Source: a virus. From it: a stretch of DNA of 39,791 bases. The notes below the pieces were generated by a model. It had not been told where the DNA came from and did no database searches. It was given only the letters and a program-made list of their open reading frames with translations. Where the stretch lies: positions 1-39,791 of IMG/VR virus record IMGVR_UViG_3300025168_000214. One strand, written 5' to 3'. Position numbers and translations under genes: made by a program. Below, piece after piece: positions 1-39,791 of this stretch (its first letter is position 1; the number at the start of each line of letters is the position of its first letter).

Positions 1-3000
1 CTTACTGCAGAAGCTTGAGGTCTAGCTGTTAATACAAATATATCTCCACTACCAAACTTATCTTGACGTTTTAAAGCAAGATCTGCTAATGGACCTTTTC
101 TACCTTTAACAACTTTTTCAAATTCTGTAAAATCAAACTCTGCTCCATTTTGTTCTAACAACTCTGCCTCGCTCGCGAACTGAGCTGGGCTTATTTTAGT
201 AGTAGTACCATCAGGCATGTTAACAATAACCATGCTTTTACTAAAGGCTAATGTATCATCAAAATCAAATACACTTATACCTTTTCTTTTCTTGCTCGCT
301 TTATTCCCAAGCTCTACTGTTTTGTCTGCGTTACCCATAGCTTCAATAGAAGCTTCTGTTGTACTGTTAGGAGTTATTAAGTTAAATAAAGTTTTTTGAT
401 TTACATTAACTTTCTTAGATGATTTTTGATTTACTACTTGAGAATCTTTTAATTCTGCTTTAGCACTTTTAATGCTTTTAGGTTCTTTTAATACAAAAGT
501 ATTATTTTCTTTATATACACCTAAAATTTCTTTAAGTAATTTGTTTTGAAAGCTAATACTATCAGGATTTCTTAATGATTTATCTAAAGGTAAACCTAAG
601 CTTTCAGCTATGGTCATTACTTTTCCATCTTTATAAGTAACGTATTCATTTAAGTTTATATTAGGATTACCTAATAAATATCTAACCCAAACGTTTGGTT
701 TGTCCATATTCCAAAACTCACTAGGAAACTGAGAAGTGTAACCAGCTTTTCCAACTATAACGTCATCTGTTTTTAATAACTGACCTTGAATGTAGTTGTC
801 TTTTATTAAACTAAAATCTTTATTGACAGTATTGTTATATATAAGATCAACTGCTATTTTAGCTGCGTTGTTAGCAGGCATTAAATGTTCTGCAACATAG
901 TTTAAAGGATTGCCAGAGACTACTATACCATTGACTTCTCTATAACCTTCAACAAATGTACGTTTAGGCATTTTAGATAAAGAAAAGAATTCAATAGGAG
1001 CTAAAACTCTCATCACATGTTTTGAATTGTTAACTTGACTATTCATCCAAGAAGCCCAGAACTCCATTCTGGCTGGTATTATTTTTCCGTCTTTTCTTAC
1101 GTTTTTATTTATAACGTTAAGTATCTTTTTTAATATTTTACTTTTTTCCGCTTGGTTGTCTCTAAATTTTTTATCTCTTAATAATTCTATTCTTTTTTCT
1201 GGACTTAATTCCGCGTATTGACCTTGTTCTGATTCTGCTCTTTTTAATACGACAATATCTTTAGCGCTTAATGAAGAGCCTTTTTTAAGTTTATCTTTAT
1301 CTAAAAACTTATCATTGCCAATAGTTTTAGTATATTTTTTTACATATTCTGGATTAGCCTCAATGAATGCACCAGTTAAAGGAGCGTTAAGCAAATCTTT
1401 TAATTGATCAATATTGTTACCAGCATTGAAATTAAATATAGTTCTTCCGCTACCTGCGCCGAAAGAATCTGAACTTCTTGTTTTTCCACTTTTAGGATTA
1501 GTAAACTCATAAAAATCTAAACCAAGCTCAGGTATAGTCAAGAGCACGCTTTCGTTTCTTGCTTTTATTTGATCATCAGTGAATTTATCGTGTTCAAATT
1601 TTTGACCTTTTATCGCGTACATTTTAAAACCTCTGTCTGACATATAATCTTTAATACTAGGCCCAACAATTGTTGCAGATCTTTTATATTTTTTACTAGC
1701 TTTAACCACGTCTAACGAAGTATCCTCTACTGTTCTTGCGTCTAACTTATTTTCAATGTTTTGCATAAACTCTTGAGAAGTAATACCTTGATTACCTAAA
1801 GACGTTTGTAGCTTGTCCATGAAAGTTTTATCTGACATAAGCTCTTGCATAGATTCTAAGGCAAAGTCAGTAGCTAGTATATTATATAAAGACTGTTGTC
1901 TTTTTTCTCCTGCTAAGAAATAATCTTTAAATTGTTGTAAGCCTTCACTTGTTATTTTAGGTACACTAAAAACTGGTTTATTAAAATAGCTGGGTTTACC
2001 TGTTTTGCTTATTTGTTTAGTCTTAGTAGTTCCTGTTTGTTTTATTCCAAATAATTTACCAAATCTTCTTTTAATTGTTGCAACTGGTAATGATTTAATA
2101 AAGTTTTTATCTAAAGAATTTACAAAGTCTTTATATGTTTGACTAGAAAAGGTTCCTATATCTTTTCTAAGTTTTTTAAAGTAGTTTTGTTTTGCTTCAT
2201 TAGCTATAGTTCTAGCTGTATCCGCAGCATTGTTACCTTTGTTAGCAGACAGCAATACATCTTTAGAAACCTCTTCTTTTATAATCGCTTTAGTTTCTGC
2301 TGTGTCTAAATTACCAACTTGATTTGTATTGGAAGAGTATACTTTTTTTCTTTGTGTATTCTCTCTACTTTCTACTTCGTCAAACTCTCTTTGCTCTGTT
2401 TGGTCTGCTACTTGTTTAGCTTGCTCAGAATCTAAACTTAAAGATTCGCCTTTTCCTAAATTAGCTTTAGCAACTCCACCAGCTCTTAAATTAAACTTAC
2501 TTGAAATTGAAGAACCAGCTCCAGTTCCAGTATCTCTATCGGAATCATATTCTACTAACGCTTGCACGTATTCGTTTTCTAAAGCTTTTTTAAATTGATC
2601 TCTTGTTAATAAACTACCTTGTCTCCATAATCTTTGAGTTGCTGCTTCTATAACTCCGCCTGCGGCTTCTACAGCTTTCTTTTGGTCAAACCTATTAGTG
2701 GCCTCAAAGTCTGGATCAGCAAATAATTCATTTGTTTTATCAAAACTTTGACTGCTTTTAGAATCAGTGTCACGTTTCTTTATATCTTCAGTTTTGTATT
2801 CTCTTTTAATTAAATCACCTTCTGCTCTACCTTCAAAAAGTTTATCTTGAGCTTTTGTAAATTCACCTTTTTCTACGCTTTTGTTATAGCCTTTTATAAA
2901 CTTATAAACATCTCTACCATTATTAAATCTAATATCTGATTCACGACCAATTAAAGAGTTAAATATTCTACTAAAAAATTCTCCTATTTGTTGACCGTAA

Positions 3001-6000
3001 CTTCCGTCAAAAGCGGATTTATCAATAGCTCCGTCTAATACAGCCTCAGAAAATAAAGTCAATACTTCTTCAGCTTGCTGTTCGTTAGTAACATTTGGAT
3101 CATCTTTATATTGTTGTATTCTACCGGCTAAACCAGAGTCTTTAATTAGTTTAGGATCAATTTGATTTAAATATTCTACTAAACTGTTACCTAAAGCTAT
3201 AGCTGTTCCTTTACTATTTCTTACAGTATTCCAAAGTACAGCATGTAAAAACTCATGAGCCGCAGTATTAATTGCTCCATCTTTTAATATTTGTGTATCA
3301 TTAAGTATTATTACTTGTTGATCTCCTTTTTGAAATATAGTACCATAGTTAGTTTTTAAACCCTTTGAAGCTGCTATTTTCCATCCTTCTTCTTTTAATT
3401 TATCTATTTGAGTTTCAACACCTGCATCATCTTTGCTACGTATTATTTTTACTTTAGCGTTTTCGTTGTTGTTTATTATATCAGTTACGTTACCCACTTG
3501 ATCTATGTAAGCATTTTTGTCTTTAGCTTGTAAAATAATACTTTGTAATGCAAATGAAACGTTACCTAACTCTTCTATTTCAGCAGAAGTTATATCTTTA
3601 TCATTAACCTTTTCTATATACTCTTGAAGTTTCTTTTTTCTTACCATCAAATCTATAGCTGCATCTCTGTTTGTGCCGTCTAAATTTTCAGGAAGTTTAA
3701 AACCAATGTTTCTATAATGAGAAATAATTTCAATTTGTTCGCTACCTTGTTCTTTAGTAACTACATTATTTTTAATGTCTAATTGTATTTTTGAAATAGC
3801 GTCTTTGTAGAAAAGTTCAACTGCTGCAGCGTTTCCTTTTTGATTAAATCTAGATGCTATTTGAGCAGATATTTGACCAAGTTCTATAGCTGATTGCTGA
3901 GTTACCATACCAACTATAGGTAATGCTTTAGCTATTCTTCTACCTTTTTTAGCTCCTTCAAAATCAAATTCACCAGAAGACACAGCGTCAAATACACTCA
4001 TTCTTCCTCCTTGTAATTTTTGATTTATATCTGAAATCATACCTTGAGTTCCTTCAACTATATATTCACTAAGTCCAGCTAACTCTCTAGCTGTTAAAAA
4101 AGTAGGTACTGTTGCTAAATATTTTTTCCATTGACCACGAACCACAGAAGCAACTCTTTTATAACCTATAGTTCCTGCTTTTGTAATTTTACCTAAAGAA
4201 AATCTTTCCATACCAAATTGAGCACCAGTACTAATAACATTAGCTATAGTGTTTATAGAATCAGGATCTTCTAATTCTGCCATGTAGTCTGCAGTAGTTG
4301 GTATATAATCTTCTCCTTTTCTTTCTTTAATTTTATCATCTAACACAGCCCACATATCACCTGTCATTGTCTTTGCTACTATATCAGCACTACCTAAAAC
4401 ATCTAATACAGTACCCACTGCATAAGCATAAGGGTTTTTAGTTTGTTTTAAGGCCATACCACCAAACATGAACACCATGTTTGACTGATCTATCAACTCG
4501 TTAACTAAACCTAATGTACTGCTATCGTCTCCTAGCGCTGGCACTAAAGATATTCTATAGTTAGCGTCAACACTTGCGCTAATATTTTCTGCTAATTTTT
4601 TACTATTTACCTCAAATCTAGTGTCGTATTCTTTTGTTAATTCGTCTAATGTTTCTTCGCCCTTAGGACGAAGTGATATAACACTGTCTCCAAAATTTCC
4701 TTCTGTGTTCCATACGTTTGCCTGCTTTACCACCGCGTTAAATAAACTAGCAGCGGTATGTCCACCACCACCTTTTAAAGTCTTACCGTTGAATTTATTT
4801 TCATCATACCAAGATCTAAATTCTACTTCGTTCATATCACCTAATCCGTTTGCCTTAATAGTTTCCTGGTACTTATCTAAAACTTGAGAGCTATTCGCTA
4901 AACGAGATTGTCTACTTGCGTTAGGCGTGGTGAAAATTAAATTCCTCATAGACTGCTTCCACTTAGTATATGAATTACTTCCTGTGTTTCTTAATTTATA
5001 CCACCAATCAGAGTAGGTTCCGTCTTTAAGTTTTTCATCTAACTCTTTAAACGTCGGATCTTTAGTTCTTCCAAAGTCTGTATATATACTTTCTAAAACT
5101 TTTTGAGTAGCGTATTGATATTCTAAGCCTCTTTCTTCAAAATCACTTGAATCTAATAAACTAACAAATCTTTCTTGTTGCCACTTCTCATATTCAGAAT
5201 TAATTTGGTCTAATTTGCCAGGATCATTAAGTGATCCATCAGCTTTAGCAGCGTCAATTAATTCAATATACTTTGCATTTGTTTCATTTTGTAAATTTAA
5301 ATTAGCCTCTGTTATTGTTTTTATGTTAACAGGATCGTTATTTACAAGTGTAGTAGTAAAATTAACAGCAGCATCTAAATAACTTTCCCAATCAGCATAA
5401 TCACTATATTTTAAATTACCTAATATTTCTTCTCTTACATAAGTAAAAGCTTCAGGACTTAGTTCAAAGTAATTATTTAAAGTGTTTAAATCATCTAAGT
5501 TTTCATAACCAGTGCCAGTTCCACTTTCTTTAGGAATTCTAACAAGTCCTATCATTGATTCATTAAATTTATCTACTTCTTCTTTAGTGGTAAAGTTTTC
5601 ATACTGCCCCGAATAAAGATCTACCATGTCTTTTGTTATTCCTTCTGGTAAAATACCAGCTTCAACATTTAATGATCTAGCAAGGGCTTTTAATTCTGCT
5701 TTTGGAAATTTTGATGATCTTTCAAATGATTCAAACGAAGGATCATCTGGATTGTCGTCAATCCATTTGTTATACGGGTCAGTAAGTAGCTCAGTTCTTT
5801 TCTTTTGAAATTCAGTTTCTATTCCACCTTCAGAAACATCACCAACACTTTCATCAAAATATTTTTTAATAACTGAAAACTGATCATAGTTTAATTTATC
5901 AACAGATACTTCAGCAGGCAGTTCATTGTAATCACTTTCTTTTGGTGTTAATATTTTAGGTAACTCTTCAAGATCTTTATTGATTTGATTCATTGTTCCT

Positions 6001-6500
6001 TCTACGTCAATTGCTTGGGTATCTTTAAAATCAAGAGCTAATGACTTATCTTTATTTACCAAACCTGTTCTAACTTGATCTCCTACACTTATTGTAGAGT
6101 AATCAAATTTTAAAGGATTTTTTTGAATTTCACTTATTTCATTTAATATCTCTTGAGTCTTAATATAAAAGGGATTTTCTTTAGGATTTCCTATAGTAGT
6201 AACGACAGGAACCATTCTTTCCTCCAAGTCATAATCCCCTCTATTTAGTTGTTCGTTATACTTTGGATTCGTTTGATTTAAGAAATTAGATAAAAAATTA
6301 TCACTATAAACGTTAGTTTTTTCAACAAATTCAGGTACCATTTCAATAACTTGCTGTGGTTCTTCAACTTCTATAGCAACTGGGCCTATAACTGTTTGTT
6401 CTTCTTCGTCTAACTTTTCTTCTTCTTCTGTATTAAAAATATTATTTAATAAATCTAAAGAGCTGTTTTCTTGGAAATTAAAATCGTTTTCTTCTTCCAT
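1..6500 (-). CDS. Giant virion/polyvalent protein with HExxH metalloprotease motif and C-terminal HAD-like domain (partial)
   Basis: An uninterrupted frame starts with ATG at 6498-6500 (leader AAATAAAATTAT, A-rich, no Shine-Dalgarno) and runs off the left edge after 2,166 codons, so the C-terminus is missing. The N-terminal ~70 residues are very acidic. HEFLH at residues 1082-1086 is a zincin motif; a helix with EEV (1144-1146) and E1152 could give the third zinc ligand. Near the window edge, DFDDT (2079-2083) matches HAD motif I (DxDxT) and VLTARP (2156-2161) matches HAD motif II; motifs III and IV would lie outside. The rest is Lys/Asn/Gln-rich and I do not recognise it. It ends the virion gene block after internal-protein candidates, so an ejected or capsid-internal protein is likely. 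The domain mix resembles phage polyvalent proteins. Motifs are seen directly; the role is inferred. Confidence 0.85.
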   Translation of the reverse strand, partial: MEEENDFNFQENSSLDLLNNIFNTEEEEKLDEEEQTVIGPVAIEVEEPQQVIEMVPEFVEKTNVYSDNFLSNFLNQTNPKYNEQLNRGDYDLEERMVPVVTTIGNPKENPFYIKTQEILNEISEIQKNPLKFDYSTISVGDQVRTGLVNKDKSLALDFKDTQAIDVEGTMNQINKDLEELPKILTPKESDYNELPAEVSVDKLNYDQFSVIKKYFDESVGDVSEGGIETEFQKKRTELLTDPYNKWIDDNPDDPSFESFERSSKFPKAELKALARSLNVEAGILPEGITKDMVDLYSGQYENFTTKEEVDKFNESMIGLVRIPKESGTGTGYENLDDLNTLNNYFELSPEAFTYVREEILGNLKYSDYADWESYLDAAVNFTTTLVNNDPVNIKTITEANLNLQNETNAKYIELIDAAKADGSLNDPGKLDQINSEYEKWQQERFVSLLDSSDFEERGLEYQYATQKVLESIYTDFGRTKDPTFKELDEKLKDGTYSDWWYKLRNTGSNSYTKWKQSMRNLIFTTPNASRQSRLANSSQVLDKYQETIKANGLGDMNEVEFRSWYDENKFNGKTLKGGGGHTAASLFNAVVKQANVWNTEGNFGDSVISLRPKGEETLDELTKEYDTRFEVNSKKLAENISASVDANYRISLVPALGDDSSTLGLVNELIDQSNMVFMFGGMALKQTKNPYAYAVGTVLDVLGSADIVAKTMTGDMWAVLDDKIKERKGEDYIPTTADYMAELEDPDSINTIANVISTGAQFGMERFSLGKITKAGTIGYKRVASVVRGQWKKYLATVPTFLTARELAGLSEYIVEGTQGMISDINQKLQGGRMSVFDAVSSGEFDFEGAKKGRRIAKALPIVGMVTQQSAIELGQISAQIASRFNQKGNAAAVELFYKDAISKIQLDIKNNVVTKEQGSEQIEIISHYRNIGFKLPENLDGTNRDAAIDLMVRKKKLQEYIEKVNDKDITSAEIEELGNVSFALQSIILQAKDKNAYIDQVGNVTDIINNNENAKVKIIRSKDDAGVETQIDKLKEEGWKIAASKGLKTNYGTIFQKGDQQVIILNDTQILKDGAINTAAHEFLHAVLWNTVRNSKGTAIALGNSLVEYLNQIDPKLIKDSGLAGRIQQYKDDPNVTNEQQAEEVLTLFSEAVLDGAIDKSAFDGSYGQQIGEFFSRIFNSLIGRESDIRFNNGRDVYKFIKGYNKSVEKGEFTKAQDKLFEGRAEGDLIKREYKTEDIKKRDTDSKSSQSFDKTNELFADPDFEATNRFDQKKAVEAAGGVIEAATQRLWRQGSLLTRDQFKKALENEYVQALVEYDSDRDTGTGAGSSISSKFNLRAGGVAKANLGKGESLSLDSEQAKQVADQTEQREFDEVESRENTQRKKVYSSNTNQVGNLDTAETKAIIKEEVSKDVLLSANKGNNAADTARTIANEAKQNYFKKLRKDIGTFSSQTYKDFVNSLDKNFIKSLPVATIKRRFGKLFGIKQTGTTKTKQISKTGKPSYFNKPVFSVPKITSEGLQQFKDYFLAGEKRQQSLYNILATDFALESMQELMSDKTFMDKLQTSLGNQGITSQEFMQNIENKLDARTVEDTSLDVVKASKKYKRSATIVGPSIKDYMSDRGFKMYAIKGQKFEHDKFTDDQIKARNESVLLTIPELGLDFYEFTNPKSGKTRSSDSFGAGSGRTIFNFNAGNNIDQLKDLLNAPLTGAFIEANPEYVKKYTKTIGNDKFLDKDKLKKGSSLSAKDIVVLKRAESEQGQYAELSPEKRIELLRDKKFRDNQAEKSKILKKILNVINKNVRKDGKIIPARMEFWASWMNSQVNNSKHVMRVLAPIEFFSLSKMPKRTFVEGYREVNGIVVSGNPLNYVAEHLMPANNAAKIAVDLIYNNTVNKDFSLIKDNYIQGQLLKTDDVIVGKAGYTSQFPSEFWNMDKPNVWVRYLLGNPNINLNEYVTYKDGKVMTIAESLGLPLDKSLRNPDSISFQNKLLKEILGVYKENNTFVLKEPKSIKSAKAELKDSQVVNQKSSKKVNVNQKTLFNLITPNSTTEASIEAMGNADKTVELGNKASKKRKGISVFDFDDTLAFSKSMVIVNMPDGTTTKISPAQFASEAELLEQNGAEFDFTEFEKVVKGRKGPLADLALKRQDKFGSGDIFVLTARPQASAV

Positions 6501-6510
6501 ATAATTTTAT

Positions 6511-8061
6511 TTAAGAATATTGTTTCAATGCTTCAATTAACTCTGGAGATTGCTCTGTAGGTAAATCTTTAATTTCTTCTGGTAGTTTTTGATAGAACAA
6601 AGTCATTCCTGCTTGCCACTCTTTAATACCTAGCATGTTTCTATAAAACTCAGGTATAGGCATTTCATTATCATTTAAAGCTTTTATTAAGTCTTGGCCT
6701 TGTTTTTTCTCGTCACTTAAAGTTTCTTTTATTATACTAGGTTCGTTTGCTATATTTTTTTGAGGTAGTTTTCTATCTAAGTTGGCTTGTAAAATAATAC
6801 TCATTAGATAAGCTCTTTGAGCATCTACCATAGCTACGTTTTGATCTCCATAACCTGTTTTATTAAAAGCGTATCTATTACCTACAAATCCAGCTTTACC
6901 TTCAGGATCTAATTCATCATAAAGCTTCGCTAATTCAGGAGATACTTCTTCGTTTATACCTAATGGTAAATCTATACCTAATCTTTTGTTAGAATAACCA
7001 GATAACACAGATATGTGTCCACTTGCTACTGCAAATAAACCAGAAACGTGAGCTCTTACTTCTGCATTATAAGCTGGGTTGTTGTCTATAAACTCTGTTA
7101 CAATTGGTTTTACTAAGTATTGTTTTAGTTTTCCATTAGCTACAGAATATATAGGTATTTTTATAGAAGTATCTTTTGCAACATCGTTAGGATCTTCTGA
7201 AACAACAGAACCACCTAGAAAAAACTGTGGCTGTAATGTAGCGTTTGTAGTTATACCAGCGTCTTCAAAAGTTGTTTGTAAGTTCATAGCTTCAGGAACT
7301 GTACTAATAAATAAAGATAACAATTCGTCATTATCTAACTGAGAAGAGTCTATTTCATTGTATATAATATAAAACATGTTACCGTTAGTATCATATTTAA
7401 TGTTTCTTTTTTTCAAAAAATCATCCATTACATAAGGAACGTTGTGAAGGTATTTTCTAAAAGTTTCGCCTTTAACTAAAAACTCCATGCTTTGTGTAAA
7501 TACTATTATCTCTTCACTTTCTGTTTCTCTAAAATAAAAGTTTTTCTCAACTTTAACATCTCTAAAATAATCAAAAAGATTAGACCAAGCTGCCATAGAA
7601 AACATGTTCTTATCTTTATTTCTTTCTGTAGTTCCATTTATATTTATAGATCTATATTCACTAATAAATAATGGTAGGTTTTGAGGATTAGTTCTATCGG
7701 TGGCTTGAGCTAAATATCCACCTAAAGTGATAGATTTATCTAGTCTACTAAAGTATTCTTTTATAAATTTTTTATCTTCTTTAATTTCACTTTGACCTAA
7801 GTTTTTAACTTCTAGTTTTAGTTTTGTTTGCCTAGCTATAACTCCTTCTACGGGTCTTTGTGCTAGATCAATAAAATAATCTTTTATTATGTTAGCTAAA
7901 GTTTTATCTTCATATGGATTTTCAGAAGATGAACTACTCATGTAACTTCTGTATTTGTTACTGGCATCGGTGAAAAAGTTTAGTTCTTTGCTTCTGCGCG
8001 TTTGCGAAACATTAACTAATCTATTCATTTTATCGTTATGACCTTTTAATACTGTATTCAT
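6511..8061 (-). CDS. Putative internal virion protein, unknown family (516 aa)
   Basis: Complete 516-residue frame starting ATG at 8061 behind an A-rich leader (AAACTATAAAAAAA). No catalytic motif, signal peptide or membrane segment is evident; the composition is charged and mixed alpha/beta. Residues ~310-420 include a VRAHVSGLFAVASGHISVL-like stretch that looks like a packed helix and a YAFNKTGYGDQNVAMVDAQRAYL segment that suggests a folded, not fibrous, protein. It lies between the Ala-rich internal-protein candidate and the giant protein, 10 bases before the latter's start. That position corresponds to the internal core/ejection proteins of short-tailed phages. I do not recognise the family; the virion assignment rests on context only. 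Confidence 0.75.
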   Translation of the reverse strand: MNTVLKGHNDKMNRLVNVSQTRRSKELNFFTDASNKYRSYMSSSSSENPYEDKTLANIIKDYFIDLAQRPVEGVIARQTKLKLEVKNLGQSEIKEDKKFIKEYFSRLDKSITLGGYLAQATDRTNPQNLPLFISEYRSININGTTERNKDKNMFSMAAWSNLFDYFRDVKVEKNFYFRETESEEIIVFTQSMEFLVKGETFRKYLHNVPYVMDDFLKKRNIKYDTNGNMFYIIYNEIDSSQLDNDELLSLFISTVPEAMNLQTTFEDAGITTNATLQPQFFLGGSVVSEDPNDVAKDTSIKIPIYSVANGKLKQYLVKPIVTEFIDNNPAYNAEVRAHVSGLFAVASGHISVLSGYSNKRLGIDLPLGINEEVSPELAKLYDELDPEGKAGFVGNRYAFNKTGYGDQNVAMVDAQRAYLMSIILQANLDRKLPQKNIANEPSIIKETLSDEKKQGQDLIKALNDNEMPIPEFYRNMLGIKEWQAGMTLFYQKLPEEIKDLPTEQSPELIEALKQYS

Positions 8062-8079
8062 TTTTTTTTATAGTTTATT

Positions 8080-8763
8080 TTATCCGAATAACCCTCCCCA
8101 AGCGTTACCATATTCTTCTTCAGCTTCCGCGGTAGCTTCTCTTATTTTGTTTTCAGCTGCTTGAGCTCCTATAAACATAGAGGTATATCTATTTAAATCC
8201 CCGTTTGATCTTGCTTCTTGAGCCTGGAACTCGAATATTTCTCCTTTAGCATCAGCCTCTTCTTTTCTACCTTTTAATTGAATAGTAGCTTGATCATAAG
8301 CTTGACTAGCTGCTACTTTTTCTCTATTCATTTGCGCTTCACCTTGAGCTCTTAACTGATCGTTAGCTGCTTCTTGTTTCTCTATAGTTGCAGCAACAGT
8401 TTGTTTAGATTTTAAAGCTGCCATTGCTAAAGCAGTAGCACCACCTGCGCTTGCTCCTGTTTGTTCTAAGGTATCTAAAGTGTTAGCTAAAGCTATATCT
8501 GTTTCTTCCGCTTGCATTTTAGCCGCTGCAGTAGATACAGTTAAATTATTAAATGGGTTAGTTATTTGACTAGTTAAATCTCTAGCTAAACCAGACAAGT
8601 CAGTTATACCAGCGTAAGGATTAATAATATCCTGACGACTGTTTAACGAGTCGTTCATTTTTGCTTCAGCAGCATTAGTTCTGTTTCTAGCATTGTTGAG
8701 CTCCTCTCTTGCTTTTGCTTGGCCTTTTTTTGCGCCAATGATTTTACCTATTTTTTTACCCAT
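8080..8763 (-). CDS. Putative internal virion protein, Ala/Gln-rich coiled coil (T7 gp14-like role)
   Basis: A 227-residue protein with a basic N-terminus (GKKIGKIIGAKKGQAKAREE), then long helical Ala/Gln/Glu-rich stretches (about 10-50 and 90-220) and a short glycine-rich end (AWGGLFG). The middle NPYAGITDLSGLARDLTSQI and the TLEQTGASAGGATALAMAALKSKQ region resemble a family I associate with internal or ejection proteins of marine podoviruses. Size and composition are close to the small core protein of T7-like phages (gp14 class), which helps build the DNA-ejection channel. It sits 2 bases after the GNAT-like gene and before the two larger internal candidates. The role is inferred from composition and position. 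Confidence 0.7.
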   Translation of the reverse strand: MGKKIGKIIGAKKGQAKAREELNNARNRTNAAEAKMNDSLNSRQDIINPYAGITDLSGLARDLTSQITNPFNNLTVSTAAAKMQAEETDIALANTLDTLEQTGASAGGATALAMAALKSKQTVAATIEKQEAANDQLRAQGEAQMNREKVAASQAYDQATIQLKGRKEEADAKGEIFEFQAQEARSNGDLNRYTSMFIGAQAAENKIREATAEAEEEYGNAWGGLFG

Positions 8764-8765
8764 TA

Positions 8766-9170
8766 CTATATTTTTTTTGCTATCTCATAAGATGATTTGT
8801 TGTCTACATCCCATCCTAATTTCTTATGTGTGTTTATTAAGCTTTGATTTCTACCTATTGAAAACATGTATTTTTTACCTTGTTCTTTGCATATAGTTTC
8901 TATTGTTTTTAACAACATTTCTATTGCGTCTTTTCTATCATGTTCTTTATACTTAGGGTTAGATACTATCCACTCAACAAACACAGCGTCAGAATTAGTA
9001 TAATATATAAACCCTGCCACTATAGGTGTATTTTCTTTTTGTATCATTATTCCACTAGTACCATTGTCTGGTAGAAAGTTTTTAGGAATAGTTGGCCAAC
9101 GCCACCATTTCCACCAATCAACCAATACATTATAATCTGTATCGATTAATTTTCTTGCATTTAATTTCAT
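8766..9170 (-). CDS. GNAT-like acyltransferase-fold protein in the tail cluster
   Basis: A 134-residue protein with the outline of a GNAT N-acetyltransferase: an N-terminal strand-helix (RKLIDTDYNVLVDWWKWW), a beta pair (GIMIQKENTPIVAGFIYYTN, then AVFVEWIVSNP), a long helix (DRKDAIEMLLKTIETICKEQ) and a final NQSLINTHKKLGW segment like GNAT motif B. The usual acetyl-CoA pyrophosphate loop (R/QxxGxG/A) between strand 4 and helix 3 is absent or badly degraded (KYKEHDRKDA). It lies between two structural genes with gaps of only 2-4 bases, so it is co-expressed with the tail. GNAT-fold proteins inside podovirus virion clusters are known; whether this one is catalytic or structural is open. Confidence 0.65.
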   Translation of the reverse strand: MKLNARKLIDTDYNVLVDWWKWWRWPTIPKNFLPDNGTSGIMIQKENTPIVAGFIYYTNSDAVFVEWIVSNPKYKEHDRKDAIEMLLKTIETICKEQGKKYMFSIGRNQSLINTHKKLGWDVDNKSSYEIAKKI

Positions 9171-9174
9171 ATAA

Positions 9175-10611
9175 TTATCTATTATTGTAAACAGCTCCTA
9201 CGCTAAATAATTGCTTAGCGCCTGTTCTGTCTGTAAAATCGTCTTCAGCAAACGTAACAACTAGATACTGTCCTTTTAATCCACTAGACTTATTACCTGG
9301 TGTTATTACTTCTTCTGCTACACTTAAACTATCATTTTTTATAGCAGCATAATATATGTTTTGTTTTCTATCAAAACCAGCTCTATATTGTACACCGCTG
9401 TTAGGGTCTACATAATAACCCTGATCGTAACTTAGTATACCTAAATTTTGATTAGTGCTAGTAGTATTGCCTAGGCCAGGTTGTTGAGGGTTTTCATCAG
9501 TTCCAGTGTAATCATTTGTTATACTTTGAACTTTCCATCCATTACTACCTGTGTAATTTATTGTTTGAAATGTTTTTGTTCTAGTTGGTTGTGGGTTAAA
9601 GACAAACTTCACTCTTGATACATTTGGTATTCCGTAAAACTGATTGTAAACAAAACCGTCATAATGTTTCCATAACGCATTGTTTTTAAATGTATAATAG
9701 TTTCCTCTTAAACTAGTTGAAAGTTCTGGTACATATGACATAAAACTAACCCAACCGTTTATTAAATCATCAAAAACAAGAGTTTGTGTTTCTATTGTAC
9801 ACACGTAATTCTTTTGATATACATCATAACCTCCTACTATTCCTGTAAAAGTACCAGTATTCAACGCGTCTCTAAAATAATCAATCATACCAAAGTTAGA
9901 TATCTCAGTAAGACCATTGGGACCAAGCTGCATAGCGACTCCTCTATCTCTATCAGTAAAATATTTATTATAACCATAAACAGCAAACGAACCAGGATCT
10001 CTTGATATGCCAAAGTTACCTTCAAAAGCACTTGGTGTTCCTATTACTAATCTACTGTTGCTATTTAAAGGTTGACCTTCTTGAGTAAATATAACGTCTT
10101 TATCTATAGGCGCTCTGTTAACTTTTCTTTCTTGAAATATTACTAGATTAGTATTTTCAGCATAGAGTTTTTGTATACTTCCTGAAGCAGGATCTACACT
10201 TCTAGTTATATCTTCTCCTATTGGAAACTCATTAGTATTGTTAATACCATTTTTAGCATTGTATACACCTGAGTATATTAGTGAGCTTTGTCTTCTAGTT
10301 TGACTAGCTTCTTCTTCAACTATATAAGCTTTAACTCCAAAATCTACAGAAGTATTATTAAAACCTCCTTTAATTCTTGACTCTTCAACAAACCAGTCTT
10401 CATATATGTTAGCACTAGGCTCAGTACTACCAGTTGCGGGTATAACATAACCTTCTCCAGTAACTGGATCAGGTGTACCAGTAGTTATACCACCACCTAT
10501 ACCTGCGGCCAATAACGTTCCGTCTGCTTCTCTTTCTTGGTATTGATTAATATTTTTTAATCTTTTCAACCAGAACGTGTTAAAGTATGATACCTCTAGT
10601 GTAGTCGCCAT
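9175..10611 (-). CDS. Tail structural protein (478 aa), probable tail-tip/stabilisation component
   Basis: A 478-residue, beta-rich, Gly/Asn/Tyr/Thr-rich protein without signal peptide or membrane segment. A middle segment (QTLVFDDLINGWVSFMSYVPELSTSL, followed by NYYTFKNNALWKHY) has the repetitive beta-blade look of tail stabilisation or muzzle proteins, where short hydrophobic strands carry NGWxSF/LWKHY-type motifs. It lies 30 bases after the 1,669-residue tail protein and before the GNAT-like gene. It may work with that larger protein as a separate C-terminal part of the tail hub; in related phages the equivalent region can be in one polypeptide, but I cannot test that here. It is confidently a structural gene; the exact part is inferred. 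Confidence 0.7.
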   Translation of the reverse strand: MATTLEVSYFNTFWLKRLKNINQYQEREADGTLLAAGIGGGITTGTPDPVTGEGYVIPATGSTEPSANIYEDWFVEESRIKGGFNNTSVDFGVKAYIVEEEASQTRRQSSLIYSGVYNAKNGINNTNEFPIGEDITRSVDPASGSIQKLYAENTNLVIFQERKVNRAPIDKDVIFTQEGQPLNSNSRLVIGTPSAFEGNFGISRDPGSFAVYGYNKYFTDRDRGVAMQLGPNGLTEISNFGMIDYFRDALNTGTFTGIVGGYDVYQKNYVCTIETQTLVFDDLINGWVSFMSYVPELSTSLRGNYYTFKNNALWKHYDGFVYNQFYGIPNVSRVKFVFNPQPTRTKTFQTINYTGSNGWKVQSITNDYTGTDENPQQPGLGNTTSTNQNLGILSYDQGYYVDPNSGVQYRAGFDRKQNIYYAAIKNDSLSVAEEVITPGNKSSGLKGQYLVVTFAEDDFTDRTGAKQLFSVGAVYNNR

Positions 10612-10641
10612 ATATTTATTATTACTTGTTTTCTTTCATTA

Positions 10642-13600
10642 TTACAGTGGCCCTAAACATGTTATACAATTGCCAGTTGAACCTGTTAAAGCGTCAAAAT
10701 ACACAACATCAAATCTAGCACATGTAGTACAGCCAGTACAGCCAACACTGTATACGCCATTATTTCTTACAGCATATTCACCAACTGCAGAAAAATTATA
10801 TGCTAGCGTAGCAACCGCGCCACCTGCACCGGTAACTTCTAATAAATTAAAATTACCAATTATTCCACCTGCTGGTTGTGCTGGTGAACCTACATCGCAC
10901 GTTGCTATCACCCAAGCGTCACTCGCTGTTGGTCTATATAATATTGTAAAATTAGTCTTATATGTTGATGGACTAGCTACTGTAGCGCTTTTAGTTAATC
11001 TAGGTGTTATTTGTACTATTCCTTGAGTTAATGCTCCTGTTGTAAAAGGTTCAGTTACACCTCCACATTGTATAGGACTTGCTCCAAATTTTCCTTCTTG
11101 TAAAACATTATAATAAGCTAAGTCTAGACCATTGTTAGATGTTAAACCATACTTAGGTCCTAAAGTTCCTAGCGCGGTATCTATAGTACTCATTATTGTT
11201 TGTGTGCCACTACCAATATTTGGTCCAGCTGTTCCTACAATACCACAGTTAACAAAACTACTTGCTCCAAAAAATACTTCTAAAGGTTCTCCTGCACCTA
11301 CAGAGGGTCCACATTCTGTCACTAAACTATTCATTGCAACAGTAGGACCATAGCATAATATTCTATTTACTGGAGGTGTTCCTAATATAACATCAATAAC
11401 ACAATCAACTGAAAGGCTATTAACATCATTAACACACGATGGAGAAGCATCAGTCACTGTACATGTAAAAGTATAAGTTCCATTAATAGTAGTCCCAGAA
11501 TCTAGAGTAACTATTCCTGTTTGATCTATAGAAAACACAGCTGTTCCGCCTGGTGAAGCTACCGCTAAAGAATAACATAGTTCATCTGTTTCTTGCGTTG
11601 GGTCCGCACTTCCGTTTTTGGCATTTGTAAATTGTCCAAACACGCCCGTGTCAACAGTTGTATAACCTGTTGTTCCTCCAATAAATCCACAAGCAACTTC
11701 TATTCCAGCGTCTGCTCCATAAGCTGGAGTAAATCCACCAATTTCTGGTATTTTATTGTTTAGCGTTATTGTTATTTGATTAGTTAGACTATCTACAAAA
11801 ACAGGGTTCACACCATCATCGTATTGAGTTTCAAAAGATATAAAATATTGATTTGATTGAGTTGTTTGAGATAAGTAAGCAAACAATTGATTTGTTTTTA
11901 AATCAAAATCTAATAAAGAACCACCACCACCTGTTGATTCAATTGTAAAAGCTCCTGTTACTGCAACACCATTACCATCAATTATAGAGTTTATTGTAGG
12001 TACAGATTGTAAAGTTAATTCATTACCTGCTGAATCAGTAAAACTAAAAGCAGTTAAAATAACAGTTCCATTAATATCATCTTCATTAAAACTTGCAACC
12101 GTTGATGTTGTGCTAGAAACACCACCATATTCAGCTACTACAGATCTATTTAAATCTACAAAATTACCTGACGTAGATGATTCGTAAAATATTTCTAATA
12201 AACTTTCTACTGGTTCAGTTTCAGATACACTTAAAAAAGGTATCATACAACCTATTGCAAGTCCAGGAGGTGGTGGAGCAGGTACTGTTTGATTAGTAAC
12301 TTTTGCTCCTAAAGTATTTAAATTAGGGTCAGAAAAATTAATAGGTTGTTGTAATTGAGGTTGACTTTCTTCTGCTCCTACTTTTAATCCTATAACTAAT
12401 GGGTTTTGTTCTACATTGTAAAAACTTTGTAATAAACCAGCATCACCCCAAGGTATTTCTGAAGTTCCAAAATTATTTAAAAAAGCACCTTTTGTAGCAG
12501 CCGGATCAAATGGTGAATTAGCAAGTTCCAAACCACCAGATCCAATCGGGCCTATTGTTACAACTTCATCACTTATTCTATTTGGAAAATACTGAGTATT
12601 CCAAGCATATTTTCTATTTTCGTAGTATTGAGGAACTGGATTTTTACCGTTATTATTTATATTAGGATTATTTACTCTACCAAATAATACTACTGAAGCA
12701 GAAAACTCTGATTGAGTTGGGCCCACTTCATTTAAATCTCTAGGAACTTTATTTATATTGTCACCAAGTAAAGCTGCGAAAGCTACTCTACCATAATCTC
12801 TAGCTCCTATAACTGGATAACCAGAAACATAACCTGGTAAATATACATTGTAATATTCTTGTTCTTGTTGTTTAACAACTATCTTATATGATTGCCAACC
12901 AGTAGGGTTAGCAGGATAAACTTCTATTGTACATTCAAAACCAGTACCTACACCGCTTGTTGCTAATTGTATTAATTGATTACGATTAACATACCCAGTC
13001 CCTCTGTTTATTATTTGCACCCCAGTCACTACACCAGCCGCTACAGTTAAAACTTCTACTTCACCTAATTGTCCTAAACCTGTTCCTGGACCTAAATTAT
13101 ATGTAAGTGTTATTGTATCACCAACAACATATCCAACACCACCATTAGTTATTTCTAATTGATCGATGCTTGTATCATTTTCTGCTTTATATAAACCAGG
13201 TTCACCAGTGTTCTCGTTATTTATTTGTTGTGCTGGATTTAATCCGTTATTTACTTTTATTCTTAAAGCGTTACCTAACCATTTATAAGTTGTTTCGTCT
13301 ATATTATCTACATCTTCAAAAGATTTATAAGGAGTATATAAAGTAGATCCTTGAGCTGTTGGAATAGAATCATTAGAAGATAATACTACACTAGAAGCTC
13401 TACCATATCTATCAGCCAATACAAATCCAGCTTGATAATTTCTATTTTGTTTTAAAGAATGATTAGGATATTGCGCATAGTTATCATAATCTATAGATTT
13501 ATCCGCGTTTATAGCCTCGTAGTCTAAACTAACTGGAGGAGTGTGTTGTTGTAAAAAATTACCATATATAACTCTGTTAGCACTAATTTCTTGCCCTAAA

Positions 13601-15651
13601 GCTTTTAAAGGAACATTGTCATAAACTCTATTTTGTTGGTTTGTTGGTAAAGTTCTATAAGGTTTTATAGATTTATAATCAAAATTGTAGTACCATTGTG
13701 GCCCTGTACCAGCTGCAGTTCTTGGTATTTCTTCAACAAAAGAAGCTAAACCAGTAGTTACAGGTATTACTTCTAGTATTTTTACAGAAGTAGTATTAGA
13801 TTCTTTGTATAATATTTCTATGTCAGTTACTTTATAACCATCAATTAATCCAGTAATTGCTTCAGCAGGTGTAGTGCCAGCGTCTGGTAAAGGAATTTTT
13901 AAATCTATTGTATCTATAGAATTAGTAAACCATTCTATAATACTAGAATCATAAGCGTTAACTTGATCTTGATATTGATTGTTAGGTCCATTACCAAAAA
14001 TACCTTGTTGCTCTGGTATAAAACATACTTGAGTAAATGGAGCAGATAAAGAATATTCATTATCTTCAAATTTAAATCTATAGCTAAATCTAACAAATTT
14101 TTCTTCTATAAGATCAGGATCTCCTGTAAATTCTTGTGACGGTGTTTGACCTAAACCGTAATTAGGATTTGCAGAAACAGAAACATCATTAACACCAGCT
14201 ACAACTTCTACACTTTGAGTTAACTTTAAAGTTATAACACCACCACCACCTGTAGTTATTGTAGTGATTTCTTGTATACATACTTCATCGGCCAAAGTAA
14301 TAGGTAATCCAGTAGCAGTACTTAACATAGTTTTACTAGTAATAAAGTCTCCTATTTGAGGAGTAGGATTATTACTTGGGTCGGCTTCTGTACTTGTGAA
14401 AGGATAACTTATTGTTATTGCAGCGCCAGTGGCAATAGGTCCAGCTGCACTTGTGACTCTTTCATCAAAACCTCTAGTTAATAATCTATCTGTTGAGTCT
14501 GAGGCTGATGATCTAGAAAACTTTAAACTACCTCCGCCCCAAGCTACTCCTGCAGTTCCTGGGTTTAAGAAAAAGTTATTATAAATAATTACTTCATTAT
14601 TACCACCAGTTGGTTCTATCCATAACACTTGCCAAACTTCATCATCTTTTTGATCAGGAAAACCACTAACTATATCTCCTATTTTAACATTATAATCTCC
14701 TACGAATTGAGTAGTTTCAATTTGATATCCTTTTATAGGTTGAGCTGGTGGAAATGTACCACTAGCAGCTACTAAATTAGCTTGTTGTAAAACTAAAGGT
14801 GTTTCATAAGGATAATACTTAGCAACAGATATTTGATCTTCATTTAAATAATGTACTGGTGTAATTAAAGATGTAGGATTAGCTAGTTCAACATTAATTT
14901 TTCTTGGTTGATTACGGTTGTCTGTCCAGAATAATAAATCATCTAATAAATTTATACCGTATATTTTAAAGTTTTGATTAAAGTTAAGAAAAGATCCTCT
15001 AACCAATAATGTAGTTATATTAGTTGTAGGATTATATCTATGTATAGTATTTGTATAACCAAAATTTAATTGGTTAGATCCAGATAATGTTATGCCTTGA
15101 CTAAGCACAATTAAACCACCACTTGGAACTGCAGGATCTGGAGGCACAATACTTACAATTACAGGATCAACTTCTTGACCACCAGCACCAGAAGGTTGAC
15201 CGTTCCAGTTATCACCATATACTGTCATACCTACTTCTAAACCTAGAGTAGTAGGATCTAGTAAATTACCAGCTTGATCATATAAATCCCAGTTGATATT
15301 TGTTGTTGCTGGTATTCCAACTTTTGCAAAAGCAGTTACGTCTCTAGGGCATCTTCCATCACCTTCATAACCTGAACTAAATATATAAATATTTTCAGTA
15401 GTTTCATCTGTAAATTGACCTATAATTTTACCAAAATATTTAACAAAACCTAACGGAAGAAACTGCTTACCTGTGTACAAATAAGTTAATTCTGTATTTC
15501 CTAAAACATTCTCAAACTCTCCTACTTCAGAACCTTCTGATCTACTAATTTGTAAATTTTGAGCATCTCTGTATTCACCGTTTGGCAGTAATCTATTGTC
15601 AAGGTCTTTGTTCATTTTAGACCTTATAAAAGTATTAGTTACTTGTGGCAT
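10642..15651 (-). CDS. Very large tail protein, stabilisation/muzzle-like, with Ig/cadherin-like and Cys-rich C-terminal regions
   Basis: A 1,669-residue protein beginning ATG at 15651. The N-terminal motif NKDLDNRLLPNGEYRDAQNL (residues ~14-33), followed by an ENVLGN motif, is characteristic, as I recall it, of tail stabilisation proteins (P22 gp10/T7 gp12-like) of marine and crAss-like podoviruses. Residues ~830-905 contain GVGYVVGDTITLTYN and GTGY repeats. Residues ~1300-1415 look like an Ig/cadherin-type domain (VFSIDQTGIVTLDSGTTING, then YTFTCTVTD). The last ~30 residues are Cys-rich (CTGCTTC, CITC). It is the largest complete protein here and follows the two ring/connector genes with a 3-base gap, as expected for the tail tube or muzzle. 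Extra C-terminal domains may bind surface ligands. The gene ends with three consecutive stops (TAA TAA TGA). Confidence 0.8.
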   Translation of the reverse strand: MPQVTNTFIRSKMNKDLDNRLLPNGEYRDAQNLQISRSEGSEVGEFENVLGNTELTYLYTGKQFLPLGFVKYFGKIIGQFTDETTENIYIFSSGYEGDGRCPRDVTAFAKVGIPATTNINWDLYDQAGNLLDPTTLGLEVGMTVYGDNWNGQPSGAGGQEVDPVIVSIVPPDPAVPSGGLIVLSQGITLSGSNQLNFGYTNTIHRYNPTTNITTLLVRGSFLNFNQNFKIYGINLLDDLLFWTDNRNQPRKINVELANPTSLITPVHYLNEDQISVAKYYPYETPLVLQQANLVAASGTFPPAQPIKGYQIETTQFVGDYNVKIGDIVSGFPDQKDDEVWQVLWIEPTGGNNEVIIYNNFFLNPGTAGVAWGGGSLKFSRSSASDSTDRLLTRGFDERVTSAAGPIATGAAITISYPFTSTEADPSNNPTPQIGDFITSKTMLSTATGLPITLADEVCIQEITTITTGGGGVITLKLTQSVEVVAGVNDVSVSANPNYGLGQTPSQEFTGDPDLIEEKFVRFSYRFKFEDNEYSLSAPFTQVCFIPEQQGIFGNGPNNQYQDQVNAYDSSIIEWFTNSIDTIDLKIPLPDAGTTPAEAITGLIDGYKVTDIEILYKESNTTSVKILEVIPVTTGLASFVEEIPRTAAGTGPQWYYNFDYKSIKPYRTLPTNQQNRVYDNVPLKALGQEISANRVIYGNFLQQHTPPVSLDYEAINADKSIDYDNYAQYPNHSLKQNRNYQAGFVLADRYGRASSVVLSSNDSIPTAQGSTLYTPYKSFEDVDNIDETTYKWLGNALRIKVNNGLNPAQQINNENTGEPGLYKAENDTSIDQLEITNGGVGYVVGDTITLTYNLGPGTGLGQLGEVEVLTVAAGVVTGVQIINRGTGYVNRNQLIQLATSGVGTGFECTIEVYPANPTGWQSYKIVVKQQEQEYYNVYLPGYVSGYPVIGARDYGRVAFAALLGDNINKVPRDLNEVGPTQSEFSASVVLFGRVNNPNINNNGKNPVPQYYENRKYAWNTQYFPNRISDEVVTIGPIGSGGLELANSPFDPAATKGAFLNNFGTSEIPWGDAGLLQSFYNVEQNPLVIGLKVGAEESQPQLQQPINFSDPNLNTLGAKVTNQTVPAPPPPGLAIGCMIPFLSVSETEPVESLLEIFYESSTSGNFVDLNRSVVAEYGGVSSTTSTVASFNEDDINGTVILTAFSFTDSAGNELTLQSVPTINSIIDGNGVAVTGAFTIESTGGGGSLLDFDLKTNQLFAYLSQTTQSNQYFISFETQYDDGVNPVFVDSLTNQITITLNNKIPEIGGFTPAYGADAGIEVACGFIGGTTGYTTVDTGVFGQFTNAKNGSADPTQETDELCYSLAVASPGGTAVFSIDQTGIVTLDSGTTINGTYTFTCTVTDASPSCVNDVNSLSVDCVIDVILGTPPVNRILCYGPTVAMNSLVTECGPSVGAGEPLEVFFGASSFVNCGIVGTAGPNIGSGTQTIMSTIDTALGTLGPKYGLTSNNGLDLAYYNVLQEGKFGASPIQCGGVTEPFTTGALTQGIVQITPRLTKSATVASPSTYKTNFTILYRPTASDAWVIATCDVGSPAQPAGGIIGNFNLLEVTGAGGAVATLAYNFSAVGEYAVRNNGVYSVGCTGCTTCARFDVVYFDALTGSTGNCITCLGPL

Positions 15652-15654
15652 GTA

Positions 15655-16914
15655 TTATCGTTTTATCCATTTGGCTTTTCCACGCATTACTTGTACTATC
15701 TCATCTAACTTAACGTTAGATAATCTAATTTTAGCGTTTCTAAGCTTAGCGCTTTTTTCTTGTTTTAATCTTTGTACTATATATTCAGGTTGATTAATTC
15801 TAGTAGATATTATAGCATGTAGAATATATGCATATAAAGCATCTTCTGCTAGCTTTGGTATTCTACTATCTAAATCATAAGCAAGTCCATCAGAGATATA
15901 CTCTAACACTATTAATTGATTTACTAAGTTACTAGAAAAAGAAACTTTACCTTCTCTTTCGTTCATATTAAACCAACCATTATATTGAGCGTATTGTGGT
16001 GACATTCCGTATTGCTCACCCCAGTTCCAATACCACATACCGCCTTGACCCCAGTTATAACCAGCCCAATCAAACCCTTCATTGTATAATCCAAAATTAA
16101 AGTTTTGACTTATAAGATTTGTGTTAGCATTTTTCCATCTTTCTTCAGTTATAGATGTACTTTCTAAATTATCTTCAAAATTATCTTGTGTTGGCACACC
16201 AAGACTATCTTGTATAGGTAATTCATATGGAGATGTAGTAAGGTTGTTTGATGGGTATATTATTCTTTGTACACCTAGTTGATCTATTCTAGACACTCTA
16301 ACATAGTTAACATAATCTTGTGGTAATATAACACTAAGCGTATGAGGTACAGTTAACTCTTGAGACTTAACCGATTTTAAAGTATCATAACTAAATTCTT
16401 GTAAACCTCTTTTAGCATGAAATATTATATCACTTCTTTTAACATCTGGTATTAATTTATCTTTACCTACGTAACCTACTATAAAGTTATTTATTACATC
16501 TCTTAGTTTTAAATAAGAATAACTTCCATAATTTTGTTCTGTTGTAACACCGTAAGCATCTCTGTTTCCAAAACTACCGCCATCAATTGTTTTTAATTGA
16601 CATACTAAAACGTTATTCTGAGGAATACCTCCTACGGCAGTTATACTTATAGTACTATTACCGTTACCTTGAACCACTAAAGTATAAGGTAATATATATT
16701 CTGTGTATGTTATACCATCTGCACTTGTGTAAAGCTTAAAATTATTTAAAGCATAATCTGTTTGAGCCGGATCAGGATCACCTAATATTAAAGTTGTATT
16801 AAATGTAAATGTAAAATCATTTTGACCAGCTACAGCTGTAACTACAAACCCCTGCGCACCCGCGTAATATTGACTGTTAGTTTCGGTAATTAAACCTCCG
16901 TTTGGCATTGGCAT
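15655..16914 (-). CDS. Tail ring/adaptor protein (419 aa)
   Basis: A 419-residue protein with a beta-rich N-terminus (~20-115: VVTAVAGQNDFTFTFNTTLI), a helical middle (YLKLRDVINNFIVGYVGKDKLIPDVKRSDIIFHAKRGLQEF) and a C-terminal helical region (AEDALYAYILHAIISTRINQ, then LRNAKIRLSNVKLDEIVQVM) ending in basic KWIKR. A Trp/Tyr/Gly/Asn-rich stretch (~275-315, WAGYNWGQGGMWYWNWGEQY) is unusual. Position between the 255-residue connector and the large tail protein, plus the helical bundle, fits an adaptor or ring protein at the portal-tail junction. Start at 16914 gives MPMPNGG; a second ATG two codons in (16908) is also possible. Function is inferred from context and general resemblance to crAss-like ring proteins. 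Confidence 0.75.
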   Translation of the reverse strand: MPMPNGGLITETNSQYYAGAQGFVVTAVAGQNDFTFTFNTTLILGDPDPAQTDYALNNFKLYTSADGITYTEYILPYTLVVQGNGNSTISITAVGGIPQNNVLVCQLKTIDGGSFGNRDAYGVTTEQNYGSYSYLKLRDVINNFIVGYVGKDKLIPDVKRSDIIFHAKRGLQEFSYDTLKSVKSQELTVPHTLSVILPQDYVNYVRVSRIDQLGVQRIIYPSNNLTTSPYELPIQDSLGVPTQDNFEDNLESTSITEERWKNANTNLISQNFNFGLYNEGFDWAGYNWGQGGMWYWNWGEQYGMSPQYAQYNGWFNMNEREGKVSFSSNLVNQLIVLEYISDGLAYDLDSRIPKLAEDALYAYILHAIISTRINQPEYIVQRLKQEKSAKLRNAKIRLSNVKLDEIVQVMRGKAKWIKR

Positions 16915-16917
16915 ATC

Positions 16918-17685
16918 TTATTGTTTTTCGTTGTTATCTTGACTGGCAACTTGTTGCGAAGCTGCTTGTATTATACTTGGGTCTTGAATTATTACACCAG
17001 CATAAGCTAGTACTCTTAATATTAACTCATCTTGTTCTGTTTGATCTAATTCAAATTGAATTGAAGTTCCTTGATCATAAAGATAAGCACCTGTTGTAAT
17101 GTCTTGAGTAAAACCCCACTCTACATTGTTTGGTTTTTTTAGATAAGAAAAAGTAATATCTGTCTGTATTGTGCTTGGGAATACAGTTAAAAAATTATCT
17201 TCATATAAATATATAGGGAAATGTTCTGTTGGTTGAGTTAAAGGGGAGAGTAATAATTGTCTTAACTCGTTTCTTTGTGTGTACTGACCAAGATCGTAGT
17301 TTTTATAAAAAACAGTTCCTAGTCTATATAATACATCATTTGTAGTTCCAAGTGTTCCAATCACTACAGGACTAGGAGCATAAGGAGGAGCTATAAAGTC
17401 TGTAGAATCTAATAATTGAAATCTTCCTGTTACAGCATCGTAGACAGGCGTTCCTACTTTTTGAAAAAACTGTAGTTTTTCTTGTAAATTTTTTACACGA
17501 TCTGAGTATTCAGTATCGTTTTGTGGTAATCGATATTGCTGGTTTAAATCACTAGCATAACCTTCAAACATAGCTAATTGTGCTTGAGTTCCAATTTTAT
17601 TAAATTCATCAGGAGTTATATAACCTCTTTGTTGTTGGTTTAATATTAATAACACCGTTTGATATACTGCGTTTACGTTTACCAT
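16918..17685 (-). CDS. Head-tail connector/ring protein, P22 gp4-like role (255 aa)
   Basis: A 255-residue protein whose start (VNAVYQTVLLILNQQQRGYI, then TPDEFNKIGTQAQLAMFEGY) is a helical motif I associate with ring/connector proteins of crAss-like and marine podoviruses. The middle carries short beta strands (PIYLYEDNFLTVFPSTIQTD, ITFSYLKKPNNVEWGF). The C-terminus is helical (QTEQDELILRVLAYAGVIIQ) with a Gln-rich tail. In such phages this protein docks beneath the portal, closes the packaged head and receives the tail. It is preceded by an intrinsic-terminator-like hairpin (17704-17725) and followed after 3 bases by the adaptor gene, so it may head its own sub-operon. ATG at 17685 has an A/T-rich leader without Shine-Dalgarno. 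Confidence 0.75.
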   Translation of the reverse strand: MVNVNAVYQTVLLILNQQQRGYITPDEFNKIGTQAQLAMFEGYASDLNQQYRLPQNDTEYSDRVKNLQEKLQFFQKVGTPVYDAVTGRFQLLDSTDFIAPPYAPSPVVIGTLGTTNDVLYRLGTVFYKNYDLGQYTQRNELRQLLLSPLTQPTEHFPIYLYEDNFLTVFPSTIQTDITFSYLKKPNNVEWGFTQDITTGAYLYDQGTSIQFELDQTEQDELILRVLAYAGVIIQDPSIIQAASQQVASQDNNEKQ

Positions 17686-17703
17686 TCTTTTTTATTTTAA
17701 TAA

Positions 17704-17725
17704 AAGGGCGAACGAATCCGCCCTT
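17704..17725 (-). terminator. Intrinsic terminator-like hairpin downstream of the 275-aa gene
   Basis: On the transcribed strand the arms AAGGGCG (17719-17725) and CGCCCTT (17704-17710) form a perfect 7-bp GC-rich stem around an 8-base loop, followed by TTATTAAAATAAA. It lies 8 bases after the stop of the 275-residue gene and 19 bases before the next start. In an A+T-rich genome such a GC stem is conspicuous. The T-tract is interrupted, so partial termination or mRNA 3'-end protection is possible. Confidence 0.65.
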
Positions 17726-17732
17726 ATTATTT

Positions 17733-18560
17733 TTAATTTAGTCTTTTTTCTATAGACCTAAATACTTCAATACCTTCGTCTGTTTTAAACCACGCAGCTA
17801 ATGCTGAATAAGGGTTTTCATCAAAAGGAACTGTCATTAATTTTCTATCATTTGATCCCCATGTAAAGGTTTTGTTATCAGGTGATAGTATTACAATGTC
17901 ATTTTCTACTGCTTTAATTGCAAAGTTTCTTAATTGTACGTTTTCATCAGAAGCTAAACTTAAAAATAGTTTAGGATTTCTTTTAGCTAGTAGCAGTAAG
18001 TCTCTTCTAATTTCTCTAGTAGACATTTTGTTTACTTGAGATCCTATTTCTACTCTTACTATTGCTTCACCTAAATCAATATCTATAGATTTTGCTAGGT
18101 TTAACGCTTCAATTTCCCATTCAATTTCTTCTACTTGATCAGCAGCGATACTTTCTGGTACATGTTCTTTATATCTTTGACCTAAAAAAGGGTGATATAA
18201 AGATAATAACTTTTGTAATTGTACGTTTTGTTCAGGAACAGTTAATACTCCATCTCTAAAAGTTATATGCCCTAATGTTACTTCACCTTTTTGTTCATCT
18301 TTAAATGGTGAGGATTGATTAGTAGCGTATCTTAATTCTCTTTGAACTTGACTTGTTTTATCAAACCAAAGTAATGGATGTCTTCTACTGTGCTTGCTTG
18401 GAATTGTAAATGTTAATGGTTCTTTACCTCCGGTAAGTACATAAGTTCTATTTTTTACTTCCCAGCTTTGTTTTTTTACTGGGTTTATTGTAGGTGCAGA
18501 TTTAACTACAACCTCTTGAGGCGCAACCTCAACATTTTCTGCTTTAGCTTTTTTAGCCAT
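17733..18560 (-). CDS. Conserved phage protein next to the capsid gene, unknown function (275 aa)
   Basis: A 275-residue protein with an Ala/Lys/Val-rich, probably unstructured N-terminus (MAKKAKAENVEVAPQE), then a segment with WEVKNRTYVL, GGKEPLTFTIPSKHSRRHPL and QRELRYATNQ motifs (about 32-90). A helical C-terminal half follows (IRRDLLLLAKRNPKLFLSLA, FAIKAVENDIVIL). It lies directly downstream of the capsid gene, bracketed by two hairpins (18597-18623 and 17704-17725), and shares a 19-bp pre-start leader with the scaffold candidate. A similar gene beside the MCP is, as far as I recall, common in marine phages of this type without a known role; head completion or decoration is possible. No catalytic motif is seen. 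Confidence 0.7.
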   Translation of the reverse strand: MAKKAKAENVEVAPQEVVVKSAPTINPVKKQSWEVKNRTYVLTGGKEPLTFTIPSKHSRRHPLLWFDKTSQVQRELRYATNQSSPFKDEQKGEVTLGHITFRDGVLTVPEQNVQLQKLLSLYHPFLGQRYKEHVPESIAADQVEEIEWEIEALNLAKSIDIDLGEAIVRVEIGSQVNKMSTREIRRDLLLLAKRNPKLFLSLASDENVQLRNFAIKAVENDIVILSPDNKTFTWGSNDRKLMTVPFDENPYSALAAWFKTDEGIEVFRSIEKRLN

Positions 18561-18579
18561 AATATAATATAATTAAATA
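18561..18579 (-). promoter_or_regulatory. Repeated 19-bp translation leader, copy 1
   Basis: The plus-strand sequence AATATAATATAATTAAATA directly abuts the ATG of the 275-residue gene. The identical 19 bp occurs at 21347-21365, directly abutting the ATG of the 410-residue gene. Lack of any Shine-Dalgarno and the same placement suggest a shared initiation element. Confidence 0.5.
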
Positions 18580-18596
18580 GTTTATAAAAGTAATAA

Positions 18597-18623
18597 TTAC
18601 CCCCGTTAATACAACGAGGGTAA
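18597..18623 (-). terminator. Hairpin terminator downstream of the major capsid gene
   Basis: On the transcribed strand TTACCCTCGTT (18613-18623) pairs with AACGGGGGTAA (18597-18607) as an 11-bp stem with one G-U pair and a 5-base loop, followed by TTATTACTTTT. It begins 17 bases after the capsid stop. The position fits a terminator or 3' stabiliser that keeps capsid mRNA more abundant than downstream messages. Confidence 0.7.
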
Positions 18624-18640
18624 GAATTACATTTGTTGTA

Positions 18641-20098
18641 TTATACTCCTTGGAATAATACGAAGTTGTTAGCAGCTTGAGTTACTAAACATCTTTCTGA
18701 TAGGAAGTTAACTTCCATAGCATCAAGATCACTAGTAAATGCTCCACCAACGGATCCTGTTAACCAAGATTTCATTCTTCTATCATCAGCATTAGACGCT
18801 CTATATCTTACGTGTAAGAAAGGTCTACGGATGTTAGTTCCTAAAATTTGATCATATACAGTTGTTGTACCAGCTGGGATTAATACTCCTTCAATAGAAG
18901 CAGGTCCAGTCATACCACCACGCGTTGAAGCGTCGTTTAAGTATTTCCAGTCTGTTTTATAAAAGTCATAAGAACCTCTTCTGAAACCGCTAAAACCTAA
19001 GTTTAAAGCCATTTCTTCTGAGTTTTCAAATAATCCATAAGCAGTACCACCAGCTTGACCAGCAGAGATTTGAGCTAACATATCATCAAAATCTAGAGCA
19101 GTTTGTCTGTCTAAAAATAACATGTTTTCTTCAATAGCTCCCTGAGTATCTAAGTTTCTAAGAATATCATCAAAGTCACTTATTCCAGTAGCAGCGCTAA
19201 ATCCAACCTGTACGTTACCTCTTGCTTGTATAGCAGCGAAAAGACCTTGCGTACCTATTTGTCCATTTGCCAAAGCAGCAGAACCAGCAGCAGCGATCTC
19301 ACCTTCTACACACATCATTTCTAGGTAATCCTCAAATCTTAGTCTTGTTTCAGACTCAGCTTTTAGGTACCATAAGTAACCACCAGTTCCATCTTCAGTA
19401 GCAACTTCTACCCAACCGATCTGAGCAGTGTCAGAACCGTTAACAGTATATTTACTTCTAATGATTAATGGGTTGTTAGAGAATTGAGTGAATGAAGGAG
19501 TAACACTAATATAACCAGCAGGCGCTGTAGCAGCGTTGTAGTTAGGTGTTGTTGATCCTTTTGCATATTCAGAACCGTATACAAATACTTTTACAGCACC
19601 TACTAATCCAGATCCTGCTAAGTTAGCAGCTGTGTAAGGTTGTACAGTAATTGTTCCAGCAGCACCAGGTACACTAGCACTTACAAAACATTTTGCTTCT
19701 GCGCCAAAGTCATCCATGATAACAACAGTTGAGTTTACAGAAATAACGTTAGTTACTCCCGCAACTGCACCTGGGTTAACAGTTACAACTCCTGTAGCAG
19801 ATACAAATGTACAGTTATCATATGCAATATGTAATCTATTTTGTTCAGACCAGATTACTTGGTCACTTGTCATTGGTAATTCAGCACCGACCATTCTTAA
19901 GAAACCAGATAACGTTCTGTTACCATATCTTTCTACTTCTTGTTCGTAAATTTCAGGTAGATATTGCGCTGCAAAATCACTGAAATTAGCTGGTATACCC
20001 GCACCACCACCATTATTTGTCCATTGCAAATAATTAGTAGCTAGCAATTGTTGAGTTTGCGAAGGTACTAAACTTCCAAACTGTGGGGTTAAAGCCAT
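18641..20098 (-). CDS. Major capsid protein (HK97-fold, 485 aa)
   Basis: A 485-residue protein placed after portal and scaffold candidates. The N-terminus has PEIYEQEVERYGNRTLSGFL (~49-68), the spine-helix type region of HK97-like capsids. The middle carries an Ala/Gly/Thr/Val-rich beta region (~100-200) resembling an inserted surface domain. The C-terminal half has RLRFEDYLEMMCVEGEIAAAG, an FDDILRNLDTQGAIEENMLF motif and a final segment (RRPFLHVRYRASNADDRRMK, then SDLDAMEVNFLSERCLVTQA). That ending is, as I recall it, diagnostic of capsid proteins in marine Bacteroidota podoviruses and resembles crAss-like MCPs in length (~490). The gene is noticeably GC-richer than its neighbours, typical of very highly expressed phage genes. 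It is followed by a strong hairpin. Start: AACTAAAATT directly before ATG. Confidence 0.88.
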   Translation of the reverse strand: MALTPQFGSLVPSQTQQLLATNYLQWTNNGGGAGIPANFSDFAAQYLPEIYEQEVERYGNRTLSGFLRMVGAELPMTSDQVIWSEQNRLHIAYDNCTFVSATGVVTVNPGAVAGVTNVISVNSTVVIMDDFGAEAKCFVSASVPGAAGTITVQPYTAANLAGSGLVGAVKVFVYGSEYAKGSTTPNYNAATAPAGYISVTPSFTQFSNNPLIIRSKYTVNGSDTAQIGWVEVATEDGTGGYLWYLKAESETRLRFEDYLEMMCVEGEIAAAGSAALANGQIGTQGLFAAIQARGNVQVGFSAATGISDFDDILRNLDTQGAIEENMLFLDRQTALDFDDMLAQISAGQAGGTAYGLFENSEEMALNLGFSGFRRGSYDFYKTDWKYLNDASTRGGMTGPASIEGVLIPAGTTTVYDQILGTNIRRPFLHVRYRASNADDRRMKSWLTGSVGGAFTSDLDAMEVNFLSERCLVTQAANNFVLFQGV

Positions 20099-20113
20099 AA
20101 TTTTAGTTTTTAA

Positions 20114-21346
20114 TTAGTTAAATTTTCTTTTTTTTATTCTCAATTTTGATGAATCAGCTCCACTAACTGCTTTAACCTTAAATCCTCCTACAAAGACGTC
20201 CCCACTGGCAACCTGCCTTGGTGCTTCTGCACTTGGATTTTTAGATTGTTGTACTAAATTCTTAATACCATCCGCCTTGCCTTGTTCATAAAAATGAGTG
20301 GCTAGTTTATCTGTGTTCATCGCAGCATATAAAGCTTTATGATAACCTTCAGTGTCACTAATAGCTCCTTCTTTATCGACAAACTTGTCAACAAAGTTTT
20401 TAATATTAGATTGACTTTCAGCTATTTTCACAGGATCTTTTACTTTATATCTAAATTTTTTATCTCCAACCTCGTAATCAAAACCTTTGAAATCAGTTTG
20501 AAATAAATTATTAGTTCGTTTTTTAAAAGCTTCTTGTGATTGCTTTATAGTTTCTTGCTGTTTATTAAAACGATTAAAAAAGTCCACAGCTTTTTGCTGC
20601 TCTTGTGTTACTCCAGGACGTTGCTTAATCTCAGCATAATATTGAGATTTTTTATTTTCTAAATCCTGTTTAGCACTAGCAACAGCTTCTTTGTATGCTA
20701 ACTTCTTTTTTCGTATTTCTTTTTCCTCGTCTAAATCTTCATCTATTTTATAATCTTCCATTATAAGATCGATATCATCTTTATCTAAATGAGGTTTATT
20801 TTTTCTTAAATATTCTTTTAATACTTGATCATTGTCTAGTTTAGAATAATCTTTATTAAGCTCCACGTAATCCTCTACCGTTCCACCTGTTTCATTCATA
20901 AATGAAACTAATTTTTCTACATTTTCTGGTAAACTAGGTGTTTCTATTAATTGAGGTTTATCTTCTTTCTTTACTTCAACTTCATCAGTTTCAATAATTT
21001 CTTCTATTACTTGTTCGAATGGAGCATCGACTTTAACATCTGTATCGGGCTTTTGCTCTTGTACGGACCGTACGCCTTCATCCACTTGCTGTAAACCTTC
21101 GGCTCGTTTATCATCAGGTAGTCCTGTTGTTTTTGACTCTGGAATGGCATCTTCTTTAGGTTTTTTAGTTAAATCCATTTTAGCTACATTAGGAACTATT
21201 TCTCCTGTAGCTTCTGGAGTTGTTAAATCGATTTTTGCAGGAGCATTTGTTACATGTCCTAAATCTTTAGCTTTACGCTTAGGTTTTGACTTTATTTTAA
21301 AGTCACCCTCTTGTTTGACCTCTACGGCCGCTTTTTGGTTTCCCAT
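20114..21346 (-). CDS. Probable scaffolding protein (410 aa, acidic/coiled coil)
   Basis: A 410-residue, highly charged protein between portal and capsid genes, the usual place of a scaffold. The N-terminal ~150 residues are low-complexity Lys/Glu/Pro/Thr (KQEGDFKIKSKPKRKAKDLG). Residues ~165-300 are rich in acidic and basic helices (DLDEEKEIRKKKLAYKEAVA, QQKAVDFFNRFNKQQETIKQ). The C-terminus ends in a basic patch (SKLRIKKRKFN) like the capsid-binding tails of scaffold proteins. Scaffolds direct MCP polymerisation and leave or are degraded before packaging. No protease motif is seen, so it does not look like a protease-scaffold fusion. The ATG is directly preceded by the repeated 19-bp leader. 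Assignment is from position and composition. Confidence 0.7.
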   Translation of the reverse strand: MGNQKAAVEVKQEGDFKIKSKPKRKAKDLGHVTNAPAKIDLTTPEATGEIVPNVAKMDLTKKPKEDAIPESKTTGLPDDKRAEGLQQVDEGVRSVQEQKPDTDVKVDAPFEQVIEEIIETDEVEVKKEDKPQLIETPSLPENVEKLVSFMNETGGTVEDYVELNKDYSKLDNDQVLKEYLRKNKPHLDKDDIDLIMEDYKIDEDLDEEKEIRKKKLAYKEAVASAKQDLENKKSQYYAEIKQRPGVTQEQQKAVDFFNRFNKQQETIKQSQEAFKKRTNNLFQTDFKGFDYEVGDKKFRYKVKDPVKIAESQSNIKNFVDKFVDKEGAISDTEGYHKALYAAMNTDKLATHFYEQGKADGIKNLVQQSKNPSAEAPRQVASGDVFVGGFKVKAVSGADSSKLRIKKRKFN

Positions 21347-21365
21347 AATATAATATAATTAAATA
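21347..21365 (-). promoter_or_regulatory. Repeated 19-bp translation leader, copy 2
   Basis: Same 19 bp (plus strand AATATAATATAATTAAATA) as 18561-18579, again directly abutting the start codon, here of the scaffold candidate. It occupies most of the gap after the portal stop at 21374. Confidence 0.5.
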
Positions 21366-21373
21366 ATTAATAA

Positions 21374-23770
21374 TTAAGCTTGAGGCATTACGCTCTCTTG
21401 GCTTTGTTGTTCAAAATTAGTAGGCATTAAATCATTTTGTCTTTGATCTATCATAGCACTTTGCTGTGACCCTGCTATTCTTGTTCTTTTATCTTTACGA
21501 TCTTCTATTTGTGCTTCTCTATTTGTTTCTCTTTGACCTTTCATTTGCTCTAACTGAATTTGATAGTTAAACTCTTCAGCCATTAATTGACGTTTGATTT
21601 CAGCCTCGCTTCTCATACGTTCTATTTCCATTTGAGATTTAGCTTGTTCAAAGTTTATTTTTTGATTAGTTAAAACTTCTTGCTTTTGTACTTCAGATTC
21701 TGCAGCTGCTTGAGTAGCTTGAGTGTTGGCTGACGCTTGTTGTTGAGCCATGTCAGCTTGCATTTGTCTTTCGTAAGCTTGTTTCTTTTTACGTTTTACT
21801 TTTAGCATTTGATTAGCTAATTTTAAACTACGTATTTGACGTATTTCAATAGCGTCTTCTAAATCAATACCACCACTTGATAATGCAACTTGTATGTTTT
21901 GTTCTAGTTGTTGTTTTTCTTCGTCGTCTGGTTCAAGATCTAAGAAAATACCAAAATCATGTAAGTTTAACTTATCAACTTCTTTTAAAGTAATACTATT
22001 AAAATTAGTTATACTATTCTTTAATGAGTTAGCTGTTAAAGGATAATCTAACATATCACTAACTTTTTTAGATATGTTTTCACACATTCTTAAGGTTAAG
22101 AATAAACTACTATTGTTAATATGCTTAGTAGCAATATTAGATGCGTTAGCTGCCATTTTCTGTAAACCTACCAGTGTATCTCTATCTGGAACAGAGCCAT
22201 CTCTAGCTTCACTTAACCCGGTTACATCACGTATCATTTGTAAATAATAATTATACGTAGATATTAAGCTTTGTATCTTCGCTTGTCCAGAACCTGTAGA
22301 TAATTCTTGAACAGGTATTTTACCTCTATTTATATCACCATCTTGTGTTAAAGATCTACCTACAACAGAACCTGTTTGAAAATACATATTCAAAGCTTCT
22401 GCTGGATTATAGTTTGTTCCATTACCTAGATCAACTTCTGCTAAACCGTCCATATCTAAGAATACACCGTCTGGTACCATTCTAGCTATTACTTGTTGTA
22501 GTTTAAGATGTGTTATCTGTATCATATCAGCAAAACCAGTAATTCTACCTACTGTAGACTCTATTCTACCTTTATACATACGTGGTGCACAAATAGCATA
22601 ATTCATTTCTACTTTTGTAGTATCAGCTTTTGGTCTAGTCATATTAGGACACATTTCCCATCTTAACATTATATCAGTACCTAAAACTTTAACTCCTCTG
22701 TAAAGAGTTTCAATAGTTCTACCAACTCTTTCAAACATGTCACTTTCTGGTGGATTAAAAGTATCAGGTTTTTCTAATGCTTTTTCTAATCCATATTCTG
22801 TTTCTTTTATTTTAAATACCTGCTCACTATAAGTTTTGTATTCAAAATATAATAATGGAACAGTATTTTGATCCCACGGACCATTACCATAACCATACAT
22901 GTAACTTCTGTTACCTTGTTGTTGTTGTATTTTTTCTAATGTAGAATTATCTAATGTAGGAAATTGCTTTGCTATTTCAGCTAAAGTAACTGGTTTTAAT
23001 TCACCTACATAATATATATCTTCAAAATTTGGATCTTCTGTGTAAGAATATATTAAATACGCTGGATCAACATAATCAACTGTTATACCATTAGAAAGAT
23101 TAAAGTTAGTTTTACAAGCTCCAATACCACATGTAACTAAGTCGTAATTAACTCTTCTTTTAGTTAATTCCCATCTGTTTGAATCCAGCACTTGATTTAT
23201 TACTTCTTCTTCTGCAATTTCTATAGACTGCTTATAACTTAACTGCATGTGTAACTCTAACTCAGTTTCATCTGAAGGTAACTTGCTTTCTGGAATTGTT
23301 GTGTTGAATAAAGAAGCATCAAGTTTGTTTACTATTTCTTCCATTGTTTGTCTAGCAAAAATATCTTGTGCTAGCATTTCAGCATAGTTAGTTCTTTTTT
23401 CTAAAGATTCAGGATCCTGGGCAAATGCGTTTATTTCGTAATTTCTACTAGAAATACCATTAACTAATATATCTACAAATTTAGATATAATAGGAACTGG
23501 TTTCCAGTCTAAATTAAGATAAGACAAATCACCATTAATAGATAACTCATCTTTATATTTTTCTACAGGTTGTTCGCCTCTTGCGTATAATCTTAATCTG
23601 TTGTAATTATTCCAAGTGGTTAAGTATCTGTTACCATTAGTTCTACCTTGATTAAACCACTCCTGCTCTATAGCCTGTGCAACCTGCGTGCCATACTCTA
23701 AAGTAGCTTTTTCGCCGTCACTAACAACTTGGCTAGGAAATGTACTATTAGTATTATAATTTATCTTCAT
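21374..23770 (-). CDS. Portal protein (798 aa)
   Basis: A 798-residue protein whose first base directly follows the terminase stop codon. The N-terminal region has LYARGEQPVEKYKDEL and YLNLDWKPVPIISKFVDIL (~55-105), which I recall from portals of crAss-like and related podoviruses. The middle includes YDLVTCGIGACKTNFNLSNG and a long wing/stem region containing MARMVPDGVFLDMDGLAEVD-type strands. The C-terminal ~150 residues form a Gln/Met/Glu-rich coiled coil (ERQMQADMAQQQASANTQAT), the expected barrel or crown extension inside the capsid. The portal forms the dodecameric DNA entry vertex and motor-docking site. Length (~800) fits the large portals of this group. Position after TerL and before scaffold and capsid confirms the role. 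Confidence 0.88.
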   Translation of the reverse strand: MKINYNTNSTFPSQVVSDGEKATLEYGTQVAQAIEQEWFNQGRTNGNRYLTTWNNYNRLRLYARGEQPVEKYKDELSINGDLSYLNLDWKPVPIISKFVDILVNGISSRNYEINAFAQDPESLEKRTNYAEMLAQDIFARQTMEEIVNKLDASLFNTTIPESKLPSDETELELHMQLSYKQSIEIAEEEVINQVLDSNRWELTKRRVNYDLVTCGIGACKTNFNLSNGITVDYVDPAYLIYSYTEDPNFEDIYYVGELKPVTLAEIAKQFPTLDNSTLEKIQQQQGNRSYMYGYGNGPWDQNTVPLLYFEYKTYSEQVFKIKETEYGLEKALEKPDTFNPPESDMFERVGRTIETLYRGVKVLGTDIMLRWEMCPNMTRPKADTTKVEMNYAICAPRMYKGRIESTVGRITGFADMIQITHLKLQQVIARMVPDGVFLDMDGLAEVDLGNGTNYNPAEALNMYFQTGSVVGRSLTQDGDINRGKIPVQELSTGSGQAKIQSLISTYNYYLQMIRDVTGLSEARDGSVPDRDTLVGLQKMAANASNIATKHINNSSLFLTLRMCENISKKVSDMLDYPLTANSLKNSITNFNSITLKEVDKLNLHDFGIFLDLEPDDEEKQQLEQNIQVALSSGGIDLEDAIEIRQIRSLKLANQMLKVKRKKKQAYERQMQADMAQQQASANTQATQAAAESEVQKQEVLTNQKINFEQAKSQMEIERMRSEAEIKRQLMAEEFNYQIQLEQMKGQRETNREAQIEDRKDKRTRIAGSQQSAMIDQRQNDLMPTNFEQQSQESVMPQA

Positions 23771-25987
23771 TTAATCTATAATTTTTGATAATGAACCACT
23801 ATTGTCGTATTTTTTTATACCTAAATCATACGTTTGTTTAATCAACTTAGGAACTGGTCTATATTTATTTTTATTACATGCCATAATAGCTAAGCCTGAA
23901 CTAATAGAAGCATCATGCGATGTTCTGTTATTTATATTGAATTTTGCCCAGTCTTCTAATGTTCTTTGGAAATACATATCCCCATAGTTAAGATTTTCTA
24001 GTAAACCAACTCGCTCTTCTATATAAGATTCTATAGCTGCAGCGTGAGCTTGTTTTATATCTTCGCTTGAATTTGGTATACCACCTATTTCTCTTTCTGT
24101 TACTGATAACTTGTTATATATTTTATCAGGTCTATTCATTGCGTAAGCTCTATAACCTCTTCTTTTAAAATGATACAGTAATCTAGGTTTGTTATTTTCT
24201 GCTAATATTGGCATACCATAAAAAACACAAGCCATAAGTACGTCTTCAAAAAACATTTCTGCGGTTTGAGGTCTAGCTATATATTCTAAAAAGAAATGAT
24301 TAGGTGGAACATCTTCCATACTAAACTTAGTTAAACCGTGTAAAGATCCGTTAGAACCTCTACCGTCTACTGTTCCTGATATATCATAACTATCACAACC
24401 AAAAGCTCCTAAGTTTTCATTACCAGGATGTTTTCTTCCTAACTTGTTAATTATATTGTTTTGTAATCTTTGAGGTGGAACCCATGATACAAAAAATCTA
24501 CCACTTTTATTTGGAACAAATATTACACTTGTATCTTTTATACCTCCTGTCCAAGCAAAAGAACCTTGAGTTACAACGTTACTATGTTTTATATCTGCGT
24601 TCCAATCAACTTGTTGATATATTCTAGTTAAGTTAAATAAAGAGTTTTTAGATTCATCTCTAAACGCGTGTTTAGTTGTGCGGGGAAACTGTCTATAAAA
24701 CTCATTTAAAGCATCTTGATCTTCGCTTAAACCGTCTACTTCATTTTTCCAATAGTCTAATACTCCTAGTTTAATTTTTTGTCCGTGAGGATCTTCCCTA
24801 GGTTCTTTGGGTGTTTCGAATACAGGTACGCCATAAGAATCAATGTATCCTTCGTAGTTCCATTCCATAGGTATGAACAAACTATAGAGTCCGCTACGCG
24901 TTTGTCCATTTGCATTTCTTTTGTTAACATCTGAACTTTCATATAATTTTTTAAAATTTCCACCACCTTTATCTAAAGCGTTTGATGTTGATCCCATCAT
25001 ACACTTGCCAATAATTCTAGATCCTAATCTTAAACATGTCTTTGTAACTCTCCAGTTGTTTAAAATATTATTAGGTCTTTCCCATTTACCAGATTCATCG
25101 TGTACTAATAGTTTTAGTTTTTCACCATCATAACTGTTATCACCAGTATTTTTCCAATCAATTGTTGTGTCTAGTCCTTGTAACTCTGCCGCAACTTCTC
25201 CACTTATAATTTTTCTTCGTGTAAATTTAGAAGCTGGTACTCTATATGCTAGCTCTGTTTTAGGTCGATCCATACCATCTTGAATCGGTTTAAAAAAGAA
25301 AGGATAATTAACTGATATTGGTACTACTTTGTCAGTAAACATAGTTTTAGCATCAGGACCTGTTTTAGATAATATACCATATCTTGAATCACTAGATATT
25401 GTAGCTAAATTAACAACTTCTCCTGAAGCCATAAATGAAAAACCAGATCTACGGTTTTTTAAATAACACATGCCATAACATCTAACATCTGCTTTACAAG
25501 CTTCCCAGAATATAAAGAATAATCTATTCGCTTCTCTAAAGTCTGGTGGCCCAACATCAATCTTACTCCATTGTAAATACATGTAATGTGTTCCAGTCAA
25601 GTATAAATCTTTATCACCGTTTTTAAACCAAAAACCTTCTTCACGTCTAGTAAATTCTATATCAATAAAATCATACCATCTTTCTTTGAAATCTTCTGGA
25701 TATTTATCCCACTCAAAAACACTTTTAATTTTTTTAAGAACTTTAGGTAATGGTGTTCTTTTCCATTTACCATCTTCAAAAGCATGTATTTCTTTAGGCT
25801 TACTAGGAACTCCAATTTTTAAACCTTGTATTTCGTATATATCACCTACAGTTCCGTCTTTACTTATAACTACAAAGTCATGTTCCTCATTATAACCATA
25901 TTCCCATTTCTTATACTTATTATTTCGTTTAAGAATTTTTGGTTTAACGTGATCTTTTAATATAATATATAAACTTTGCTCGTACAT
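23771..25987 (-). CDS. terL: Terminase large subunit (738 aa)
   Basis: Packaging motor ATPase/nuclease of 738 residues. The adenine/Walker A-like segment is YLKNRRSGFSFMAS (P-loop variant KNRRSGFS, 177-184), preceded by DLYLTGTHYMYLQWSKIDVG and FFIFWEACKADVRCYGM. Walker B is LKLLVHDESGKW (291-302; D297, E298). A coupling motif MGSTSNAL lies at 331-338. The nuclease domain begins near GAFGCDSYDISG (D532) with a later catalytic Asp in RTSHDASISSGLAIMA. The variant P-loop and long N-terminus match crAss-like/Bacteroidota podovirus terminases as I recall them. It overlaps the preceding 92-residue gene by one base (ATAATG) and abuts the portal gene. High confidence. Confidence 0.92.
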   Translation of the reverse strand: MYEQSLYIILKDHVKPKILKRNNKYKKWEYGYNEEHDFVVISKDGTVGDIYEIQGLKIGVPSKPKEIHAFEDGKWKRTPLPKVLKKIKSVFEWDKYPEDFKERWYDFIDIEFTRREEGFWFKNGDKDLYLTGTHYMYLQWSKIDVGPPDFREANRLFFIFWEACKADVRCYGMCYLKNRRSGFSFMASGEVVNLATISSDSRYGILSKTGPDAKTMFTDKVVPISVNYPFFFKPIQDGMDRPKTELAYRVPASKFTRRKIISGEVAAELQGLDTTIDWKNTGDNSYDGEKLKLLVHDESGKWERPNNILNNWRVTKTCLRLGSRIIGKCMMGSTSNALDKGGGNFKKLYESSDVNKRNANGQTRSGLYSLFIPMEWNYEGYIDSYGVPVFETPKEPREDPHGQKIKLGVLDYWKNEVDGLSEDQDALNEFYRQFPRTTKHAFRDESKNSLFNLTRIYQQVDWNADIKHSNVVTQGSFAWTGGIKDTSVIFVPNKSGRFFVSWVPPQRLQNNIINKLGRKHPGNENLGAFGCDSYDISGTVDGRGSNGSLHGLTKFSMEDVPPNHFFLEYIARPQTAEMFFEDVLMACVFYGMPILAENNKPRLLYHFKRRGYRAYAMNRPDKIYNKLSVTEREIGGIPNSSEDIKQAHAAAIESYIEERVGLLENLNYGDMYFQRTLEDWAKFNINNRTSHDASISSGLAIMACNKNKYRPVPKLIKQTYDLGIKKYDNSGSLSKIID

Positions 25988-26265
25988 TATTTAGATCTTC
26001 CTTCAGCAAAACCACGGAAAGTAGTTTCTTTTTTTTCTTCTACTTTAGGTTTATCTTCAAGTAGATTCTTTTCTTCTTCTATTCTATTCAATATTTCAAA
26101 AGCATCAAATATACATAGTTTTTTAGTAGCAGCTGCGTTTTTTAATCTATCTGCAGAAATGTCTGGTCCAAAATCTATAATTGGTTCTTTAGCAACTTTA
26201 ATTAATTCTTTAACTGCTAATTGTCCAGCGTGGATTATATTCTTCTTCGTTTCCTTTATGCTCAT
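25987..26265 (-). CDS. Small protein upstream of TerL, possible small terminase
   Basis: A 92-residue helical protein (HAGQLAVKELIKVAKEPIID and LCIFDAFEILNRIEEEKNLL) with a charged tail (EDKPKVEEKKETTFRGFAEG). It ends one base into the TerL start, the classic place for the DNA-recognition small terminase. Its size is at the short end for TerS, and no clear helix-turn-helix is visible. Its start (ATG at 26265, leader AGTTATAAAAT) lies 56 bases inside the 3' end of the 201-residue gene, an unusually long overlap, which suggests tightly coupled expression. The terminase role is inferred from position only. Confidence 0.6.
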   Translation of the reverse strand: MSIKETKKNIIHAGQLAVKELIKVAKEPIIDFGPDISADRLKNAAATKKLCIFDAFEILNRIEEEKNLLEDKPKVEEKKETTFRGFAEGRSK

Positions 26266-26815
26266 ATTTTATAACTATATCATTTGATTTCATACAATAA
26301 AGACGTTCGTCATCTATAACAAACTCCCATTCAGCACCTGGCTTAAACCCTATCTTATCTCCTGGATTAATCTTAGATGCCTCTAACTTATTATTACCAA
26401 TTTTAACTATTCCTATATAAGGATTCTCTTTTCTGTTCTCTAGAGAAGATGAATTTTTAATTGGTTTTATAAAGCAACGATCCCCAATTGATTTCCAAGT
26501 GTCGTTACTTTTGTATAGATAAATTTGATCCATACCAACAAAATACATGTTATCTTTAAAATAAGATCTACTGTTACTTTGTTTTCCTTTCATATTATAG
26601 AAACGTCTAAAAACATTTTGATGCACTATAACTATATCTCCTTTTTTAATAGAAGTTTTTATAGCAATTGGTGTTTCTAAAACTACAGCAAATCTATTAA
26701 CAAATTTCCAAGACTCAATTTTAGTATTTAAAATTAAAGTTTTTTCACCTATTTTTTTAGTATTTGCATAACGTTCGCCTAAAGGTTCTACAATAAAATC
26801 GTATAAACTTTTCAT
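26210..26815 (-). CDS. Tandem GroES-fold protein (putative Cpn20-like double co-chaperonin)
   Basis: A 201-residue protein that reads as two GroES-like halves. Half 1 (1-~105): MKSLYDFIVEPL resembles the first GroES strand; GEKTLIL (23-29) sits where GroES carries its GGIVL mobile loop; AVVLETP, IKKGDIVIVH (56-65) and MYFVGMDQIYLY (90-101) match the following strands. Half 2 (~112-185): DRCFIKPI, PYIGIVKIGN, INPGDKIGFKPGAEWEFVID (149-168) and RLYCMKSNDIVIKY (171-184) repeat the same order, but the loop (NSSSLENRKEN) lacks a hydrophobic tripeptide. Known double-GroES proteins are plastid Cpn20s; phages carry single-domain analogues such as T4 gp31. It lies just upstream of the packaging genes. 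The match is by eye; the fold is likely, the chaperonin partnership inferred. Confidence 0.65.
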   Translation of the reverse strand: MKSLYDFIVEPLGERYANTKKIGEKTLILNTKIESWKFVNRFAVVLETPIAIKTSIKKGDIVIVHQNVFRRFYNMKGKQSNSRSYFKDNMYFVGMDQIYLYKSNDTWKSIGDRCFIKPIKNSSSLENRKENPYIGIVKIGNNKLEASKINPGDKIGFKPGAEWEFVIDDERLYCMKSNDIVIKYEHKGNEEEYNPRWTISS

Positions 26816-27042
26816 TAATATTCTAAGTCATACTCAATAGATATAGCCATGTTAGAATTAAATTTTTTCCATGGCAATATCTCATTTAGTTTTTTTATAT
26901 GTATATTATAAGAATTATCTTTTTCGTCCAACAGTATATGTGATATTTCATGACCACCATAAACCTGTTGACCTACAGAATAATGCATTGCTTCATTCTT
27001 ATAATCAGCACCAATGCTGATTTTTCTTATAACATTACTCAT
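26815..27042 (-). CDS. Small conserved phage protein, unknown (75 aa)
   Basis: A small protein starting SNVIRKISIGADYKNEAMHY, followed by SVGQQVYGGHEISHI and two acidic strand-like segments. I associate the IRKISIGxDY...MHYxVGQ pattern with a conserved small protein of marine Bacteroidota phages without known function. The frame extends to a TTG at 27060, but ATG at 27042 is preferred because the AAAAAGAAA before it matches the A-rich leaders used elsewhere. The gene overlaps the 79-residue gene by 8 bases and its stop overlaps the start of the tandem GroES gene by one base. No function can be given. Confidence 0.65.
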   Translation of the reverse strand: MSNVIRKISIGADYKNEAMHYSVGQQVYGGHEISHILLDEKDNSYNIHIKKLNEILPWKKFNSNMAISIEYDLEY

Positions 27043-27274
27043 TTTCTTTTTGTAATTCAAAAGTACCGTCTTGTAAATTTATATTTATTGAACCGTATTT
27101 TTCTTCTAGTACTTTTTTAAACTCTTCTTGTTTCTGATTAACACCTGCTAGCTCGTGTAAAACCGCGTGTTTTTGAGTTTCTAGAACTCCGATGTCTGTA
27201 GTTAGTTTATAAAGATTTGATTGTAAATCTTGTACTTCTTTTAACTCTTTTTCTGTTACTTTGTTTTCAGCCAT
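27035..27274 (-). CDS. Small coiled-coil protein (79 aa)
   Basis: A 79-residue protein that is almost entirely one or two helices (KELKEVQDLQSNLYKLTTDI, then GVLETQKHAVLHELAGVNQK, EEFKKVLEEKYG), ending in a short strand (SININLQDGTFELQ). The heptad pattern and the final KYGSININLQDG motif look prefoldin-like or like a small oligomerising adaptor; the family seems common in marine phages but I know no role. The leader (AATTAAATTAAATTAA, including the upstream stop) contains the ATTTA-type repeat also found before groEL. It directly abuts the secreted-protein gene. Confidence 0.65.
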   Translation of the reverse strand: MAENKVTEKELKEVQDLQSNLYKLTTDIGVLETQKHAVLHELAGVNQKQEEFKKVLEEKYGSININLQDGTFELQKENE

Positions 27275-27625
27275 TTAATTTAATTTAATTCGTTTATATT
27301 TACTTACGTTGTTGTTAGATCCTGTAAACTCACATAGTATAGTTTGTTCATCTATTACAGTGTATTTAATATTAATACTATGTTTAGTTCTTTCGGTGTA
27401 TATATTTGTTACAATATAGTCTTTACCTTTTTTATAAATTTTTTCTTTAGCAGTTTTACCTATTACAAAAGAAAAGTTATTAAAAGTATATTTATCACCG
27501 TCCCATAAAATAGCAACGTAATAAGTTGAATTTTCACCTTTCCATAAACCTTCAAGTCCAGGAATTTCTTGAGCATAAGTGAAAGTGCTCACAAGCATTA
27601 AAATGCTTATTAATAATTTTTTCAT
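27275..27625 (-). CDS. Secreted protein with Sec signal peptide (Bacteroidota Q-rule type)
   Basis: A 116-residue protein with a clear signal peptide: MKK, hydrophobic LLISILMLVSTFT, cleavage after YA, and Gln at +1 (TYA|QEIPG). Gln directly after the cut is the published Bacteroidetes Q-rule, where it becomes pyroglutamate. The mature ~97 residues are strand-rich (LWKGENSTYYVAILWDGDKY, YIVTNIYTERTKHSINIKYT) and could form a small beta-barrel or lipocalin-like fold. It is the only clear Sec-exported protein in the window. A phage protein sent to the periplasm or surface could act in lysis, superinfection exclusion or envelope protection; it may derive from a host gene. No lipobox or catalytic motif is seen. 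Confidence 0.75.
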   Translation of the reverse strand: MKKLLISILMLVSTFTYAQEIPGLEGLWKGENSTYYVAILWDGDKYTFNNFSFVIGKTAKEKIYKKGKDYIVTNIYTERTKHSINIKYTVIDEQTILCEFTGSNNNVSKYKRIKLN

Positions 27626-27680
27626 AATATTTGATTTAATTTAATTGTTCTAAATTATAATCACTTATTTTGAAAAGTAT

Positions 27681-28136
27681 TTACTTTTTTTTAATAGCTT
27701 GAAATTTTTCAGCTCCTCGAGAACCAAAATAGGCTACATATACTGTTACTAATAACGTTTGTAAAAGATCTATCCAGTTATCATCTACGCCAAATTTTAA
27801 TTCAAAACTATCTAGTAATATAAGAATAACCATAGATATAGTTAAAAAAATCAAAGACATAGGACGCGTATTTTTACTTAGCCAGGAATCTGACTTCATA
27901 TCGCTATTCCAACGCTTTGATATCTCTTGCATTTCAATTACATCTAATTCTAGTAATTTTAAAGCTTTTTCTTTATCTTCTAGCGGTAAAGCCGTTTCTT
28001 TATTTATAAGGTTTTTAACTAAACCCATTACACCATTGTTAGGTAATACATCACCTACAGTGCTTAATATACCAGGAGCTGTGTTAGATAAAAATTTACC
28101 TACTTTAGTGTCTTTAAATTTTTTACTGCCCACCAA
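27681..28136 (-). CDS. Holin-like membrane protein (3TM/GTA-holin type)
   Basis: A 151-residue protein with an amphipathic N-terminal half and two adjacent hydrophobic segments: MSLIFLTISMVILILL (~95-110) and WIDLLQTLLVTVYVAYFG (~120-137), ending in a basic tail (RGAEKFQAIKKK). The pattern SWLSKNTRPMSLI...YFGSRGAEK resembles the GTA_holin_3TM type (Pfam family recalled, not searched), where the final RSxEK-like motif follows the last membrane segment. A holin would permeabilise the inner membrane at the end of infection. No muramidase or amidase is recognisable next to it. The start is non-ATG: TTG at 28136 or GTG at 28133, inside the last codons of the upstream gene. Confidence 0.65.
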   Translation of the reverse strand: MVGSKKFKDTKVGKFLSNTAPGILSTVGDVLPNNGVMGLVKNLINKETALPLEDKEKALKLLELDVIEMQEISKRWNSDMKSDSWLSKNTRPMSLIFLTISMVILILLDSFELKFGVDDNWIDLLQTLLVTVYVAYFGSRGAEKFQAIKKK

Positions 28137-29010
28137 AATTTATTTTATATTCTCCAGTTCTTTCATCTAATCCTAACCCCTCAGAAGGATTAAAATCTCT
28201 CATACTTTGTCCTAACTTTCTTACGCCATCTGTTAAGTCTTGCGCTCCTGCAGCTTGTTTATTTCTACCCATAAATCGTTCTATCATATTTCTTGTGTGA
28301 AACCTAGCTCCCTCGATTGGAACAATTCTATTGCCAAGTCTATATTCTGTAACACTACCATCTTGATTAATTATGTCAGGTAAACCTTTACGTTGCTGCA
28401 TAAGTTCTCTCATTGTTGAACCTCCTCTTGGGTTTAGAATATGACCTAAATGTCTTTCTCCAACTATTCCTTCATTAACTCCTTCACCTTTTGGTAAATT
28501 TCTATAATCTTGGTTAGCAGATTGTAAAGCCGCGTTAAGCGTAGCTTCATCGCCACTTAAAGCTGCTTTGTCAAGATTGTCATAAATATTAGAACTTGCC
28601 TCGGCCTGCGCTTCTAAAGTTTTTAATTTATCTTTACTTCCCGGTAAATAATTTTGAAACTGCTTGTGACGCGCTAAATCATCTTGATACGACTGGGTAT
28701 CAGGATTACCATACCTAGGATCAAAATTTACATTTTTAATTTCAGGTTTATTTTGATGATACCTTGAATTTAAGTAAGGATATTTATTTTTATTTCCATA
28801 CGTGTCTCTAGGATTATAATTAAAAGAAGGACTACTCACTCTTGTAGTCGTCTTCATAGCATCATTGTATGTTTCTTTTCCTCTATAACCACTAAAATCA
28901 ATAACCTGATCTTTTAAGTTATTTAATGTATCGTCTGTATTTTTAGAAAATTTCGATGAAATTGAATTTAATTTAAAAAATGGACTTCCAGTTTTATAAG
29001 TGTTTTTCAT
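28123..29010 (-). CDS. Uncharacterised SPF-motif protein (295 aa)
   Basis: A 295-residue hydrophilic protein with the N-terminal motif TGSPFFKLNSISSKFSKN, rich in Asn/Asp/Lys/Tyr up to ~100 (probably disordered), followed by a helical stretch (KDKLKTLEAQAEASSNIYDN, DEATLNAALQSANQDYRNLP) and a basic C-terminal part (GERHLGHILNPRGGSTMREL, RFHTRNMIERFMGRNKQAAG). I do not recognise the family. Its start is 1 base after the metalloprotease-like gene and its end overlaps the holin-like gene by up to 14 bases. The SPF/SPL motif near the N-terminus recurs in other proteins of this block (29986-30441, 34100-34507, 38883-39287), which suggests a common virion or targeting role; this is inference. Confidence 0.65.
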   Translation of the reverse strand: MKNTYKTGSPFFKLNSISSKFSKNTDDTLNNLKDQVIDFSGYRGKETYNDAMKTTTRVSSPSFNYNPRDTYGNKNKYPYLNSRYHQNKPEIKNVNFDPRYGNPDTQSYQDDLARHKQFQNYLPGSKDKLKTLEAQAEASSNIYDNLDKAALSGDEATLNAALQSANQDYRNLPKGEGVNEGIVGERHLGHILNPRGGSTMRELMQQRKGLPDIINQDGSVTEYRLGNRIVPIEGARFHTRNMIERFMGRNKQAAGAQDLTDGVRKLGQSMRDFNPSEGLGLDERTGEYKINFGGQ

Positions 29011-29011
29011 G

Positions 29012-29341
29012 CTAATATTTTTCGTATGGATCTGTTTTGCTATATGCTTCTTTTTCCCAAGGTAAATCTGGACTACCTTCGTTCATTTTGCTTCTTGGAA
29101 ATGTTTTACCTTGCCAATAAACGTTTTTATCATCGTAATCTAAGTCACCTCTTTTTACTTGATCAACATGAATTGCTTCATGTTCTATAATGCTTTCTCT
29201 CTCATTAGGATCAGTTATTTTATCAGATACTAATATAGTGCCATTTTTATTTCCTTTACCTAGTATACCTTCACCTAGATCAACTTGATACACAGGAGTG
29301 TTATCAATTTTATAAGGAGGGTTATTTAGTTTAAATGTCAT
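29012..29341 (-). CDS. Mini-metalloprotease candidate (HEAIH motif, 109 aa)
   Basis: A 109-residue protein containing IIEHEAIHVDQVKRGDL (from about residue 51): HEAIH is a HExxH zinc-binding motif, followed by Gln at a position often seen in DUF4157-like zincins (HExxHxxQ). Downstream, PWEKEAYSK offers Glu residues for the third zinc ligand (gluzincin arrangement, ~35 residues later). The N-terminal ~45 residues are strand-rich (YQVDLGEGILGKGNKNGTIL). The whole protein is a minimal zincin without signal peptide. It might process a virion protein, act on the cell wall, or be an inactive relative. No inhibitor or propeptide is visible. The motif is clear; activity and substrate are inferred. 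Confidence 0.65.
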   Translation of the reverse strand: MTFKLNNPPYKIDNTPVYQVDLGEGILGKGNKNGTILVSDKITDPNERESIIEHEAIHVDQVKRGDLDYDDKNVYWQGKTFPRSKMNEGSPDLPWEKEAYSKTDPYEKY

Positions 29342-29342
29342 A

Positions 29343-29498
29343 TTATTTATTGTAAGGGAATTTTTTATTTAAATAATCTTGTCTTTGTTGACAACCACAG
29401 GGTTTATTAAGACTGCTAGCCATTCTATTGACAGCAGCCTTAATACCTGTTTGTTCAGTGAATTTTGCGATTGAATCGCCTAATCCTCTTGATTTCAT
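29343..29498 (-). CDS. CGC mini-protein (51 aa)
   Basis: A 51-codon gene from ATG at 29498 to TAA at 29343, filling the gap between the metalloprotease-like gene (1 base) and the decoration-like gene (2 bases). The protein has a helical first half (GDSIAKFTEQTGIKAAVNRM) and a KPCGCQQRQDYLNKKFPY end. Small proteins with a KxCGCxxRxxxLNKxFPY signature are, to my recollection, frequent in Bacteroidota phages; the two Cys could bind a metal or form a disulphide. The short intergenic spacing on both sides and an AATT-ATG start like those of its neighbours support it as real. Function unknown. Confidence 0.65.
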   Translation of the reverse strand: MKSRGLGDSIAKFTEQTGIKAAVNRMASSLNKPCGCQQRQDYLNKKFPYNK

Positions 29499-29500
29499 AA

Positions 29501-29914
29501 TTACGAAATAGTAAAGCTTCTCCAGAACACTTTAAGTGTTGGGTCGTAAGGAGCAGTTGGGTCAGCTTGATCTTGAGGTAATACACAGTTAGCTTTTACA
29601 CCACCTGGATTAGCTGTTAATGATCTGATAATTGCACCTTTAACTTTGTTTACGTAATTTGCTGAAGCTGGTACGTTAGCGTCAGGAGCGTCTGCTGCTG
29701 CAGATGAAGTTGCTACTACAAGTTTACAAGCTGTTGCACCTGTTGGTCCAGCTAGTTGTAAATCTGCTTCGATTGCACCTCCACCACTTACTACTGCTTG
29801 TACACTAATAATGCTTTCAGCTAATACTAAGTTGTCTCCGTCCATTTGTGGAGCTGGAGCACCTGCTCCATCTACTACACCACCAACTACGTTGAAATTA
29901 ATCCAATTTGCCAT
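29501..29914 (-). CDS. Probable capsid decoration/structural protein (137 aa)
   Basis: A 137-residue, Ala/Gly/Val/Pro-rich protein (WINFNVVGGVVDGAGAPAPQ, IISVQAVVSGGGAIEADLQL, ending LKVFWRSFTIS) with almost no charged low-complexity. It looks like a compact beta protein. Its bases are noticeably GC-richer and its codons closer to those of the major capsid gene than to the neighbouring small genes, a sign of strong expression. The leader AAAAACAAAAAATC before ATG is A-rich. Such traits fit a head decoration or head-fibre protein made in many copies. No homologue is recognised; the role rests on composition. Confidence 0.6.
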   Translation of the reverse strand: MANWINFNVVGGVVDGAGAPAPQMDGDNLVLAESIISVQAVVSGGGAIEADLQLAGPTGATACKLVVATSSAAADAPDANVPASANYVNKVKGAIIRSLTANPGGVKANCVLPQDQADPTAPYDPTLKVFWRSFTIS

Positions 29915-29985
29915 GATTTTTTGTTTTTAAATGTTAATGTTTGTTTTATATTTCTTTGGTTTTATACAGATCCATGACTGTTTTA

Positions 29986-30441
29986 TTATAATCCTAATTC
30001 TGCTTTAAGATCTTTATATTCTTGTAACTTATCTTTAGGTTGTTCTTTATTTCCACCGAAAATACCCTCAATGTCATTCATTATTTGCGTGTTTTTATTT
30101 CCTTTTCCTGAACCGTCAACATCACCACTAAATGCCCCGCCTTTATCATTTAACTTTCCACCACCTACAGCACCAGCTATCTTTTTAACTCCACCCCAAA
30201 CTGCATCACCAACACCTTCACCCTTAGCAATCTCTGCTTGAGTTTCTGCTCTTACTGCATCTGAAGTATCATAAGCTCCTTCCCAGTCAGAAGGTGAAAA
30301 TGATTTTATACCAGGATCAGAAAATGAAGGTACACTAGGTCCAGTACTACTTATGTAGCTAAGTGGAGATCTGTTGTTAAAACCTACATTAAAAGATTTT
30401 TTATTAAAAAAATTACCTCTTAATTTATCTAATGTTTTCAT
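29986..30441 (-). CDS. Uncharacterised SPL-motif protein (151 aa)
   Basis: A 151-residue Gly/Ser/Lys/Asp-rich protein with N-terminal KTLDKLRGNFFNKKSFNVGF followed by NNRSPLSYISS, a helical centre (VRAETQAEIAKGEGVGDAVW, GGVKKIAGAVGGG) and a Gly/Asp/Asn-rich tract (FSGDVDGSGKGNKNT). It is likely flexible. The SPL motif matches other small proteins in this block. It lies one base after the 518-residue gene. The 71 bases between its stop and the next gene are A/T-rich without a clear hairpin. No function can be assigned; a virion-associated role is possible. Confidence 0.6.
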   Translation of the reverse strand: MKTLDKLRGNFFNKKSFNVGFNNRSPLSYISSTGPSVPSFSDPGIKSFSPSDWEGAYDTSDAVRAETQAEIAKGEGVGDAVWGGVKKIAGAVGGGKLNDKGGAFSGDVDGSGKGNKNTQIMNDIEGIFGGNKEQPKDKLQEYKDLKAELGL

Positions 30442-30442
30442 A

Positions 30443-31999
30443 TTATTTCTTTTTACCTTTGTATAAATCTCCTCCTGGTTTAAGTCTTTTAGCTAGGTTA
30501 TATTGTGGAGTTCCTGGTTCGCAATCAGGATTAGGAAATGGTGTACATCTTCCTGGTCTTTTAATTCCCATAAAAGCTGCAGGAGATGAATATCTACTTA
30601 CGCCTGTATATTTAGTCCCGCATGATTTTCTTTCCATACCGTAAGAATCTCTAGACATACCTTCGTAATCTTTATAGTGACCACCTTTACCGTATTTACC
30701 ACCACCAACAACGCCATCTTTAGTCATATGACCTTGCGCGTCCATGTGTCTGTGGTAATCATGTTTGTTTCCTCCGTATTTACTCATTCTATTCATACCA
30801 TCGCTTCTTTCATCCATCATTCTATTTACTTCATTATCTCTTAGCTCATTTGATCTTTCATCTACTAAAAATCTTCCTATATCTCTACCTTTTTTTGCAC
30901 CTTTTTTATCAAATGCACCACTTCTTTCATCTAGCATGTTAGCTCTGTTAAGCATGTTCATTACTCTTGGGTTTTCATAATCATAACCACCTTGTCCTTC
31001 TCCTGATCTTTCTGATACTTTTACAGCTCTTCCTCTCAATCTTTCACTTCTACTTTTTCTTGACATACCATCAGAAGCTTTTTTCATTGACTCGTTCTTG
31101 TTACCATCTCCATCAATATCTATATAATCTGGTTTAGAACCTTTTCTTGACATACCATCTCTTGCTTCAAATCCAGGAGCAGTTTGAGATCCTGTTGATC
31201 CGTCTCTATACTCTTCATATTTACTTTGTACATATTCATCAGTTGGCATACCTACGTTCCCTTCGTTAGCATAAGACCTACCTAAACGCTTATACGCTTG
31301 TGCGGTAAATTGTCTTGGAGCGTCAGCTGGCATTGGTCTTGGGTAATTCTCTACTTTTTTTCTCAGAGCCTTAGCATTTAAATCTTCTTTTCTTGACATA
31401 CCTCGTTTCATATCATCTTCTATAGGCATATACTTAAGTTCTGATGATTCTCTTGACATACCTCGTTTCATATCATCTTCAATTGGCATATATTTAAGTT
31501 CTGATGATTCTCTAGACGGACCGTTCTGAGGGAAATTAAGGTTTTGGAAAGATTCATCATACGCGTTATCAAGAGGTTTTCTAATATTTATAAGAGAGTC
31601 TCTTTCTTTAGCATTTATACCTCTTTCTAATAAATGTTGAATTCTTCTACCATCTGGGCTATTGTTGAAGTTTTCTAGCGCAGTGTTTGCTTGGTCAAAC
31701 TGTTCTTGCGCGGTAAGTGGTACAATTGTTTCATCACCAGTTCTTTCGTCGTTTTGTTGTAATCTAGACATCCCGTGATGTTTTTTATCATATTTCATAT
31801 CACCTGCTAAATGAGATATATGTTTTTCGTCTGCTGTCATTGCAGCATCGCTATGACTATGGTGATTATCATATAACACATCTCTTTTTAAATAATCAAT
31901 ATGTGCAGCGTCATCTCTTTCACTTGCTTTGTAATTAGATGCTGTAACTCTTGAGTGTTTAGCGTTACCGCTATATTCACCGTAATGTCCTTTTTCCAT
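30443..31999 (-). CDS. Low-complexity repeat protein with GMSRK motifs and DxDGDG loop (518 aa)
   Basis: A 518-residue, highly polar protein. A 20-residue unit (SRESSELKYMPIEDDMKRGM) occurs twice in tandem in the middle. GMSR/GMSRK/GMNR recurs many times elsewhere, and DERS/DERSG motifs recur in the second half. IDIDGDGNKNESMKKA resembles an EF-hand/dockerin-type calcium loop (DxDGDGxxxxxS). The N-terminal ~80 residues are His/Asp/Lys-rich (HHSHSDAAMTADEKHISHLA). The C-terminus is basic and contains CTPFPNPDCEPG. Predicted disorder with repeated basic GMSRK motifs would suit a DNA- or capsid-interacting internal protein or a flexible fibre linker. It precedes two small SP-motif or decoration genes and follows an S74 fibre. 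I do not recognise the family. Confidence 0.7.
   Translation of the reverse strand: MEKGHYGEYSGNAKHSRVTASNYKASERDDAAHIDYLKRDVLYDNHHSHSDAAMTADEKHISHLAGDMKYDKKHHGMSRLQQNDERTGDETIVPLTAQEQFDQANTALENFNNSPDGRRIQHLLERGINAKERDSLINIRKPLDNAYDESFQNLNFPQNGPSRESSELKYMPIEDDMKRGMSRESSELKYMPIEDDMKRGMSRKEDLNAKALRKKVENYPRPMPADAPRQFTAQAYKRLGRSYANEGNVGMPTDEYVQSKYEEYRDGSTGSQTAPGFEARDGMSRKGSKPDYIDIDGDGNKNESMKKASDGMSRKSRSERLRGRAVKVSERSGEGQGGYDYENPRVMNMLNRANMLDERSGAFDKKGAKKGRDIGRFLVDERSNELRDNEVNRMMDERSDGMNRMSKYGGNKHDYHRHMDAQGHMTKDGVVGGGKYGKGGHYKDYEGMSRDSYGMERKSCGTKYTGVSRYSSPAAFMGIKRPGRCTPFPNPDCEPGTPQYNLAKRLKPGGDLYKGKKK
31391..31510 (-). repeat. Tandem 60-bp in-frame repeat (two copies)
   Basis: Positions 31391-31450 and 31451-31510 are 57/60 identical. 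The three differences fall in codons Lys (AAG/AAA), Pro (CCT/CCA) and Ile (ATA/ATT), all synonymous, so both copies encode the same 20 residues. Confidence 0.9.
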
Positions 32000-32001
32000 A
32001 A

Positions 32002-33183
32002 TTAGTTGTTGTTTTGTTTTAATTGCTTAATCTCTTGTTTTAATTCTTTTATTATTTTGTATAATTCTTGAGTAGCTGATATGTTTAGCATTGCTAAAGC
32101 ATCATAATCAACTGAATGATAATCATCAACCTCTTTACCATATACAAATACTTCACCTGATTTATCTGAATCAACTTTGATTGAATCTCCGTCTGATTCT
32201 ATTATGTTAACTAATTCTTTTGATCCATCAGGATAAATTAGTTTTATTTTATCATCTAACTTGCAACACGTGTCAGATCCACAACTGTCTACGTTTATTT
32301 TTATAATACCATCTTCGATAGTAGATTTTTCATAAATACATGGTACAACGTCTTTACTTAGAGATACTGCTTCTGGATAATGTTTAATAACTTGTTGTGC
32401 TATTACTTTTTTATGAACTCTATCACCGTGTGCTTGATTAACATGCTTATAGTTAGATATTTCAATTTTAGATATAGTTTCTAAATCTTCTTTAGAGTCA
32501 CTTACTGATATATCTTTTTTAATTCTTTCATCAGAAAATATATGTATACCTGATCCTAAAAATCTACCTTCACCGTAATAGCTTATATCAAATCCTCCTG
32601 TTCCTGTGAAATACAGCCATTGAGTGTTAGCCGCTCCTTCTAAAAAGTAGTTAAAATTTGCTCCTAGATCATAATTTATAAAACCCTCTACTTCGATAGC
32701 TCCTTTAGTAGCCGCTGCGCCCGTACCTATACTCATACTAGTTACTGTATTAGGTGAACCAGTGCTACTAGCGCCATTGTCAGTAAATATAACATCTTCA
32801 AATAATTCTAGTGTACCACCAGCTAAATCAAAAGTGAATTGATTAGAACTTGATAAAACATTTGCTGCTGAAGCATATGCTATTTCACCAGCAGTTACTG
32901 TACCTGTTATAAGACTAGTAGGGAATACTTGTAAAGCTCCTGTACCATCTATATAATCTGTTACTGCTCCAGAACCAGTTACCGCGAAAGTTCCTGCCCC
33001 TGTTACTGGAGAACCTGCTACGCTAAATGCAGCTGGCATTGTTAGTGCTACACTAGTAACTCCTCCTGAATTTAAATCTGAAGGACTAATTCTTACGTTA
33101 CTTCCACCAGCGTAACCTACTATGAAGTCTACTGCCGCGGGATTTGCTTCAGCTGTAAACGCTGAAAATTTAATATCTGCCAT
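32002..33183 (-). CDS. Tail fibre/receptor-binding protein with C-terminal peptidase S74 chaperone domain (fibre 1)
   Basis: A 393-residue fibre. The N-terminus (MADIKFSAFTAEANPAAVDF, then IVGYAGGSNVRISPSDL) is a short anchor similar to 38430-38882 and 37106-38428. Residues ~40-205 are Gly/Thr/Ala/Ser-rich beta structure (AFSVAGSPVTGAGTFAVTGS). The C-terminal S74 intramolecular chaperone begins FSDERIKKDI: Ser217 and Lys222 fit the Ser-Lys dyad used for self-cleavage after trimer folding (as in endosialidase). KKVIAQQVIKHYPEAVS and YDALAMLNISATQELYKIIK match the family core, with an inserted strand-rich piece that carries a CGSDTCC cluster. The domain ends in a coiled coil (KQEIKQLKQNNN). Its second copy lies at 37106-38428. 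Fibre class is well supported; receptor unknown. Confidence 0.85.
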   Translation of the reverse strand: MADIKFSAFTAEANPAAVDFIVGYAGGSNVRISPSDLNSGGVTSVALTMPAAFSVAGSPVTGAGTFAVTGSGAVTDYIDGTGALQVFPTSLITGTVTAGEIAYASAANVLSSSNQFTFDLAGGTLELFEDVIFTDNGASSTGSPNTVTSMSIGTGAAATKGAIEVEGFINYDLGANFNYFLEGAANTQWLYFTGTGGFDISYYGEGRFLGSGIHIFSDERIKKDISVSDSKEDLETISKIEISNYKHVNQAHGDRVHKKVIAQQVIKHYPEAVSLSKDVVPCIYEKSTIEDGIIKINVDSCGSDTCCKLDDKIKLIYPDGSKELVNIIESDGDSIKVDSDKSGEVFVYGKEVDDYHSVDYDALAMLNISATQELYKIIKELKQEIKQLKQNNN

Positions 33184-33198
33184 TTTGTTTTTTGTTTA

Positions 33199-33363
33199 TT
33201 ATTCTCTAATCATTAGGTCTGTTCCACTTTCTGTAAGCATTCTAAATGTACCAGCACCAACGTTGTTTTCTTGTATAATGAAATCAGTTGGTGGTATTCC
33301 GCCACTACCTGGTAAGTTAGGTATAGCTAGTATTGCATTTGCGTTTCCTAATATAGTTGGCAT
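33199..33363 (-). CDS. Small structural-type protein (54 aa)
   Basis: A 54-residue frame from ATG at 33363 to TAA at 33199, between the decoration-like gene (ends 33368) and fibre 1 (starts 33183). The sequence PTILGNANAILAIPNLPGSG, then GIPPTDFIIQENNVGAGTFRMLTE, is hydrophobic/Gly-rich and strand-like, resembling part of a fibre or adapter. Short gaps (4 bases upstream, 15 downstream) and the absence of any other use of this stretch favour a real gene. It may be a separate fibre-associated subunit. Function unknown. Confidence 0.55.
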   Translation of the reverse strand: MPTILGNANAILAIPNLPGSGGIPPTDFIIQENNVGAGTFRMLTESGTDLMIRE

Positions 33364-33367
33364 AATG

Positions 33368-33862
33368 CTATTGTAATGCTAATATAGAACTAGCTGTTGT
33401 TCCTGTTGCGTTTACTCTTTGAACTTGTAAAGGAATGAAGCTAGCGTTTGCTACATTAAACAAAGTTACTTGTTCTCCATCTACAGTTATAACAGATATA
33501 GATCCGCCATTTCCAACAAATAAACTATATCCTTCAGAAAAACCATCTGTTACAGTATAGTTACCTTTATATATGTTATAAGCTCCTGCAGCAGCTCCTG
33601 GTGCTAGTAAAGTAATATTGTTAGCATCATCTACTGATTCTATTTCACATATTGCTCCTGCTAGATCTATTACTACATCTCCACCTCTAATATTATAACC
33701 CTCTAGGTTAGTTACAGAATTACGGAAATCATTTCCTGCATCTGTTAATGTTGTAGCCACAGCAGACGTATTTGTTCCAGAAGTAATTATACCTGGTTTA
33801 GGTATGTTAATTGTATCACTAGGAACAACTACCAGCGCGCCAGTTGGTTGATTTTGTGCCAT
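33368..33862 (-). CDS. Probable decoration/tail structural protein (164 aa)
   Basis: A 164-residue beta-rich protein (GALVVVPSDTINIPKPGIIT, AVATTLTDAGNDFRNSVTNL, RGGDVVIDLAGAICEIESVD, NNITLLAPGAAAGAYNIYKG). The pattern of GGDxVID, then IESVDDANNITLL, resembles the short beta-barrel repeats found in phage head-decoration, fibre-base and collar proteins (GD-V-Y/I...V-S-V-D...-L-L). The leader AAACAAATAATTAAA precedes ATG at 33862. It lies upstream of the 54-residue gene and fibre 1, so it may be part of the fibre assembly. A structural role is likely; the exact part is unknown. Confidence 0.65.
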   Translation of the reverse strand: MAQNQPTGALVVVPSDTINIPKPGIITSGTNTSAVATTLTDAGNDFRNSVTNLEGYNIRGGDVVIDLAGAICEIESVDDANNITLLAPGAAAGAYNIYKGNYTVTDGFSEGYSLFVGNGGSISVITVDGEQVTLFNVANASFIPLQVQRVNATGTTASSILALQ

Positions 33863-33877
33863 TTTAATTATTTGTTT

Positions 33878-34096
33878 TTATTTGTATACTTTTGCTATTT
33901 GTGTTATTGGTCCTGAAACGTAAGGCGCAATATCTTTTAATACTTGCATACCTGTTATACCTGAACTTGAACCTGAACCGTGTAATCTCCCTTGTTGATC
34001 TAAAGGTCCGTCCCATATAGCAGATTCACCTACTACACCGACTTTAGTTCCTGGTTTTAATTTTTCCATTGAAGGATCATATTTTTTGTTGTGCAT
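33878..34096 (-). CDS. Small hypothetical protein (72 aa)
   Basis: A 72-residue protein starting HNKKYDPSMEKLKPGTKVGV, with a Gly/Ser-rich middle (LHGSGSSSGITGMQVLKDI) and PYVSGPITQIAKVYK at the end. The KLKPGTKVGVVGESAIWDG segment looks like a short beta motif. No transmembrane segment or catalytic motif is visible. It lies 3 bases after the 135-residue gene and 15 bases before the 164-residue structural gene, consistent with a small virion component. I do not recognise it. Confidence 0.55.
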   Translation of the reverse strand: MHNKKYDPSMEKLKPGTKVGVVGESAIWDGPLDQQGRLHGSGSSSGITGMQVLKDIAPYVSGPITQIAKVYK

Positions 34097-34099
34097 AAT

Positions 34100-34507
34100 T
34101 TATAAATTTATTAATGGTTTTTTATTTACAGATCTTTGTCTATTACTAGCTGTTCCAAACATACCTTGAGCTATATTTTGTGTTTGTGGTGTTAAACTTC
34201 CTGTGGTAACTGGAACAGTACCAAAGTTATTTGCAGTAGGCATATCCATTTCACTAGGAGCATTATTAAAACCTACTGAACTCACATTGTTAGGATCTTG
34301 ATAACTTGAAGATGCTGCAACTTGTGATTGTGTATTAGCAGCTTGCTCAGCCGCCATTCCCTGCGCCATCATTCCTTGCAGTGCTATATTACCTTGCTGA
34401 CCAAACATCATCGCATTGTTAAACCCTGAGTTTTGTGTCTGATATTGCGTAAATGGGTTTTGTCCCATCATACCTATTCCGAAATTTAAAGGACTATTTT
34501 TACTCAT
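34100..34507 (-). CDS. Met/Gln/Asn-rich SPL-motif protein (135 aa)
   Basis: A 135-residue protein with N-terminus SKNSPLNFGIGMMGQNPFTQ and a Met/Gln/Ala-rich helix (MMFGQQGNIALQGMMAQGMA, then AEQAANTQSQVAASSSYQ), followed by a Pro/Thr/Asn-rich flexible tail. It has few charges. It overlaps the winged-helix-like gene by 4 bases (34504-34507), so translation is likely coupled. The SPL motif again links it to the other SP-motif proteins. Such sequences suggest an oligomerising, flexible virion-internal protein. Function is unknown. Confidence 0.6.
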   Translation of the reverse strand: MSKNSPLNFGIGMMGQNPFTQYQTQNSGFNNAMMFGQQGNIALQGMMAQGMAAEQAANTQSQVAASSSYQDPNNVSSVGFNNAPSEMDMPTANNFGTVPVTTGSLTPQTQNIAQGMFGTASNRQRSVNKKPLINL

Positions 34508-34950
34508 CTGTTTTTATCTTTATTTACGTTTTGTATTGATGTTTGTAATACTTTATCTATATAGCTTTTACCTTTCATGATAGAGTTTCTTCTTTCGCTT
34601 GTAGGTATATCATCTTGACCTAACATTATTCTATATATTCTTTGAATCAATTGCTTGCCTTTAAAAGATATAGTATATATGTTATATTTTTGTGTAGTTC
34701 TATTTCGATGTCTCCACAATTTTATCCAGTCTTCTTGTAATAGTTTATTCCACCTTCGGTTATTCCAACTATAAGAATACACGCCCATTTTAAAATCATT
34801 AATTGTAAAGTAATCAATACAATCTAAGTAAATAAGTAATTCTAACTCTGCATCAGTTAAATCGTTGTTCTTGGAAGCCCATCTGCGTATTATACGGTAA
34901 TGTTTTAGCAAGTTTATATCTTTGATATCTCTTGCGTCTAGCTTTTTCAT
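34504..34950 (-). CDS. Winged-helix/MarR-like DNA-binding protein (148 aa)
   Basis: A 148-residue protein. KHYRIIRRWASKNNDLTDAE, LELLIYLDCIDYFTINDFK and a recognition-helix candidate (SWNNRRWNKLLQEDWIKLWR), then a wing (HRNRTTQKYNIYTISFKGKQ, LIQRIYRIMLG), fit a winged helix-turn-helix of the MarR/replication-initiator kind. I recall similar proteins in marine Bacteroidota phages. It overlaps groES by 4 bases and the 135-residue gene by 4 bases, so it is translated with the chaperonin genes. It may regulate late transcription or bind DNA during packaging; it could also be a structural protein with a DNA-binding role. The fold is inferred by pattern only. Confidence 0.6.
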   Translation of the reverse strand: MKKLDARDIKDINLLKHYRIIRRWASKNNDLTDAELELLIYLDCIDYFTINDFKMGVYSYSWNNRRWNKLLQEDWIKLWRHRNRTTQKYNIYTISFKGKQLIQRIYRIMLGQDDIPTSERRNSIMKGKSYIDKVLQTSIQNVNKDKNR

Positions 34951-35207
34951 AAAACAACGACCACGTCCTGTGCTTTTATTACATGATAAGTGTTTTTACC
35001 TACTTCAATAAAATGACCAGCGTGTCGGTCATAAAATATACTATCTTTTTCTTTTAATCCTTCTACATCATTTCCTACTGAAACAATATTAGCTTCAACA
35101 TATCTAATATCTTCTCTGTCGGCTTTACCTAAAAGTAAACCACCTTCAGACTTAGTAATGTTTTGTTCTATTTTTTCTATAATTAAATTTCTACCTACTG
35201 CTTTCAT
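34947..35207 (-). CDS. groES: Phage co-chaperonin GroES (86 aa)
   Basis: An 86-residue GroES. KAVGRNLIIEKIEQNITKSE matches the first strands, and GGLLLGK (22-28) is the mobile loop (bacterial GGIVL) that binds GroEL. ANIVSVGNDVEGLKEKDSIF (39-58) and FIEVGKNTYHVIKAQDVVVV complete the barrel. It is slightly shorter than bacterial GroES (95-97). The start lies 17 bases inside groEL, so the two are translationally coupled. It caps the GroEL cavity after ATP binding and so helps fold phage or host proteins. Order groEL then groES is the reverse of the usual bacterial groES-groEL operon. Clear homologue; client proteins are unknown, the capsid protein being the classic phage client. Confidence 0.9.
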   Translation of the reverse strand: MKAVGRNLIIEKIEQNITKSEGGLLLGKADREDIRYVEANIVSVGNDVEGLKEKDSIFYDRHAGHFIEVGKNTYHVIKAQDVVVVL

Positions 35208-36732
35208 CTATCCTCATATTATTAATTACACAATCAGTTGATAAAATGGTAGTAGCTACTGAAGCCGCGTTTGTTAAAGCGCTTTTTGTTACCAACAATG
35301 GATCAATAATACCACTGTCAATCATATTTACCATATTTCCCGTAACCACATTTATTCCAATACCGTTTTTATCCGGTGTTGCTGGATTTATTCCGGCGTT
35401 TTCAAGAATAGTTTTAAAAGGATATATTATTGCTTTTAACAATATTTTTTCTCCTATGTTAGCTTCGTTAATATTTAACGCTGCATTTAATAAAGCTATT
35501 CCTCCGCCTGGAACTATACCTTCTTTAATCGCGGCTTTTGTAGCACATATAGCATCTTCAACTCTGTCTTGCTTTTCTTTTAATTCAATATCTGAATTAG
35601 CACCTACTTTAACCACAGCAACTTTAGCTGATAATCTAGCTAATCTTTGCTCGTAACCAATAACCTCGTGAGGTTGTAATTTTTTAGTAAGTTTTTCTTT
35701 AAGATCAGATATAATGTTTTTTATTTCATCTGAAATATTTTCTACTTGAATTATTGTTTGATCTTCACTAGTAGTTACTTTTGAGCATGCTCCTAAATAA
35801 TCTATCTCAATAGTATTTAAGTCATCACCTAAGTTTTCATTTATAATTTGAGCATTAGTAAGTAAAGACAAATCTTCTAATATTTCTTTTCTTCTTACCC
35901 CAAAAACTGGAGGATCAACTACGTTGACTTTTATATTTCCTTTCATTTTATTCATTACTAAAGCAGATAAAACCGGTGGTTCTACGTGACCTATAATAAA
36001 TAAAGCTTTGTTATTTTTAATAACGTATTCAAGAACAGTTTGTATTTGTCTAACAGACTCTATTTTAGAATCTACTATCATAACTAAAGGATTTTCTAAT
36101 TCACAACTACCTTGCTCTGTGTTAGTGATAAAATTTTGATTTAGCAAACCTTTATCGTATTCTACACCTTCTACTACTTCCACTTCTGTATTACCTAATG
36201 TTGAAGGTTCCATAATAACAACTCCTGTATTACCAACGGCTGTAAACGCTTCTGCGATTAATTCTCCTAACTTTTTATCGTTATTAGTAGATATGGTAGC
36301 TATTTCCTTAATACGATCATCAACTGGAACGGAAATACTTTTTAAGTATTGTACAACTTTTTCTACAGCAGAAATAATTCCTTCTTTTACCTCTCTACTA
36401 TTAGATTTATCTAAATGTTGATAAGCTTCTTTTAATATAGCATGAGCTAATATAGTTGCTGTGGTTGTGCCGTCTCCAGCTTCTCTAACCGTTTTACGTG
36501 CAGCTTCTTTTATAAGCGTTGCACCAATGTTTTCTACAGGATCTCTTAAGAATATCGAATCTGCTACAGTTACACCGTCTTTAGTAATCATCGGGTTTCC
36601 TTGTGCATCTTCTAAAATCACACATTTACCGCTAGCTCCTAATGTAGAGCTAACAGCTTGTGTAAGTTTTTCAATTCCTTTAAATACCTGGTCTCTGGCT
36701 TCAGAGCCAAAGTTAAGATTTTTTACAATCAT
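35191..36732 (-). CDS. groEL: Phage chaperonin GroEL (513 aa)
   Basis: A full chaperonin: equatorial, intermediate and apical domains in the normal order. ATP-site residues are kept: TKDGVTVA (D52), DGTTT (87-91) and RVEDAICAT (D393, equal to D398 of E. coli), as is PGGGIAL. In the apical domain several client/GroES-binding positions differ by my hand alignment (Y199 to L196, Y203 to N200, L234 to Q231, V264 to M260), while F204, L237, L259 and V263 are kept. At 513 residues it is ~35 shorter than E. coli GroEL; the chain stops at NNMRIDESSR, with no Gly-Gly-Met tail. The leader is an ATTTA-repeat tract without Shine-Dalgarno. It probably folds phage virion proteins in a 7-mer ring with its own GroES. 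Confidence 0.93.
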   Translation of the reverse strand: MIVKNLNFGSEARDQVFKGIEKLTQAVSSTLGASGKCVILEDAQGNPMITKDGVTVADSIFLRDPVENIGATLIKEAARKTVREAGDGTTTATILAHAILKEAYQHLDKSNSREVKEGIISAVEKVVQYLKSISVPVDDRIKEIATISTNNDKKLGELIAEAFTAVGNTGVVIMEPSTLGNTEVEVVEGVEYDKGLLNQNFITNTEQGSCELENPLVMIVDSKIESVRQIQTVLEYVIKNNKALFIIGHVEPPVLSALVMNKMKGNIKVNVVDPPVFGVRRKEILEDLSLLTNAQIINENLGDDLNTIEIDYLGACSKVTTSEDQTIIQVENISDEIKNIISDLKEKLTKKLQPHEVIGYEQRLARLSAKVAVVKVGANSDIELKEKQDRVEDAICATKAAIKEGIVPGGGIALLNAALNINEANIGEKILLKAIIYPFKTILENAGINPATPDKNGIGINVVTGNMVNMIDSGIIDPLLVTKSALTNAASVATTILSTDCVINNMRIDESSR

Positions 36733-36735
36733 AGG

Positions 36736-36755
36736 ATTTAATTTAATTTAATTTA
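36736..36755 (-). repeat. ATTTA pentanucleotide repeat in the groEL leader
   Basis: Four tandem ATTTA units on the plus strand (TAAAT on mRNA) fill the gap between the 95-residue gene and groEL, ending 3 bases before the groEL ATG codon. Shorter versions precede the genes at 27274 and 27625. It probably keeps the start region unstructured and A-rich, as Bacteroidota initiation prefers; slippage of the repeat could tune expression. Confidence 0.6.
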
Positions 36756-36756
36756 A

Positions 36757-37044
36757 TTATTTAAAAGTTTTGACGACCTTAGGTCCAGAAACATATTCTA
36801 GTTTTTTAACATAGTGAGCAACTGATGAATCAATAGCTTGTTCTGCTCCTTCTAATGTTTCTCTTCTTGTAACGTCGTTCCAAGTTTCTTCATTTTGATC
36901 TTGGTATTCAGTTTGATAAAAACCGTTAGGTAATTGGGTTATTCTCCAGTTTTTCTTTTCTGCAAGATGTTTCCAAAGGTTAATGGTTTCTTCTGTGATT
37001 TGTGGTTGACTATTCCACGTTTTAGTCTGATAATAAAACGTCAT
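36757..37044 (-). CDS. Small hypothetical protein upstream of groEL (95 aa)
   Basis: A 95-residue protein starting TFYYQTKTWNSQPQITEETI, then NLWKHLAEKKNWRITQLPNG, FYQTEYQDQNEETWNDVTRR and a helix (ETLEGAEQAIDSSVAHYVKK). It has the look of a small alpha/beta adaptor. The frame can be opened upstream to TTG at 37083, but ATG at 37044 is preferred: its leader AAAACCAAAATT nearly equals that of the capsid gene (AAAACTAAAATT). It lies 24 bases before groEL and is probably co-transcribed. I do not recognise the family. Confidence 0.65.
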   Translation of the reverse strand: MTFYYQTKTWNSQPQITEETINLWKHLAEKKNWRITQLPNGFYQTEYQDQNEETWNDVTRRETLEGAEQAIDSSVAHYVKKLEYVSGPKVVKTFK

Positions 37045-37105
37045 AATTTTGGTTTTAAGTTTATTTTGGTTTATCGCTCTCAACCGAGCAGGTATAGGTT
37101 TATTA

Positions 37106-38428
37106 TTACTTGTTTTCTAAAGAATTTACTTTATTTGTAAGATCTTCTATTTTTTTACTTAATTTTTTGATAATTTTATGTAATTCTTGTGTTGCAGAGA
37201 CGTTAAGCATTGATATTGCGTCGTAATCTACAGACTTGTAATCATCAATTTCGTTTCCATACACAAATACTTTACCTTTTCTTTTAGAATCAGTAACTAT
37301 TTTAGTTTCATGACATGCAATTACTTTAACTATCTCTTTACTTGAGTCTTCGTACACAAGTTGTATCTTATCTCCAACTTCACAAGTGTTTTCTAACTTT
37401 ATAACTCCAGAATTTATTTCAGATTCTTTGAATATGTTAGGAATCACATCAGGTCCTGTGCTAACTGCTCTTGGATAAACTTTTTCTACTTGCTGAGCAA
37501 TTACTTTTTTCTGTTTACCATTTCCTTTTACTGGATCTATGTAATTAAATTCAGTTATTTCAATGTTATTTAGTATATCAAGATCTTCTTTAGACTTAGA
37601 AATACCGTGTATTACTTTCGAACGTTCATCTGAAAAAATATGGATACCAGAACCCATAAATCTACCAACACCCCAATAACTTATTCCAAAAAGATCTGTT
37701 CCAGTGTAATAATCAAATACTCCAATTGGATATCCAGTAGGAAGAACGCCATTTGGTATAAAGTAATTAAATGGAGCTCCATTAAAATTTACAAATGTAT
37801 CTACTTCTACAGCTCCTCTAGTGTTTGCGCCATATGCAAGGCCAACTCCGATGCGACTATTTATGTTTCCTAGGTTTATATTACCTTCTCCATAATAATC
37901 TTTAAACGGAAATGTTGAAGTTCCTAAATCTACTATGTTAGCTATTGATGATTCCCATGACACAGTATCATTATTACCTAAAACAACCGTGTTATCACTA
38001 TGAGCATCAACTGTAGCACCTATAACTATAGTATTGTTAACAGTAGATCCTGCAAATCTATTGTCAGATCCAATAGCAATATTTTTACCTCCTGATTGTA
38101 AATTTCTACCAGCGCTATCTCCTATTGCAACATTACCAATACCGCTTGTTAAATCTGGAAATACGTCAACTCCTAAACCAGTGTTTTCAAAACCGCTTAA
38201 AATTGGACTTGATCCTTGTAAAAAGTTTTGACTACCAAGATTATATACATAAGGCCAAGGTATTACTGCAGGTGGAGGTGTTATATTAGTAGATATGTAA
38301 CTAGCTAATGTTCCAATTGTAATGCTTCTTGTAGGGTTTGTAGGTTCGTCCATTTTAGATAAAACAAACCTATCGCTAGGCGCAATATTAGCTAAACTTA
38401 TTTCTGGATATGAAAATATTACTGCCAT
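37106..38428 (-). CDS. Tail fibre with YadA-like repeats and C-terminal peptidase S74 chaperone domain (fibre 2)
   Basis: A 440-residue fibre. N-terminal anchor MAVIFSYPEISLANIAPSDR, then FVLSKMDEPTNPTRSITI, matches 38430-38882. Residues ~95-155 contain GIGNVAIGDSAGRNL, GGKNIAIGSD, NNTIVIGATVDAHSDNTVVL: YadA-head/LbR-like left-handed repeats (GxxNxAIGxxA). From about 200, GVGLAYGANTRGAVEVDTFV and FGISYWGVGRFMGSGIHI lead into S74: FSDERSK with Ser266 and Lys271 as dyad, then KKVIAQQVEKVYPRAVS, YDAISMLNVSATQELHKIIK and a coiled-coil end (KIEDLTNKVNSLENK). The C-terminal ~200 residues are closely parallel to fibre 1, the middle is not, as expected when host-binding parts are swapped. Confidence 0.88.
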   Translation of the reverse strand: MAVIFSYPEISLANIAPSDRFVLSKMDEPTNPTRSITIGTLASYISTNITPPPAVIPWPYVYNLGSQNFLQGSSPILSGFENTGLGVDVFPDLTSGIGNVAIGDSAGRNLQSGGKNIAIGSDNRFAGSTVNNTIVIGATVDAHSDNTVVLGNNDTVSWESSIANIVDLGTSTFPFKDYYGEGNINLGNINSRIGVGLAYGANTRGAVEVDTFVNFNGAPFNYFIPNGVLPTGYPIGVFDYYTGTDLFGISYWGVGRFMGSGIHIFSDERSKVIHGISKSKEDLDILNNIEITEFNYIDPVKGNGKQKKVIAQQVEKVYPRAVSTGPDVIPNIFKESEINSGVIKLENTCEVGDKIQLVYEDSSKEIVKVIACHETKIVTDSKRKGKVFVYGNEIDDYKSVDYDAISMLNVSATQELHKIIKKLSKKIEDLTNKVNSLENK

Positions 38429-38429
38429 A

Positions 38430-38882
38430 TTATGAGTATATTCTAAATTCTATTGTTGTTCCCGCTGCCATAATATCTACGTAACCACCACCGCCTGAAC
38501 TAAACTGTTCAACATTGATAGTAGTAGGGTTTATTATTCTAGCACCTATATTAAGATCTGCATTAGCACATTGAAATATTGCTACTTTAGTAGTATCTAC
38601 TGTTATACCAGCTATTGTCACTACAAATAACCCAGTACTTGTTCTTGACCATGTGAATGTTCCACCTGTATTATTTTTTAATACATTAGGCGTCGGAGCA
38701 GTTGCTCCAGCGTTTATTAAACCTGCTGTATAGACTGTATAACCTAAAGCAGAGTTAACTACTTCTTGTACTCTAAATGTTTTCGTAGGATTTATTATCG
38801 TGCCAGTGTTAGTTACTTTTGTACCTATAAGTAAATCGTTAGCCTCAGCAACTACTGTGGGATATGATGATATTATTGCCAT
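38430..38882 (-). CDS. Short anchor-type structural protein related to fibre N-termini (150 aa)
   Basis: A 150-residue beta protein whose start (MAIISSYPTVVAEANDLLIG, then TKVTNTGTIINPTKTFRVQE) repeats the fibre 2 anchor pattern (MAxIxSYP...A...D...NPTxxxxI). The rest (TGGTFTWSRTSTGLFVVTIA, GARIINPTTINVEQFSSGGG) is strand-rich and ends in a Gly tract and IEFRIYS, with no S74 domain or coiled coil. It lies one base after the 134-residue gene and one base before fibre 2. It may be the adaptor that caps the fibre, or a remnant of a third fibre. Structural role is likely; details inferred. Confidence 0.65.
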   Translation of the reverse strand: MAIISSYPTVVAEANDLLIGTKVTNTGTIINPTKTFRVQEVVNSALGYTVYTAGLINAGATAPTPNVLKNNTGGTFTWSRTSTGLFVVTIAGITVDTTKVAIFQCANADLNIGARIINPTTINVEQFSSGGGGYVDIMAAGTTIEFRIYS

Positions 38883-39287
38883 TTATTTATTTTTTAATTG
38901 TTCCATTTGCTCTTTAAAAGTAGAGTATATTTTTCTTTGACTACTTTGAACTAAAGGTTTTGCTCCTTCAAATTGAGCAGGTGCATATGCTTCTATTGGC
39001 ATAAAAGTGGAATTTTTCATTAATTTTTGTTTAATTGGTTCAGCCACTGATTTTTTCATTATTCGTTCACTAGGTTCATTAAGCACACGAGAACCCTTTA
39101 GGTTATCAACTCTAACTGGCTTAGGAAGTTCTGCGGTTTTTGGAAGTTTATACGTTGCATGGTCTTTTAGAGCCTTACTACCAAATGCTTTACCCTTTGG
39201 AGCATTTATTACAATTTTATCAAGTTGCTCTATCTTAACAGGTTTTTTAAGGTTACTTTTGTCTTTGTTGTAAAATGGTGATCCCAT
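38883..39287 (-). CDS. SPF-motif basic protein, first gene of the leftward block (134 aa)
   Basis: A 134-residue Lys/Pro-rich protein starting MGSPFYNKDKSNLKKPVKIE. The remainder is basic and repetitive (IVINAPKGKAFGSKALKDHA, ELPKPVRVDNLKGSRVLNEP, IKQKLMKNSTFMPIEAYAPA) and probably disordered, with a helix at the end (IYSTFKEQMEQLKNK). The SPF start matches the other SP-motif genes. It is the most upstream gene of the leftward block, so the promoter is likely in the 504 bases to its right. Leader AAAGAATTAAGAAT before ATG is A-rich without Shine-Dalgarno. Function unknown; nucleic-acid or capsid binding is conceivable from its charge. Confidence 0.6.
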   Translation of the reverse strand: MGSPFYNKDKSNLKKPVKIEQLDKIVINAPKGKAFGSKALKDHATYKLPKTAELPKPVRVDNLKGSRVLNEPSERIMKKSVAEPIKQKLMKNSTFMPIEAYAPAQFEGAKPLVQSSQRKIYSTFKEQMEQLKNK

Positions 39288-39791
39288 ATTCTTAATTCTT
39301 TTAATTATTCTCTATAGATATATACTTACAGGTATTGAAGAATATTTACATAAAAATAATTCCTCTATTATAGTAAAAACTCTTTATTGTGTGTAATAAT
39401 ATATATATTTACTATATTTAACCTTACTCCTAGTTAGATATTATACGTAGTATAATATTATAAGGGTACGCGTTATATAAGGCATGGCCATTCCTGGGAA
39501 AGTTGTTACAAATAGAGAGGTACTGCGTTCCCCCCTACTTTTTTTTTCCATATTTCCCTCGTAAAGTCGTTTTATTTCGCAGTCGGGCACTGTTTTACAT
39601 ACAAAATTGACTATATATACAAACTTTTATTAGATCTTACTAAATACATTTGACGTTTTTTCTAGAGCTCTACACTTCGAACCTTAATACGATCTTATGT
39701 TGATAATAATAATGTAACCAATAAATATTAGCTCTATGATACATCAAACCTCTACCGATCCTCAATCTTATATTGACTCTTTAACTAAAGA
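39288..39791. other. Non-coding control region upstream of the leftward block (504 bp)
   Basis: No credible gene on either strand. 39288-39480 is very A/T-rich with many TATA/ATTAT runs; on the minus strand TATAAT (plus ATTATA at 39367-39372) could be a -10 box, with a weak 17-bp-distant TACACA, so a late promoter is plausible but unproven. 39481-39600 is GC-richer than its surroundings and contains GGGAA (39496-39500) that can pair with TTCCC (39528-39532), followed by nine T (39539-39547): a plus-strand terminator-like structure. TACATTTG at 39645-39652 on the plus strand fits the Bacteroidota -7 consensus TAnnTTTG, but no well-spaced TTG was found. It probably separates opposing or divergent transcription units; the right-hand unit lies outside. 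Confidence 0.5.

Follow-up and report, generated by a model that had tools for sequence, protein, structure and literature searches.

We propose that the giant gene at the left end of the viral DNA analysed here (the window, 39,791 nucleotides) encodes a virion-packaged, ejected polyvalent polyprotein whose zincin would cut K-x-S-K linkers, freeing a sigma-like module and a HAD enzyme; we put the probability of this reading at about 50%. The gene occupies positions 3..6500 of the minus strand and, judging from its frame and from comparison with homologues, provides the N-terminal 2,166 aa of the protein. An earlier note on this DNA had reported a frame of at least 2,166 residues and left the strand unstated. 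The frame and its motifs hold and belong to the minus strand, where 2,166 open codons run from an ATG at position 6500 with no stop before position 3. The gene is indeed incomplete, as that note had said: the frame reaches the record edge without a stop, and the source record, 39,791 bases in all, holds nothing to the left of the cut end. The closest relative, L096 (66% identity over 1,883 aa), runs on for 803 aa beyond the giant frame, and by this comparison the full-length protein would have about 2,970 aa. The stretch supplied by L096 holds HAD motifs III and IV together with a helical module at the C terminus. Searched whole, the window protein (P0001) gave no significant match in Pfam, PHROGs or PDB.

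A single-sequence IMG/VR scan with the giant returned no relatives; these were reached via a neighbouring gene and then by alignments. About 150 homologues were recovered, the complete copies mostly 2,200-3,300 aa long. Of 80 homologous loci, nearly all have HExxH followed, as here, by DxDxT...LTAR, which argues that the pairing of zincin and HAD motifs is not due to chance. Virus contigs carry the family widely: one scan gave at least 550 related stretches. Among 50,697 phage records there was no close relative, only one weak match over 20% of a query. A search of genome contigs for the host yielded MAG contigs only, and since their labels conflicted (Woesearchaeota, Aliivibrio, Flavobacteriaceae, Maricaulis and others) we read them as mis-binned phage contigs and make no host claim from them. 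The source phage is an uncultured one, related to phages of marine flavobacteria.

A zincin-like metallopeptidase domain (aa ~1013-1219; 2844..3464, minus strand) is indicated by the element order of the AF2 model, by alignment A12 and by the segment's sole Pfam match, SprT-like, which lies under the Pfam cut-off (E 0.006). HEFLH was found exactly where the earlier note had placed it, at aa 1082-1086 (3243..3257, minus strand), and its H, E and H are invariant in alignments A3 and A12. Among the Glu ligand candidates that had been suggested at 1144-1152, E1145 (3066..3068, minus strand) is likewise invariant in both and is our candidate for the third zinc ligand. A 33-sequence alignment shows no variation at H1082, E1083, H1086 or E1145 and almost none at E1144. 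The modelled order is helix, strands, HExxH helix, Glu helix; that is, the arrangement of the zincin family, with a helix and beta sheet before the HExxH helix and a Glu on the next helix. Invariant residues and predicted topology together support the zincin assignment of the note for this putative metallopeptidase.

The N-terminal half of a HAD-type phosphatase follows at 3..287 (minus strand), as judged from conserved motifs, Pfam and Foldseek. The two motifs that had been ascribed to the HAD superfamily are exactly in place: DFDDT (motif I, aa 2079-2083; 252..266, minus strand) and VLTARP (motif II, aa 2156-2161; 18..35, minus strand), both invariant or nearly so among homologues. Because the gene is cut, the window protein has motifs I and II only, motifs III and IV lying beyond the window. 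An alignment of 54 homologues contains the complete superfamily set (DxDxT, T/S, K, DD) with D, D, T / T / K / D, D invariant. All four motifs are thus common to the giant family and to HAD superfamily phosphatases (class B/C acid phosphatases, DNA 3'-phosphatases, DUF2608), but here the domain is embedded in a giant virion-locus protein. Matches to known families (DUF2608, Acid_phosphat_B, DNA-3'-Pase) are weak, and none was shown to attain the cut-off of its family; in Pfam, DUF2608 was hit by 42 of the 54 homologues, and HAD and Acid_phosphat_B weakly. Foldseek placed the e(P4) acid phosphatase first (E 0.6), and we attribute such poor E-values against PDB to the multi-domain nature of the AF2 models. 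A nucleotide or a nucleic-acid 3' phosphate is a plausible phosphoester substrate.

The giant gene closes the virion block, in agreement with the earlier note: it is found at the 3' end of this block, which also holds the genes for terminase large subunit (phrog_6681, 23771..25987), portal (phrog_6547, 21374..23770), a virion structural protein that is probably the major capsid protein (phrog_13704, 18641..20098) and tail-type genes. These three and a further virion structural protein (phrog_14478, 9175..10611), of a type found near the giant in 98 of 135 loci, were recognized by PHROG matches and lie on the minus strand, as do the two genes closest to the giant. One, of 227 aa (8080..8763), is a homologue of phi38:1 gp099, a 'structural protein' (phmmer 1.5e-6), and has homologues upstream of the giant in 135/135 loci. 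The other, of 516 aa (6511..8061), is directly upstream in the slot of phi38:1 gp100, also a 'structural protein'; it is a probable virion or ejection partner, and homologues precede the giant in 17 of the 135 loci. Giants of cultured flavophages (Elemovirus gp21, 3,694 aa; Callevirus phi38:1 gp101, 1,691 aa) and of MW202828 (3,859 aa) sit in the same gene order and likewise close the virion block, and elemo gp21 and phi38:1 gp101 are annotated as structural. Elemo gp21 and MW202828 share HExxH with the window giant, and none of the three has a HAD domain, a K-x-S-K series or a sigma-2 match. C-terminal homology to the three was considered and found no support in a profile search; without detectable sequence homology, we claim likeness by position only. 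Could the giant be a structural or ejection protein and nothing else, a tape-measure-like internal DNA-delivery protein whose domains are degenerate passengers? Phi38:1 gp101, annotated structural with neither HExxH nor a HAD motif, would fit. However, zincin and HAD keep every catalytic residue unchanged even in divergent homologues, which argues that selection keeps their chemistry, and we regard this explanation as very improbable.

The note's designation as a polyvalent protein gains support from the multi-enzyme architecture, the position among virion genes and the Foldseek results. The HAD and C-terminal model of L096 matches annotated PolyVal / LPD phage proteins (E 4e-7 to 2e-5), that is, the family shares a polyvalent-associated domain by predicted fold; LPD domains had no Pfam match in the giant family. 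Sequences and models, this likeness of the C-terminal fold included, thus place the giant within the polyvalent class already described, as a branch not recognized before. Like the polyvalent proteins of Iyer et al. (2017, PMC5512222), the giant is a multi-enzyme polypeptide of the virion block with a zincin hub. It combines at least two disparate biochemical domains (zincin, HAD, sigma-2-like), and its gene context, delivery aside, is that of genes encoded beside virion genes. HAD phosphatase and sigma-70 region 2, both present in the giant family, are not named in the text of PMC5512222, nor did we find the inter-domain K-x-S-K motif described there.

The earlier note mentions neither the sigma-2-like domain nor the motif between domains. 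The former (sigma-70 region-2-like, aa ~1270-1400; 2301..2693, minus strand) is predicted from family homology through profile A9, in which the window segment is the first row. Almost all PDB matches of A9 are sigma factors (21 of 23, best E 6.8e-5), aligned on region 2, although part of the A9/A6 set was picked by a sigma-like pattern and an HMM-recruited set gives only E 0.0017. The family member L162 passes Pfam Sigma70_r2 (27.1 bits against a cut-off of 24, E 3.5e-6) and is matched by a bacterial sigma HMM at 1.4e-7 (best reversed decoy, 3.4 bits), and the sigma profile-profile score was 29.8 versus at most 12.9 with shuffled columns. With an iterated HMM the domain was detected in 65 of 150 giants, the window protein included, and in 61/61 giants with HExxH it lies between zincin and HAD. 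We infer that about 43% of the giants carry a predicted domain that is homologous, at family level, to sigma-70 region 2. The window segment is tied to it through the family profile only: PF04542 did not match the window protein, and the window-clade profile A8 alone found no sigma factor, which counts against the sigma reading. Unrecognized alone or by its own clade, the window protein is not filed as a sigma factor.

A generic helical bundle that is no sigma homologue, leaving a two-enzyme polyvalent protein, is a possible if rather unlikely alternative. Most members lack a Pfam match (none of the first ten had Pfam sigma-2), an unselected AF2 model listed sigma factors in Foldseek only at E >= 0.3, and the hhalign probability of the segment is 25-62%; but L162 exceeds a curated cut-off, and nearly every PDB match is a sigma factor with region 2 as the aligned part. 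If the homology is real, the module may instead be an anti-host device that takes the place of sigma on the RNA polymerase of the host and shuts off host transcription. Sigma binds beta-prime chiefly through region 2, and a full-length sigma HMM aligned region 2 of L162 alone, leaving the -35-binding region 4 unaligned; this restriction to region 2 also counts against the sigma reading. We consider such a device doubtful, and favour release of a module that would start transcription.

The motif [KQR][AFSQY]SK[KRTSAQ], first spotted by eye, is about three times more frequent than chance across the giant family: 61 observed versus 8.6 expected in the discovery set (post-HAD site masked), 69 versus 21.2 in a second set and 30.7 versus 11.2 after weighting for redundancy. 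We relied on these ratios and on the Ser contrast, and set weighted z-scores aside because related rows were shuffled independently, overstating significance. With T, A, G, E or N in place of Ser the counts were at expectation; the enrichment depends on Ser. Motif density per 1,000 aa is 0.05 N-terminal of the zincin, 1.55 in the zincin-sigma linker and 3.1 before HAD, and the C-terminal module is almost devoid of copies too. In the window protein KASKK at aa 1600-1604 (1689..1703, minus strand), a candidate cleavage site, falls in a low-confidence AF2 linker (model residues 717-734, pLDDT <50), while KSSKK (aa 2026-2030; 411..425, minus strand) lies before HAD and a second KASKK (aa 2067-2071; 288..302, minus strand) directly before it. 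In L226 copies at 739, 1189, 1545, 1605 and 1794 bracket the HAD domain. The post-HAD copy was modelled within a continuous helix, which counts against cleavage of a linker, and its flavour compared with that elsewhere in the same protein was not significant (p 0.20, 6 proteins). An association between loss of the motif and loss of HExxH (Fisher p 0.02) was not relied on, the HExxH-negative set including N-terminally truncated copies.

Zincin self-processing of polyvalent proteins is a published proposal, with host targeting listed as the alternative (Iyer et al., PMC5512222). The giant's zincin may be a host-directed effector of an ejected polyvalent protein and K-x-S-K no more than basic flexible linkers: linkers are commonly rich in Lys and Ser, and N4 vRNAP is packaged unprocessed despite its zincin (PMC5512222), which counts against self-cleavage. 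Linker composition predicts neither a Ser-specific motif nor one that is almost missing ahead of the zincin and from the C-terminal module, and we hold the effector explanation to be somewhat unlikely.

In the self-cleaving polyprotein that we favour, the order would be N-terminal region, zincin, sigma-70 region-2-like domain, mid region, HAD and conserved helical C-terminal module. Made with the late genes, the giant would travel in the virion with the DNA and enter the host by ejection, as cargo. The zincin, in cis or trans, would cut at [K/Q/R]-[A/F/S/Q/Y]-S-K linkers that follow the zincin, fall within the mid region and flank HAD. The freed sigma-like module could engage host RNA polymerase and start early phage transcription, and the freed HAD enzyme would hydrolyse its phosphoester. 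Computation shows the family, its order of domains, the conserved catalytic residues, the setting among virion genes, family-level sigma-2 homology and the enrichment and placement of the motif; packaging, ejection, motif cleavage, action on RNA polymerase and HAD substrate are what we infer. The N4-type virion RNA polymerase of Schitoviridae, a ~3,500-aa protein ejected for early transcription, resembles the giant in its HExxH domain and in the large helical domain at its C terminus (PMC12633501). A T7-like polymerase domain was found neither in P0001 (Pfam, PHROG, PDB) nor in three homologues (Pfam, PHROG): N4 brings its own polymerase, whereas the giant, on the sigma reading, would borrow that of the host. 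Phage T4 Alt and similar RNA-polymerase modifiers are injected with the DNA and redirect host transcription; Alt is an ADP-ribosyltransferase, and the giant has a sigma-like domain instead.

Zincins are the commonest domain among polyvalent phage proteins. Their self-processing has been proposed since 2017, and the literature surveyed names no cleavage sites; a Ser-dependent motif at domain boundaries makes the proposal simple to test. That a large, uncultured and mostly marine phage group injects a self-cleaving polyprotein which releases a sigma-like module and HAD, with K-x-S-K linkers as the zincin sites, is a tentative extension that we advance with considerable doubt. If it is true, zincin cleavage sites could be read directly from sequence as K-x-S-K linkers, and an injected sigma would parallel the RNA polymerase that N4 injects. 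Delivery of a sigma-like domain by the virion would then be a third route to immediate control of transcription after entry, besides injected polymerases and injected polymerase-modifying enzymes.

The earlier note had described one frame of at least 2,166 residues at the end of the virion block. Such a frame exists (2,166 codons, starting with the ATG at 6500 and reaching position 3), with the correction that it lies on the minus strand. The motif positions reported for it were exact (HEFLH at residues 1082-1086, DFDDT at 2079-2083 and VLTARP at 2156-2161), and the gene is indeed incomplete, no stop occurring up to position 3. Since the left end of the contig coincides with that of the window (the record comprises 39,791 bases), its own genome cannot complete the gene. 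Homologues were first recovered by scanning with the neighbouring 516-aa gene, and complete giants among them measured 2,969 aa (L084) and 3,171 aa (L085). Later profile scans yielded 80 loci, plus a second set of 71 giants longer than 1,500 aa from other contigs. The closest full-length relative, L096, shares 66% identity over 1,883 aa and extends 803 aa beyond the truncated end of the window protein, so a full length of about 2,970 aa is predicted for the latter. Public MAG contigs labelled Woesearchaeota, Aliivibrio, Maricaulis, Ilumatobacteraceae and others (L249-L269) also carry this phage family and are probably mis-binned phage contigs.

From 25987 down to 6511, PHROG matches identify genes for the terminase large subunit (TerL) and the portal, for what is probably the capsid protein, and for structural proteins of tail type. 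The TerL shares 62% identity with its counterpart in podovirus MW202828 (Manatee Spring); identity is about 44% with Flavobacterium elemo phages, and Cellulophaga, Tenacibaculum and Maribacter phages come after these. A single giant gene closes the equivalent gene order in MW202828 (3,859 aa), elemoA (3,694 aa) and Cellulophaga phi38:1 (1,691 aa), labelled 'structural protein' in the latter two. Sequence homology between the window giant and these three proteins was not detectable; position alone is common to them. The MW202828 protein (741-12320, minus strand) has two HEFGH motifs, is without HAD domain and bears the depositors' label 'reticulocyte binding/rhoptry protein', probably a misannotation. 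Among the 135 loci with enough sequence, a homologue of the window's 227-aa gene lies directly upstream of the giant in all 135, and a phrog_14478-type structural protein homologue lies upstream in 98. The virion block also encodes an acetyltransferase-like 134-aa protein (8766-9170, minus strand); 31 of the 135 loci carry a homologue of it ahead of the giant, and the MW202828 gene in the corresponding slot is annotated as acetyltransferase subunit.

Further genes, all on the minus strand, were noted elsewhere on the contig. A 109-aa ORF (29012-29341) with its own HEAIH motif (IIEHEAIHVDQ...) resembles a compact metallopeptidase. An unannotated 518-aa protein (30443-31999), in which a short GMSR[KE]/DERS-type motif recurs, contains a near-exact internal duplication (SRESSELKYMPIEDDMKRGM, twice). 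Two fibre-like proteins (32002-33183 and 37106-38428) end in a DER(I/S)K...SKEDLE-type segment that recalls, by eye, intramolecular chaperone (peptidase S74) domains. GroES-like (34947-35207) and GroEL-like (35191-36732) genes were likewise identified by eye; in an elemo phage, an annotated GroES adjoins TerL.

Both enzymatic domains proposed for the giant were borne out by conservation. For the zincin, H1082, E1083, H1086 and E1145, the last within the suggested Glu ligand region (1144-1152), are invariant in 33 aligned homologues and E1144 is nearly so; a second, separate alignment (28 rows) agrees. AlphaFold2 (AF2) predicted the order helix, strands, HExxH helix, Glu helix (pLDDT about 80), and Pfam gave a SprT-like match only, below threshold (E 0.006). 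For the HAD phosphatase, the D, D and T of motif I, T of motif II, K of motif III and D, D of motif IV are invariant in 54 homologues. DUF2608, a member of the HAD clan, matched 42 of these 54 (best E 4e-6), with weaker matches to HAD and Acid_phosphat_B. Among PDB structures, the HAD plus C-terminal model came closest in fold to the HAD acid phosphatase e(P4), with a poor E of 0.6 because the query model is large and multi-domain; shorter viral proteins matched a HAD-sized stretch of the model (target TM 0.48-0.60).

The roughly 720 residues that follow the HAD domain are strongly conserved. In fold, the HAD plus C-terminal model of L096 resembles viral proteins annotated as PolyVal ADP-ribosyltransferase, as ART-PolyVal or as 'large polyvalent protein associated domain' (E about 4e-7 to 2e-5); it also matches other members of its own family and a protein of Tenacibaculum phage Gundel_1 annotated as structural. 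These matches place the giant, by modelled fold, in the polyvalent class, as the earlier note had suggested.

Between zincin and HAD we propose a sigma-2-like domain. In an AF2 model made without selection (residues 880-2079 of the window protein), sigma factors formed most of the leading PDB matches, though at E of 0.3 or more. Profiles were then built from the segment 150-320 residues past HExxH. With the window as first row (profile A9), 21 of 23 PDB hits were sigma factors (best E 6.8e-5); another profile (A6) reached 1.6e-4, and in an HMM-recruited set, not chosen by eye, a sigma factor ranked first (E 0.0017). One member, L162, scores 27.1 bits (E 3.5e-6) against Pfam Sigma70_r2, above the curated threshold of that family, and a sigma HMM from bacterial genomes matched it at 1.4e-7 (best reversed decoy, 3.4 bits). 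Profile-profile scores against bacterial sigmas were 28-30, versus at most 13.8 for column-shuffled controls. By iterated HMM search, 65 of 150 giants have the domain, and in all 61 of those with HExxH it lay between zincin and HAD. The window clade's own profile gave no sigma match, nor did a PF04542 search of the window sequence, whose membership rests on alignment to the family. A rival reading is a helical domain of a non-sigma kind. Sigma region 4 was not seen; in L162 the full-length sigma HMM aligned with region 2 only. A sigma-2-like domain might alternatively act as an inhibitor of host transcription.

The second proposed extension is an inter-domain motif. Most giants carry K-x-S-K or a relative right after HAD (KASKK, KSSKK, KQSKR, KFSKT, IQFSK), and the pattern is found again elsewhere within the same giant. 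In the discovery set, K[AFSQ]SK[KRST] occurred 61 times outside the masked post-HAD site, versus 8.6 ± 2.7 in shuffles (other proteins of these loci, 1 versus 2.2). In the second set of giants, [KQR][AFSQY]SK[KRTSAQ] occurred 69 times versus 21.2 ± 4.6 (other proteins, 12 versus 6.3). After clustering to 23 representatives, 19 copies versus 7.7 ± 3.0 exceeded all 200 shuffles. The redundancy-weighted ratio was 2.7-3.0, and replacing Ser by T, A, G, E or N brought counts to expectation. Few copies lie ahead of the zincin (0.05 per 1,000 aa) or within the C-terminal module (0.16); the density reaches 1.55 in the zincin-sigma linker and 3.1 before HAD, and is high after HAD too. In the window protein, KASKK lies at residue 1600, in a linker with AF2 pLDDT below 50, KSSKK at 2026 and KASKK at 2067; in L226 five copies bracket the domains.

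Processing of the polypeptide that carries them is the role that Iyer et al. (PMC5512222) proposed for zincins in polyvalent proteins; the text of that paper, as far as available, names no cleavage motif, HAD or sigma domain. The rival is that the zincin is a host-directed effector and K-x-S-K marks plain linkers. The Ser dependence and inter-domain density argue against plain linkers; on the other side, the post-HAD site falls inside a helix in the structure model, and the match of motif flavour between sites of one protein was not significant. In one lineage (L101, L103, L115) the HExxH position reads EELFH and both flanks of HAD carry ESKG rather than K-x-S-K, a possible co-change of protease and site. 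The most testable reading, though not a demonstrated one, is that the K-x-S-K linkers are cleavage sites, at which processing would release the sigma-like and HAD modules.
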